A stretch of DNA of 64,000 nucleotides from Spinacia oleracea. Taxonomy: Eukaryota > Streptophyta > Magnoliopsida > Caryophyllales > Amaranthaceae. Position 1 is the stretch's first letter; each line of letters opens with the position of its first letter. Positions 1 through 64,000 of the stretch are shown piece by piece. Both the position numbers and the translations under genes were made by a program. The notes below the pieces were generated by a model that did no database searches, had not been told where the DNA came from, and worked only from the letters and a program-made list of their open reading frames with translations. The stretch is taken from positions 142,480,361 to 142,544,360 of the forward strand of contig NC_079492.1 in NCBI RefSeq assembly GCF_020520425.1. The letters are read 5' to 3'.

Positions 1-3000
1 AAATTAAAATATGTCATGGCCGGGGACGACTTTTACACAATTTTTTTCGCAATAATAAGAAACAAATGATGGTATAGGTGCATTACCGTCATTTTTGAGT
101 CCAAATGCCATTTCTCTGTATCCTGTCGCGATTGACATTGTACTCATGCAATATAACTTGTCACAACCATTGGATTCTAGGAACTCGTCTGAATAGTGTA
201 AAATCAACAATGAGTAAGAAACTAACCAAAAACCTAACAAAATTAATGACAAACAAACAAAAAACCCTTACGAAAAAACGATGCAAAATCACATGAATCA
301 AGCCCTGTTCTGCTGTTCATATATCCGTTAAGTCATAGACACATGTATTGTAGACGTGTTTTTTAGTGTTGCAATTTACGGTCTTTACATATATTTCAGC
401 TTACAAATGGATAACTTTTATGGTACGACTTTCAAATCTCTAAAATATTGTCAAATTTAGAATACTAATTCTAAATTATTTTTATCACTATGTAATACTA
501 CCTCCGTTTCAGAAAGTTCTTTACGCTTTGGAAAATGTGTTCAAAGTATGAAAACTTTGACCGTAAATTCCCACTATTATATACATCAAAATGTTACATG
601 TAAGATCTTGTTAGATTGGTCTCGTTATTCATTTTGAGAATATTAAATTTTTATAAACTTTTTCCATACAAAATTGGATATATTAACGGTCAAACATTAC
701 ACCGGAGTCCGTGCAAATAGTAAGTGTAAAGATCTTTTTGAAACGGAGGAAGTATAACAGTACGTTTACCTATTTTTCGGACAGATTCTATAGCCTGTTG
801 TGGCACAGGGTAGAAATGGAAATAATCATAGATACCATCACCAGCGGTTGAAGTGGGCACCCGGTCATCAATTCGATATATTGCTTGGAAGCGGCTTGGC
901 AACCAAGTTATATCTGCAAACTCATGTTGAAGACCAAATGTCAACGCTTCAACTTCAAGGTCATCGTCATCCTTTGTAATATATGTGATGCTTCGCTTGA
1001 ACAGTGGTTCTAATTTAAATGTCACCTTCAATAAACAAATTTATACTTCAAATTTCATGTACGTTCAGGCACGTAAAAATGTATGTAGTACTACAACCGT
1101 TTCATAATGATATTTACAATTACTATTTGCACAATAAAAATGACTTTATAAATGACTTAATAAAATATGATAAATTAATGGATGAGAAAAGTATACGAAT
1201 AAAGTAAGAGAAAATGAGTGGAAAAATCTAAATTTTGCGGGGTTAAGGGGTAATGAAGATGATACATTTTTATATCCAAAAATAGTATACAGCACAATGA
1301 AATAACATTATAAAACGGGTTAAAACGGAAAACGTAAAGATCATTTAATTTTGAAACGGATGTAGTATAATATAATCACTACTAATTTAAGATTTTTTTG
1401 TTGGTGTTAACTCTGTTACCCGGCCTCTTTATTTTACCTAAAATAACCGTGTCAGATCCTCGACACTGTACTCGGACATGATTTGGTATGGACATTTGAT
1501 TTTGGACTAAAATGATGCATTTTTTTCACAAAAAAGTAGTGTCATACGTGATACGTACACTGCACTTGAACATGTTACTTGTATTCAATATGGATATCCA
1601 AGCCCGGACAAGATATATAGGCCGGGTGTATAAGTTTGTTACATATTACCTGGGAAATGACTCCAAGAACACCAAGTGAGATCTTTGCTGCATTGAGATC
1701 CTCATCTCCAACGTTAAGTGTACGAACCTTGACATAATCATCCTCGGGATGACCAGGACTAACAATGTTTAGGCTGACAACATAGTCATGAACTGCACTC
1801 CCACGGCCCCAAAGTGAGCTTCCATGAGCACCAGTTCCTAACATTCCACCAACTGTTACACCGGACCAATACGGAGAATTGGTTAATGCTAGGTTCACTT
1901 TGGCAGCCTCGTCGATCAGCTGTTGTAGAGTCATCCCACTTTCCACGGTCATTGTTTGTTCTGCTATGTTGACATTTATTATCTTGTTCAAATTCTTTGT
2001 GCTTATTATTAATCCATCTTCTCCATCAGGGCATACCAATTTTGTGAAGCTGTGACTATGTTTCGTTGCTACCTGCATTACAAAACTTAATCCAATTATA
2101 ACAACTACTACTCCCGTACTCCGTATACAAGTACATTAACTAAATTGTGTCTCAACTTTCGACCTTTATCATCACCTATTTATGTATATTCGATCATGTA
2201 CTCCATTTTACCCTTTTTTTTTGTATTTATTTATTGTTAAAACACTGTCATATAGATATTGTTATACCCCCGATCCCAATTTATATTTTAACTTTTTATA
2301 ATCAGTCGTATTTTATTAAAAAATATATATTTGGCCGTATTTAATTGAAAGATACACCTCTTATTTTATGCATGTCATGATTTCCATTTCCAATTATATT
2401 AATCTTTTCTCTCTGTTTTACGGTTCTCACACTTACTCGTATCCTTTCTTTATTATAATAAATAATTCACCCACTATCAATTTCTTACAACAAATAATAA
2501 CTTAACTAGTATTTAGGCCCGGACGATGCCCCGGGTGAATACATTAGTAACATTCACAATCACATTTACTTATATATTATTGTATTTGCAATGATAACAT
2601 GAAACATGAAATAGCTTAGTGGTAAAAGCTTTATTGTTTAAACTCAAGGTCATGAACTCAAACCTTACGCCAAACCATGTTTGATTTTTTTTTTTTCATG
2701 TGTATGCAAAATTACATGGAACGGACGACCATAAACAGAGCGTCACGTGTCACGTATACTTTTTTATAGACGCCTTTTAACAAATAGTATAGATTCCCCA
2801 TTTTTATCTTATATAATAAATTCAATTTACCTTGCTAAAATTACGTGCCGATCAAACTGTATCTTTTAATCAAATACGAATGATTTTACCTTAATTTAAA
2901 ATGAAAAATTGGTGAGAAAGAAGCTTACTACCTTAATTTTCCTCTGGTTTTTGGTTGCATCTTTGACATAAGAAATGAGTTCATATTCATTTTCTGGGTA

Positions 3001-3171
3001 TACAGCGTTAGCAGCACGACAAAGGCTTCGGTCCGGAAACGAGCCGTAGGCATTTGTGATGGTGCATGGAGAGTTTCCAGAAGAGCATTTGATGGGGTCT
3101 TCTGGAGGATCACAAATAACAACATTGTTCCAAAGGATCGAATAGCTTAACACAAGTATCCAAATCAACAT
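1..3171 (-). CDS. L-gulonolactone oxidase-like FAD-dependent oxidoreductase, 5' part (exons 1-4), runs off left edge
   Basis: Plant GULLO-type flavoprotein of the vanillyl-alcohol oxidase fold; animal relatives make the last step of ascorbate synthesis, and plant members are secreted sugar-lactone oxidases or dehydrogenases. Exons inferred from GT-AG sites and frame: 3171-2932, 2072-1650, 1025-770 and 188-87, giving about 340 codons. Exon 1 starts with a hydrophobic signal-peptide-like stretch (MLIWILVLSYSILWNNVVIC) and a Cys-rich N-terminus. Exon 2 carries the FAD-binding core, including VGGMLGTGAHGSSLWGRGSA and LGVLGVISQ. Exon 3 has the conserved FKRSIT and HEFADITW-like segments. Exon 4 ends in FGLKNDG at a GTAATG donor. 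The C-terminal half with the HWxK-type motif lies outside the window. MITEs sit in introns 2 and 3. Family assignment is firm; substrate is unknown; the exon 4 end is less certain. Confidence 0.87.
498..752. mobile_element. Stowaway-like MITE in GULLO intron 3
   Basis: Terminal inverted repeat CTACCTCCGTTTC at the left pairs with GAAACGGAGGAAG at the right, and a TA dinucleotide flanks each end (496-497 and 753-754), as in Tc1/mariner-derived Stowaway elements. It has no coding capacity. Its right end is only 17 bp from the exon 3 splice donor at 769-770. Confidence 0.8.
1091..1365. mobile_element. Stowaway-like MITE in GULLO intron 2
   Basis: Begins CTACAACCGTTTCATAATG and ends TTTTGAAACGGATGTAG, with TA on both sides (1089-1090 and 1366-1367). 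The subterminal sequence (TTTACAATTACTATTTGCACA) is shared with the element at 63326-63625, so the two belong to one family. Confidence 0.75.
2506..2793 (-). mobile_element. Non-autonomous Helitron (288 bp)
   Basis: Read on the minus strand it starts TCTATACTATT and ends with a GC-rich hairpin (CCCGGGGCATCGTCCGGG), a short AT spacer and CTAG. It lies between an A and a T, which is the canonical Helitron insertion pattern. It is very similar to the copy at 47026-47303. It lies in GULLO intron 1 (2073-2931). On the plus strand it contains tRNA promoter-like boxes (ATAGCTTAGTGG and GAACTCAAACC). Confidence 0.75.
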
Positions 3172-3251
3172 TTTTTTGGATATTTAATTTGGAAATTAAG
3201 CAAAGGAAAAGGGTAAGTTAATTATGAAGAACAAGAAGATTAAGTTAGACA

Positions 3252-3259
3252 ATATATAA
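3252..3259 (-). promoter_or_regulatory. Candidate TATA box of the GULLO-like gene
   Basis: TTATATAT on the minus strand, about 85 bp upstream of the ATG at 3171. Position and sequence suit a plant TATA box; no transcript evidence is available here. Confidence 0.4.
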
Positions 3260-4680
3260 CTCGATCTAATAATGACAATGAAATATAAGCACGACAAAAA
3301 ATGAATACTACTACATCCATTATTCATTAGTGTTGTTCCAGTTACTAAAATCTTAGCTGTCTAATTACTAATTTAATTATATTACCAACAACATGTAAGC
3401 ACGTACGACAGACTACAATGATGTTTAGGGTTTCCATTAATTCCATGGAAATTTTATACTACTAAGACTTTGAGATTTTTACGAGATAAGCTTCTGGATT
3501 TTATTTATTGTAAAATTTTCCAACTTTCTCTGTTCTAGACCTTCGAATGCGAGCTTTCGATTTGATTTTAATCGGCCTCCAACACACACGTACCGCATTT
3601 TTAAACATTACTCCGTTTGTCTCTGTTTTTTTTTTTTTTTTTTGAGGGAACTCCGTTTGTCTCTTTTTACCTTGTTCTTTCTTACAAAGTACTCCGTATT
3701 TGATTTTATTCCAAATACAAAGAATAAAAAGAGATAATAGAGTATTGTTATTTTATATTCGGAAATACACATCATAATATAACTAATGCTAAACTAATAT
3801 AAACCTGGTCCACGCTAACTGACAACGAAGTAATTAATTTGTATGGGCAACATGTGTAACTGTCACGTGACAATTATTTTGTGATTTTAAATAGTAACTA
3901 TATCCGTATTACAGTAACTATGTGTTTTAAAGAGTTACTATGTGTTTTGTAGAGTTTCAATGCGATTAGTGTTTAGCCCACTTTATATACGTTTTAAACT
4001 TTTTTATTTTTCAAAATTTCAGATCTACATTCTGTTCATTTCTCTTTCATTTCTCTCTCTTCATTTTCTCTCTATGCTTTTCAAAATTTAGCCCAAATTT
4101 CTAGGTTTTGTTCGATTTTCTTTGTAATTATCTTATACTTCTTATAATTGAATCTATTAAATGAGGAAAATTTGGAGGAAGTAGTAGATTAAGAAGGAGG
4201 TTCGTCGTTGCCAAAAACGAATCGAAGAATTTGCGCTCGTCTACAAATCTTCGCAAGAATTTTTAGAGATCATATCTCGGTTTGTTGTTTTTTAAAGAAT
4301 ATTAAGTCTATTTTTATTTAAAATTGAAAATATTTGTTGTTTTGGAGAAATTGATGTTTGTGTTTTACCGAAATATCGTTTTCACTTCGCGAATTCGATC
4401 AATGACTTCACGATTTCAAATAGTAATTATATGAATAATACAGTAACTATATGGTTTAAAGAGGTACTATGTAAGTTTAATGGTTACTATATGTGTATAA
4501 TAGTTTAGTTAACTTTAACTAAGGGTAACTTTTAAGCATTTTAGTTAAGTTTAACTTCGGTCTACAATATTTATCGTACACCCCATGTAAGTAAGAATTA
4601 GTGAATTCACTTTCTATCGGCCGGTTGTCAATTCTTACGTATGTCCTGAGAGAATTCTTGCCAATTAACTTTAATAAATA
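3260..4680. other. Intergenic, repeat-like, no gene seen
   Basis: No convincing coding exon. Variants of AGTAACTATATG recur at about 3890-3960 and 4420-4500 around a CT-rich, 5'UTR-like core (4025-4380). This may be an old non-autonomous DNA element that picked up a gene leader, but no clear ends were found. A poly-T run lies at about 3627-3644. Confidence 0.35.
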
Positions 4681-4960
4681 CTCCCTCCGTTCCTTAATGT
4701 TCTTCTCATTTGGAATCTTGACTCTATTTACAATGGAAAATAATCTTTTAAATTACGTACGACCAATATATAAGAAAAAATATAGTCATGTGGAGTCTTG
4801 TTTGATTTATTTCAATGAATACTTTAACAATACGTCTCAATAAATACTTTAACAATATGAAAATTTTATAATTTTTGGTAATACGTAATTAGAGACATTA
4901 AAATATGCATCGAAAAATGTGCCAAATTGAAATAGGAAGAACATTTAGGAACAGATGAAG
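4681..4960. mobile_element. Stowaway-like MITE
   Basis: Begins CTCCCTCCGTTCCTTAATG and ends with the diverged inverse CATTTAGGAACAGATGAAG. TA flanks it at 4679-4680 and 4961-4962. No open frame of note. It lies 45 bp from the left retrotransposon target site. Confidence 0.7.
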
Positions 4961-5010
4961 TACTAAGTATTATTCTGTGTTTCTATCACCAGCAAAAAAA
5001 AAATTAATAT

Positions 5011-5444
5011 TGTTCCGGTGTGATTTGGGAACGGTTGGAGATGTCTTGCTGGTTGAGTGCTACTGTTATCCTGTTGATATCCTGCGCAGATAACAAAGAT
5101 GAACTAGCCTCGAGGGTGATTCGAGGATCCCCCCTCCGATGCTAAAGTCAGATATGATGAGTGATAAGTATTTTGGTTTTTAGTGGAAATGATTGTGTTT
5201 GCGTACCTTTTGTCATAAATGAAGCCCATATATATAGGCGCGGGTCGGGCGTACGGACAAATGGGTCCTACCCGATTGATAGCGACCCGTTGACCTCTTG
5301 GTTTGGTCACGTGCCTCCCCCCTACCGGCTTGTAAGAGATGCTGGTAGGGAATAATAACTGCCGTTAAGGATTAATAATAACTGGTCACGTGCCTCCTTA
5401 ACAGTTTGGCGATGCTACCAGCCAGCTGGTAGCATACCCGTACA
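5011..5444 (-). repeat. 3' LTR of the Retand-like element
   Basis: 434 bp. On the minus strand it starts TGTACGGGTATGC and ends CCGGAACA (TG...CA). The only difference from the other LTR that I see is an extra C in the run near 5130. It carries the TATA motif at about 5228-5236. Confidence 0.95.
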
Positions 5445-5460
5445 ACTAGCCCCCTCAGAG
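5445..5460 (-). other. Polypurine tract of the Retand-like element
   Basis: CTCTGAGGGGGCTAGT on the minus strand directly abuts the TG of the 3' LTR, where the plus-strand primer for reverse transcription is expected. A second copy, also joined to the sequence TACA, lies at 5511-5529. Confidence 0.75.
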
Positions 5461-5680
5461 TGAGCATATCTGTCTTGACTGATGTGCTTGCTCTGAAAAT
5501 AGTGCTCTCCCTACAACTAGCCCCCTCAGACTGCGCGCTTTCCGCGAAATGCTGGTGTGTTTATGTGTTAAGTGCTGATTAGCTTTCTCGTAGTGAATAC
5601 CACCTGTAATTTTGCTGAAACTAAGCAGATAGGGTGTCCTGCTCCCTCTTACCGATATGCTCCTTTGGGGATGCTTGGAC

Positions 5681-5820
5681 GCTGACTAGTCCCTTTGAGA
5701 TTTTGGATGCTGACTAGCCCCCTTGAGATTTTGGATGCTGACTAGCCCCCTTGAGGTTTTGGATGCTGACTAGCCCCCTTGAGATTTTGGATGCTGACTA
5801 GCCCCCTTGAGATTTTGGAA
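5681..5820. repeat. Five 28-bp tandem copies of a PPT-like motif
   Basis: Units start at 5681, 5709, 5737, 5765 and 5793. Each reads GCTGACTAGCCCCCTTGAG followed by ATTTTGGAT on the plus strand. On the minus strand each contains CAAGGGGGCTAGT, close to the true polypurine tract GAGGGGGCTAGT. Units 1 and 3 carry single changes; the rest match. Confidence 0.9.
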
Positions 5821-6235
5821 TTTTTTAGGAAGTATTTTGAATTTGTACCGCTTAAATTTATTCCACGTGTGATGCATCTGCGTGCTATGCGACGCGTGTC
5901 GCTTTATCATTTTATTTCAATGGCTGAGATTTGCTCTGTCCTTTCAACTGCCTTTAACTGTCAAATCGCCCGTTTTCCTCGATTTTTGACTATTTAACTT
6001 TCTTTTCTTAAAACGTCAAAACACTTTCGCTCTTTTCTTCAAACTTTTCTCTCTCTTTCTCAAATCTTCTCCTTTGTTCCTGCGAGTTATTTTTTCGGCG
6101 CTGTTTCTGTTGCTGACTGCGGTGCTTGCGGAAGTGTTGTACCTCGGTTCTGGGCTGCTAAATTTCCGTTGTGCGAGAAGGTATAGTCTTTTTTGTTTTT
6201 GTTTCTTCCTTCGTATAGGTTTATATTTGGGTGTA

Positions 6236-9200
6236 ATGTCGAGTGAGCGAGATAGTGATAATGTGTTGAGTGGGGCTGGGTATGACGATGCTGACCCTGC
6301 GTCTACCTCTGAGGATGTCAATTTTGAGGATGATGATAAGCCGTCTGCCTCTGACTATTTTGAGCCGTCTTACGAGGATGCTGCAAAGGAATTACAGGCT
6401 CACATGCGCAAACAGGTACGAGCCGACATTCGTCATGATTTGAATTTAGTAGATAATTGCGAAACAATCCCGGCAGTGGATGCTCCCTCTATTGCCCTTG
6501 AGTACGAACTTCGATCATGGACGCAATTTATGGACCCTGCCGGTAAAGGATATGGTGACTATGGCACTAATTTTGGCAATGTTGTTGTGTCTTTCAACCA
6601 GGATGCCGTCAGGGGTGCCCATCTAGAGGACGTGGCTGGTGGGAGCCGTCAGATGGATGAAGGGGAGGTTAGCAGTCGTGCTAACGATGTTGCGGGGTCC
6701 AATAACTCCGCCGGTAGCGGTGGGGGAGATGATGAGGATGCAGGGGATTCAATTTTGGAGTCTGATGATGATATTGGCCGGTTGTGGGATGATGGTGAAG
6801 ACGTGACCTCTCTGTGTGAGCAGGTATTGAGAGAAGGGGATCTGGATGTGGAACCAGATTCCGATACGGAAGAGATGAGCTACAGGGTTGAGAGTCCTCC
6901 TCCTGCTGGTAGTGCCGTTTACAAAGCTAAGATAATCAAATCTTTTCGTGATAGGGCTATCAAAGACGACCATCCGCGCTGGGCCAAAGAGTATTTGAAA
7001 CTGCCCAAAGGGTACCGTCTCGTGATTCCTGCTGAGGGGAGTGTGATTTTGGATTGTCCTCCCGATCATATTGGCGTGTATGCCCATCATCTAGATTTCG
7101 GCCTCCGATTTCCTCTTCATCCTTTTATAGAGAAGGTATTCCGGGCTTGGAATGTATGTTTGGCGCAGGTAACGCCTCAGGTAGTGAGGAATGTTGTGGC
7201 TTTTACCTGGCTGCTATCTTTTAAACAATGGCCCCAAACCATTAACCTATTTAGGCGGCTGATTTGGTTGAAAAAGTACAAGAAGAAGTCTGGATGGTGG
7301 TCTTTTTACACCAAGGCAAGCAAAATGACAGTCAACCCCAAGCTGTCTAGCTGTAAAGATTGGGAAAAGAAGTTCTACTGGTTGAGAGTGCCTTCTGATT
7401 TCCCCATTCGGACTCGCTTTCATCTCCCCCGCCCTCATATGAACCATTACCCCATTCGGGAGTTGGGTTTCAGGGAGAAAAGGGCCCATCAGTTTGTGTC
7501 ATGTTTGCATGTTGACACCGGTTTGCAGAAGTCTGTGACCGTTCCTAAGTACTGGTTGCCTCCTGCTAAGTATATTTTGGGAAATGGGCCGCTGTCTGCA
7601 GTTGGCTTGTGCCACACCCATACTCTTGGTATGGTCGTGGGGCTGATAGCTATATCCCCCTCTTATATTGTTTAAAGTATGCTTTTCTTGTTTTGTATGT
7701 AATGTTGTTTGTCTGTTTTTAAATATTTTTTGCTTGTTTTTTCTTACCAGGCCTGCATACTCTCAACTTTGCTATTCTTGGCTTGGGTAAAGACGGTCGC
7801 CCTACTACCAACAACCCTCCCAATCCGAAAGGCGTGTTTTCCACTCTGTCGACCTACGCAACCCAAGCCAACAAAAAGCGTGGTTCAACTCGGGAGGAGG
7901 TTGTGAGTGAGTCTCCTGCTAAGAAGACAAAAAGATTAAGCTCCATACCAGCTCCCAAACCACTTTCCATCCGTGCACCTACTGGAGTTGTTTTCAAAAC
8001 GACTCATACTGCTCCTGACAACCCTGCTCCAAGACCTGTCTTCAAGACCGTCCATACTGCTCCTGACATGGCTGGAGGTTTTAAAAGTTTGGATTGCGGT
8101 CGTGGTGCTGCCCTTACTGGCAGGCGTCCTCGTGATCGTAACCAACCCTTCGCTCGGGTGAATCGGTCTCGAGTGGACGGTACTACGCAGCCTGCCCCTG
8201 ATAAGTCTCAGCAGAAGTCTCCTGAGAAAGGTTTTGAATCAGCTGCCGATGTGAACATCGCAGGCCAAGGGGGTGATGCTGTTGCGGATGTTGAGCCGAT
8301 AGCCCAACCAGACTTGATGGTTGTGGATCTTATGACTCCAACCCGTCAGAACCAAGAGCAAGAGGTAAATGATACTGATGTTGCTGGTATGGGCCAGAAG
8401 ACTCCTCCTCTCATGCCTCCTACTCTTCATACTTCTTCTGGGTATGTTCGCCCTAGCCAGAGTGCTGGTACCAGCTCTGGTCTGAACATGGGTGTCTTTG
8501 TCCGTCCTGGGGAGTGGATTGAGAAGACTCCGATTTGCCTATCCCCCAGGAAGATGAAGTACTTTGAGGTTCCTCCTGGTGAGCCTGATGAACCCTGGAA
8601 CCCTAAAATCGATCTTCTTCGTGGTGAGTCGATACTCACCGACGACTGCAAAGGGGGTGGTTGTATGGGTTGGAGGGCTTTGAAGGATCTGGCTACTCCT
8701 CGCGACAATCCTGCTGCTGAGATTGACGCGCCGGCTGCCCAACATATGAATGATATGCTCAAGGTATGCAATCGGTGTTGTTTTTATGGTATGCTTTTTG
8801 TATATATATGCAATCGGTGTTGTTTTTGACGAATTGTCTTTTGTAGGCCTGCAACTCTGCTGTGGAGCTTGTGAAGCTGTACCTCTGCTACCAGGAGCAG
8901 AATGAAGACCTTCAGAAAAGGCAGGCTGATCTGGAGAAGCAGGTGAGTGACGCCAAGCAAGATCTGGACCAAAAAACTTCTGAGCTGAAAAGGGTGAAGC
9001 AACGCAACGAAGAGTTGGAGAATGTTGCGAACAAGCTGGAGGCAGAGGAGGCCAAGAACAAAGAGCTGTCTGAGAAGTTGCTGGAGGCGGATGAGAAGGC
9101 CAAAGCTGCTTACAAGACCGGTGCTCGGGATGGTGCCTTGCGATTTTCTCGGTCCCAGACCTATAGTAAGCGTATCACGGATAGTCATAACGGTGGCTGG

Positions 9201-9452
9201 TTTGCTGCCCACCGTTGTGGCGTTCATGGTATTGGCCTTACCAAGGAGGACTGTGAGGATATTGAGTATGCCTTCCTGGTGGAGGAAAAGCACAAGGTAC
9301 CAACCGGTTGGGAGTCACAGATCATTCCGGAGGAGATCATTCAGAATGCTGATCCCTTGACTCTCCCTCCCATTGAGCTGAAGGAAGAAGACTACCTGGA
9401 TCCTGCCCTGCTGTCTTCCAGTACCAACCAGACGGATCATCAACAAGTTTGA
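6236..9452 (+). CDS. Antisense spliced accessory gene of the Retand-like element (PF04195-like 'putative gypsy type transposon' protein)
   Basis: Three exons inferred: 6236-7628, 7751-8763 and 8847-9452, with GT-AG borders (TTG|GTATGG, ACCAG|GCC, AAG|GTATGC, GTAG|GCC). Phases agree and give about 1,003 residues. Start chosen at the ATG of MSSERDSDNV; an in-frame ATG lies 54 codons upstream. Exon 1 has an acidic N-terminus and then a core (FPLHPFIEKVFRAWNVCLAQ, VAFTWLLSFKQWP) that fits the plant transposon domain PF04195. Exon 2 is basic and Pro/Ser-rich with a KKTKR-like basic patch. Exon 3 is a long coiled coil (about 8890-9110). Such extra ORFs, opposite to gag-pol, are typical of Retand elements; their role is unknown. 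It is not a host gene. Confidence 0.8.
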
Positions 9453-9776
9453 AAGTGCGGGCAGTCATCACCGGTATCATCCTGTGGTTCATCTGGCGTT
9501 GCTGCTTTTAAAGATTAGTTTATTTTTTTTAGACGCACTTTTGGTATCAGCTGTTTGTGGCACTTTTTGCCCTGGGATATTTTATGTTTTGTTTTTGTAA
9601 ACTTTACCTTGTGCCATTTTTTATCAGCTAACAAATGTCAGTTTTGGTGTTGGCTGTCGAATTTGCTTTATTCAGATGGTGTTGCTCTTATGCTTATGAT
9701 ATTGTGTTGTTTGTTTTATTTTTCTATTTTATGCTTGCCCTTATTTATGCAATTGTGCTGTTTGAATCTGGTATTT
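9453..9776. other. T-rich spacer after the antisense gene
   Basis: Likely 3' UTR of the antisense accessory gene. I see no ORF with family resemblance here; the short frames are T-rich and low in complexity. Confidence 0.4.
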
Positions 9777-10735
9777 TACCCCGAGTCAGCAAGCTGATAG
9801 TAGCCTTGCTGACTTACTTTAAGGGTTTTGAATCATGATGTTTGACTATACATTACCCCGAGTCAGCAAGCTGATAGTAGCCTTGCTGACCTACTTTAAG
9901 GGTTTGATTCGTATCACCCCGAGTCAGCAAGCTGATAGTAGCCTTGCTGACCTACTTTAAGGGTTTGAATCACGATTTTTGATTATACATTACCCCGAGT
10001 CAGCAAGCTGATAGTAGCCTTGCTGACCTACTTTAAAGGTTTGATTCGTATCACCCCGAGTCAGCAAGCTGATAGTAGCCTTGCTGACCTACTTTAAGGG
10101 TTTGAATCACGATTTTTGATTATACATTACCCCGAGTCAGCAAGCTGATAGTAGCCTTGCTGACCTTACTTTAAGGGTTTGATTCGTATCACCCCGAGTC
10201 AGCAAGCTGATAGTAGCCTTGCTGACCTACTTTAAGGGTTTGAATCACGATTTTTTGATTATACATTACCCCGAGTCAGCAAGCTGATAGTAGCCTTGCT
10301 GACCTACTTTATGGGTTTGATTCGTATCACCCCGAGTCAGCAAGCTGATAGTAGCCTTGCTGACCTACTTTAAGGGTTTGAATCACGATTTTTGATTATA
10401 CATTACCCCGAGTCAGCAAGCTGATAGTAGCCTTGCTGACCTACTTTAAGGGTTTGATTTGTATCACCCCGAGTCAGCAAGCTGATAGTAGCCTTGCTGA
10501 CCTACTTTAAGGGTTTGAATCACGATTTTTTGATTATACATTACCCCGAGTCAACAAGCTGATAGTAGCCTTGCTGACCTACTTTAAGGGTTTGATTCGT
10601 ATCACCCCGAGTCAGCAAGCTGATAGTAGCCTTGCTGACCTACTTTAAGGGTTTGAATCACGATTTTTGATTATACATTACCCCGAGTCAGCAAGCTGAT
10701 AGTAGCCTTGCTGACCTACTTTAAGGGTTTGATTC
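9777..10735. repeat. 14-unit tandem array with a hairpin in each unit
   Basis: Core unit ACCCCGAGTCAGCAAGCTG...CTTGCTGACCTACTTTAAGGGTTTGA. Units alternate between about 61 bp (spacer TTCGTATC) and about 76 bp (spacer ATCACGATTTTTGATTATAC), so the array is a higher-order dimer of about 138 bp. Each core holds the inverted repeat GTCAGCAAG / CTTGCTGAC around an 11-nt loop. Unit 12 has a GTCAACAAG change in one arm. The array sits between the 3' ends of gag-pol and the antisense gene. Confidence 0.95.
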
Positions 10736-10815
10736 TTCTGCTTTGAATTCCTCGACTTTCTTTCATTTCATGGACCATAACAGGCCTGGCTCAATCGGCC
10801 TTTTTGGGTTAGTGA

Positions 10816-13800
10816 CTACACATAAAACTTTCTAAGGACGCTGGCGTTCCATGAATTTTTTAGTGCTGTTCCACCCATATCCATCAGCCTAAAAGCTCCT
10901 GGTACGATTTCTTCCCATATCTGATAAGGCCCCTCCCAGTTTGGGGTTAACTTCCCTTGGACCTTTGCCTTGCCTGTAGCTGCAGTTCTGCGGACCACCA
11001 GGTCTCCTACTTCAAGTTGTCTGTGTTTTACTCTTTTGTTGTAGGCATTGCTTATGCGCTGCTTGTAAGCCGCCGATCTGATTTCTGCTCTGAGTCTGAT
11101 CTCTGGTAGAAGATCCAGCTCCTGCTTTAACAGTTTACCATTCTTGTTTTCTTCATAATGCTGGATCCTGAATGTAGGTAACCCTACTTCTGCTGGTATC
11201 ACTGCTTCTGATCCGAAACATAGACGGAATGGGCTCTCTCCCGTTGCTTCCTTAACGGTGGTTCTATTTCCCCAAAGTATCTCTGGAACAATATCGGCCC
11301 AACCAGCCTTATAGTCGTCTAGCTTCTTTCTCATTGCTGCCAGTATCTGTTTGTTGGCAGCTTCTGCCTGTCCATTGCTTTGGGGATGACAAACAGAAGA
11401 GTAGGCAAACTTGACTTTGTACGTACTCAAAAAACTTTGAACTGGTGAGCAATCAAACTGTACTCCATGGTCCATCACGATTGCCATTGGTAATCCGAAC
11501 CTGGTGATTATACCTTTCCATATGAACTTTTTGACCTGATTTGCAGTTATCTTTGCCACCGGCTCTGCTTCTATCCATTTGGGAAATAATCGACTGCCAC
11601 TATCAGATATTTTCTTCCACCGGATGCCGTTGTGAATGGTCCCAGAATGTCCATTCCCCACTGGGCGAACGGTATCGGATTTAGGATTGGCATGAGATCG
11701 TTTGCAGGACGATTAATGACTGCTGAAAAAACTTGACATTTTTCACATTTCTTGACGTACTTTTGTGCGTCTGTTAGCATTGTCGGCCAGTAGTATCCTT
11801 GCCTTTGGCATTTCAGTGCAAGGGTTTTTCCTCCCTGATGATTTCCACACACTCCTTCATGTATTTCTTCTATAAGTCGTGCCGATTCGTATGCTGATAT
11901 GCATCGTAACAGAGGCAAGCTAAAACCCCGTTTGTAGAGTTGGCCTCTGATGATTACGAACCAGCATGAGTTTCTAATCAACCTTCTTGCTTCCGTTTTT
12001 TCTGCAGGCAGGGTTCCATCTCTCTTGTATGCCCACAAGGTGTCATACCATTCAGGTTGGCTCGTGATTACCATGACCTGATTTGCCAATACTTCAGTGC
12101 TCCTTCGGTGCATGACCTCCATCATTACTGATTTTACCAGAGCACTTGAGCTGGCCAGTTTTGACAGGGAGTCTGCCAACATGTTCTCTGATCGGGGTAC
12201 TAATTTTATTTCGAAGCTTTCCAACTGTGCCGCTGACTGTTTAAGCTTTTCGGCGTATCGTTTCATGGATTCTTCCTTCGTTTCATATTCTCCTGAGAAC
12301 TGGTTTGCTACCAGCTGTGAGTCGGTTGTAAGCCTGAGCCTACGAGCACCAGCTGCCGTGCAGATCTGTATGCCAGCGATTGCGGCCTCGTATTCTGCCT
12401 CGTTGTTTGATGCCTGGAAAGAGAACTTAATAGCATACTCGAACTGGTCTCCTTCCGGTGAGGTAACTATTACCCCCGCTCCTGACCCTGATTTGGTGAC
12501 CGAGCCGTCTACTGCTACTTCCCATATTCCTTCCTTTATTTCCTCCTCCTGGTATGATGCTTCGACTATGAAGTCAGACAGTGCTTGGGCCTTTATAGCC
12601 ATTCTGGGCCGATATTCCATGTGAAACTCTGATAGTTCAATCGCCCATTTTAGGAGTCTACCTGATGTGTCCATTTTTTGCATTGCTTTTTCCAGTGGGT
12701 AGTTTGTGAGGACTTGGATCCCGTGTGCATCAAAGTAAGGTCTCAACTTTCTGGCTGCAATCAATACTGCCAACCCCAATTTTTCTATCAAGGAGTACCT
12801 CGTTTCTGCTTCTTGCAGGATGTGGCTGACAAAGTACACCGGTATCTGTGTTTTATCTTTCTCTATGATCAGAACTGCTGCTACTGTGTGTTGAGAAGCA
12901 GATATGTATAGCTGCAGCGTGTCCCCTTCCTCTGGTCGAGCTATTGTGGGTAGGACTTGCAGGTGCCGTTTTACTGCCTCAAAGGCTGCTCTTTCTGTTT
13001 CTCCCCACTTGAATTTCTTGTTTTGTTTTAACACGTTGAAAAAGGGCAACGCCCTATCTGCTGATTTGCTAATGAACCGAGTCAATGCGGCCATTCTTCC
13101 TGTTAACTTTTGCACGTCTTTTATGCAACCGGGTTCTGGTAGATTCATAATTGCATCTACCTTATCTGGGTTGGCATCGATTCCCCTTTCGCTTACTAGG
13201 AAACCCAGGAACTTTCCTGATCGGACCCCGAATACACATTTCTTGGGGTTTAACTTCATCCTGAACCTCCTCAGAGTTTCGAAAGTTTCTCTCAAGTCGT
13301 CGATGTGGTCACTGGCCAATCGGCTTTTAACTATTGAGTCATCCACATACACCTCTATGTTCCTCCCTTTCTGGGAAGCAAATACCCTATCCACCAACTT
13401 CTGGTAGGTTGCTCCTGCATTCTTCAACCCAAATGGCATAGCCTTATAGCTGTATACCCCTGAATCTGTGATGAAGGCGGCCTTCTTTCTATCGGCTTTA
13501 CACAAGCTGACTTGGTGATACCCTGAGAAGGCATCCAGGAAACTCAAAAGAGCGTGGCCACTTGTTGAATCTACCAGCCTATCGATTCGTGGCAATGGAT
13601 AGCAGTCCTTGGGGCACGCCCCATTCAGATTGGTAAAATCTACGCACATTCGCCAACTGCCATTTGACTTTTTTACCATGACTACGTTGGCCAACCATTC
13701 GGGGTAATCACAAACTTCTATGAACCCTGCTTCCAGCAGCTTTTCCACTTCTTCTTTTATTGCAGCATTTTTTTCACTGGAGAAATTTCTCTTCTTTTGC

Positions 13801-16556
13801 TTTACCGGCCTGACTGACTTGTCTACATTCAGACGATGCACTATGATGTCAGGGCTGATACCGGGCATTTCATCTGCAGAGAAGGCAAAGACATCTGCAT
13901 TTTCTCGTAACAGGCCGATGAGATTGACCTGCTGATCTGCCTCCATATCGGCACCTATTCGTACCGTTCTTTCTGGAACTCCTTCTACTAATTCAATTTC
14001 CCGAGTTTCTCCATCTGCCGCTGGCCTTGGGATGCAAACCGGCCTTTCATCAAAATTTTCCATGCTCAAATCCCCTCTCTTTCTTTTGGTTGGCATGTTT
14101 GCTTCTCGGGCAAGGTTGGTTTTCGGCACCATCCTTCCTGGTGCCTTTATCGCTGTCAGATAACACGATCTGGCAGTCTCATGACTGCCATGTACCCTTT
14201 CTGTTCTTTCCAGATTTGAGAGATATATCATGGTCAAATGATATGTGGACACCACCGCCTGTGCGTCATGAATGAATGGTCGACCAATTATTACGTTATA
14301 CGCTGCTGGTACTTTTATCACCAAAAAGTCGACCATTAAGTCTCTGGCTGATGATCCTCTACCTACTTGAACCGGTAGACGGATACTGCCTTCTGGATAG
14401 ACGCTGGCTCCAGAGAATCCGATAACGGGATAGCTCACCCTTGTTAACTCTCCGTGATCTATGTTCAGCTGGGTGAAAGCTTCCCATAATATGATGTTCG
14501 CAGAGCTGCCTCCATCAATTAGGCATCTCTTGACGGGGAAGTTTGCTATCTCGAGTTCCAATACCAGCGGGTCATCATGGGGATATATAATGCCGCGACA
14601 ATCGTCCGAGGTGAACGTGATGACCGGTAGGGGGATTGGTTCCGGCCATTTCCTTGCGCTATGGTAACTCACCAAATGCCTGTGCTCCTCTAGATTTCTT
14701 ATTGCCCCGTTGACTGTACCTCCATGCACGGGCCCTCCAGAGATCACCCAAACCGTGGGTCTTTTTCCCCTGTCGGCCCCATCTTTGCCTGTTTCCGGTA
14801 ATGACCGGATTTCTTGCCGGGATGGTGGTGCCTGTTCAATCCTACCAGTGGGTTGTGCATACCCTGGCTGAGTAGGTGTATATGGGGCATGACTATGTGA
14901 ACTGCCCTGCCTGTTATTTCCTCCCTGGCCTTCCTGTCGAACCCTGTACTGGGATAGGTATCCCCTTCTTACCAGCTCTTCGATGTTATCCTTGAGCTCT
15001 TTGCAATGCTCCGTGTAATGACCATGATCATTATGAAAAGCACAAAAGTTCTTATTGTTACCTGGGGCATCCATCGGTAACGGTTTTCTCCACGCTGCCG
15101 ATTTATTTACTGCGTAGATCGTGGCCCTGGCGGTGTTCAGGGGAGTGTACACCTGGTAAGCCCCTACCGGCTGTTGTCTGTTCGGATATCCTCCTCTCTG
15201 CTGATGGCCCTCCTTTCTACCGTTATCTTTCCGGTAATTGTGTTGCTGTATGGGAACATGATCCTTCTTGGCCGATTGTACTGCCTGATTTCCCCCCATG
15301 GGTGATATTAGCATCAGCTCATCACTTCTGATATACTCGTTTGCTTTTCTCAAGGCCTCCCCCAGCGAGGTAAATGACTTTCTTCCCAGGTACCTTTTGA
15401 ACTCGCATTCCTGCATCCCTCTCAACAGAGCCAAGACGGCTATTTCTTGCTGTAAATCTGGTATTGTGATGGATTCGTTGTTAAAACGAGTAAGGTATTC
15501 TCTCAGCGGCTCCTTCGGCCTTTGTGAGATTGACATCAGCTCTCCAGATGTTTTCTTTCGTTCAACCTTGCTAATGAACCGCCTCACAAAGTCCTCTTGG
15601 ATCTGCCGAAAACTGAATATCGATCCGGCCGGCAACTTCTTATACCAATCGGCTGCCACCCCTGATAATGTGGTTTGGAACACTTTGCACCACATGGCAT
15701 CTGAGTCAGAATACAGCATCATGTGTTGTTCGAAAGCGGTGGAGTGATTTTCGGGGTCTGTGGTTCCGTTGTATTTGCACGTCGGCATCTTTACTTTCTC
15801 CATAGGTTGCTCCAGTATACCCCTGCAGAGTGGGGAGTCTTTGGGGTGTATGGTTCGCCTCATCGGCTCCTGATGAGGTAGATATCCTTCATATCTATTC
15901 CAACCTGGTTGTGGAGACTGTACGATGTACTCTTCGTGATACGGTGTCGATTCCCTACCAGCAGGAAACGACCCTTCTTGCTCTGACACCGACTCCCGGC
16001 GTCTAGTGGACCTTTCTCTGCGCCGAGAGCTATGCCTTTTTCTTCTACCCGGATTTTCACTCTGTACAAGTATTGGTTCAGGTTGTGCTGGCAGTACCAC
16101 TTCATGCTCTAGGGTTTCGTAGAGATTTCTAACCGGCATCACACCCGGGCGGTTGCCGGTAACCACGATCTGATTTCCCTCCGTCCTCCTTGAGGACAGT
16201 TCAGCCATTGCTTTCATGACGGCCGACGCCGTCAGCAGCTGTTGTGGTGTGAACCTTTGGGACAACGCCGAGAGGTTGCTCTGAATCTGTGGGGGTGATG
16301 GGGAATCTTGTTCCCTTTCTTCCATGGACGTTTCGTCGTCTATGATCACGTCGTTCGGGTCTTCAAAACCCGGGGGGGCAATGCTTATCTGTGACTTGAG
16401 TGTTTTTGGGGGAGGATCTGTAAGTGGTGTGACTTGGCTGGTTGAGACAGGTAAGAGAGAAGGTTTGACTGCGGGTTGTGCTACTGATGTTGGTGTGATC
16501 ACTGCTGATTGTGGGAGATTGTTGTTTTTTCTAGGTTTTTTGTTGTTGGTATCCAT
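10816..16556 (-). pseudogene. gag-pol polyprotein of the Retand-like element, one frameshift in integrase
   Basis: Starts at the ATG at 16556 (MDTNNKKPRKN). The open frame continues upstream into the LTR, but that part lies before the LTR TATA box. Gag has an RS-rich basic stretch, a retrotrans_gag domain and a zinc-knuckle-like C-x2-H...GH-x4-C motif near 15010-15055. Protease is DGGSSAN near 14500. RT has FLDAFSGYHQ and the YVDD active site at about 13340. A gypsy RNase H is followed by a second RNase H (VAVDGS near 12500). Integrase has an HHCC finger (about 11740-11870), first Asp near 11645, second Asp near 11475 and Glu near 11365. The frame changes at about 11580-11584, between the first and second Asp; the first frame stops at 11571, the second ends at 10816. 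A single lost base explains it. Confidence 0.93.
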
Positions 16557-16590
16557 GGTGGCTGATTTACTTGACAAGGTTGGGAGATCC

Positions 16591-16606
16591 CCTCCTTCTA
16601 GCGCCA
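16591..16606 (-). other. Primer-binding site candidate
   Basis: TGGCGCTAGAAGGAGG on the minus strand begins two bases inside the 5' LTR, where a tRNA 3' end would pair to prime reverse transcription. It begins with the TGG expected from the CCA tail. I cannot name the tRNA. Confidence 0.6.
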
Positions 16607-16608
16607 AT

Positions 16609-17041
16609 TGTTCCGGTGTGATTTGGGAACGGTTGGAGATGTCTTGCTGGTTGAGTGCTACTGTTATCCTGTTGATATCCTGCGCAGATAACAAAGATGA
16701 ACTAGCCTCGAGGGTGATTCGAGGATCCCCCTCCGATGCTAAAGTCAGATATGATGAGTGATAAGTATTTTGGTTTTTAGTGGAAATGATTGTGTTTGCG
16801 TACCTTTTGTCATAAATGAAGCCCATATATATAGGCGCGGGTCGGGCGTACGGACAAATGGGTCCTACCCGATTGATAGCGACCCGTTGACCTCTTGGTT
16901 TGGTCACGTGCCTCCCCCCTACCGGCTTGTAAGAGATGCTGGTAGGGAATAATAACTGCCGTTAAGGATTAATAATAACTGGTCACGTGCCTCCTTAACA
17001 GTTTGGCGATGCTACCAGCCAGCTGGTAGCATACCCGTACA
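16609..17041 (-). repeat. 5' LTR of the Retand-like element
   Basis: 433 bp, TGTACGGG...CCGGAACA on the minus strand, paired with 5011-5444. The gag reading frame happens to stay open through the 3' part of this LTR and the primer-binding site. Confidence 0.95.
16825..16834 (-). promoter_or_regulatory. TATA box in the 5' LTR
   Basis: CTATATATAT on the minus strand downstream of a GC-rich stretch. This is the likely core promoter for the genomic RNA and would place R/U5 below about 16800. Confidence 0.55.
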
Positions 17042-17574
17042 AATATTCTAGTTGCTCCTCTACAAACTCGTGCACCATCGATCAGAAGTATATCATATGA
17101 CACTTTAGTAATGGATTAATTTTACGATGACCCCTTTGACAAGAATTATCAGTTTTCCTAAATGCAAATCTTTCCAATAACTTGAAATCCTATTAATTTG
17201 ATATATTCTAGAAAGAGACGCATCTGGGGCAAATAGTGTTATCGTGTATTTAATTTTAATGGGGTGAGAAAGTCTCATCTCTTGGTACACAGATCACAAA
17301 ATCCTCACTATATACAGAATCTGTACAATAATATTTTTTAATGAAAAGATAATATTCAATAAAAATGAAACTTGATTTTCCAGGCTACTCCAATCAAAAT
17401 AAATGGAATTCACGTACTTAGAAGAAAAGAAAAATAACACTCAAATCTCTAATTATATTAAATGTATATTTTATGGCTATCTTACAACCTGAACACCACT
17501 CTCGGATGTTAATAATTATATTTAATGTTTGAATTATTGATATTTGCCCCATTCAAATTGAAAAAATTAAGGCC

Positions 17575-17582
17575 TATAAATA
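17575..17582 (+). promoter_or_regulatory. TATA box of small secreted peptide gene 1
   Basis: TATAAATA lies 121 bp before the ATG at 17703. Blocks upstream (about 17405-17415 GGAATTCACGTA; 17484-17515) recur upstream of the paralogue at 23725. Confidence 0.6.
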
Positions 17583-17660
17583 CGATCTATAGGTTAATTG
17601 GAATATCCAAGCATTGCAACAAATTAAGTCGATCTAACAAATAATAATAGAAAAAACCAA

Positions 17661-17685
17661 TATATATATATATATATATATATAT
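17661..17685. repeat. (TA)n microsatellite in the 5' UTR of peptide gene 1
   Basis: About 12 TA repeats between the TATA box and the ATG at 17703; absent from the paralogue at 23725. Confidence 0.85.
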
Positions 17686-17702
17686 TGTTCAACTAAATAA
17701 TA

Positions 17703-17996
17703 ATGGCTCAACATCTGAAAAAGTCTATGGTAGTGTTGATGGTAATGGCAATGGTTGTAATGTCGGCCTTTGTTGTAATGGGTGATCCAAACCCAGAATT
17801 AGTAAAACTTCCAGCACAACTTCCAGCAAATGTGTCGGGTGCAGTGGATACTGATATTGTTAGTGCCACTGCCCCGGCTGGAGATGACGAACCACCCGTT
17901 AATGGTTGTGTAAATGTTAAAGTCGTTGGTGGTGTCATCATCTGTGGCAGCCTCGCAACTGCTTCCGTTTCCGATCCTTCAAATGATGGCAACTGA
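17703..17996 (+). CDS. Small secreted two-cysteine peptide, paralogue 1 (97 aa)
   Basis: Single-exon gene. The first ~26 residues (MAQHLKKSMVVLMVMAMVVM then SAFVVMG) form a basic start plus hydrophobic core, a classic signal peptide. The mature part is short and acidic, and ends in a conserved block NGCVNVKVVGGVIICGS with the only two cysteines, 12 residues apart, which could form one disulfide. It shares start, signal peptide and cysteine block with the gene at 23725. A TATA box lies upstream. I do not recognise the family and assign no function; a secreted peptide ligand or defence peptide is only a possibility. Confidence 0.72.
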   Translation: MAQHLKKSMVVLMVMAMVVMSAFVVMGDPNPELVKLPAQLPANVSGAVDTDIVSATAPAGDDEPPVNGCVNVKVVGGVIICGSLATASVSDPSNDGN

Positions 17997-18212
17997 ACTG
18001 TTCGATTGTTACCATCATTTTGCAACGACGTTATTTAATTATACTTATTATTAAGTTTACTTGTTTTATTTTCAAGTATTTATTTACTTCTACACTTCTA
18101 CTTCTACTCATGTGTTTTTGTGCCTCTCGAAGGAAAGGGCAAAAAGAAAGGTCTCTCAGTTTGGTTGAATTTTATACAAGTCTCTAAATGATATTAATAC
18201 TATCACTACGTA

Positions 18213-18571
18213 CTTCCTCGGTCTCTTTTTATTCTTTACGTTTTCCTTTTTGGTATTTCAAAATGTTCTTTATATTTCTTTTTATATTATCACATAAATG
18301 ACTTAAATTAGTATTCTATCCAAATTTGTGTCCAATTATTATTTTAACCATTTAAATTCATTGGGTCATTTAATCTCTCACACTTTTTCATTGGGACATA
18401 AAATTTTTCTCATTTCCCAATATCAAAATTTTGATAAAAGTGAAAACATTATAAATAAACGTAATTTATCTTGTTTAAATAAAAAAGATTGAGGAATCTC
18501 GATTCAATTTAATTAATCGTTAAAACGCGTGAAAAATATCAAACGTAAAGAACAAAAAGAAACGGAGGGAG
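18213..18571. mobile_element. Stowaway-like MITE
   Basis: Starts CTTCCTCGGTCTCTTTTTA, ends AAAAGAAACGGAGGGAG, flanked by TA at 18211-18212 and 18572-18573. Inner termini TTCTTTACG / CGTAAAGAA also pair. It lies just downstream of peptide gene 1. Confidence 0.75.
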
Positions 18572-18674
18572 TATATTTCATTCCTTTCTTAACGTTTTTG
18601 ATTTTTACCATTTCGGTTTTAATTAATTTTATTTTTATTTGTTTATTTTCGCCCCACAAAAATAATGTGTACTA

Positions 18675-18880
18675 TCTTCGTTCCGGAAATTAAGTACTTT
18701 ACGTTCACTATTTACACGAATTTTCGTACAATGTTTAATCATTAATGTATCCAATTTTGTAAGAGAAGAAATTACAAAAAGTTGATTTTCATTTTGACAA
18801 TATATATCGAGACAAATTTAATACGACCCAACATGATACTCCTTAATATTGTAACGTAATGTACAATTACTATTCGCACA
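18675..18880. other. Fragments of further TA-type MITEs
   Basis: CTATCTTCGTTCCGGAAATT at 18675 and GTACAATTACTATTCGCACA at 18861-18880 match termini or subtermini of Stowaway-like elements elsewhere in the window. A matching right end (AAGATCATTTTGAAACGGAGATAG) is at 20560-20590. The intervening elements may have inserted into one of these. Confidence 0.35.
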
Positions 18881-19010
18881 ATTATTAATCCAACCTTTAC
18901 CCGATTTTCTTTAATTAAGCCTACCTATGCGATATTTCTAAATAATCCAACATTTATGACCCAACTACTATTATTAAGCCTGGATGACCGGTTACCTGCT
19001 ACAAAGTCAA
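18881..19010. repeat. Extra tandem copy of the TIR of the element at 19011-20007
   Basis: About 125 bp, beginning ATTATTAATCCAACC and ending GGTTACCTGCTA, repeated directly at 19022-19142 with few differences. Confidence 0.8.
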
Positions 19011-20007
19011 GGAAAATTTGTAATTATTAATCCAACCTTTGCCCGATTTTCTTTAATTAAGCCTATATATGCGATATTTCTAAATAACCCAACCTTTATG
19101 ACCCAACTACTATTATTAAGCCTGGATGACCGGTTACCTGCTAAAAAGTTAACGTTAAAAACGTTGACAACCTAAAGTTGGTTTCCCTGCTAAAATATTG
19201 GACACGTCATCATCACTTGCCACCTAAACAAGGATTTCATTTTTTTTTTCAAAAAACCCTTAACCCTTCTCTTCTCTGTACCTTGTTTCAATTCCTCTCT
19301 CCTCCATTACTGCTGCTTCAACCACAATTGTACTGGTTCATGACATCATCAGCGATTTTCTTGTGAAAATAGGTGACTTCATCCACGCGCATTCAAATTT
19401 CGTCTCCAAGATCGTACAATTGAAGGTGAACTTACGAACCTTAGCGTTTTTGTTCCTGTTTTGGTAAATTTTGAACTTTGGCTTTCCTTGATGGTCAGTT
19501 CGTAAAAACCCGAGCTGTTGCAATAATATAATTTTTTTTTATGTTGTGGGATGTTGGTTGTTGTGGTCTTGTTGAAAATTTAGAAAGAAAAAAAACCTTG
19601 AATTTGAAGAAGATCCAGATCCAACAGGCAATTGTTTTACCCAAGCCATAGCAATTGCTGATTATTTTTGATGAACTTCGAATGGAGAGGTATGAGGGGT
19701 CGACAATGGTGGAGAAGAGGTAGAAGAGAAATAATGGAGAGGAGTTCAGAGATGAAGCAGAAAATCGCAGAAGAGATAGAGAGGAACGAAAATTAAAATA
19801 CGGAGTAGCAATTAAAGAAAATAAGGGGGGGGGATTATAATTGTTATATGCCACGTAAGGGTGAATACCGCCTATAGCAGGTTAGTAACTTGTTAGGCTT
19901 AATAAGAGTAGTTGGGTCATAAAGGTTGGATTATTTAGAAATATCGCATAGGTAGGCTTAATTAAAGAAAATCGGGCAAAGATTGGATTAATAATTACAA
20001 ATTTTCC
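19011..20007. mobile_element. Non-autonomous TIR transposon (~1 kb)
   Basis: The left end GGAAAATTTGTAATTATTAA and the following ~135 bp recur inverted at 19866-20007 (ends ACAAATTTTCC). The core (19160-19860) holds no recognisable transposase. Superfamily is unclear; long TIRs would suit a Mutator-like element. I could not define a target duplication. Confidence 0.65.
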
Positions 20008-20112
20008 AAAAAAATATGGACAAAGTAAGAAAAATGTGGGGAAATGTGGTTGTGTATAAGAAAAAAAAAGAATAAAAGTAAGAAAAAGTGATTGAAAAAT
20101 GTAAATGGATGA

Positions 20113-20445
20113 TGATAAAGGTCGTAAGTTGCGACAACATTTAGTTGTCGCAATATTCTTACGTGTCGCGGTTTAATTGATACATATAGGCGACACGTAG
20201 GCTAAGAGTCATCATAATATTTTTACTATCAATGCAATATTTTTACTAAGAAAATATGTAAATAAGGTAGTCGGTATAAATAAGGAAACAAATTAGAATA
20301 TTAAGATTTTCCTAGCTTTTTTTGAAACATTTAAAATAGAATATATAAATTAAATATTTTAGTTTCCAGTTTAAATCATGACACATAAACATGCCATGTC
20401 ATCATTGTGACACGGCTTAAATGTCGCATGTTGCGACCTTTATCA
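20113..20445. mobile_element. 330-bp TIR element, copy 1
   Basis: Ends are TGATAAAGGTCGTAAGTTGCG and the inverse, ATGTTGCGACCTTTATCA. Further inverted blocks (GTCGCAA / TTGCGAC, ACACGT) lie inside. Copy 2 is in opposite orientation at 26548-26877. No coding capacity and no obvious target duplication. Confidence 0.75.
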
Positions 20446-20671
20446 TTTTCGAATGTAAATATTGTGGGGTAAGAAGGATAAGGTAGTAAATTTTCATGTG
20501 TAAAAATGGAATAAAGCAAAGTGTAAAGAATATTATGAAACAAATTAAAACGGAAAGTGTAAAGATCATTTTGAAACGGAGATAGTATACAATAGCGAGA
20601 ATTTGGGGTCATAGTTTCCATACTTTGTACTAATTTGTCAAAATGTAAAAAACTTTCGGGAGTGGAAGTAG

Positions 20672-20985
20672 TGTATTAGGAATTATATAGTATATAGAAT
20701 TCCTAGACTTATGTAAAGTTACCTAATGTTAATAGGTTCATGTTTTAGGAGTTTATGTGGTGTTAGGGTTGTGTAACCGTGTATTATAAATACATCAATA
20801 ATAATATACGAAAGGCTAAGCCGTTTTCTCCTAATCTTCTCTGAGTTTAACATGGTATCATAGTGTAAGCTAAAGATAATTTATAGATTGTTTTTTTTTA
20901 CAGCTATTACAAACAAAGAACAATACAATTATCCCATTCTCCTAGCCATACCAGCTAGATCATGGGCTTCCCTAATTTATAGATT
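20672..20985 (+). mobile_element. Copia-type 5' LTR and primer-binding site remnant
   Basis: TGTATTAGGAATT...GAGTTTAACA (20672-20852) looks like a short LTR with a TATAAATA-like motif. It is followed at once by TGGTATCATAG, close to the initiator-Met tRNA primer site common in copia elements. The body is interrupted by the CACTA MITE at 20986 and the hAT element at 21388. Only one LTR is seen. Confidence 0.5.
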
Positions 20986-21253
20986 CACTACAAGAATTTG
21001 TATCTTTAACGACAACCTAATTATGACGGGTCAAAAATCCCGTCGCAAAAGCCTTTTGCGACGGGGCTAACAACCAAACAATGACGGGAATAACCGTCGC
21101 AAATGTCTTTTACGGCGGATTTATGACGGGATTTTCTATTAACGACAGCCCCTTTTATGACGGGTTCGCGACAGGAAATCCCGTCGTTAATCAACGATTA
21201 TTGGCCTTTCGCGACGGGAAATCCCGTCGTTAATAAAACAATTTCTTGTAGTG
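20986..21253. mobile_element. CACTA-type MITE, copy 1
   Basis: Starts CACTACAAGAATTTG and ends CAATTTCTTGTAGTG, with a 3-bp duplication ATT on both sides. Inside are many direct and inverted CGACGGG / CCCGTCG motifs, like the subterminal repeats bound by En/Spm transposases. Confidence 0.9.
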
Positions 21254-21387
21254 ATTGTTGGAAGAGACAACTTTGGTGATCGAAAACCGAGTGTCAAAAT
21301 AAAGTTTGAAGCTAGTGGTCCAATCATGACATGGTTGTTTGTTCATTGTGTAATCAACTGTCAACCGTAACTGAGATGATCGAGGAA

Positions 21388-22487
21388 CAGGGCCGTCTTA
21401 AACATTTCGGAGGCCCTGTTCTAATCTTGTCCAAAACTAAAAAATGTGGCCCCTTATATTAAAAAGAAATTGCGATAATTAAAATATTACTTTATGAGCA
21501 TTACAAATTTACAATACAATAGAAGGAAAAAGCAGTAAGTCATTAATACAAAAATGAATCAATGATAAATGGAAATTACAACAACACAAATAGTAGGAAT
21601 TCACGGTAAGAATTGAAAAAACAATTTGTAATATACAAGCATAAATTTTGTAATTAACAGTCCCATAAAAAAAATTGAAATTAGCAGGAAATAAAATTAG
21701 CTAAAAAATCTAATATTTTTGCGAGATAAGCACGAATTCACTAAATTAAGAACTTGATAAGCACAAAAATTATGAGATAATCACGAATGAAGAAAAGAAA
21801 TTGTAAAATTGTAATTAACAAGAAATTAAAACCTAAACCACAAACTAACTAAATTAAGAAGAAAACATTCAAAACAACAATTGTAATTTCGTTGATTTGA
21901 TAAATTCGAAAATCGAAAATACCTTTTCCTCTGACTCTTGTTATTCATCTTTAACAAATCCCTAATTCCCTAAATTCCCAATCTGATTTTTTTTCTTGGA
22001 ATGAATTTGATGATTTGTTTGAGAATAGTAGAAGTATTTAAGGGGTAAAAATCTAGCCATTTGATATGAAAGTAGCCTGTAATTTGCGAAAAACGGTTCC
22101 ATTGATAACAAAATCTTTTGTTCTTCGGTAAATTTGAATATCTAAATAATCTGAATATCTAATGTAAAGCAGTTGAAATTTGAAAATAAAATTTTTGGAA
22201 TTGGGAATTTGGAATAGGAAACAAAAGTAATTTATGGGAGATGAATGTGAGTGATTGAAATATTGAATGGAGTTATTATGGAATATGGAGCGTGATTCAT
22301 GAATCTTGGGGAAGGAAAGTGGAAACTAATTCGGGAAGTTGGTGGGCTGTTGATGCGGTGATTCCCAGGAGCATTCTCATTTAATTTTTTTTTTTTTAAT
22401 GTAGGTTGGGCTTTTCGAAAACGGGCCCTTATTTTTTGGGTGGCCCTGTGCTGTTGACCAGGATGCACAGGGCCACCACCGGGCCTG
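21388..22487. mobile_element. Non-autonomous hAT element (1.1 kb)
   Basis: Bounded by an exact 8-bp duplication TCGAGGAA (21380-21387 and 22488-22495). Ends are CAGGGCCGTC and CCGGGCCTG, imperfect inverted repeats of hAT type. GGCCCTG motifs recur subterminally. No transposase frame was found. Confidence 0.85.
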
Positions 22488-22649
22488 TCGAGGAATAATA
22501 ATAGAAGAAGATGAACAATTGTATCATTATTATTTATTAACCTGAAAATATCATTGTGCAACAATCGTAAAAATCGAAAGTAGAAGGATACTTATTAAAC
22601 ATTTCCCACTATTTTAAAATTATAGAGGGATTAAATACAATAACTTATA

Positions 22650-22902
22650 CTTCCTCCGTCTCGCAACGTTAATCACTTTCATGCATGCATGTGAATGCAT
22701 AATTTGATTGTCATTATCTTAAATTCTTTTCAAGCAAAAATTATAAAAGGTTGATATTTTGAAAATACACATTGAGACGAATCTAACAAGATCCCACATT
22801 ACTATGTTTCATTTAACATATAAATCACCAAAAATGGTCAAAGTAGAATATGTGAATAGTGTAAAAAGTCCAAACGTTGCAAGTATTTTCAAATGGAGAA
22901 AG
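22650..22902. mobile_element. Stowaway-like MITE (diverged right end)
   Basis: Starts CTTCCTCCGTCTCGCAACGTT after TA. The right end GTCCAAACGTTGCAAGTATTT...GGAGAAAG is a diverged inverse. Sequence AAAATTATAAA-AGGTTGATATTTTGA is shared with the fragment at 62329-62517. Confidence 0.6.
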
Positions 22903-23039
22903 TGCGTAATGCGATACAATAAGACCAATTTTTTACCAAACAGTTATACTTTTCAATCAAATAGTTACTCAATGTGATTAAATAGTTATATTTTATACTT
23001 TTTAATCAAATACGGAGTAGTTATAGTTTCTAGTTAAAT

Positions 23040-23560
23040 ATTGATATCAACGATCGTACGCAAGAGTAAAGAACAATATCTACATTATTGAAATTTAATA
23101 ACAGCTCAATTAAATTTGAACTTATAACCTCCAGCTCCAGACAATTAATTGCTGGCTCTTGAACATAATTAAACATTATGAAAGTGGAATTCACGTATCT
23201 TTTTTATTTATTTCTAAATTATTACACGTACGTACAATGGTATATACAAGCTAAAGATTTTTCAGATATTATTGTTGAGGCAACTTTAATTAACTTGGGG
23301 CTGCAAATCGTGCATCAAAATAATAACAAGAGAGTGACATCTCTTAGCAAATATTCCCTCCGATTTGAAAATAATAGTATATTTTTCGGTTTTGTTTGTT
23401 TAAATTAATTATAATACAAGTAATAACTTTTATATTTCGATCACGTATTATTATTTAACTAGAATTATTAAGAACAAATCAAAGTTCTATAAAAAAAAAA
23501 ATTACAATCAAAGTCGTTATCCATTCCAGAGGTACTTATAATTTATCTAACAACTTGAGC
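23040..23560. other. Upstream region of peptide gene 2, part of an old duplication
   Basis: GTGGAATTCACGTA (23185) matches AATGGAATTCACGTA (17403). AACAACTTGAGCACTACTAT (23548) resembles ACAACCTGAACACCACTCTC (17485). No other gene is visible. Confidence 0.5.
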
Positions 23561-23632
23561 ACTACTATCTCGATCAGATGTTAATTGATAATTCCAATAA
23601 ATCTTATAAAATATTTGCCTCCTTAACCTACA

Positions 23633-23642
23633 TATATAAATA
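23633..23642 (+). promoter_or_regulatory. TATA box of small secreted peptide gene 2
   Basis: TATATAAATA, 83-92 bp before the ATG at 23725. ATATTTGCC precedes it in both paralogues. Confidence 0.6.
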
Positions 23643-23724
23643 GTTGGGGTTTTGAGGGGTAAATATTTAAGAATTATATTGTATCAAAATAATTTATAAC
23701 AATATAGAATAACTGAAAACCAAA

Positions 23725-23973
23725 ATGGCAAATCACTTGAAAAAGTCTATGGTGTTGATGATAATGGCAATGTTGGTCATGGCCGTTGTTGTTTCGGCTG
23801 CTCGAAACCTCGATGAAATACTGCCGGTGAACGTCAATGGTGGTGTTGTTAGCATTAATGGCACCATCGGAAACCCGACTAGCGGTTGCCTGAATGTCAA
23901 AGTGATTGGTGTCAAACCCTGTGGCAGCGTTACTGCTCCCGGGTTAACCGTTCCTAAGGAGAATGGAAACTGA
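23725..23973 (+). CDS. Small secreted two-cysteine peptide, paralogue 2 (82 aa)
   Basis: Single exon. The N-terminus (MANHLKKSMVLMIMAMLVMA then VVVSAA) is a strong signal peptide, probably cut after SAA or nearby. The short mature part contains NVNGGV and a C-terminal block SGCLNVKVIGVKPCGSV with the only two cysteines, 11 residues apart. Compared with the gene at 17703, it lacks about 15 residues from the middle. The MA-HLKKSMV start, GC-NVKV block and NGN C-terminus are conserved. The family is not one I recognise. Conservation of only the signal peptide and the Cys block suggests the mature C-terminal peptide is the active part (inference). Confidence 0.75.
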   Translation: MANHLKKSMVLMIMAMLVMAVVVSAARNLDEILPVNVNGGVVSINGTIGNPTSGCLNVKVIGVKPCGSVTAPGLTVPKENGN

Positions 23974-24245
23974 TTTTAAGTCATTTTTTTCCCGCAATAT
24001 TTTCATCTTTTTGTTTTTGTTGTGTTCATTTATTTTTTCTTGAATTTTCTCTTCCTTTTTTTTAATGTATTTATCTAAATTCTAAGTGGGGGTTTCAAAA
24101 GAAAACTCTCTTCCACTTTCAAATTTTCATTTGGTTGAGTTATTTGTAAGTCTCTCAACTTACTTATTTGATGAGATTATTATTTCAATGGCACGGGTTA
24201 CAACATAAATTTTATCTTTTATATCGGCATTTATTAGTTTTTATA

Positions 24246-24767
24246 CTTCCTCCATATTTTTTGAAATGACACAATTATTTAGACCTATCAATGAACGATT
24301 TGAAACACTTATCTTCAATTATGGATAAGAAAAAATTATAAAAAGTTGACATTTAAAAAATATTTCACTACAAGAATTTGTATCTTTAATGACAACCTAA
24401 TAACGACGGGTCAAAAATCTCGTCACAAAAGCCTTTTGCAACGGGGCTAACAACCAAACAAAGACAGGAACAAGCATTGCAAATATCTTTTACGACAGTT
24501 AACGACGGGATTTTCCATTGATGACAACCCCTTTTATGACGGGTTCGCGACAGGAATTTCTGTAATTAATCAACGATTATTGGCCTTTAGCAACGGGATT
24601 TCCCGTCCTTAATGATACACTTTCTTGTAGTGTTTACTGAGACGGATCTAATAAAACCCCACACGACTATGTTTTTTCTTTATTATAAATCACAAAATAA
24701 AGTCAAATGGGCTTGTATGAATAGTGTCCATAACTCAAGTTTGTCATGTAAATAAGAACAGAGGAAA
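24246..24767. mobile_element. Stowaway-like MITE with a nested CACTA MITE
   Basis: Starts CTTCCTCCATATTTTTTGAA and ends TAAATAAGAACAGAGGAAA; TA at 24244-24245 and 24768-24769. The element at 43665-43930 is the same family without the insert. Confidence 0.8.
24366..24632. mobile_element. CACTA-type MITE, copy 2
   Basis: CACTACAAGAATTTG...CACTTTCTTGTAGTG with TTT on both sides. Close to copy 1 at 20986-21253 but with more changes in the GACGGG motifs. Nested in the Stowaway-like MITE 24246-24767. Confidence 0.9.
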
Positions 24768-24789
24768 TATTAAACATTTAACATATAAT

Positions 24790-24966
24790 ATTGAATAGCT
24801 TAGTGGTTAGATCTTTTGTATTTTTTTCATAATGTCTCAAGTTCAAGCCTTATGGAAAACACTTCTCAAATTTTTCAAATGAAAGTTGATGGAATGAAAT
24901 GATTGAGCGAGAGCATCACGTGACACATATGCATTTTAGAAATGTCTTTTAATATATTAGTATAGA
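24790..24966 (-). mobile_element. Helitron fragment (5' part only)
   Basis: On the minus strand it starts TCTATACTAATATATTAAAA and shares the CACGTGATGC and TAGCTTAGTGG segments with the full copies. The hairpin/CTAG 3' end is missing. Confidence 0.55.
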
Positions 24967-24969
24967 TTC

Positions 24970-25322
24970 ATCATCCTTTCTTTTTTTTATAGTTCATTTC
25001 GCTTAGTCTTTTAATTATGTTACTTTCTCCGTTTCACAAAGTTCCTCAATTTTACTATTCATATGAATAAAACTATTTAAACTTTGAGCGCAATTTACAC
25101 TTAAAAATATTAGAAAAAACATTGTCATATTGGATATTAATGGATTCTTTCATTGTTAAGTTTCCAAATAAATAAAATTTACTAACAAACAATTAAAGAT
25201 ATTAATGTTTAAAATGTCGATACTTTTTTATAACATTACATCTTTTCAAACAAGTTAAAAGGTGGCTTGCAAAACCATTCAGTACAAAATGGAAAAATGC
25301 TCATCAGTTAAAATTCAACGTG
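24970..25322. other. AT-rich intergenic stretch
   Basis: TACTTTCTCCGTTTCACAAAG at 25021 is a left-end-like Stowaway fragment without a clear right end. Nothing else recognised. Confidence 0.35.
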
Positions 25323-25330
25323 CGTGCTAA

Positions 25331-25629
25331 CAGTGGCGGAGCCAGGAATTGTACATTGAGGGGGAGAGGAAGAAAAATGAAGCTAAAATAGGTGGGGGGC
25401 GGGCGAGGAAAAAAATGAAGCCAAAAAGTAGATATATAGTAGTGGGTAGGATTTGAACCCTTGACCTAAGGATTCACACTTACTAAAACAACAATAACCA
25501 CTAAGCAAAGGAACATTTTAGTGATATATTTTTGTATTAATTACTCCTACTTATCTCTCTATTAATTTTATTTTATTTTAAATGTTAGGGGGGCGACCGC
25601 CCCTGCTTGCCCCCCTACCTTCGCCACTG
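25331..25629. mobile_element. hAT-type MITE (299 bp)
   Basis: Perfect 8-bp target duplication CGTGCTAA (25323-25330, 25630-25637). Ends CAGTGGCGGAGCC and CTTCGCCACTG. Runs of G near the left and C near the right end (GGGGGGCGACCGCCCC) can pair. Non-coding. Confidence 0.9.
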
Positions 25630-25637
25630 CGTGCTAA

Positions 25638-26547
25638 AAGTATATGGCTATAGTGGATTATTGGGCGGGTTCGGTCATAGAGCAGATTATTGAACGGGTT
25701 GGGTCAAGGTCGGGTAATGAAAGAGTCATTTTAAGCGGGTCACGGGTTAATAATGGCCGACAGGTCAATAAACGAGCAAGAAAGAATAAGCCGTACGCGA
25801 ATACAAGTGAATACGAAGGTATATTCGTAATTTTTTACTATATCATGATTATTTTATTTTTTAAAATATAGTGTTATAAGTTAATTTGATCTTATATTAA
25901 CTTTGTCCAATTAATAAGAGCTATGCCCAATAAAAACTATATTAACTTAAACTTAACCTTATGTCTATTGGGGTACCATGTCCATGACCAGCTCTATATA
26001 TGCTAAAGATTGTTTGAACTTTAAACAAATTATTGTACTTTCTCCGTCATTTTCTCTGTATACTCCGTATTTATTACTTTTGGTAGAGTTGAAGGGGACA
26101 GATCACACCTTGTGACTTTTAGATCATATGGTCGAGCCTATCAGCTGTGAAATACTTGAAAGTGGCTCAAGCTTAGATGGGTTAATAGGATTCATTCTTC
26201 TTACTTAATTAATTGAAAAAATTGGAAAAGATAATGATTTGGTTCAACTGAAACTAAGAAGTACACTTTGGTTTAGGCAGGGCTCACCCAGGCCACATAC
26301 TGTCATACTCCACTACAACTTTACAGGCAACAACTACATCTATTCAAACAAGTAAACATTACAAATTAAGTACTAGTTGTTTTTTTTAGCTTGCACACAT
26401 GTTAGATGTTTACTACTATTACTAGTCAAAATTTGGCTCATTGAGGATTATGTGAATGATGATGATGAAAGTATGAAACCACACAATAAATTGGTCAGCA
26501 GTTCAAGTTTCTCATTAACTATGTGTGAAATATATACGAAGCGAAAA
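25638..26547. other. Intergenic, no gene seen
   Basis: Short frames only, without family resemblance. No repeat ends recognised. Confidence 0.4.
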
Positions 26548-26877
26548 TGATAAAGGTCGCAACATGCGACCTTTAAGCCGTGTCACAATGATGACATGGC
26601 ATGCTTATGTGTCATGATTTAAATTAGAAACTAAAATATTTAACTTATATAACCTATTATACATGTTTCAAAAAAAAGTAGAAAATTCATAATATTCTAA
26701 TTTATTTGCTTGTTTATATCGACTACCTTATTTACATATTTTTATAGTAAAAATATTACATTGATAGTAAAAATATCTTGATGACGCACAACCTACGTGG
26801 CGCCTATATGTACCAATTAAACTCCGACACGTAAGATTGTGACAATTAAATGTTGTCACAACTTGCGACCTTTATCA
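26548..26877. mobile_element. 330-bp TIR element, copy 2 (inverted relative to copy 1)
   Basis: Starts TGATAAAGGTCGCAACATGCG, ends ACTTGCGACCTTTATCA. Its plus strand matches the minus strand of 20113-20445 along nearly its whole length, with scattered differences. Confidence 0.75.
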
Positions 26878-27500
26878 ACTTACGACCTATACAAAGTATA
26901 TGGGAAAGATTGGTTGAACTTTGATAACTTGGAAAAGCCTTCATTCCAACCATGGATTTCATTCCAAGCATCTATCATACTTCTCCTGTTTTTTAAGATG
27001 CAACACTATTAGTTGATGATATTGAGGTCAATCTTTCGGAAACACTAGTCTTCTTTGGAAGAATTGTTTGCATTTAACCAAGATCAAGGAAAGGCAGTCT
27101 AAAATTAGATTACTCCTATTAGGAATTTAGGATTGATTGTGGAATGAGTTGTGGGCCTTGTGTCCAAAGGGCGGCCCGCTTGTTAATTTTCGAGCCCAAA
27201 TACTCAGCTCACGCCCTGAAAAAGTTTATGGGCTTTTGGACCTAAACTAGAAGCTCAATATATTTTGTAAGAACAAACCCGACCAATACCATTGTGTCAT
27301 TTTACTATGACAAAAAGACAAGGGCCCAATTGTCCAAACCCTTTGTATAAGTACATAGAGTTACTAAAGGCCATAAATTGCTTCTTTTATTTTTTTGTTG
27401 TTGTTGTAGTAGTAGAGTGGGATCCTTAATCATGGTTAACGGCCCGTTTATTAAGTGGTTATAAATTGCAGGATTGGTAATACCATATTTAAAGTAATAA

Positions 27501-27670
27501 CTAGATTTTAGATTCGAGCGATGTCCCGGGTTACTGCATTAGTAACATTTATATTATTATTATTTCGTATTTGGAAAATATTAGTAATCAATTTCTTTTT
27601 ATTACATTTATTAGTATATTTTTTACAATGGTAACAATGTGTTATAAATCAATGGTAAACACTTTATTGT
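27501..27670 (-). mobile_element. Helitron fragment (3' part only)
   Basis: The minus-strand 3' end carries the hairpin CCCGGGACATCGCTCGAA and ends ATCTAG before T. The TAAACAATAAAG segment is shared with full copies. The 5' TC end was not found. Confidence 0.55.
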
Positions 27671-30088
27671 TTAAACGTATAGATGAATGATAATGAAAAT
27701 TTATGAAGAATAGATAATTATTTGGGAATGGAAAACTACCATATTGGTATTGTATTTCTTTTGCAAAGTTACATATAAAATTATTTCCATAATATACTAT
27801 TGTTATCGAGTAAGCTATTTTATATCTCTGGTTTCTAAACCACCATATAATTATGGTTCTTATTATCGTCAAAAGTCCACATAAAGAACTCAAGTATATA
27901 TATTTTTTTCCAAAATTTAGAAATGGAAATTTGATTAATAGAGCAAAAGGTACCCTTGAGTACACATAGTGACATAGCTCTAGATGTACTACCCGGGTAT
28001 AAAATGGACGTGCTCCTCCTTTAGGCTGTGGACATTTATTAGACCTGCAATCCTGGACATTAATGTTTTAACTAACTGAAATAATACCAGGTATCTTTAA
28101 AAGTTACGCATAACTTTATGTCAATGACTTTTTTCAAAGGAACATTAACAAACTCCGTGTTACAAGATTGTTATACTCAACACCCTTAATAAAATAATCT
28201 TGGTTCCGCCACCGTTAATATACAATAATCAGTATTCACTGAACATGGGTTTGATGAAATGATGGTCACAAAATGCAGCAAAGAAAATGCTGGATTAGAT
28301 GAGTTTTAGGGTGAAACATCTATATTTATAAAAAGAGATGATTCTCCACGTAAGCTTATCTTGTTTGTTTCATGTGTTATTCATATCATGTGAGTGAACC
28401 ACCTAATTTCATTTCTCTCATCAAACAATTTTTGGAATGCCAATTGCCAGCTGCGTTGACACTAATTGTTTCCCAATTTTAACACCCAATTGCAAACAGC
28501 AAAGCATCATGCGTTTTACTTATTTACTACTTTTACTTTTTATTTAAAATAATAATAAAATAAAAAAAAGTTAATTATTTATAACTATTTGTATGGCTTG
28601 AGATTTACAACCCTCAAAATAATGCCTACATGCTCCGTATTCCATGCCCATTGCATATAATATATTACTGTACTACCTTCTGTAACTAGAAAGGAATATA
28701 AGTATATATTCACCTTGTTTGTTGTTCCTTAATTCCTTTTAACTGTTATTGGTTGGTAATTTTATATACTCCCATCTTCTCTGACCGTAAAATCGTAAAA
28801 ACTAAGTAGTAAATAGGAGTAGTGACGTAAATTTATCATCGGATCCTTAAAATAGAGATTGATGCATTTTTTTTTAACTACCTTTTGTCAACATTCTAAA
28901 AAACTAACTTAGGGGATTTTAAAACTAGTAATTTTTTTGTGGGCTCTATGGGCTCTTAGGAAATTAAGGGACACGTCTCTTTAATGACGAGATTTTTGTT
29001 GATTTCATGTCTTGCTAGATGATATTGTTTTACTTCAAAATAAAAATAAAAATAAAAAGCTCTTTTCGTCTCAAATAGGGTGCGAAGTTGAAATGAACTT
29101 TAGCTTCATTAAAAATACAACCTACGGTAAAACAATTTTAATCAAAATGTAGAATTACACTCTAGCCTTTTTTAAATAAAATAAACCGATTTCGACTTCA
29201 ACCAAAATCAACATTCAAAATGACTGAAAAATTTTCACCAAAAAGTGACTGGAAAATAAACATTGGCATTCAAAATTGATCAATTCTATATAATCAAATA
29301 ATTAAATTATGAAATACATAGATACAACTCGAATAAAAAGACAAAACATCTTTTAACCATCACACACATAATAAGTGCATAACCCAACTCGAATCACCTG
29401 CATAGTATGAAATCAAGAAAGCCACCATTTTTTATATAGAAAAAGTGAACAAAACTAAAGTAAAATTACAAGAAAATAAAATAGGTCTAGCTTCCCAAAG
29501 AAGCAATCTAAGCTTCTCAAAGAAGCTTACACAAAAGACGGACAACCGGCGAACGGAGTCGGCCGAGGACGGCAACCGACAACGACTTGGGCCGAAACTC
29601 TTTTCTTTGCGGCATCAATGAAGGATACGGCAACACCAATGACGAGATAAAAAGGTAAAAAAGGTGACGAAAAAAACAAAATAACTACAGACATCTAATA
29701 AAATCGGAACGATAAAAGCTACCGTGTAAAGGCCAGATTTTGCAAATAAAACAAACCCAAGACGATGATCACTCAAGTGATCACCGAGATAGGTGTTTCT
29801 GAAAAAGGGCCCATTTTTAAAACCCAGAAAACAATTAAAACAACCTTTATGAGTTTCCTTTTTACAAATTTGAGTATTTTGATATTGGTTTTCCTGTAAA
29901 TAAATTTCCCGCAAAGCTTACCCTTTGCCCTAATTTTCCCGGGAAAAATTAACAGCCACTCGACAAACTGCCCAGGTGAAATCAATCTCTCACTTTCTCT
30001 CTCCTCTTCACCAACTCTCTCTCTTCCCTCACATGGTGTAGATCTTCTGCCTCTCTCCCATTATCGTCTTCATCTGCCTCTCTTTTTT
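27671..30088. other. Intergenic region upstream of the CCS52A gene
   Basis: No gene recognised. Mostly AT-rich sequence. 29470-29640 is locally GC-richer with an AAGCTTCTCAAAGAAGCTT inverted motif near 29512, but no frame resembles a known family. The final ~100 bp are CT-rich (CTCTCTCTC), as in many plant 5' leaders. Confidence 0.4.
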
Positions 30089-30099
30089 CTATATATATC
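30089..30099 (+). promoter_or_regulatory. Candidate TATA box of the CCS52A gene
   Basis: CTATATATATC about 85 bp before the ATG at 30181, just after a CT-rich tract. Not tested by transcript data. Confidence 0.4.
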
Positions 30100-30180
30100 T
30101 TTAATCCTCTTTCTTCTGCACAAAAAAGAGAGAAAACCCCAGAAAAATCTGAATCTGCATCTTCAAAAAAGGCATCAACA

Positions 30181-33100
30181 ATGGCGGATGAAGAAGATCT
30201 CGCTAACCCCACCTCGTATCTGATCAACCATCCATCAAAGATTGCTCGCCCTACTCTCTCATTGGACAAGAAGGTGGAAGAGGGCCCCACAACCCCATCT
30301 AGAATCATCGACCGTATGATCAATTCCAATCACTACCCTTCTCCTTCTAGAACGATTTTGAGTGATCGGTTTATTCCGTCTAGAACTTCTTCCAATTTCT
30401 CGCTTTTCAATCTTACGCCGTCGCCTTCTTCGAGTTCGCCGCAGAGTGGTAAGCAACAGCCGCAGCCCGATGGGGCCCGAGGGGAGGAATCTCCTAGTGC
30501 AAGTGCGTATACTTCGCTTCTTCGGGCTGCGCTTTTCGGGCCTGATTCTGGGTCTTTCTTCCCTGGTACGCCGGATAAGGGGTGCGCCGGGAATCGGAAT
30601 ATATTCCGGTTCAAGACCGAGACGAAGCGGCCGTTGCCATCGTTGATGCCGTTCGGGCCCGATGATTCGATCCCCGGGGTTAGTTATAGCCCCGTTAAGA
30701 CTCCCCGGAAGGTTCCTAGGTCTCCATTTAAGGTATAATTTTAACGTTATTGGTATAATTTTAACTGCATTGACTTAAATTTTGGTTCTTGATTGTGGGG
30801 GTTTTGTGGGTATGGGCTTTTTGTCAAATTGTAAGGGATTTGCATGTTTTAATTAATGGCATTTTCTGGGGATGAGATTTTCTTGAATAGTTGACTCTGA
30901 TGGATTTTGATTAAAGTTGACCTTTTGTCCAATTGGATAACATAGCGATGATTTAGGGTTTGAGATAATTGATGATCAATAATTTGTGTCTTTGATTGTT
31001 GTTTAAAACTCTTTTCGGTGGTGGGTTTTGAGTGGAATCCGATTCTCTGGACTGGCATTTTTGTAGGGTTTAATGTTGGATCTTGTTGATGGTTTTTGTA
31101 TTAGGTACTGGATGCACCGGCATTGCAGGATGATTTTTATTTGAATTTGGTAGATTGGTCTTCACACAATGTACTTGCTGTGGGATTAGGCAATTGTGTT
31201 TACTTGTGGAATGCTTGCAGTAGCAAGGTAAGCTCTTTAATCTTTCATCTTTCTGTATGCTATTCTTTGTGTGTGTGTGGACAATGTAGGATGATCTTCA
31301 TATGGTTATATATCAGGGTGGTTATATAATCCTGAAATTTGACATGATTCCACTGCTTAGGGTTCTTGGTGGATGTTCGCTTATGTCTGAATATAATCAG
31401 TTTTTCAGCGCTTTTCTTGTATGGAGTCTTCTGATGATATTTGTTGCTTTAATTGGAACAATGTTGTTAGAATATGTATATTTACGTACACAATCATGTA
31501 AAAGAATTGTAATCCTTATACATGTTCTAACAAATGTGTATCTGCAGGTGACTAAATTATGTGACTTGGGGACAGATGATAGTGTTTGTTCAGTTGGATG
31601 GGCTCAACGGGGGACACATCTAGCTGTTGGTACAAACAATGGCAAAGTCCAAGTAATTAACGCTTGTTTTTTACTGAAAATTGTTTCCTTTGAAGTTTGA
31701 AGATATTTAGGTCAGATATTGAGATTTATAAATTGTTGTATACAACTCCTCAGCAGCATTAACATGTGGAGCATTGCTCTTAACAGATTTGGGATGCTTC
31801 TCGGTGCAAAAGGATTAGAACTATGGAAGGTCATCGGTTCCGTGTGGGCGCGCTAGCGTGGAGTTCTTCTGTGTTGTCTTCTGGTAGCCGAGATAAAAAT
31901 ATATTCCAAAGAGATATACGTGCTCAGGATGATTATGTCAGTAAACTAACTGGACACAAGTCAGAGGTTTGTATTAACTGCTTCTCAGCCAAGACATTCT
32001 AGTTTTGCTGTTTTTTTTTCTCAAAATGTCATTCTTTATGATCTGACTTGTAGTGGTGTGACTCTCTTATCATTCAATGTTGTGCTGCTTATCTTTCTTT
32101 TTGTTCCTATGATCAAAGTTATAATAGTTATTTATTTATTTAGGTTTGTGGGCTTAAGTGGTCGTATGATAATCGCGAGCTAGCATCAGGCGGGAATGAC
32201 AATAGAGTAAGTTTCTCAAGTTCATGTTGGTTGGAATTAATGCTGGCAGCTCTAAGGCCGAATTGCTTATATAATGCTTTCTTTTCCTCAGCTTTTTGTG
32301 TGGAACCAACATTCAACTCAACCTGTATTAAAGTATGCTGAGCATACAGCAGCAGTGAAAGCAATTTCCTGGTCTCCCCATCTTCATGGGCTTCTTGCAT
32401 CTGGTGGTGGTACTGCTGACCGATGCATACGTTTTTGGAATACAACCACTAATTCACAGTTGGGATGCATGGACACTGGTAGTCAGGTTAGCTTTTCACG
32501 ACCGCCTAGTTTTACATTAGCTTTGTGCCTTTCTACCTCTTTATTAAAATATGAATGAATGGATATTTGCTACTTTCACTTCTTAAGATTACTGTGAAGG
32601 GTTTTGAGTGGTTGCCATTTTCCAAAAGGCCAATGTTCTAAAAGTAATAAGCACACTTTATTCCAAATCTTTGCAAGGAATATGTTATAGTAGAAAGAGC
32701 TAAAACTATACGTACATGTGGAAAGGGGGATATATATAGCAATGATCAGTTTCTTTTGCAACACCTTAAAACTAGTTGGTCAAACATATTTTACTCTAAT
32801 TTACTTTTTCAGTTGTCATTAATGACTTAGGTCAGTTCTCATTAATAGAATTAGGTTTGGAGCTTTATTTTGAATAGCCTTGTTAGGTTCTTCCAGGAAC
32901 CACAAGTGTAGGTTATTATAGGAGTGTCAAAGCCCCCTTGCAATATGGAGCACTTAGGATGTAAAATTCACTCCAATTTCCCTGAAAACTATTGTGGTGT
33001 AAATCGGGATGAAATGTAATAATGTAGGTGTATTTGGTGTGAAGTTTAGTCACGGGGTTCTAATGACTTGACTTGAGAACATTGTGGACATACTACAGGT

Positions 33101-36100
33101 GTTGGCAAGTGGTAGAGATGTGATTAAACATGTACTGATTGGGTGCATTCTTTGTGTGTGTATGCATGTTCTATTTAATGGGGGGAGGGGATTGCTAGGG
33201 TGGAGAAGGCCTGGTGGCTACTGGATGAGGGAGCTTGAATGAAACTGCAGTTTTTCCCTACATTTGATCCACTTAACTAATTGTCAATACTGAGCAATCA
33301 AACCATGTCCTCTCCCAGTAGTAGCTTTTTGTAAGACTTCAAGACAAAAAAAAGGGCAGGCAAAAAGGAATCGAAACAAGATGAAAATCTTTTTTACACC
33401 AGAAATTTCTTATAATGAAATAAGATTTTGGCTCGTTGAATAATTAGAAGGAACCACATATTATTTTGCAAAGTTTATGTAATGTCTTTTGTCTTTCCAC
33501 GGTAGATCGAATAACCTTTAAATAGAAGTAGGTTGCAAACAAGGTTATCAATTTAATGACTAATACTATTATTTTATTTAAAAGGTTAGAATTGCGTAAC
33601 ACTGGTGTTCTAAACAAATCTCACATTTGGGTTTCTGCGCCTATATTAAGAGTAGTGGAGATTGAGAAAAAGTAAGAAAAATTGTGGGGACGGAGAAACA
33701 AACAGTAAGAGAATGTGTGAGGATGGAAAGAGAAAATTTCCTTAAAAGAATAAATGAGAGATGTAAGATAACAAAGAAGAACCAAGTTCCCGCGGGAGAT
33801 TAGTCCACTCGTCGAAGGCGGTTGGAACTCCTCGTAGTAAAACCAAAAAAGCATAGAAGAACCAAGTATTATTATTCATTGGCACCAATGCACCATTCAA
33901 CACCATGTTCAAAAGAGAAGAAAGAAATTAGTACGAAGTACTAAGGAGCGCCTTAGTTTTTTTTATGTTAAGAAATATATTTCCCACCTGATTAGGAAAA
34001 TATGGAAAAAGAATGCGATCTAATTTAGGAAAATTATCGCATAACACTCTATGCTTGAGGTCATTTTTCAAAATGAATTTATCATCTTATCCATATTTCA
34101 ATGTTTGATTACCCCTGAAGTGGAAAAATGTCAATAAATAGGATGGTTGATCAATGATGTTACTCATAAAATGGCCTGATGAAAAAAGAGAGGAAAGCTA
34201 TTAGTATTAAGGAGCTCTCCGACAAGATATTGTATTTAATATTAAAAAATGTTACTTTTCCTACTTGATTAGGAAAGTATGGAATATAAATGGGATTTGT
34301 TTAGGAAAAATATCCCGTTAAGTTCATTGGTCATTTCCGAATTTCAGGGTAGCCTTGAAGTGGAAAAATGTTTGTAAATCGGATAGAAGAGGAATGGTGC
34401 TGCTCATTAAATAACCATGATTCTTTCACTTCTATATCATTAGATCTCTTCTGTTCTTCATCATCACCATGATTACCACGGTACAACTAACGTCCCTTGT
34501 CTCTCTTTCCTCATCACCATCATATTCACTGTCACCTCCCCTTCCTGACCCCCTCATCTTGAGGAGTCCTTGATTAGGTCTTTTTACCACATCTAAATTA
34601 TCTCAGTAAGAAGGTGAAAGACAGAAGAAGAGTAAGCTGCGCGAGAGAAAGTAGAACATTAGTAGCAGCAACCACTTGCTACCCATTTCATTTTTCAGTC
34701 AACTCAGGACAAGATAACGAGACAGGAGAGTATCTAAAAAAGGTGATGGCTCAAAATCTAGAAGCCCAAGTTTGACTCTCTTTACCCAAAATTTCCAGTT
34801 ATCATGCATAGTACCTATCAATGTAATTTAGGTCTCCTCCTATTGACCGAGAATTGGTCAGAGGGGCTGGTAAAGAAAGAGCAGTTGGATGATAGTGGTG
34901 ATCAGAGGAGGTTTTAGAGAGAACAGGGCTTGGTAGATATGAGAGTTAGGCTTTGGTTTCGTTGTTGCTGTTCACTTCATGGTTAAATTATAAGATGGCT
35001 AAAATGTGAGGGTCATTTTTAATTACAGGGTAATATGGGATTATTTACCTTGTTTAAGAATGCTGCCAAAATATGCTTTGGAGAAATATGCTCTGCAGCA
35101 ATGTGCTCTGTAGCAATATGCTGTAATTTCTCTTTTCATTTCCCTCTTTCCTATATTGCTTAATGACCTTGTTTCTGTTATCTAGTGTGAACTTTTTAAA
35201 GATTTTTTACTGTTTGAGAAATATACAAAGAGAGTTGTAGTTGAAGCCTGACGTTCTGAGCTTTTTCCTGGGCATATTCCCTATCTACCTTTTTTTTAAT
35301 AAAGATATGTCAACATATGCTATAGACAAAATGCATGTGTAGATGTTTACTATGCTTTCAGTTTGGTTTCTCTGGTAAAATTGCAAACTGTTCTCATGTT
35401 CTTTCAATGCTTTCAGTAGTGCCCATTGTGAATTTCATGACCTGATTTTGAACTGTGCCGTTTTGCGTAATTTTTTTTATATTTTTTTTTCCGCTCACAT
35501 AAATTGATTTCATTTTCATTGCAGGTTTGCAATCTTGTGTGGTCTAAAAATGTCAATGAACTTGTCAGTACCCATGGATACTCCCAAAACCAAATAATTG
35601 TTTGGAGATATCCTAGCATGTCAAAGGTAATATTGTCAGGGTGTCAGTCTATGGCTGATTTGGTACAGTATCTTTTGTTTTTGTCTGTCTCTAATATATT
35701 TTTTTCTTGTACTTCAGTTAGCAACTCTTACAGGGCATACTTACAGGGTCCTCTATCTTGCAATTTCACCAGATGGGCAGGTGACTTTACAATATTTAAT
35801 TCTTGTTTTTTGTTTAAGCAAACCCCTTTTGTTTAGGGGGTAATTTAAAACTTATGTTCGTTCATTATTTTATTTTGGGTGTAAGTCATATCTTTAATAA
35901 TGGCTTCTGCTTTCAGACCATTGTAACTGGTGCCGGAGATGAAACACTCAGATTTTGGAATGTCTTCCCATCTTCCAAGTCTCAGGTTAGTTATCTTCTC
36001 AACGTCAAATGCGTGAGATATCATGGTATTCAATATCATTTTAAATCGCAGTTCTTACAGATTTATGAGATCATACAAATTTGACTACTGTCCAAATCAA

Positions 36101-37395
36101 CCAAAATAAAAGTTAAAATTTGATACTGATTCTTACTCCCTCCGTATTTATTTAAGGGATACACTTGGCCGGGCACGGGTATTAAGAAAAATAATTGAAA
36201 AAAATAAAGTAATAAAACAAGTGGGGTTGGATAGATATTTTAATAAGTAAAACAAATGGGGACCATGTCATTTTAGGGGGTAAGGGGTGTGGTTGGGGTG
36301 TGGTTGGGGTGTTTAATTAGATGGTGGAGTTGATAAGTTACCAAAAATGGCAAGTGTATCTCTTAAATAAATACAGAGGGAGTATAAAATAGAAACTAAA
36401 AAAAATATGAAAAGTTGTATCAGCAAGCAGTAAATCATTACTGAGAAGAATTGCATGCTCATACTGGGCACTCCCAACTGATCTCTAACTTATACCCTCT
36501 CTGATTATCTCCTATTATCATTTGCTAAAACAAAGTACAATTCACGCAATAATTTTCTGATTATCTCCTCTCTAACTGATGTCTATTTAATACCCTTTCT
36601 CACTTCTTTCCCTCTCACTTCTACCCAATTGGATGCTTTCCTCTTCGAGCTAAGAATAACAGACTAATTTGCATTACCAAGAGTCCCCCTTCTCCCCCTA
36701 TGCTAGTCTATTACAATTATTTGTTAGAAGGGGAAGCTCAGCTTCATTCCGGCCTTTTCATTCATCTTTACTTGGGGCTTTGACTGTCAAATTCTACCTC
36801 CAAGGCTCAACTGGGATGATGAGGACTGAGGAGTATGAGAGTGGGTTAGGTTTGTGAATTCTGAGGGCCAGCTCAGGATGGTGGATGTGGAAATTACATG
36901 GTGGATGTGGTATTTGGGTTCTGTTTGGTCATATTTGCTGACAGTATATCACATGGGTGTCATTGTTATAGTCCGATTGGGTATTTTATTTTCCTTCAAA
37001 AATGGTACATTGGAATTTTGTTCTTTTTTGGTGGTTAGAGATGAGCGGTAGTTATGTCAGTGCCATTCGTTTTTGTTTGGAAAACATATCATGGACTGAT
37101 GGTATGATGGCTGTAGTCTTTCAGTAAGTGTGGTTGCGTGGTTGTGCGGTTGGATTTCGAGGGGCTGAGGAGAGGGGTTACACGATACACCCACTTTCTA
37201 TTGCTCTTTTAGTGGAGTTCAACTGTGTTAATGCCAAAATTTTCGGCTCCCCCCAAATGTGTTTAGAAAACTTTGTACATTGATGTTTCTACTACTGTTG
37301 CCTGTTGCTATGCCTGAATGGACACCTTATTATGCATGCAGAACACTGACAGTGACCTCGGATTTCAATCACTTGGAAGAACTCAAATCCGGTGA
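30181..37395 (+). CDS. CCS52A: CCS52A / Fizzy-related (CDH1-type) WD40 activator of the anaphase-promoting complex
   Basis: Ten exons, all GT-AG and in phase 0: 30181-30732, 31105-31227, 31548-31652, 31787-31966, 32144-32206, 32292-32486, 35525-35626, 35718-35780, 35917-35985, 37342-37395; 501 residues. It recruits APC/C substrates for ubiquitination, and plant CCS52A drives exit from mitosis and endoreduplication. The C-box DRFIPSR is at residues 62-68. The NIFRFKTET and [13 protein letters not shown] segments precede seven WD40 repeats (about 190-485), which include [14 protein letters not shown] and [12 protein letters not shown]. The protein ends in the IR dipeptide that docks on APC/C. 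The N-terminus and the closing NTDSDLG...GRTQIR match CCS52A (FZR1/FZR2) rather than CCS52B. It is slightly longer than the usual ~475 aa because of a Ser/Pro/Gln-rich N-terminal stretch. Intron 6 (32487-35524) is unusually long. Confidence 0.95.
33900..34440. repeat. Diverged tandem duplication inside CCS52A intron 6
   Basis: Two ~260-bp blocks share, in order, TAGTA-TAAGGAGC, CTGATTAGGAAA-TATGGAA, TTTAGGAAAA-TATC, GGTCATTT and TGAAGTGGAAAAATGT. No element ends identified. Confidence 0.55.
36136..36382. mobile_element. Stowaway-like MITE in CCS52A intron 9
   Basis: Starts CTCCCTCCGTATTTATTTAA, ends TTAAATAAATACAGAGGGAG, with TA on both sides. Contains GGCCGGGCACGG. Same family as 42083-42406. 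Confidence 0.85.
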
Positions 37396-38397
37396 CATGT
37401 ACTACTACTACTACTAATCCTATTTATTGTAGAACCTTATACACATGTATTAATCAGCAAACAAGAGATTGCTCGTCTCTTGAAGGCTCCAGAAAAGGCT
37501 ACGCGAAAAAAGAAGAAGAAGAATGCATGATAGCGATTTGTCCTCCTCAGGCAAACCCTACGTACAACTTCTGGTCTGCTGCTGCTGCTGGTGCTGCTGC
37601 TGCTGCTGGTGGCCGGGTGCCTTGTATCTCATCTCAGAGCAAAGGGGAAGCCCCGACGATTTTGTCATTATAGTTGGATGGGAAATTACTTAATTACTAG
37701 AATATTTTTGTCTGTTTTACATGTATAGAGTGGGAGTTGTTGTTCTCCTGTTAAATACGGAGTATACTCCATAGGGGCCCCAAAGATGATCACGGTGCTA
37801 AATGTTCAATCTTTGTAAATAAGATGATTGTCACACGTACTTTTCTCATTTCTTATTTGAGAGCTATTTTCGTTCTCATTCCACGACCCTTTTTTTCTTT
37901 CTTTCTTTCTCATTCAGTCATTTATGTTACTTCCTAAGTACCAAGTAATATTTATCATCTCACAGTTTGAACCTTGCAGCTTCTGACTCCCGCCTAAACA
38001 TGGTTGTAGATTGGGCTGGCCCAAAGCCCAACATAAAAAACACCTAGCCCATGTACAAAGTTGTGGGCCGAATTTGGGCCGCATTTTTTTTGGAGTAAAG
38101 CACTGCATGGCTAGCCCTTACACCACAAAGCACACTGGATTTAGTTTTAAAACTTAGTCACGACGGCCCAGCCCAGCCCAAGGCACGTGGGCTTGGGTCA
38201 CATTATACATTTTTCGACCCAGCTTGTTACAAATGGTATGGTGTTGGTTGGGCCTGTGTGCTCAACCTAAAGCCCAATATGGCCCACAACCATCTTTACT
38301 CTCGCCTCGTCCTACGCACGATGGTTAGGTACCTTAAAATTTAAGAAGAAAACAGATCTACGTTGCCAAATTAGAGATGTACTCGCAATATTTATAC
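37396..38397. other. 3' region of CCS52A and GGCCCA-rich intergenic stretch
   Basis: The first few hundred bases are likely 3' UTR, with a (GCT)n microsatellite at 37577-37610. From 38010 to 38300, GGCCCA / TGGGCC motifs recur many times, often as inverted pairs. This looks like a dispersed repeat; no gene was seen. Confidence 0.4.
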
Positions 38398-40766
38398 AAA
38401 CTTTTGTATAAGGCGGTCTTACGAAAAAGACCGCCTTGATGGCAGCCAATATGCCACGTAACATCTGATGTGGCATGACTCATCAACCTTTTATTTTAAT
38501 CAAAATATAAATACACATTTTCTTCCCATTTTCATTTGAAAACCCTAATTCCTTTCTCTCTCCTCCAAAGCTCTCTGTCTCTCTCTCCTTCAATGCCGTC
38601 AACTTCTCATCAAAATTGACGACGGAGGTGGCGAAGGTGGTGGCGGAGCTCCTTCCCGTTCCACCGAGTAGCACGAGATGAAGGAGGAGCAACGGTGATT
38701 CTCTTCCTTTTCGACGCCACGGAGGAGCAACGGAGGTGGCTTGTTGAGGTAATTCCTCATCTCTCTCCTTCATCTGAATTTCTCTTTTCTATCTCCTCTG
38801 AAATTCTTCAATTTTTTCGATTTTGATTTTTGAAACCCTAATTTTTGATGATTTGAATAGAAGAAGCGGCGGCAGTGGTGGTGGTGGAGGAGGAGAACAG
38901 CGAAGTCGATTGTGGTGTTTAGCAGCGGGATCCTGGTGGCCGGCGGGATGGGGAAGCGAAAACCAGAGCGGCGAAGGAAAGAGAGGAATGAGAATCCGGC
39001 GTCGCCGCCTTGCCATCGTCGCAATCGAAGGTTGTCGGAAATCTAATCTCCTTTGCGCAACCTATAAATTTCCGGCTTCTCTCTCGCTCGAACTAAATCT
39101 TCAAGGTATGTAATTCATTTTTTTTATTGTTGTCGATTTTGATGGTTCAAGCTATGGTTATGCTGAAGTTTTTGGATTTTGATTTTTGATGTAATTAGGT
39201 CAACTCTTGAGATTTTGTTTTTGATTCGATTACGTTTTTGTTTCGCTTCGATTAAATTGATTAGGTTTTTGTTTAATCCTTTAGGTTTTTGGTGTCGATT
39301 AGATTGGATTGATTAGGTTTACTTTTTTCAGTTTTTTCAGTTTATGTGGATGTAATTGATTTGTTCTTGTTTCCGGCAGGAAGAGGAGGCTTTGCAGTGG
39401 TGGCGGTCTGGCTGATGGTTGTGCAGTGTTGCTGCTGCCGTGTGATGCCGATTATTGTGATAGAATCGCTGCAGACTGGGGATTCGTAGCTGGAAGCACT
39501 GGTGTTTTAGTTTTAGTTAAGAATTGTAATGTTTTAGTTACACTTTTTTTGTATTTAGTTAAGAATAATTATGTTTTAGTTTTAGTTATAATTCTGAAAT
39601 AATTGTTGATGGACTTATTTTCTATGTTTTAGTTATTAATTTTTAAGTTTTAGTCACGATTTTTTTGGTTTTAGTTAAGGTTTTTTGAGTTTTAGTTACG
39701 TATTTTTGAATTTTCATTCAAGGCTTTAGTTATGATTTTTCGAGTTTTAGTTATGATTTTATCGGTTTAAGTTACGATTTTCTTGGTTTTAGTTAACATT
39801 GTTTGAGTTTTAGTTATGTATTTTTGAGTTTCAGATAACGAATTTCAGATTTTTAGTTAAGATACAAATTTTTAAGCATTGAAAATAATTAGTTAAGCAA
39901 TTGAATCAATTAGTTAAAAATGAAACTAATAAGTTAAGCAATTGAATCAATTAGTTAAAAATGAAACTAATAAGTTAAGCTTCAGAACCAATTAGTTAAG
40001 CAATTAGTTAAGTAATGTAACATATTAGTTAAAGCATGCAACCAATTAGTGAAGCACTGAAATCAATTAGTGAAGCACTAGAATCAATTAGTTATGCACT
40101 GGATTTAATTAAGTTATCACTGGAACTAATTAGTTAAGTTTAAAATTCAATTAGTTAAGCAACGAAACTAATTAGTTATGCAACGAAACCAATTAGTTAA
40201 GTACTGAACCAATTAGTTAAGCACTGAAACCAATTAGTTAACCAATGAAATCAATTAGTTAAGCATTGCAACTAATTAGTTAAGATTTTATGAGTTTTAG
40301 TTAATAATAAGTTTGTTTAAAATTAATAACTATTTGACTCATAAGTTTAACTATTTGTCTTTATACCTTAACTATTTTGTTATTCAACTAGTTATGATTT
40401 TTATTAATTTTAGTTATGTTTTACACTAGTATAGTTATATAGTACCAAAAAAAAATTGAAAATTTTAATTTCAAAAAAAATTCGAATCGAAAAAATAAAA
40501 TTTAAGCCTGAAATTCAATTAGTTAAACCTGAAATCCATTTAGTTAAGCTTGAAGTCCAATTAGTTAAGCATAAAGTCCAATTAGTTAAGCCTGAAAAAA
40601 AAAATCGAAAAAAAATTTCAAAAAAAAAAAATTTCAAAAAAAAAATTTCCAAAAAAAATAATTACATGCTGACGTCAGCATGACGTCAGCACACGCGCCA
40701 ACATGGCTGCCAGCAAGACTGCCAACAAGGCGGTCTTTCCTGTGAGGCGGTCTCACACAAAAGTTT
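38398..40766. mobile_element. MULE-like non-autonomous element (2.4 kb)
   Basis: Ends AAACTTTTGTATAAGGCGGTC and the inverse GGCGGTCTCACACAAAAGTTT. Both are followed by a second AGACCGCCTT motif and GCAGCCA. The interior contains a CT-rich leader-like stretch, GC-rich segments with short frames on both strands (38600-39100) and a long TTAGTTAAG repeat. No transposase was recognised, and target duplication was not resolved. It may carry captured gene pieces. Confidence 0.6.
39500..40600. repeat. Degenerate (~22 bp) TTAGTTAAG tandem repeat
   Basis: From 39500 the motif TTTTAGTTA recurs irregularly. From about 39880 to 40290 it becomes AATTAGTTAAGCACTGAAACC-like units repeated roughly 20 times with changes, then trails off to 40600. 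Lies inside the MULE-like element. Confidence 0.8.
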
Positions 40767-41554
40767 CTCATTTATTTATGCATGGTTCCTTTTTAAGCTT
40801 ACCTGAATACGTAATAATTTGTAATTTTGCTTTGAACACGTATCATATTTCTAATTCATTATATGGATAAATTAGATATGTAGTAACTATAAATCCGTAA
40901 GGATGAATATGGTACTCATATTTGAAGTTAAATACGTTAATTAAAAGCTCAAACCCTTTTTTTCTTTAAAGGTAAAAATATATATCTCAAGTTAGCCAGT
41001 TCAATTCACGTACTTGAGTTACTCCCAAACATTTTTACAGCTGATAGAACTAAACTTTTAAGTCACAAGATGAGTATTTCACCAAACTTGACCAATTATA
41101 CGTAAAGATAGGGACAATAAATCAGCAATAATTAATGACGGATCGGACTAAGTGTCTAATTGTCTTGCACCCCTAATTAATCACAACATATAATAGTCCC
41201 AAAAACAATCAACGTGTATATACAAAAGTCCATGAATTTATAAATACTTTCAACCCCATCATAACATTGGGGGTGAGAGCGAAGGTGACTGATATTGACA
41301 AATTAAGTCACAAATACAAGCCATATATGATATACTACGTATGAATATATGATACGATGTAAGTGTAACTCTCCAAGATGTTCCGATCCGATGTAATTAA
41401 TTGGGGCTCCTTTAGCCACCCAAATTCTTGGTAGTTTTCGATTTACTAATTATATATATTTAATTACCTAAGATTGAGTTCTCTACTTGTACGTACATAC
41501 GTGTTATATACAAAATAAATCATGACTATATAATCAAATTTGTCATTGATTTAA
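40767..41554. other. Intergenic, between the MULE-like element and SGR
   Basis: AT-rich; likely includes the SGR 3' UTR near 41554. No gene or element ends recognised. Confidence 0.4.
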
Positions 41555-44500
41555 TTACGATGGCGGAATCGAAACGTCTCCAGGAAGTTGTTGTTGTTGA
41601 TGATGATGTTGTGATAATGAAGGAGTCCAAGTAATCAAATTAGTAGGTGGAAAGCAACATCTACATGGTTCCGTGCAAGGCTCTAATATTTCTTCCCATT
41701 TCGAGTTGCTTGTAAATGAAGCAACTTCTTCTTCTTCTTCTTCTTCGTCATCATCGTCATCTTGCTTGCTATCATGTTGATTTATCGTCATCATCATCAC
41801 CTTCTTCTTGTTTTTGGAAGTAAGGTCTAGTGCCTCATGGAGTGGGCCCCAACATTCGACTTTGTTGAATTCAGGGATACTTGAATGGAAATACACCATC
41901 ACCATTGCTTCTTGTAATTCTGGGTTGTTGTTGAACAAATTTTCGTCCCCATGCACAAATGCATTCAGTACCTGTCCATTTTCAACAAGTAAACTTCAGT
42001 ATGGAGTACGTACCTCATACTATATCTGTTTCATAATGATCTTTACAGTTGTTATTTGCATAAATATAAAGATAAAATAATACTCCTTCGTATTTATTTA
42101 AGAGATGTATTTGGCCGGGCACGGATATTAAGAAGAAGAATTCAATGAAATAAAGTAATAAAACAAGTGGGATAGATAATTTAATAAGTAAAACAAATGG
42201 AGGCCATGTCATTTTAGGGGGTGGGGGTGGGTGTAGTTATGAAATTATTTATTTAATAGGGTGGTGGGACATATAATATATTAGATACGGAGTAGATTAT
42301 TTAATTAGATGGTGGGGTTGATAAGTTACTAAAAATGACAAGTGTATCTCTTAAATAAATACGGCCAGGAAAAACAAATGTATCCCTTAAATAAATATAG
42401 AGGGAGTAAAAGTGTGTAAGAAGGTAGGTGATCGAGTTTAATTAAATATGGATAAAATAAAATTGATGTGTAAAAGGTTGGTGAGTAGGGTAAGAAGGTA
42501 AGAAAAAAAAAATTCATGTCTAAAAATAGTATAAAATACAACAAAAATTAAAACTATGTTCAACAAAAATTAACTAGTGATGGGGGCGTTTTATTGTCGT
42601 TTCATTTATGGATAAAACTATGTTCATCAAATTTTGCATATATAGACCTAATTCCTACATAAACAAAAATTCTAGCTTGGAAGATAGTATCGTTTACTTT
42701 GATTCCTACAACTACTTGTAGGTAGCCGGACTCTCCAAACACAACATGCATGTGGTTTATGTACCTGGGTGCAAAATATTTTTTAAATGAACATATCATT
42801 TTGTCCTAAAGAAGATATAGTAAATGAACATATAGTTCAATCAAAAGAACATATGGTTAACCCAAATTCTTATATGAGACTGTCATCACCATCAACTGAT
42901 GGTGAGACCAGTTCACACTTGCGAATTTAGTTATGTTACTTCTATAGTTTAGACATGTTACTTTTTTAAAAATTTTAGAGGAGGCCCATTCTCGATCAAT
43001 TAGACAAATAAAAAAAGAAAAAAGAAAAAAGAAAAGAACATTACAAAATGCAGGTTTGAAAATCTATGAAATGTTCAATAATTATGGTAGTGTCATAGTG
43101 TGGGGTAACTACCCTCCTGAAAAGTATTACTCGTATGTCTCGTACTGATAATTTTCTGATTTCTTTCCAACTTATTTAGCAATTGAAAAAATAAATGAAT
43201 AAAGATCCAAAATTACTAATTTGTTGTATTGAAAGAAAATCTTCAACATAACCACAACCAAGTATTAATTAATTTTCTTAAGATTCATATGCATTGATTC
43301 TACCCTTAAGTTTGGGTATGCCAGCGAAGTACTCCTATCTAAAGATATGTAAATAAACATATGTGATCGGAATTCTCGTTATTTTAACTATATGATATTC
43401 GATTTAGAAACAATCTTAGGTTCTCGTTATTTTAACGGAGTACATGATATCCGATTTAGAAACAATCTTAGGTTCTCGTTATTTTAACGGAGTACATGAT
43501 ATTCGATTTAGAAACAATCTTAGGTTCTCGTTATTTATTCGATTTAGAAAACAATCTTAGGTTGGCACCCACGCTGCCTGCGAAGTACTCCTATCTAAAG
43601 ATATGCAGATAAACATAAAAATTAGAAACAATCTTAGGTTGACACCCAAGTTGCCTGCGAAGTACTTCCTCCGTTCTTTTTTAAATGACACAATTATTTA
43701 GGCACGTTTGCCAATGCACGATTTCAAATATTAATATCTCCAATTTCGGAAAAGAAAAAATTATAAAAAGTTGATATTTAAAAAATACTTTGTATTTATT
43801 GAGACGAATCTAATAAGATACCACACGACTATATTTTTTTCTTAAGTATAAACTACAAAATCAAGTCAAATGAGCTTGTGTGAATAGTGTCCAAATCGCA
43901 ATTGTGTCATATAAATAAGAACAGATGAAGTATTTACTAATCTGTACATGACATTCAGTTTAGAAACAACTTTAGGTTTTCCATTCACGTTATTTCCATT
44001 TATTTCAGGAAAAAAAAATTCAAATAAGTTTAGAATTTCAGATAAGATAAGTTCATGAAAAATAATGGTTAAGCTTTTATAAGTTCTAATAAGTTCAGAT
44101 TGGTTCAAAAAAAATAAATGAAAAACAGGGATAGAACACAAACCATTACCCAAAATTGTATTGTGTTTCATTTTCCTTATGGAGTTTGTAGTGTAAGACG
44201 ATCTCACTTAACACTTATTAATTGTTTTAGCCCTCATCGGTTCAATTAGGTTGTGTTAATTTCTAACATAACACAAATTAATTAGGAGGGAGAGAGAGAG
44301 TAATTACCACAGGAAGCTCCTTGCAAAAGATGTAGTATCGCAATTTTGCACACAAATCTAAGAGGAAATGACCACCACTAATGTGACAATGAACATGTAG
44401 TGACATTTTCCCCTTCACTTTCTTCCATTCTGCCACCACCTCATCTCTATACAATTTGTTATACCATCCTTGCAACTACAAATTAAACATTTACCAATAA

Positions 44501-45120
44501 TTAACACCAAATTAAATTCCCCTGTTTTAAATTTTAATCAGCTAATTAAAATGAAATTTCTACGCGACTTACAGACTATTGAATATGATACGAACTTATC
44601 TGAACTTATAGGGCCTTATTTATATGACGTGATGTGAGACTGGCCATAAAATAGAAAGAAAAAAAAAATAGAATTACCTGGGAATTGTTAATAGTTTGAG
44701 AGATAGCCAAAGTGATCTTGGAGGTAATATCACTATGAGTAAGAGTATAAGTTCTGGGCAACTTTGGTGGGTGTTTCTCTTTCTCTTTATCAACTCCCAA
44801 GAACAATACTTTCAATTTTGATGCTTCAAATATTGCTGGCCCAAATAATCTCATCACCTGATCTCAAACATTCAATACCCAGAACGAGTTGTCACGTTAC
44901 TGGTTCAAATGTTCGATATACTATTAACATGACAATTAATTCCTGAAACCGGAAAAAGAATATGGAACAAGAGAGAGTTACTTACAGGGGAAGGAGATTG
45001 AGATTGGTTTCTCTTGGATGAAGATTTGCTACATCTGGAACTAAAAAGAGATGATTTATCTTCAGGAAAACAAGGTTTGAGCTTTGATGGTAGCAACATC
45101 GAGGCAGCCAAAGTAGTCAT
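41555..45120 (-). CDS. SGR: STAY-GREEN (SGR/NYE1) magnesium dechelatase
   Basis: Four exons, all phase 0: 45120-44986, 44857-44678, 44475-44308, 41971-41555; 299 residues. SGR removes Mg from chlorophyll a in the chloroplast, starting chlorophyll breakdown and helping dismantle light-harvesting complexes. The first ~45 residues are Ser/Lys-rich, like a transit peptide. The core (about 46-210) is highly conserved: RLFGPAIFEASKLKVLFLGV, PRTYTLTHSDIT, YRDEVVAEWKKVKGKMSLHV, HCHISGGHFLLDL, KVECWGPL. The C-terminal Cys-rich motif C-x3-C-x-C-C-F-P (residues 260-269) marks a true SGR rather than SGR-like. Unusual: an acidic D5E7 run (232-243) and an HHHQQQQ tract make it longer than the ~268-residue Arabidopsis SGR1. 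Intron 3 is 2.3 kb and full of MITEs. Confidence 0.96.
42083..42406. mobile_element. Stowaway-like MITE in SGR intron 3
   Basis: CTCCTTCGTATTTATTTAAG...CTTAAATAAATATAGAGGGAG with TA flanks (42081-42082, 42407-42408). It appears to have landed in an older element whose left end TATCTGTTTCATAATGATCTTTACA is at about 42022. A partial internal duplication repeats the AAATAAATACGG terminus near 42355. Confidence 0.75.
42867..42980. mobile_element. Fragment related to the minisatellite element at 48469-49270
   Basis: TTCTTATATGAGACTGTC, the CACCATCAACTGATGGTGAGACC hairpin region and TTACTTCTATAGTTTAGACATG match the right end of the larger element in inverse orientation. It is within SGR intron 3. 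Confidence 0.6.
43373..43562. repeat. ~52-bp tandem repeat (3.5 units) in SGR intron 3
   Basis: Units begin TTCTCGTTATTTTAACGGAG at 43421 and 43473, with variants at 43373 and 43525; each ends GATTTAGAAACAATCTTAGG. The flanking CTGCCTGCGAAGTACT...TATCTAAAGATATG block is also duplicated (43320s, 43576 and 43652). Confidence 0.85.
43665..43930. mobile_element. Stowaway-like MITE in SGR intron 3
   Basis: CTTCCTCCGTTCTTTTTTAA...AAATAAGAACAGATGAAG, flanked by TA. Same family as 24246-24767 but without the CACTA insert. Confidence 0.8.
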
Positions 45121-45558
45121 CACTCCAAATTAGTAATTTCCCAAATTGACTTACAAAAGTATCAATTAAATACTTGTATAATTAAGTGAATTAAATTTAA
45201 TTAATTGAAGCTCCAATAATTTAGGAAATACAAGAAGATTCTATTTGTAAGAAGAGAAATCTAGTGAAAAACAAAGGGAAAGGAAGATACTTTGAGTAAT
45301 TGGGTTGCTTAACTTAGCCGTCTAATTTTTTAATTTGGGAAACTTTGAAGTTTGGTTTTGCAAACTTTTCAAAAGAGAGAGAGGGAGAAAAGCGTGTAGA
45401 TTGTATATTCACAAGTTTTGGATTTTGATCAACCGGAATTGGAGGAAATTGCTTCAACTTACTAACTACTCTACTTGTTCTTGAAAGTGAGTTGTATATT
45501 ACACGTGTTTCATCTTTTGTGTGCTATTTTGTTAAGATCTGACCCATGAAACATCACG

Positions 45559-45879
45559 TGTGAGAGTCTCACATCGATAAAAGAGAAGAGAGTTAAACAC
45601 TTAATAAGGCTCTCCTTATTGTCATATGGTTTTAAGGTGAAACCTACTACGGTCTTGTTAAGTGGAATCTCTCTCTTGGTGACGGGTGCGGCCCATACCC
45701 GAATTGAACATGGTATCAGAGCCAGACCCACAACTATAAAAGAGAAGAGAGTTAAACACTTAATAAAGCCAAGGGGCTACTCCCCTTTTATAGCCATATG
45801 GTTTTAAGGTGAACCTCCTACGGTCTTGTTAAGTGGACTCTCTTTCGATGATGGGTGCGGCCCAGACCCGTATTTAACA
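45559..45879 (+). mobile_element. TRIM (miniature LTR retrotransposon) with tRNA-Met primer site
   Basis: Left LTR 45559-45710 (TGTGAGAGTC...GAATTGAACA) is followed exactly by TGGTATCAGAGCC, the initiator-Met tRNA primer site. A second, partly truncated LTR copy (about 45735-45879) repeats AAGAGAAGAGAGTTAAACAC, CATATGGTTTTAAGGTGAA and CGGTCTTGTTAAGTGGA. No coding space. Confidence 0.8.
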
Positions 45880-47025
45880 CATTTTTTATTTGTAATGACA
45901 TGGAATTTTGTTTTCCATAATGAAACCCCTGTTTCATACTTGTACATAGATATGGTTGTTGGGTCGGGTTAACTATCCACGACTCATCTGGATTGGCTTG
46001 GTATATGGGTCAATCGAGTTTGACTCGATATGTATACGACTTGTAACTCAAAAGGCAAAGTATCCGCACAGTATCCAAAGCCTTCACATTATTTAGTGGT
46101 TTCTTTTTGTGTGTGAATGAGATACAGTTACAATCACATTGATTGATTGTGCGCATTGCATCCAATACTTTTCTTTAGAAAAAAAAAGTCCCTTAAACCC
46201 TATATATGACTACGATTAACGAGGTGATGAATATTGTGTAAATTTTTTCATGCCATAACTAGAAATGTGATATGGTCTTAACTAAAGTCATAACGTATAA
46301 TTGTATAAGACAATAGCAAAAGACGCGAAAATAATTTATCCCTTAAAGCAAAACAAAAAATCTTCTCTTTTTGCAAGAAACTTTTGTTATCCTTTAAACA
46401 GGATAAGAGATCTGATGAAATAAAATTTAATCTCGAATCCGATCAAATGAATCATACAGTAACTATCATCATGACTACAATAAATCGCCAGAATTCTCTG
46501 GAAAAAGAAAATAATAAAAAAAAAAAAAAAATCATTGTGAATTCCAGCTACTTATAATGATAAATGGATTTTATTGTAAAGAAACTTATAATGATATCAT
46601 TCAGGGACAAAAAAAAATAAAAAATTGAAGGTAAAATAATTATGATTTTTTTTTTCAAAGGAACGGCATCTTGTACTGTATGATTTTGAGTTAACTGCAG
46701 CACGTTTGTGGTGAAGAACTGATGATAGCTACCCCTTAGGACATATGGGCCATATAGGTGACCTACCTTTATATGGTATATTGCCATTGGGCGGGCCATG
46801 AATAATTGTATACCACATTCCGCAGGTCTATAAATGACAAGCCTTTTCCAGCTACAAGCAGGCCAATGATAGTGCTTATTTAATCATAAAAAACGTGCTC
46901 TATTGCAAATTTAGATTTAGATCTTGTGGAACTTATTAATGTACAAACAATTATCATAATGAGATCCTCTAATTGCCCCAAGAAATTATACTAGTTTAAG
47001 TATTTAGTATTGATTTAACTCTCAA
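45880..47025. other. Intergenic, no gene seen
   Basis: AT-rich with a poly-A run near 46510-46530. 45950-46060 has short GGGTCGGGT / GACTCG-like direct repeats. No coding exon recognised. Confidence 0.4.
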
Positions 47026-47303
47026 CTAGTTTTTGGGCCCGGGCGATGCCCCGGGTTACTACATTAATGCATTCACATTTACTTATATTTTCTTTTTGCA
47101 GTGATAACATGAACACATGTAATAGCTTAGTGGTAAAGGCTTTATTGTTTAAACTCAAGGTCAAGAGTTCAAACCTTATTATGAAAACCATGTTTGATAT
47201 TTTTTTTAATGTGTATGAAGATTACATTAAGCAAACCACCCCAAGAAGAGCGCCACGTGTCACATAAACTTTCTTTTAAACGTCTTTTAATATATAGTAT
47301 AGA
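47026..47303 (-). mobile_element. Non-autonomous Helitron (278 bp)
   Basis: Minus strand: TCTATACTATATATTAAAAG start, hairpin CCCGGGGCATCGCCCGGG near the 3' end, then CCAAAAACTAG, inserted between A and T. On the plus strand ATAGCTTAGTGG and GAGTTCAAACC resemble tRNA A and B boxes. Confidence 0.8.
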
Positions 47304-47695
47304 TTGGAGAGAGTACAATGTACATTTTGAACTAATTGTCCAATGCTTGAGTATTGGTGCAGGCTTAGAGAATATAATTACAGCTCAACTCAGAAAGAAA
47401 TCGAAGCCATGATACGAGATGTGAAGAAAATTATTGTATCCTTTAGCTCATGTGTTGTTACAATTTACAAAAGTAAGTAGAATTTAGGTTCCACAGCCAT
47501 TACGTAGCTACTTTGCTAGGAATAGGAAGTAGTCGGTCTTGTTATTGTGTTGTTAAATAAAAAATAAAAAATAAAAATACAACGTTTGACCTCTAAAATT
47601 TTACGCTGTGTATGAGAAATCGCTAGCTTAGTGGAGAAATAGGTAGAAAATCAAAACTAAAAATATATATATAGAGTATTTTGAGAAACGACTAA
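47304..47695. other. Intergenic, no gene seen
   Basis: AT-rich sequence between the Helitron and the SINE; nothing recognised. Confidence 0.35.
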
Positions 47696-47872
47696 GATCA
47701 ATTGTTTGTTGGTTCAGTGGTGATTGTGGCTGAATTTGGTAGGGAAAACTCGTGTTCGATCCCCCGCAACAACAATTGGGAGGGGACTGAAACCTATCCA
47801 CCCATAACTCACCCTGAATCCGGATTAGCCCTAAGGGTGAACCGGGTGCTAACACCAAAAAAAAATAAAAAA
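47696..47872 (+). mobile_element. tRNA-derived SINE (Au-like)
   Basis: A box TTGGTTCAGTGG and B box GTTCGATCCCC stand 38 bp apart in the right order. GGGAGGGGACTGAAACC and GGGTGAACCGGGTGCTAACACC lead into an A-rich tail. AACGACTAA before and AATGACTAA after look like a target duplication. The head resembles plant Au SINEs. Confidence 0.75.
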
Positions 47873-47940
47873 AATGACTAACTTTCACTTGTTTGATTGT
47901 TTACCGAGGACCAACTATTTAAAGGAAAACAATGAAAAAC

Positions 47941-48369
47941 TTAGGGTCCATTCGGTATCGTTTTTTGTTTCTAGTTTTCTGTTTTTTATGAAACTAAAAA
48001 CCAAAATATGAAAATCAGAACGGGCTCGTTCTGTATCACTGTAAGTTTTTAGTTTTTGTTTTTTTAGTTTTGTAAGTTATATGATTTAGAATGAATCATG
48101 AACTAAAAATTAGTCGTACTTATAGTAATCATGTTGATTTTGAAAACTGACAACAAAAAACTGGAAACTACTTTTTGTGGTTTTCATATTTTGGTTTTTA
48201 GTTTTGTAAAAAACAGAAAATTGGAAACAGAAAACCATAACGTACGGGGCCGTAGTTTTCTATTTTTTGTTGTCAGTTTTCAAAAACAACATGATTACCT
48301 TACACGTGACTATTTTTTAGTTCATGATTCAACATAAATCGTATGACAATGATACCGAACGAGCCCTAA
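47941..48369. mobile_element. TIR foldback element (PIF/Harbinger- or hAT-like MITE)
   Basis: TTAGGGTCCATTCGGTATCG at the left pairs with TGATACCGAACGAGCCCTAA at the right. The interior is built of TTTTAGTTTTG / CAAAACTAAAA stretches that also pair, making a long foldback. Confidence 0.7.
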
Positions 48370-48468
48370 ATGAATCGGTTATAAATAAAAAGATTTCCAT
48401 ATATTTTCACACATTTACTTTTTCCATAATTTTCTCTCCTAATAAACGAACATGGCAAAATTGAAGTA

Positions 48469-49270
48469 TTCTTATATCAGCACGTCTCCTGTGAGACCAG
48501 TCACACCATCAACTTGATGGTGTGACGAGCGCGAAACCAATAACGTACCTCCCCTAAAACTATATAAAAAAAAAGTAACAGATCTAAAATATAGAAGTAA
48601 CATACATAAACTAAAAAAGTACCTCCTCTAAAATTATATGTATAAAAAAAAGTAACATGTCTAAACTATAAAGTAACATACCTAAACTAAAAATGTACCT
48701 CCCCTTAAACTATTCCGTATAAAAAAAGTAACATGTCTAAATTATAGAAGTAACATACCTAAACTAAAAAAGTACCTCATCTAAAATTATAAAAAAAAGT
48801 AACATATGTAAACTATAGAAGTAACAAACCTAAACTAAAAAAAATACCTCCTCTAAAATTATTAAAAAAAAAAGTAACATGTCTAAACTATAGAATTAAC
48901 ATACCTAAACTAAGAAGGTATCTCCCCTAAAACTACTCCGTATAAAAAAAGTAACATGTATAAACTATAGAAGTAACATACATAAACTAAAAAAAATACT
49001 TCGTCTAAAATTAATAAAAAAAAAGTAACATGTCTAAACTATAGAAGTAACATACCTAAACTAAGAAGGTATCTCCCCTAAAACTACTCCGTATAAAAAA
49101 AGTAACATGTATAAACTATAGAAGTAACAAACCTAAACTAAAAAAAGTACCTCCTCTAAAATTAAAAAAAAAAAAGTAACATGTCTAAACTATAGAAATA
49201 ACATACTTAAATTCACAAGTGTGAACTGGTCTCACCATCAGTTGATGGTGAGGACAGTCTCATATAAGAA
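48469..49270. mobile_element. TIR-bounded element with an internal ~70-bp minisatellite
   Basis: TTCTTATAT at the left and ATATAAGAA at the right bracket hairpin-forming CACCATCAACTTGATGGTG (left) and CACCATCAGTTGATGGTG (right). Between them about nine units of AAAAAAGTAACATGTCTAAAC...TAGAAGTAACATACCTAAAC...GTACCTCC run from 48546 to 49215. No coding capacity. Confidence 0.75.
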
Positions 49271-49364
49271 TTTGGGTTCTTATATTTCCAAACTTTGACT
49301 TAGTTTTCCTCATTAATGATAAGTTATCAAATACACTCATAAACTTTTCAAAAGGTCTTGCACG

Positions 49365-49404
49365 CACAAGAGGTGTACAATAAATTTATTGTACACCTCT
49401 TGTG
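49365..49404. repeat. Perfect 40-bp palindrome
   Basis: CACAAGAGGTGTACAATAAA is followed directly by its exact reverse complement, with no loop (axis between 49384 and 49385). The surrounding 150 bp show no matching element ends. Confidence 0.95.
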
Positions 49405-49733
49405 ATTAATTTTATACATTATTGAACTTTTACCTAATTTTGATTAACTTTTATATTATAAAAAAAAAGTGGATAGATAAACATTTTAAAGGTTTAAATG
49501 ATTAATTTTATACATTATTAGTTACTTTGGAAAAATATTTTTATTAAAAAGAAAAAATTTATCACTAAAAAATAGATAACTTTTAAGCATTTTTTGAGTT
49601 AACTTGTAAATAAGAATTTGTGAACTTTTTGTCAATAAAATAAATAAATATTGAGATGAATCTAATAGAATTCAACAAAGTTACTCAGTATGTTTATACT
49701 CCGTATTACGTATAAATAGATCAAAGATGAATA

Positions 49734-50061
49734 CTCCCTCCGTCCCGGAATACTCGACCCGGTTTGACCGGCACAGAGTTTAAGGGACTTGAATTGACTT
49801 ATTTAATTTAATAGGTAGTAGTTGATAGTGGGGTGTTATTTTAATGTAGTTAGTGGAAAATGTGTAAAGGGGTGGGGTTGGGGGAGAGTAGGGGTTGAAT
49901 TTTTAATTATTTTTTGTATGGAGTAGGGGGTAGGTGGGTTAATAGGGGTGGAGTGAGAAATAATATAATATTGTTAGAATATTTCCATTTTTAGAAACAG
50001 GTCAAGTATTAAGGGACGACCCGATAAGGAAAACAGGTCAAGTATTCCGGGACGGAGGGAG
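49734..50061. mobile_element. Stowaway-like MITE
   Basis: CTCCCTCCGTCCCGGAATACT...AGTATTCCGGGACGGAGGGAG, perfect terminal inverted repeats and TA on both sides. Young-looking; related to 50478-50785. Confidence 0.9.
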
Positions 50062-50433
50062 TATTAAATAGTAAAAAAGTTAATAAATACGAAGTATATA
50101 GTATACTACACCAACAACAACCATAAAACAATGAAAAGAAAAAATTTAAATCAAGTTTAAACCAAAGTAACCTAAACAACAATAAAGTCAACAGAATTAG
50201 CGTTAATCCAAATTAAATGAACTCAAAATCACACCAATTCGAACTATTCATTCGTATAGCTCCTGCAGGGGCATCAATCTCTACACAACCACGATTTAAT
50301 TGCCACAATGTTCGTAAAATATTTTATTGAGAAAAATCTAAAATACCCCGCTCGATGATGTTCAGATATCCATATAATATAAAGAACCGTAAAAACATGG
50401 TCAAACTAAAAGCTCAAACAAGCGTAGACACGT

Positions 50434-51071
50434 AGGCTTTGTTTGGTTGAGTGGAAAAGAAAGGAAAGTAAAGGGTACTCCCTCCATCCTTTAATACTCG
50501 TACCAGTTTGACCAGTGCGGAGTTTAAAACACTTAAATTGACTTATTAATTTAACGAGTGTTGGTTGATACTCCGTAGTGGAGTATTTTTTTTAATATAG
50601 TTAGTGGGAAATGTGTAAGGGGTGGGGAGTGGTGAGTGGGGGATGTGATTTTTAAATGATTTTTTGTAGGGAGTAGGGATGTAAGTGGGTTAGTAGGTAA
50701 GTGTGAGAAATAATATAATATTGGTAAAATTTTCCAATTATAGAAGCGGTGCAAGTGCGGTGCGAGTATTAAGGGACGGAGGGAGTATTTTTTTTTTATT
50801 ATGTTCCCATATTTGGTTAGATGAATGACATAGGATTTGATGGGAAATGAAAGGAAATATCCTTTATAAAAAATTCATTTTCCTTTCCTCCCAAAATATT
50901 GGAGAAATTTGAAATGAAAGATAAAATAAAAAGCTGTCATTTACATTTCCTTTCTCTCCCCCTTATTTTCTTCCCTTAGAACCAAACACAGGAAAATAAA
51001 ATATCTCCCTTACTTTTCCTTTCCCTTCCTTTCTCTTCCTTTCCTTCACTAATAATGAACCAAACAGGCCT
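50434..51071. mobile_element. Foldback MITE (AGGCTTTGTTTGGTT type) with nested Stowaway
   Basis: AGGCTTTGTTTGGTT at the left, AACCAAACAGGCCT at the right. AAGGAAAG / CTTTCCTT stretches inside also pair. Interrupted by the Stowaway-like MITE at 50478-50785. Confidence 0.7.
50478..50785. mobile_element. Stowaway-like MITE nested in a foldback element
   Basis: CTCCCTCCATCCTTTAATACT...AGTATTAAGGGACGGAGGGAG with TA flanks (50476-50477, 50786-50787). Confidence 0.88.
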
Positions 51072-51417
51072 TAGTAAAAACTTTATGACCAAACTTTGGC
51101 CACAATCCCATATCAGTCATCGCTTCTTAGGAGTATAACATACGATGAATTACTTCGCACTTGTATATATTTTCAATCCAAGGGTATGCTCTAAGATAAT
51201 GCGACATCAATGTCCAGACCCCACAATAAACCAATCATCATATTATGAACAAACCACAAATTATAGCTTATCCACCAAACAGAACACTGCACAAACTAAA
51301 AAAAATGTATCCGTCTTCCAGAAAATTAATCTCTGTATGTATACCTTGCATTACCAAAAACCATAAGCACATATTGAGACAAAAAATGGTGAGGAAAGAG
51401 AGAGATCAGATAGTTCA

Positions 51418-54400
51418 CTAGATTGGAACACCATTATTGGCAACGTGTCGTGCAGCATTCAAAAGGGGTTGTAGTGCCTTGACAACTATACTCATGTTTG
51501 GGCGAAAATCAGATTCATACTGTACGCACAATGCAGCAACTGCAGCCATCTGTATAATGATCCCATGTATTAGCATAGATTCTGGAATTAGTAGTTCATT
51601 TGTCAACAGAATTAACTTGCCAGGGAAACAAAGCATGTCATCTAACAAGTAAAAACTGTCAATTGGTTTTCTGGGCAAACAAGGAAAAACAACAAGGGGA
51701 TGTTTGGTTTGCGGATTCTAGGTATGAGGTTTGGGTTTAGAATTGTCTAAACCTATACCATGTGTTTGGTTGAAAATTTTAAGAGTTTTAAACCCATACC
51801 TCAAACCCCAAGGTATGGAGTTTAGAATCCTAGGGGGAGGTGGGTATGGCTCATATCTTTACTCCAGGTATCAAACAAAAGGAAAAAAAACCATCCCCAA
51901 ATCGAACCAAACACATGGTATTAAAAATCAAGTTCTAAACCCATACCACCTTGAATCATTCCTGATCCCAACCCCATACCAGTTTGCGAACCAAACGCCC
52001 ACTAAAGGCATGAAAGAATTATACCTTCGCAACAGCCTTGGCAGGATACTCTCCGCTGAGTCTAGGATCAACACACTGCTTGACTTTGTCTTCACTGAGT
52101 TTAGGTGTAGCCTGACATCACAAAATTTGTGTACTGTGTTAGGAGAAACTCCTAGTCATTTGTATGTAATACAGAAATCAGATATCGTAGCCAAATAGCA
52201 TACCCATGTCACCAGACTTTGCTGTCCACGAGGTAATGTATGATCAACAGGTTTCCGGCCAGTGAGAAGCTCAAGCAAGACAACGCCAAAACTGTACACA
52301 TCACTCTTGGCATTAAGCTGCCCGGTCATTGCATACCTATGGACATTACAATTCACATTTAATGTTAAAATAGTTTGACAGGGTAAATGGAGAAAGTAAA
52401 TAAAATAACTTATTAAGTTAATAACCCCCCCCCCCCCCCCCACCCCCACGCCGACCCCACCCACCGGTATTTTATGTTTATTTTGATTAGTACGTCCATT
52501 TACCCTTCTATCCTCTTACTTAAACCGAGTGCTAAGGAGCTTTGTTGCAATTGAAACAGAGGAAGTACTACCTAGTAGGCCGAGAAAAAGTATGGCGTTC
52601 CCCAAATATTAACATACTCTGTATTAGAATTGGATTTTCCATCATAGCCTACTAGCAATGAGTAAAGGTGAGCGAGGGCAAGGGACCTAGTCATAGAAAG
52701 GGTATTTTGGTGAAATCATTTTACATCTGTAATCACAATGAAGCATGAGCTCCAGGCTTACTAGGCCTGTTGTCATTATTGGAGTTTATGGCTTTAGGCT
52801 CTTCAGGATGTCAAGCAGATTCAATCACAATACCACCAGAAGACTATCCGGCCATCCATACATTATAATTTTTTTAGTTTTGGTTTAAGTAACCATCCCA
52901 AACCCACCACGCTAGTATGCCGAAGTCAGCCAGTTCTTTACATGAGAACTGAAATATGTTAAATGATTATTATATCATTTAAAGACCAGTTTTTGTTAGC
53001 TATGTACACCAACATACTATGAACATCTCCAAAAGGAAAAAGAAGTTTGGAGTCCTTACTCTGGTGCATGGTAGCCAAAAGTTCCAAGAACTCTCGTAGA
53101 ATGAAGTCTTGCTGCCATATCGGGAGCTTGATTTGACAGATCAAAATCACCAATCTTAGCAACATCATCATCAAAGAGAAGTATATTACTAGACTTGATA
53201 TCACGATGAAAAATGGTGGGAACCGCCTTCTCATGCAAAAACTCAAGTCCCCTCGCAGCACCTACTGCAATTTTAACACGTTGAGCCCACGACAAAACAG
53301 GTCCAGGCTGTGCTCCTTTCACACCCTTCCTCCCTAAACAAAATATAACAGGAAAACATAAAAATTGACGAAACCAATAATTAGAAGAGTTTCTGTGAAA
53401 ATGCATTCCAATTTTCAAAAGCTTTACTACTAAACAAATACTACGTATATGAACAACAGAGTCCTTAGCAGTTAAAGCACCAATTACTCAAACTCGCACA
53501 GAGAGATGGTTAAAAGTTCAAAATTCTTGCAGCACTAAGATATCAAACCAACTAATGAGTAACGATCAAAGACATTAAGTACACAACTGATGTGATCACT
53601 CCTTACATGAGAAAACATCCAACTTAGCACCAAAGCTAATTGTAAGAACCAAAAGCTAAAAGGTTCAAGACAAAAATAAGGCCCAAAATTTCTTGCATAC
53701 AGCAAACCACTAATTTAATATGGACAAAAGATATTGAAGGCCTCTAGGCTCCAAAGTCAACGCAACAAAGAATCCAGCTTACCGTGAAGGATGTCATGCA
53801 GAGATCCATTTGATGCAAACTCATAGGCAAGAATGCGTAGGTTGCCATCAACACAGTAACCAAGCAATTCAACAAAATTGTCATGTTTTAGCCTTGAAAC
53901 CATAGAAACCTGCAAACAGAAAAGTCAAATAAGCAGCTGAGCATTAAGCAGATAAATATAGAAGGTATAAATTTTCAATATGATTTCAGAAGTTCTGAAC
54001 CTGAGCTAAAAATTCGTTATCTGGTTGTTTGCTTGCATCCAGTTTTTTAATTGCTGCTGCACGCCCATTTTTAAGCACCCCATAGTACACTCTACCATAT
54101 GATCCCTCCCCTATTAAAGCATTGGATCCATAGTTCTCCGTAACTTCCCTTAGTTCATCCACAGAAATTTGAGGGACCTCTATAGGCTGGACTCTCACTG
54201 GAGGCTTGCTAGGTGCATTATCAACTAACTGATACATTCCATCTCTCCCTAAAAAAAATTAAAATTCATACAAATAGAACACGGAAACAGCTGAGTAACC
54301 GCATATGGAAAAGAAAATAAACCAAGAATGTCTAAAACCATCTCACGAAATCATGTTTATGGACATCAAGAACTTCAAAACATACACATGTGCGTGCGTG

Positions 54401-55231
54401 TATTAAAGGAAACAGAAACAACTGCTCACAGACTTCCAGTTTTGTTCAGTATGATATACGAGTATCTTTAAGATTCAACTTTTCAAGTAACCAATAAAAC
54501 CAGTGAGTTAGTGTGATTTCATACTGAGGCAGAGCTTTTTTCCCATCCCCAGCAGTTAAGACAATCCAATTGGGACAAGACGACTAGTGAACTCATAATG
54601 ATCTTCAATAATATGGCGAGTAAAACAAGTAAACAACAGTAGTAAGATAAGTAAAATCAAGGTTACATGGTACGTGGTACGACACAATTCATGGTACGGG
54701 ATCGAAAATGCGGAACGCAACCCTTAGTGAATCGGGTACGCCCCGAAACGAAATGAAAAATAAAAGAAAAGAGGAAACTCAGTTTTTGACGCTTTCACTC
54801 TCCTCCCTTCCCTCTATCTCCACTAAGCTTCGGACGAAGCCAACAATGTTACGGGCTTTTCTCTGACAAGCAAAAAAAATCTTCAGTGATTTGGGTCATA
54901 GGCTTGTTCAGACGGCTCAAAAGGTTCAGTGGATCTGGTCGGTTCCACATGCGTTTAGGAATGGGGTCTGTACCACGTTCCTTGTAACACAGAGTAAAAC
55001 TCTAATTTACAATTCCATCTCTTTATTCGATTCTAAGGTGTGTGTGTGTGTGGGGGGGGGGGTGTTGTCTGTGCTTCTCAGCTATATGCATAAAGGCATC
55101 ATATATTACAAAATAAACAAGAAAGCTGCATGGACTAAAATTATACCTGCCAAGTTTCTGGGCATGTAACCACCTCCGTTGTCTGCAGGCCTATGGGCTG
55201 CATCTCCTCCAAAACAGCCAAAGCAGCTCAT
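51418..55231 (-). CDS. PTI1-like receptor-like cytoplasmic protein kinase
   Basis: Seven coding exons with GT-AG borders and agreeing phases: 55231-55147, 54248-54001, 53909-53783, 53333-53060, 52336-52204, 52111-52025, 51549-51418; 361 residues. PTI1-like kinases are Ser/Thr kinases that relay signals, typically downstream of OXI1/AGC kinases in oxidative stress and immunity. The N-terminus [10 protein letters not shown] has Cys3 and Cys6, likely S-acylated for membrane targeting. Seen: glycine loop [11 protein letters not shown] (75-85), ATP-binding Lys96, HRDIKSSN (catalytic Asp198), DFDLSNQ (Asp216, with DFD in place of DFG as in the family), [29 protein letters not shown] and a short C-terminal tail. 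A long region upstream probably holds 5' UTR exon(s). Confidence 0.95.
51696..52001. mobile_element. Foldback MITE in PTI1-like intron 6
   Basis: GGGGATGTTTGGTTTGCG at the left pairs with TTGCGAACCAAACGCCC at the right. AACCCATACC / GGTATGGGTTT-like stretches pair inside. It fills most of the intron 51550-52024. Confidence 0.75.
52425..52441. repeat. C17 homopolymer in PTI1-like intron 5
   Basis: Seventeen consecutive C followed by ACCCCCACGCC; a G-quadruplex-capable tract on the transcribed gene strand. Length is prone to sequencing error. Confidence 0.85.
55038..55062. repeat. (GT)n(G)n microsatellite in PTI1-like intron 1
   Basis: About 7 GT units run into 11 G. Confidence 0.8.
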
Positions 55232-58130
55232 ATTATGTCCCTTTCACTGATCTGCCATGATTATGCATCACAAGAAATGCCTCAGAAAAGAACTTTTTTT
55301 CTTCAAGGCTAAAGAGGAAGATAAATGAACAAATGGAGGGGGCAAGAAAACAACTATTCACTGCAGTTTTTCTCAACTTCTCAACAGGTATATTAAATTG
55401 TTACTATATCAAGCAACTTATACTTTTAGCGTAAGTTCCATGCAAAAACCAGGAAGTTTGGGCAAATGATACCGCACCTAGAATGTAATGGACACACCAC
55501 ACACCCATGAGTCCATGAACATAGGAAAGGTCCGAAAAGAAGAGAAAATGCTGTCTTGTATTAACACAATGCTCTAAATGAAACATAATCTGATTGTGGC
55601 TAGAAGAAATTTGTAGTGGGGGATATGAGAAGGGGCCACAAACGAGATCCTAGACTAAAGTTGGCAAAAAAGTTTTTCCAATGAACACCATAAAGTCAAG
55701 TTATGAAATACTTAAAAAGGAGATTTTGTCATCAATTGTCAGCCCGAACAATTATTCATAACAGCACCTTCTCACAAGCAAATCTTTCCCCAAAAATTCC
55801 ATGTTATAAACTCAGTACATTTAAATATTTCATACGCATCAAATCAGGACATGATTGCTTCCAGTGATAACACACCATATTCTTTATTCTATATAATCTA
55901 GGTATTTTCATGCTCCATACATTGGTGGACAGACAATAGGCAGGCCCATTCCTAAAATAGTTTGAAAGCTTATTTGAAGAAACTAAAGCAAGTGAAAGTC
56001 ATGCTAATAACTTAAATACCTAACTGAAAGTTATTTTTATCCTTCTTGTCTTTTCTCCACTTCTGATATCATATTCTTTTATCAGCTGAGATTCATTCTG
56101 GAAACTACCCCTTCACCTCATTAAACATAAACAGTAACTTCATGACTTTAACCAGTTCTCGTAGTTGTCAATCTTGAAGAAGTTTTGCCACGAAAACCTA
56201 GTCAGTAGTCACTTATTCTCTAGCATCGAAAGACAGCAAGAACGTACCCCAGGAAGAATACATTATGAGACCAGAGTTAACGTCAAGCTCTATGGCATTA
56301 TCCCCTCTTGAAAACTTATCCTCCATAAATGTACGCAAACAACTAACTGAAACCCAGGAACCTCACATGGTGAAACAAAAGGAAAGAAGAAAACTTCCAG
56401 ATAAAAGCAAAACCAAATCTCCTGAAAAAGCAGCGACCTAACCTGAGGCACAAGGCTTATAAATATTGTTCTCCCCTAACCCTTAAAAGATAAAGTTCTT
56501 ATATTTAATGAGGTGAACGGGAACACTCTAACCAGGTCATAAGCAATGAATAACTCTTACTCTATTCACACAGGGGGAAGAGAAGTCCCACTCAATGATG
56601 AAATTCTTATGTTTGTGCGCCTAGTTCATATAGTACAATAAGAACTGAATTTTATTTATGATGAACATAGATGTAAAAAAAGAAGAAAACTGAATTCACT
56701 TCATCAAAGGACACCCTAAGTCTGCAATTTCCTAAACTGGATTACCAATATTTGCTATGCAGCTTCACATAAACTATAAAAAAGAAAACGATTGACACAA
56801 TAACATTCCAAAAGGGTAACAACAACAACAACAACAAACACCCCATTGCTCTTTCCCAAAATACTATTTGGTCATATGAAAACTCTTGAGTCCATAGATT
56901 TCTCAGAACTTGATGCTTTCAACAATAAACACCCCATTTCTTTTCCCTTCCCAAAAGGAAAAAAATAGTATAAGTCACACATGATAGTATATTAATATCT
57001 ACCATTCTACTAATACAGAAGAAAAATCTTAGTCTCCCTCTCCCTGCATTCCTAGTAACTCCTCCCCTCGCAATCCCTACATAGAAACAGCTTCCGTTTA
57101 GGGAAATGGGGAAATCGATTTCTGCAAACTTTATTACAAATGTCAATCCATAACCTTTAATCATGATTGCAAAACATTTTTCCCAATTCCCAGCCAATTA
57201 ATTTCTGGACAGAGCAATTTCTACCCAAGAAACAAATAAGCCTTAAATTTTAAGTTTGGCACGGTTTAAAGCAATGCAACAGAGTGCAATTCAAGGACAG
57301 AAAATCAACAAGCTATCAAACAAACTCATCTTAGATTTTATGAACCATAACATACATATTCCATTTCACAAACAAATGCCAAAAAAAAAAATCATTACCA
57401 TACATACAAAATTGAACAAAGACAACACCGAATCAAAATATTCATGAAGAATCAATCAAACTCAAAATTCAAAACAAACCTTCAAGCAAAAATGAGCCGG
57501 AAATTACAATTGAAAATTCAGCCTCGAAAATTAATAATTTTGACGAAGAACACAAAAGCTTGTTCAACAGCCGGCGGAAAATAAACCAAACAAAATGCAA
57601 AAGACAAAATCACAGGTATTTGAATAAAACATCTCCAATTTTATTTTAATTAATTCGTCAACAACTGGGTAAAAGGATAGACTATGGCTATTCCTTCGTC
57701 TTTATTTAATTATTTATTCGTATATTCGCTAATTAAATATAAAATTGATAGCATTAGATTAATTAAACTATAATAATCATGGAGAACAATTATTTTTTGT
57801 AGAAATTTTTGGTGGAATTAGCATGTGGTAGATTCATCAACAATAAATTAAAATAAGAACCTTAATTTGGAGTCTAGCAGGATAAAGGAAGAGAGAGAAA
57901 ACTCGCCGGTAAATGTAGTAGAAGAAGACGGAGACGCCGCTATAATCACCGCCGTCCGTCGCCGGCAGTGGTGGCCGGGAGAGAGGTTGAGGAAGGGCGG
58001 TTACGAAAAACGGGTGCGGTGAAAGAATGGTGGTAAATGAAATGTAATGGATCAGAGTTGCCGTTACGTATGCTTCTTGCTATATACGGTCAACGCCACC
58101 CAATAAAACAAAACAAAACAAATGCAAATG
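55232..58130 (-). other. 5' leader / promoter region of the PTI1-like gene
   Basis: No coding exon. A GC-rich, CCGCC-containing segment at 57895-58030 stands out from AT-rich surroundings and may be the first, non-coding exon and core promoter; the sequence between it and 55231 would then be a long leader intron. Inferred only from composition and family habit. Confidence 0.35.
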
Positions 58131-58590
58131 TTAAATTTAAAATATTATTAAAAAAAACTCTATTTTTTGACTTGGTCTAAGCCTCCATACGGTCTTAATA
58201 CTCTGTAACAATCATTTATTCAATGTTCATTTTTCATAATAAAAAATAAAATAAAAAAAGGGTAAAGTCAACGCTATCAAGCAGGAAAGAAGATTTATTG
58301 GACGATTTTTAACATTATTGCCAATATGCATGGAGAAGGATATGTTTTTAATAGGCAAATCAGATGTTGTATAAAAGAGATCGATGTAACTTTGATTCAA
58401 AATTATTGTCTATTCAAAATTTAGCTTTGTTTTATTTGACTTTCTTTTATTACTCGTTAGATTTTATGTTATTTGAATTTCTGTGAGTTATCCTTAGTGT
58501 GAAGGAAAGTTTGGAGGAGAATGTGGGGATAGACTTTTGGGATAATGTGATAAAAGCTAAACTGAGTCTGGAGATGGGTTTGAAAATCTT
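58131..58590. other. Intergenic, no gene seen
   Basis: AT-rich, no recognisable repeat ends or exons. Confidence 0.35.
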
Positions 58591-58838
58591 AAGGCTAGTT
58601 TGGTCGACATTTTAATACATGGGAGTTTTGTTTCCTAGGAAGTGAAGTGCAAAGAGGTTGTTTGGTTGACATGTGCATAAGAAGTTCTAGTTTGGGGGAA
58701 GTTGCTTACCTAGTCCTCACTAGGTAAGTAGAACTTCCCATGAAAATTCTAACTTCTCATGCTCAACCAAATAATAATACTCAATTCCTAGGAAGTTAAA
58801 ACATATGGAAATTTCTCAAGTGCAACCAAACATCACCT
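58591..58838. mobile_element. Foldback MITE
   Basis: AAGGCTAGTTTGGTCGACATT at the left is matched imperfectly by TGCAACCAAACATCACCTT at the right. TTTCCTAGGAAGT recurs in both arms, and the centre ACCTAGTCCTCACTAGGT is itself a hairpin. Confidence 0.6.
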
Positions 58839-59128
58839 TATACTCACATAAGACTTACTCAAGACCCCATTTTTTCTCCCAACAAATCAAATCATGCCAC
58901 CAGATCAAACTTAATTATATATTTTTACCCTTAAAAAAAACTTAATTATATTTTTATTTACTTTCGATGTACTTCAACGACTGTATTATTTTTGTTGCAC
59001 TTCTGAATTCCTTAACCGAACTCAATGTCAACAAGTTCAACATGACTTGATGGAACACCTTTGATCACGTTTTGGAAGAGTTGCTAGCTTAATAATTGCT
59101 ATTTTATGTATTATTTGGTTTCATTTGT

Positions 59129-59720
59129 TTTTTTTTTTTGTAAATTAGAAATTTTATTACCAAAAGGAAACGTGTAAGTACAATATACAAAAACTCAACC
59201 CAACCTTCAACAACAAGAAAAGTCAAAAACAAAACAACAACCAAACTGAAAAGCTAAGGTGCGAAGCTTACCAAAAGGAAACGTGTAAGTACAATATACA
59301 AAAACTCAGCCAACCTTCAACAACAAGAAAAGTCAAAAACAAAACAACAACAAAACTCAAAAACTAAGGTCCGTAGCTTGCTAGCTTCTTAACGTTTAAG
59401 CACTTGACATAAGTCCAACATTGAGCTTGTTTGATAATGTTAAGAGCATCTCTATTCGTAAACTTGAATCTTCTATTATTTCTCTCCTGTGATATCAAAT
59501 AAAACAACCACAGAAAAAACAATTTTGTATACTTGATGCTTCGTTGAATTGGTATTCTGATGTTGAACAAGAAACTGTAAATCCTCTTACCATGGCAGAA
59601 AAATGTTGCATCTGAAGCATAACATAACTACCGGAAACTTGCTGAAGGTACTGAACAACTTTCATAATTTTCTTTAATTATCACCCAAGAAGCTTGTTTA
59701 TGGATCTCCATTTGAGTGAT
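59129..59720 (-). mobile_element. 3' end of a LINE (non-LTR retrotransposon)
   Basis: On the minus strand a frame at 59570-59364 reads ...FLWLFYLISQERNNRRFKFT..., resembling the C-terminal zf-RVT-like tail of plant LINE reverse transcriptases (W-x(n)-ERN-R-F). A poly-A tail is at 59129-59141 (minus strand). The 3' UTR holds a ~110-bp tandem duplication (59160-59270 and 59271-59378). The 5' part is missing. Confidence 0.6.
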
Positions 59721-60203
59721 TGTGTTGTAGATTTTTTTATTTATTGTGTTGTGTATGCAATTTCCAAATTACTTACATTTAAGTTTTATTTTTATCTTTT
59801 TTGGCGAACTATAAATTACTTTATTGCATATAAGAAAATACCATTTCAATATTATTAGAAAATATACCAACAATAGATCGATATATACCTAAAATATTAT
59901 ATTAGGAATTTAGGTGAGTCTGGGCATCTGGGGTGAGTTTGATGATAATGTGTAAAAATAATATTGAACAAGACTCTAAATAAAGATAAAATAATGAAAA
60001 TTGACATGGTAAAGTCTGAAGATTGAGGTTGAGTATGATTAGGGATAACTCACCCTTATTTAGTTTGAAAAAAACTTATATTGTCTGAAATAAATTAATA
60101 GAGTGAAATTGTATTAAAAACATATTTTGTATCAACATATTAATTACTTCGTATTTTATACAGAATATGAACTTATTTTAACTTATTTTATCTGAATTAA
60201 GTA

Positions 60204-60611
60204 AGGGCGTATTCGGCAGGGAGCGTTTGAGGTAGCGGGTAGCGTTTTGACTTGACCTAGTCAAAACGCTACTTGTAAAATTTGTAAGTGTTTGGTAAAG
60301 TAGCGATTTAGGTAGCAGTTAGCGGTTGAGGTAGCGGTTGGGTGGCTTTTGTCAAACGTTAAAATTAGTAGCGTTTAAGGTAGCGTTTGACAAATTTATA
60401 ATAAAGTTTTAAATAATATTCTAGCTTTTATTTTTATTTTATAATATCAACCGCTACTTTTACCGAACACTCATATAAGTTACCTGCTACTTTGACAGCT
60501 AACGGTTACCTGCTACTATTCACCGCTACTAGTTACTCTAACCGCTACCCGCTACTCAACCGCTAACCGCTAACCGCTACCCGCTACCGCTAATTTTGCC
60601 GAACAAGGCCT
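60204..60611. mobile_element. Foldback MITE with GTAGCGG repeats
   Basis: AGGGCGTATTCGGCAGGGAG at the left and TTTTGCCGAACAAGGCCT at the right pair. GGTAGCGG / CCGCTACC heptamers and octamers recur many times in the arms, which fold on each other. Confidence 0.75.
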
Positions 60612-61221
60612 AAAAATATGTTGAAATAGACATGGCCTAACCGCCTAGTCGGTCCGTGCAAACCTAAGGTCCTAAGCTAGTAAAATGTTTGAGTTACTAA
60701 CATTCATTACCGGCCTGTCCAAGTCGCACAAGGTGCATCATGAGTTTATGACTATATCTGAACACCATATGATCCATTGATTCGAACCCGGCCTCTCCAC
60801 ACCAAACCCGATAACTAGTACCAGATTACCAATTTACCAGCAAAGTGCAACATGAAAAGAGTAAGCAAAGTTAACGTACTGGACAGTGAAATTGTACAAT
60901 AATTAGTGAAGTATTACAACAGACCAATAACATACAACCAACATATTCATCTCTTTCACTCTATAGCACATGCATTTCTCCTGGAATACATTATTATTTA
61001 CCAGCCAAACCCCACAAAGTAGAAATGATCATGATTTTCAAAGTTCACAACCTAACTTCAGACTTCAGACTTCACTACTTGACACTTGAGACTTGAGACT
61101 TGAGACTTGAGACTTGAGACATACACTTGATGATGTAATGTAAGTAAATGAGAAACGTAACATACAGATCGAGCCAAATCATTTTGTTATAGTAAAAATT
61201 CGTCAAATTAATTATGTCTGT
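60612..61221. other. 3' flank of the MADS-box gene
   Basis: No gene. A 7-bp repeat (GAGACTT) runs at about 61084-61119, next to two CAGACTT copies at 61064. The part close to 61221 is likely 3' UTR. Confidence 0.45.
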
Positions 61222-62922
61222 CTATGGAAGACATCGACTATTTCTGCTTTCCGGTAGACCTATAAACAGCTCGGTTTCTACGTCGTCTTGCACGTTGTTC
61301 CTCTGATCATCATCTGTTGGTTGTCGTACGCTTAGCGGAACTGGTAATGAATTCTGAAGCTGTAACGTTGATCGATCGAGTTCAGAATTCAGATCAGCAA
61401 CAACACGTATATATACACTAGGTTACAATCATATGTATATTATAGGTCAAGTATCTTATAAAGCTGCATCTAGGCATGTAATTAAGGCATCTAGCCCCTT
61501 AATTTATCAAGATCATGTAGCTAGCCACATCTAGGCATGTAATATAAGGCATCTAGCTAGCTCATGATTTATCAAGATGATCGTGCCACATACATTCATA
61601 CTTTTAGGAAGCTAGCTAGAGTATCAGATACTCCGCACAACTTTTGTAAGCAACTTGATACTCCGTATTAATACTCCCTCTGTCTCAAAATAAGCTAGAG
61701 TATCTGCACAACTTTTGTAAGCAACTTAATACTCCGTATCAGACTCAAAATAAGATAGAGTATCCGATACTCTGCACAACTTTTGTAAGCAACTTAATAC
61801 TTCCGTATCAGTACTTCCTCTGTCTCAAAACAATAAGTCATATTTCTTTAATTTTTGGTCGTTTTTCTTATAATGTGTGACTTTCTTTCTAATTTAGTAA
61901 GTTAAATATTATGCTTCTAAAATTACCTTCTACAAAGAATCATACTTGTACAATATTGGAAGATGAATATAAATGACAACAAAATCTTTAAATATAGCCT
62001 AGAGAGTTTATAGTCTGAATGGATGGAGTTAATGAAATGAAAGAAATTAATTACCTTCTCTTTCAGCCGAGCATTCTCTTTGAGCAAGAGCTTCTCCTAC
62101 GGGTTACAGAATAGAGGATGCAAAAAATATAAATACCGCGAATTAACATCTAAGATAATTACTAAATCATTAATCATATCCCTAAACCCTTGCAAAATTC
62201 TCAAAATAACAGTTGATCTTACCTCTTCATACAACTTGTCAATCTGCACTTTGAACAAGGCATTCTGAGAAAAACAGTAGTGAATTGATTAAAACAAATA
62301 CTGTGTACTAGGATCAATAACTTCAGTCCTTTTCAAGCAAAAATTATAAAAAAAGTCGATATTTTGACAATACATGTTGAGAAGAATCCAACAAGATCAC
62401 GTGTAAATTTGTTTTATCTTACATATAAATCACCAAAATTAGTTATATAGAATATGTGACTTTGTGAGTAATGTAAACCGTCCAATCATTGGGAGTATTA
62501 AAAAACGGAGGAAATATACTGTATATGTATATCCTAAACCGATAAGGGAAAATTCAATGTATATTCTCTAATTAGTTCATTCCCATCTTGAATTACCTGT
62601 CTGTACTCGATCAGTTGCTATTTGGTATTACTCCATGTAGGTACAGAGTGAAAAATGAGTAACCTAGAATTTAGAAGATGAGTTATACCTTTTTAGCTCT
62701 GATAGTGGAAAGGCTTTTATCCAACTGTTTTTCAAGATCTTGAAGCTCATCAATGGAACACGATTCTAGACTATCTCCAAGTAACCTCCTACAAACACAA
62801 ATACTAGTTAAACGACCTCGTCTTCACAAAAGTTATCAATACGGTTAGTTGATATGAAACCTTTTAGAAAGTTCGAGGCTCTTTAGCTTCTTCTCAAGTT
62901 CATTAGCATCTTCCTTGAATTG
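61222..62922 (-). CDS. SOC1/TM3-clade MADS-box transcription factor, K-box and C-terminal exons (partial)
   Basis: Five exons: 62922-62861 (62 nt), 62788-62689 (100 nt), 62264-62223 (42 nt), 62096-62055 (42 nt), 61359-61222 (stop at 61224-61222). The 62/100/42/42 exon lengths are those of MIKC MADS genes. Together they encode the K-box helices (KEDANELEKKLKSLELSKR, LLGDSLESCSIDELQDLEKQ, LFKVQIDKLYEE, LLLKENARLKEK) used for dimer and tetramer formation, then a variable C-terminus with VETELFIGLP, the SOC1 motif of the TM3 clade. Members promote flowering. The exon with the DNA-binding MADS domain and the I-region exon are not seen and must lie beyond 64000. Member identity (SOC1 or AGL42-like) is undecided. 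Confidence 0.88.
61618..61845. repeat. Irregular tandem repeat in the last MADS intron
   Basis: Three copies of GCACAACTTTTGTAAGCAACTT with RATACTCCGTAT and CTCTGTCTCAAAATAAG segments, period about 65-76 bp. Built partly from Stowaway termini (CTCCCTCTGTCTCAAAA). Confidence 0.75.
62329..62517. mobile_element. Truncated Stowaway-like MITE (right part)
   Basis: CAAGCAAAAATTATAAAAAAAGTCGATATTTTGACAATAC matches inner sequence of 22650-22902. The right end is AAAAAACGGAGGAAA then TA. The left terminus is missing. In a MADS-gene intron. Confidence 0.55.
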
Positions 62923-62967
62923 CTGCATGAAAAATGTGGCAGCCGTAAGTGTAGTTAAATGCAAATG

Positions 62968-63084
62968 TTTTTTTTTTTTTTTTTTTTTGTGCGAATGAGC
63001 CACAAGGGCGGGGATGAGAATCGATCTCAGGATCACCTGGAACCGGGATAGAAGCTCTAACCAACTGAGCTATCCATCACTCTC
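62968..63084 (-). mobile_element. tRNA-derived SINE with poly-A tail in a MADS-gene intron
   Basis: Minus strand: GATGGATAGCTCAGTTGGTTAG (A box) and GAGATCGATTCTC (B box) look like an intact tRNA-type head. A short unique part and about 22 A follow. A perfect 15-bp target duplication AGTTAAATGCAAATG flanks it (62953-62967 and 63085-63099). Confidence 0.92.
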
Positions 63085-63178
63085 AGTTAAATGCAAATGT
63101 ATGAATGTATGTTGTGAGTATTATTCAAGGATACAAGACCAATTTCAGGACTCTTATCTAACTTATTCTACTCATAGA

Positions 63179-63788
63179 CTCCGTTTAGTTTGGTGTAAAA
63201 CGATCATTTTACGTTGTTTGGTTTAGCAATGGATGAAAAAAACAATGTTTCATAACTCCATCAAAGGTGAAAAAGAAGGAGAACCACTTTTCGACTTTTC
63301 TTCCTTACCTACCTCTTCCTAGCTACTACCTCCATTTTAAAATGATCTTTACGCTTTTCGTTTTAGTCCGTTTCATAATGCTATTTACGCTTTACTTTAT
63401 TCCATATTTTGATATGAAAATTTACTACTTTACCCTTGTCACTCCAAAATATATACAATTTTTCATTCACTTTCTCTCACTTCTCATTTTTTTCTTACAC
63501 TCACCCACTTTTTTACCCATTTCTCGTACTTTATCCATATTATATTATATTCAACCAACTTTTCTACTTTTATCTTAATATTTGTGCAAATAGTAACTGT
63601 AAATAAATTTATAAAACGGAGGTAGTACTTAATTACTTCTTCTCATGACTCTTTTCTCTTCTCCTGTTTTTCATTTAATTTTCTTTTCAAGAAACGAAGC
63701 AAAAAAAACTAGTTTAAAATTGTGCTTTTACTTGAAAAATATTTTTCAATTCATGCAAATGAAACGTTTTACACCAAACCAAACGGAG
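63179..63788. mobile_element. Foldback MITE with nested Stowaway
   Basis: CTCCGTTTAGTTTGGTGTAA pairs with TTACACCAAACCAAACGGAG. The element at 63326-63625 sits inside. Probably in the MADS intron. Confidence 0.75.
63326..63625. mobile_element. Stowaway-like MITE nested in a foldback element
   Basis: CTACCTCCATTTTAAAATGATC...TTATAAAACGGAGGTAG with TA flanks (63324-63325, 63626-63627). Same family as 1091-1365. Confidence 0.8.
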
Positions 63789-64000
63789 CTCTAGTCAGAT
63801 TCTCATCTATTAGCCCTATTTGTGCAAATGGAGTTGGTTTTCTTGTAGACATAATCATCCAAGTTTAACACATGTGATAGAGATAGAAATGTATTCAGAT
63901 TTAATCTCTTATGATACATATTTAATGTATATAAACTTCTAGACACATTGGTGCTCTTAATTCTATTAAGACTCATATTGTCATTCCTATATATTTGATC
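63789..64000. other. Window end, no exon seen
   Basis: AT-rich, presumably a large upstream intron of the MADS-box gene. Confidence 0.35.

Follow-up and report, generated by a model that had tools for sequence, protein, structure and literature searches.

Two neighbouring plant genes for short secretion-like proteins with two cysteines, possible precursors of a single-disulfide peptide ligand

The DNA considered here (the window, a whole stretch of 64,000 nucleotides) carries two short genes on its + strand, each a single open frame closed by a stop codon. The coding regions and the elements recognised within and upstream of them are as follows.

17484..17499, + strand: gene 1 upstream box ACAACCTGAACACCAC, at -219
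17575..17582, + strand: gene 1 TATA box TATAAATA, at -128 from the ATG
17703..17996, + strand: gene 1 coding region, 97 aa, ATG context AATAATGGC
17703..17783, + strand: gene 1 signal-peptide-like region, residues 1-27, with KK, a hydrophobic core and a possible V-M-G cleavage site (by eye)
17904..17951, + strand: gene 1 Cys block GCVNVKVVGGVIICGS, with C69 and C81 and 11 residues between them
23550..23565, + strand: gene 2 upstream box ACAACTTGAGCACTAC, at -175
23635..23642, + strand: gene 2 TATA box TATAAATA, at -90 from the ATG, aligning with the TATA box of gene 1
23725..23973, + strand: gene 2 coding region, 82 aa, ATG context CAAAATGGC
23725..23802, + strand: gene 2 signal-peptide-like region, residues 1-26, with KK, a hydrophobic core and a possible S-A-A cleavage site (by eye)
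23884..23928, + strand: gene 2 Cys block GCLNVKVIGVKPCGS, with C55 and C66 and 10 residues between them

Gene 1 and gene 2 are neighbouring paralogues: tblastn aligns them over their full length with 46.4% identity over 97 columns (E 1e-14). No third copy is recognisable in the window, the remaining tblastn matches having E values of at least 0.56. Among the 89 ATG open reading frames of 50-150 aa in the window, two pairs match by BLASTP at E < 1e-3, namely gene 1 with gene 2 and a second pair, at -20569 and +63342, which sits in repeated DNA.

Both proteins start with MA-x-HLKKSM followed by a strongly hydrophobic core (best 12-residue hydropathy 3.0 in each), and these N-termini, judged from sequence and hydropathy, look like signal peptides. 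Each protein contains exactly two cysteines, both within the motif GC-x-NVKV-x(5,6)-CGS, and in both the second cysteine is followed by a tail of 16 residues; the middle region differs in length between the two. Counted over aligned codons, identity amounts to 19/25 in the signal region, 12/27 in the middle, 11/16 in the Cys block and 3/14 in the tail; conservation is not confined to the Cys block and takes in the signal region and an LPxNVxGxV stretch as well.

Estimates of selection and conservation alike come from two sequences, gene 1 and gene 2. The 82 aligned codons give a pS of 0.55, a pN of 0.28 and a dN/dS of 0.35 (bootstrap 95% interval 0.17-0.63); of 5000 bootstraps, all except 0.02% have pN/pS below 1. 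When the same aligned bases are read in the other frames, with stop codons dropped, dN/dS is 0.54 in frame +1 (71 codons) and 1.54 in frame +2 (73 codons), so that the signal of the coding frame relative to frame +1 is only moderate. An alignment of the coding regions made on DNA only contains several gaps whose lengths are not divisible by three; because both frames stay open, these are taken as misplacement in the diverged middle, and they lend no support for coding. Since dS is near 1, the duplication appears to be old, and the maintenance of both open frames over such a divergence would argue for a function. Both genes evolve as coding DNA under purifying selection and look like real genes kept by selection. 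Chance open reading frames are rejected on the dN/dS value, and it is very improbable that the two frames are chance or dead remnants, since the transposon-rich surroundings and the out-of-frame gaps, which speak for such remnants, are set against the full-length homology, two open frames, the bootstrap result for pN/pS and, in both genes, an ATG in good context with a TATA box upstream. The initial annotation had called two related open reading frames here, each with a signal peptide, a middle that varies and a conserved block GC-NVKV-x(5,6)-CGS. Both frames are indeed found on the + strand and are homologous, the layout holds in both proteins (for the N-terminus, on sequence and hydropathy), and the block reads GCVNVKVVGGVIICGS in gene 1 and GCLNVKVIGVKPCGS in gene 2; the wider claim, that two-Cys genes with secretion-like N-termini were duplicated and are under purifying selection, is supported by the tblastn homology, the Cys block and the dN/dS.

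The similarity of the pair extends upstream of the coding regions. Aligned at loose gap costs, the 500-bp upstream regions outscore all 1000 of 1000 dinucleotide shuffles and all 1726 of 1726 random segments of the window, and the 250-bp regions do better than 997 of 1000 shuffles and than 1771 of 1771 random segments, these segments being drawn outside 16500-24500. With strict gap costs, the score is reached by 23 of 2000 shuffles, and the best-matching part, about 17425-17513 against 23492-23585, contains the upstream box. The box pattern ACAACYTGARCACYAC occurs mismatch-free in the window at 17484 and 23550 alone; it was written from these two sites, so the chance expectation of 0.17 matches does not amount to independent evidence. 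At E 0.01, BLASTN gives no upstream match adjoining the coding start; two further BLASTN matches relate 18752-18834 (0.75-0.84 kb after gene 1) to 22738-22799 and to 24316-24349. Neither in the 3' flank, where 178 of 2000 shuffles score as high, nor farther than 500 bp upstream, where 1403 of 2000 do, is the similarity significant, and a duplication extending into either is not borne out. With similarity upstream and none of significance in the 3' flank or beyond 500 bp, the gene and its proximal promoter were therefore probably duplicated together, the evidence being moderate. As to the promoter and TATA box that had initially been described as shared, the similarity is real, and the boxes and TATAAATA are common to both genes, but the resemblance is weaker than it had been worded, given the 23 of 2000 shuffles under strict costs. 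A third match to ACAACYTGARCACYAC, with two mismatches, lies on the - strand at 20757-20772.

Neither protein matches any family in Pfam or NCBIfam at E values up to 10. Two single-sequence searches of the PDB returned two matches and one match, with E of at least 0.62 (designed proteins and a Fab), and profile searches returned none in one case and, in the other, one match to a putative cell adhesion protein at E 0.44; all of these are taken as chance. Patterns of the signal region, which did not include the Cys block, fitted 118 stretches in the GTDB contigs and 94 in IMG/VR, none of them confirmed, and gene 1 as a query found no match among the PLSDB plasmids. These three collections are non-plant ones, and relatives of plant genes are not expected in bacteria, viruses or plasmids, so that the blanks say little. 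A text search of the literature for short peptide strings gave no match, and the literature on two-Cys peptides of Caryophyllales, on lineage-specific secreted peptides of spinach and quinoa, and on disulfide phytocytokines and phylloplanin gave no relative of the pair. The initial annotation knew no named family with this block, which agrees with the lack of a match in Pfam, NCBIfam and the PDB. The family can be called unmatched in these and in the non-plant collections, but not new; for a plant, a gene pair of this kind is ordinary, and its family may be an unnamed one.

A precedent for such an architecture is provided by the CTNIP/SCREW phytocytokines. As described, the CTNIPs are short and have a predicted signal peptide, their two cysteines are required for receptor binding, and the filter for accepting a candidate was 9-11 residues between the cysteines; CTNIP4, of 70 aa, has an active C-terminal fragment of 23 residues (residues 48-70) which holds both cysteines (PMC9191895). 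The family is small, with five genes in Arabidopsis, of which some have neighbouring locus numbers, and its members are often unannotated (PMC9191895). The peptides are described as ligands of HSL3/NUT, acting with BAK1. The gene pair resembles the family in having a short precursor that appears to be secreted, in forming a small gene family and in two conserved cysteines whose spacing, 11 in gene 1 and 10 in gene 2, lies inside the 9-11 filter (PMC9191895). In the two proteins, of 97 and 82 aa, a hydrophobic core after KK and a cleavage site placed by eye look like such a signal peptide. The pair differs from CTNIP/SCREW in the absence of the CTNIP letters and of the PSGP core, in its longer precursors (97 and 82 aa, where CTNIP4 has 70) and in the 16-residue tail that follows the second cysteine.

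By analogy with this precedent, we tentatively suggest, largely by inference, that the two genes encode precursors from which a secreted peptide with one disulfide is made, and that this peptide acts as a receptor ligand in a CTNIP/SCREW-like way. The pair would encode preproproteins, the N-terminus of which, by its sequence, would direct the chain into the secretory pathway. The variable middle would serve as a propeptide or linker and would then be removed, while the two conserved cysteines would form one disulfide, closing a 10- or 11-residue loop, the first half of which, x-N-V-K-V, alternates polar and hydrophobic residues. A peptide around this loop would be released in the apoplast and might be the ligand of a surface receptor kinase, as CTNIP/SCREW peptides are of HSL3/NUT with BAK1. 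The initial annotation had seen here a processed signal or defence peptide, a reading that fits, by its architecture and by the CTNIP/SCREW precedent of two essential cysteines at similar spacing (PMC9191895).

What argues for a ligand is that a middle of variable length lies between an N-terminus resembling a signal peptide and a conserved Cys block, with conservation concentrated in blocks (19/25 in the signal region, 11/16 in the Cys block), a dN/dS of 0.35 and exactly two cysteines. On the other side, this conservation is that of two sequences, and frame +1 also yields a dN/dS below 1 (0.54); with the 16-residue tail, one cysteine falls in the last 23 residues, unlike in CTNIP4, and there is no PSGP core. 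Moreover, a dibasic pair after residue 27 is absent from both proteins and no processing site could be named. AlphaFold2, run on two-sequence alignments, predicted no hairpin in the isolated C-terminal block of gene 1 (mean pLDDT 54.5), and in the full gene 2 protein (mean pLDDT 47.8) only a helix over the signal region is usable; the lack of a predicted globular fold fits, if weakly, a short peptide.

Small secreted single-disulfide proteins need not be signals. A strong alternative, nearly as likely as the receptor ligand, is that the two genes encode small extracellular proteins that stay full-length, with no processing to a signal, and in which the Cys pair merely stabilises a short pair of strands; these would be proteins of the cell wall, the surface or reproductive tissue, loosely of the phylloplanin/Ole e 1 sort. 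The secretion-like N-terminus agrees with such a role, as does conservation that reaches beyond the Cys block to the signal region and the LPxNVxGxV stretch. In addition, V-N-V-K-V with CG after it resembles what we take to be phylloplanin-type segments, a valine-rich strand and then CG in secreted plant proteins. However, Pollen_Ole_e_1 is a Pfam family, and no Pfam profile, this one included, matches either protein at E up to 10. The two proteins are short, presumably shorter than those of the phylloplanin/Ole e 1 sort, their middles and tails diverge, and their two cysteines lie only 10-11 residues apart; the AlphaFold2 models without a fold also count against full-length proteins but, with an input of two sequences, say little.

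Whichever of these roles applies, the pair kept by selection probably serves signalling or another extracellular job. Within the ligand reading, it is conceivable, if rather unlikely, that the pair represents an unnamed plant-lineage-specific family of single-disulfide ligands with the signature GC-x-NVKV-x(5,6)-CGS, distinct from CTNIP/SCREW and with a receptor kinase of its own. Among other known systems, inceptin-like looped peptides likewise have a short single-disulfide loop as their active part; inceptin, however, originates from a chloroplast ATP synthase subunit and has no dedicated secreted precursor, and no sequence match to it is claimed. The cysteine-rich peptides (defensins, LTPs, RALFs) similarly combine a signal peptide with a Cys-bearing mature part, but they carry four or more cysteines, and the gene pair, with two cysteines per protein, falls short of four conserved ones. 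For RALF, the number given is four (PMC11371470).

Defence peptides acting directly on microbes are an improbable alternative to the ligand. The genes are duplicated and secretion-like with a variable middle, as such peptides could be, and the Cys block, which has one Lys in gene 1 and two Lys in gene 2, is hydrophobic. However, only a single disulfide is possible, and from residue 28 onwards the net charge (K+R minus D+E) of gene 1 amounts to -7 and that of gene 2 to 0 (+1 when R27 is counted). Antimicrobial peptides are usually cationic, and these charges therefore count against a membrane-active antimicrobial peptide.

It is still less probable that the two proteins are true but diverged members of CTNIP/SCREW, that is, ligands of the HSL3/NUT receptor itself. 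The spacing of their two cysteines, 11 and 10, lies inside the published filter of 9-11 (PMC9191895), and C-x-N-V has C and N in common with C-T-N-I-P, the V being a conservative replacement of I. The CTNIP string itself is absent, CVNVK and CLNVK standing in its place; these letters are termed 'relatively conserved' in that source (PMC9191895) and hence are no absolute test. Also absent from both proteins is the PSGP core, ascribed to CTNIPs in PMC11331138, and the last 23 residues, which in CTNIP4 hold both cysteines, contain only the second one. The literature passages searched contain no printed CTNIP or SCREW sequence. Because the pair lacks both the CTNIP letters and the PSGP core and does not have its two cysteines together in the last 23 residues, we do not file it as CTNIP; membership in CTNIP/SCREW is not supported by the sequence features compared, and the pair may nevertheless work like CTNIP/SCREW.

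Short secreted precursors missed by annotation are many in plant genomes. If the pair does encode a receptor ligand, the sharp signature of the Cys block offers a direct route to orthologues and supplies a short peptide that could be made synthetically for tests; should the products be plain extracellular proteins, the gene pair is an ordinary duplicate.

Transposon-rich DNA surrounds the gene pair. No tRNA and no Rfam family was found in the window. A Pfam scan of ten chosen open reading frames of the window left four without matches and gave matches for the other six, namely a FAD-binding domain, a CDC20/Fizzy WD40 segment, the end of a STAYGREEN protein, two protein kinase segments and a Gypsy-type polyprotein; judged by this gene content, the window is plant nuclear DNA.

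Around the two genes, a neighbouring pair (gene 1 and its paralogue gene 2) encoding two-Cys peptides, the window holds the following repeats and neighbouring genes, the latter marked by Pfam matches from a scan of ten chosen ORFs:

1575-2135, minus strand, FAD-binding domain
5011-17041, full-length Gypsy-type LTR retrotransposon, with LTR pair and target duplication
6236-7675, plus strand, ORF antisense to gag-pol, within this retrotransposon
8068-8829, plus strand, second such antisense ORF
18880-20007, element with inverted arms
20113-20463 and 26529-26877, repeat, inverted copy pair
20984-21256, CACTA-like non-autonomous element, first copy
24364-24635, CACTA-like non-autonomous element, second copy
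32256-32558, plus strand, CDC20/Fizzy WD40 segment, scoring under the model's full-length cut-off
41555-41995, minus strand, STAYGREEN protein, end part
53056-53487, minus strand, protein kinase

The FAD-binding ORF presumably resembles L-gulonolactone oxidase.

The LTRs of the Gypsy-type element, which ends about 660 bases before gene 1, are 99.5% identical across 440 aligned bases, and the element is bounded by a perfect 5-base target duplication, AATAT (5006-5010 and 17042-17046). Its gag-pol carries an RVT_3 domain in addition to RT_RNaseH, a combination that, together with the antisense ORFs, brings to mind the Tat lineage.

Gene 2 is flanked by the CACTA-like elements, one copy per side; these are 87% identical and share the termini CACTACAAG / CTTGTAGTG. 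In the element with inverted arms, the arms (19011-19123 and 19895-20007) are 96% complementary, and the left arm region also occurs in tandem (18880-19010 and 19022-19152, 95%). The copies of the inverted repeat pair, oppositely oriented, show 88% identity, and one of them sits between gene 1 and gene 2.
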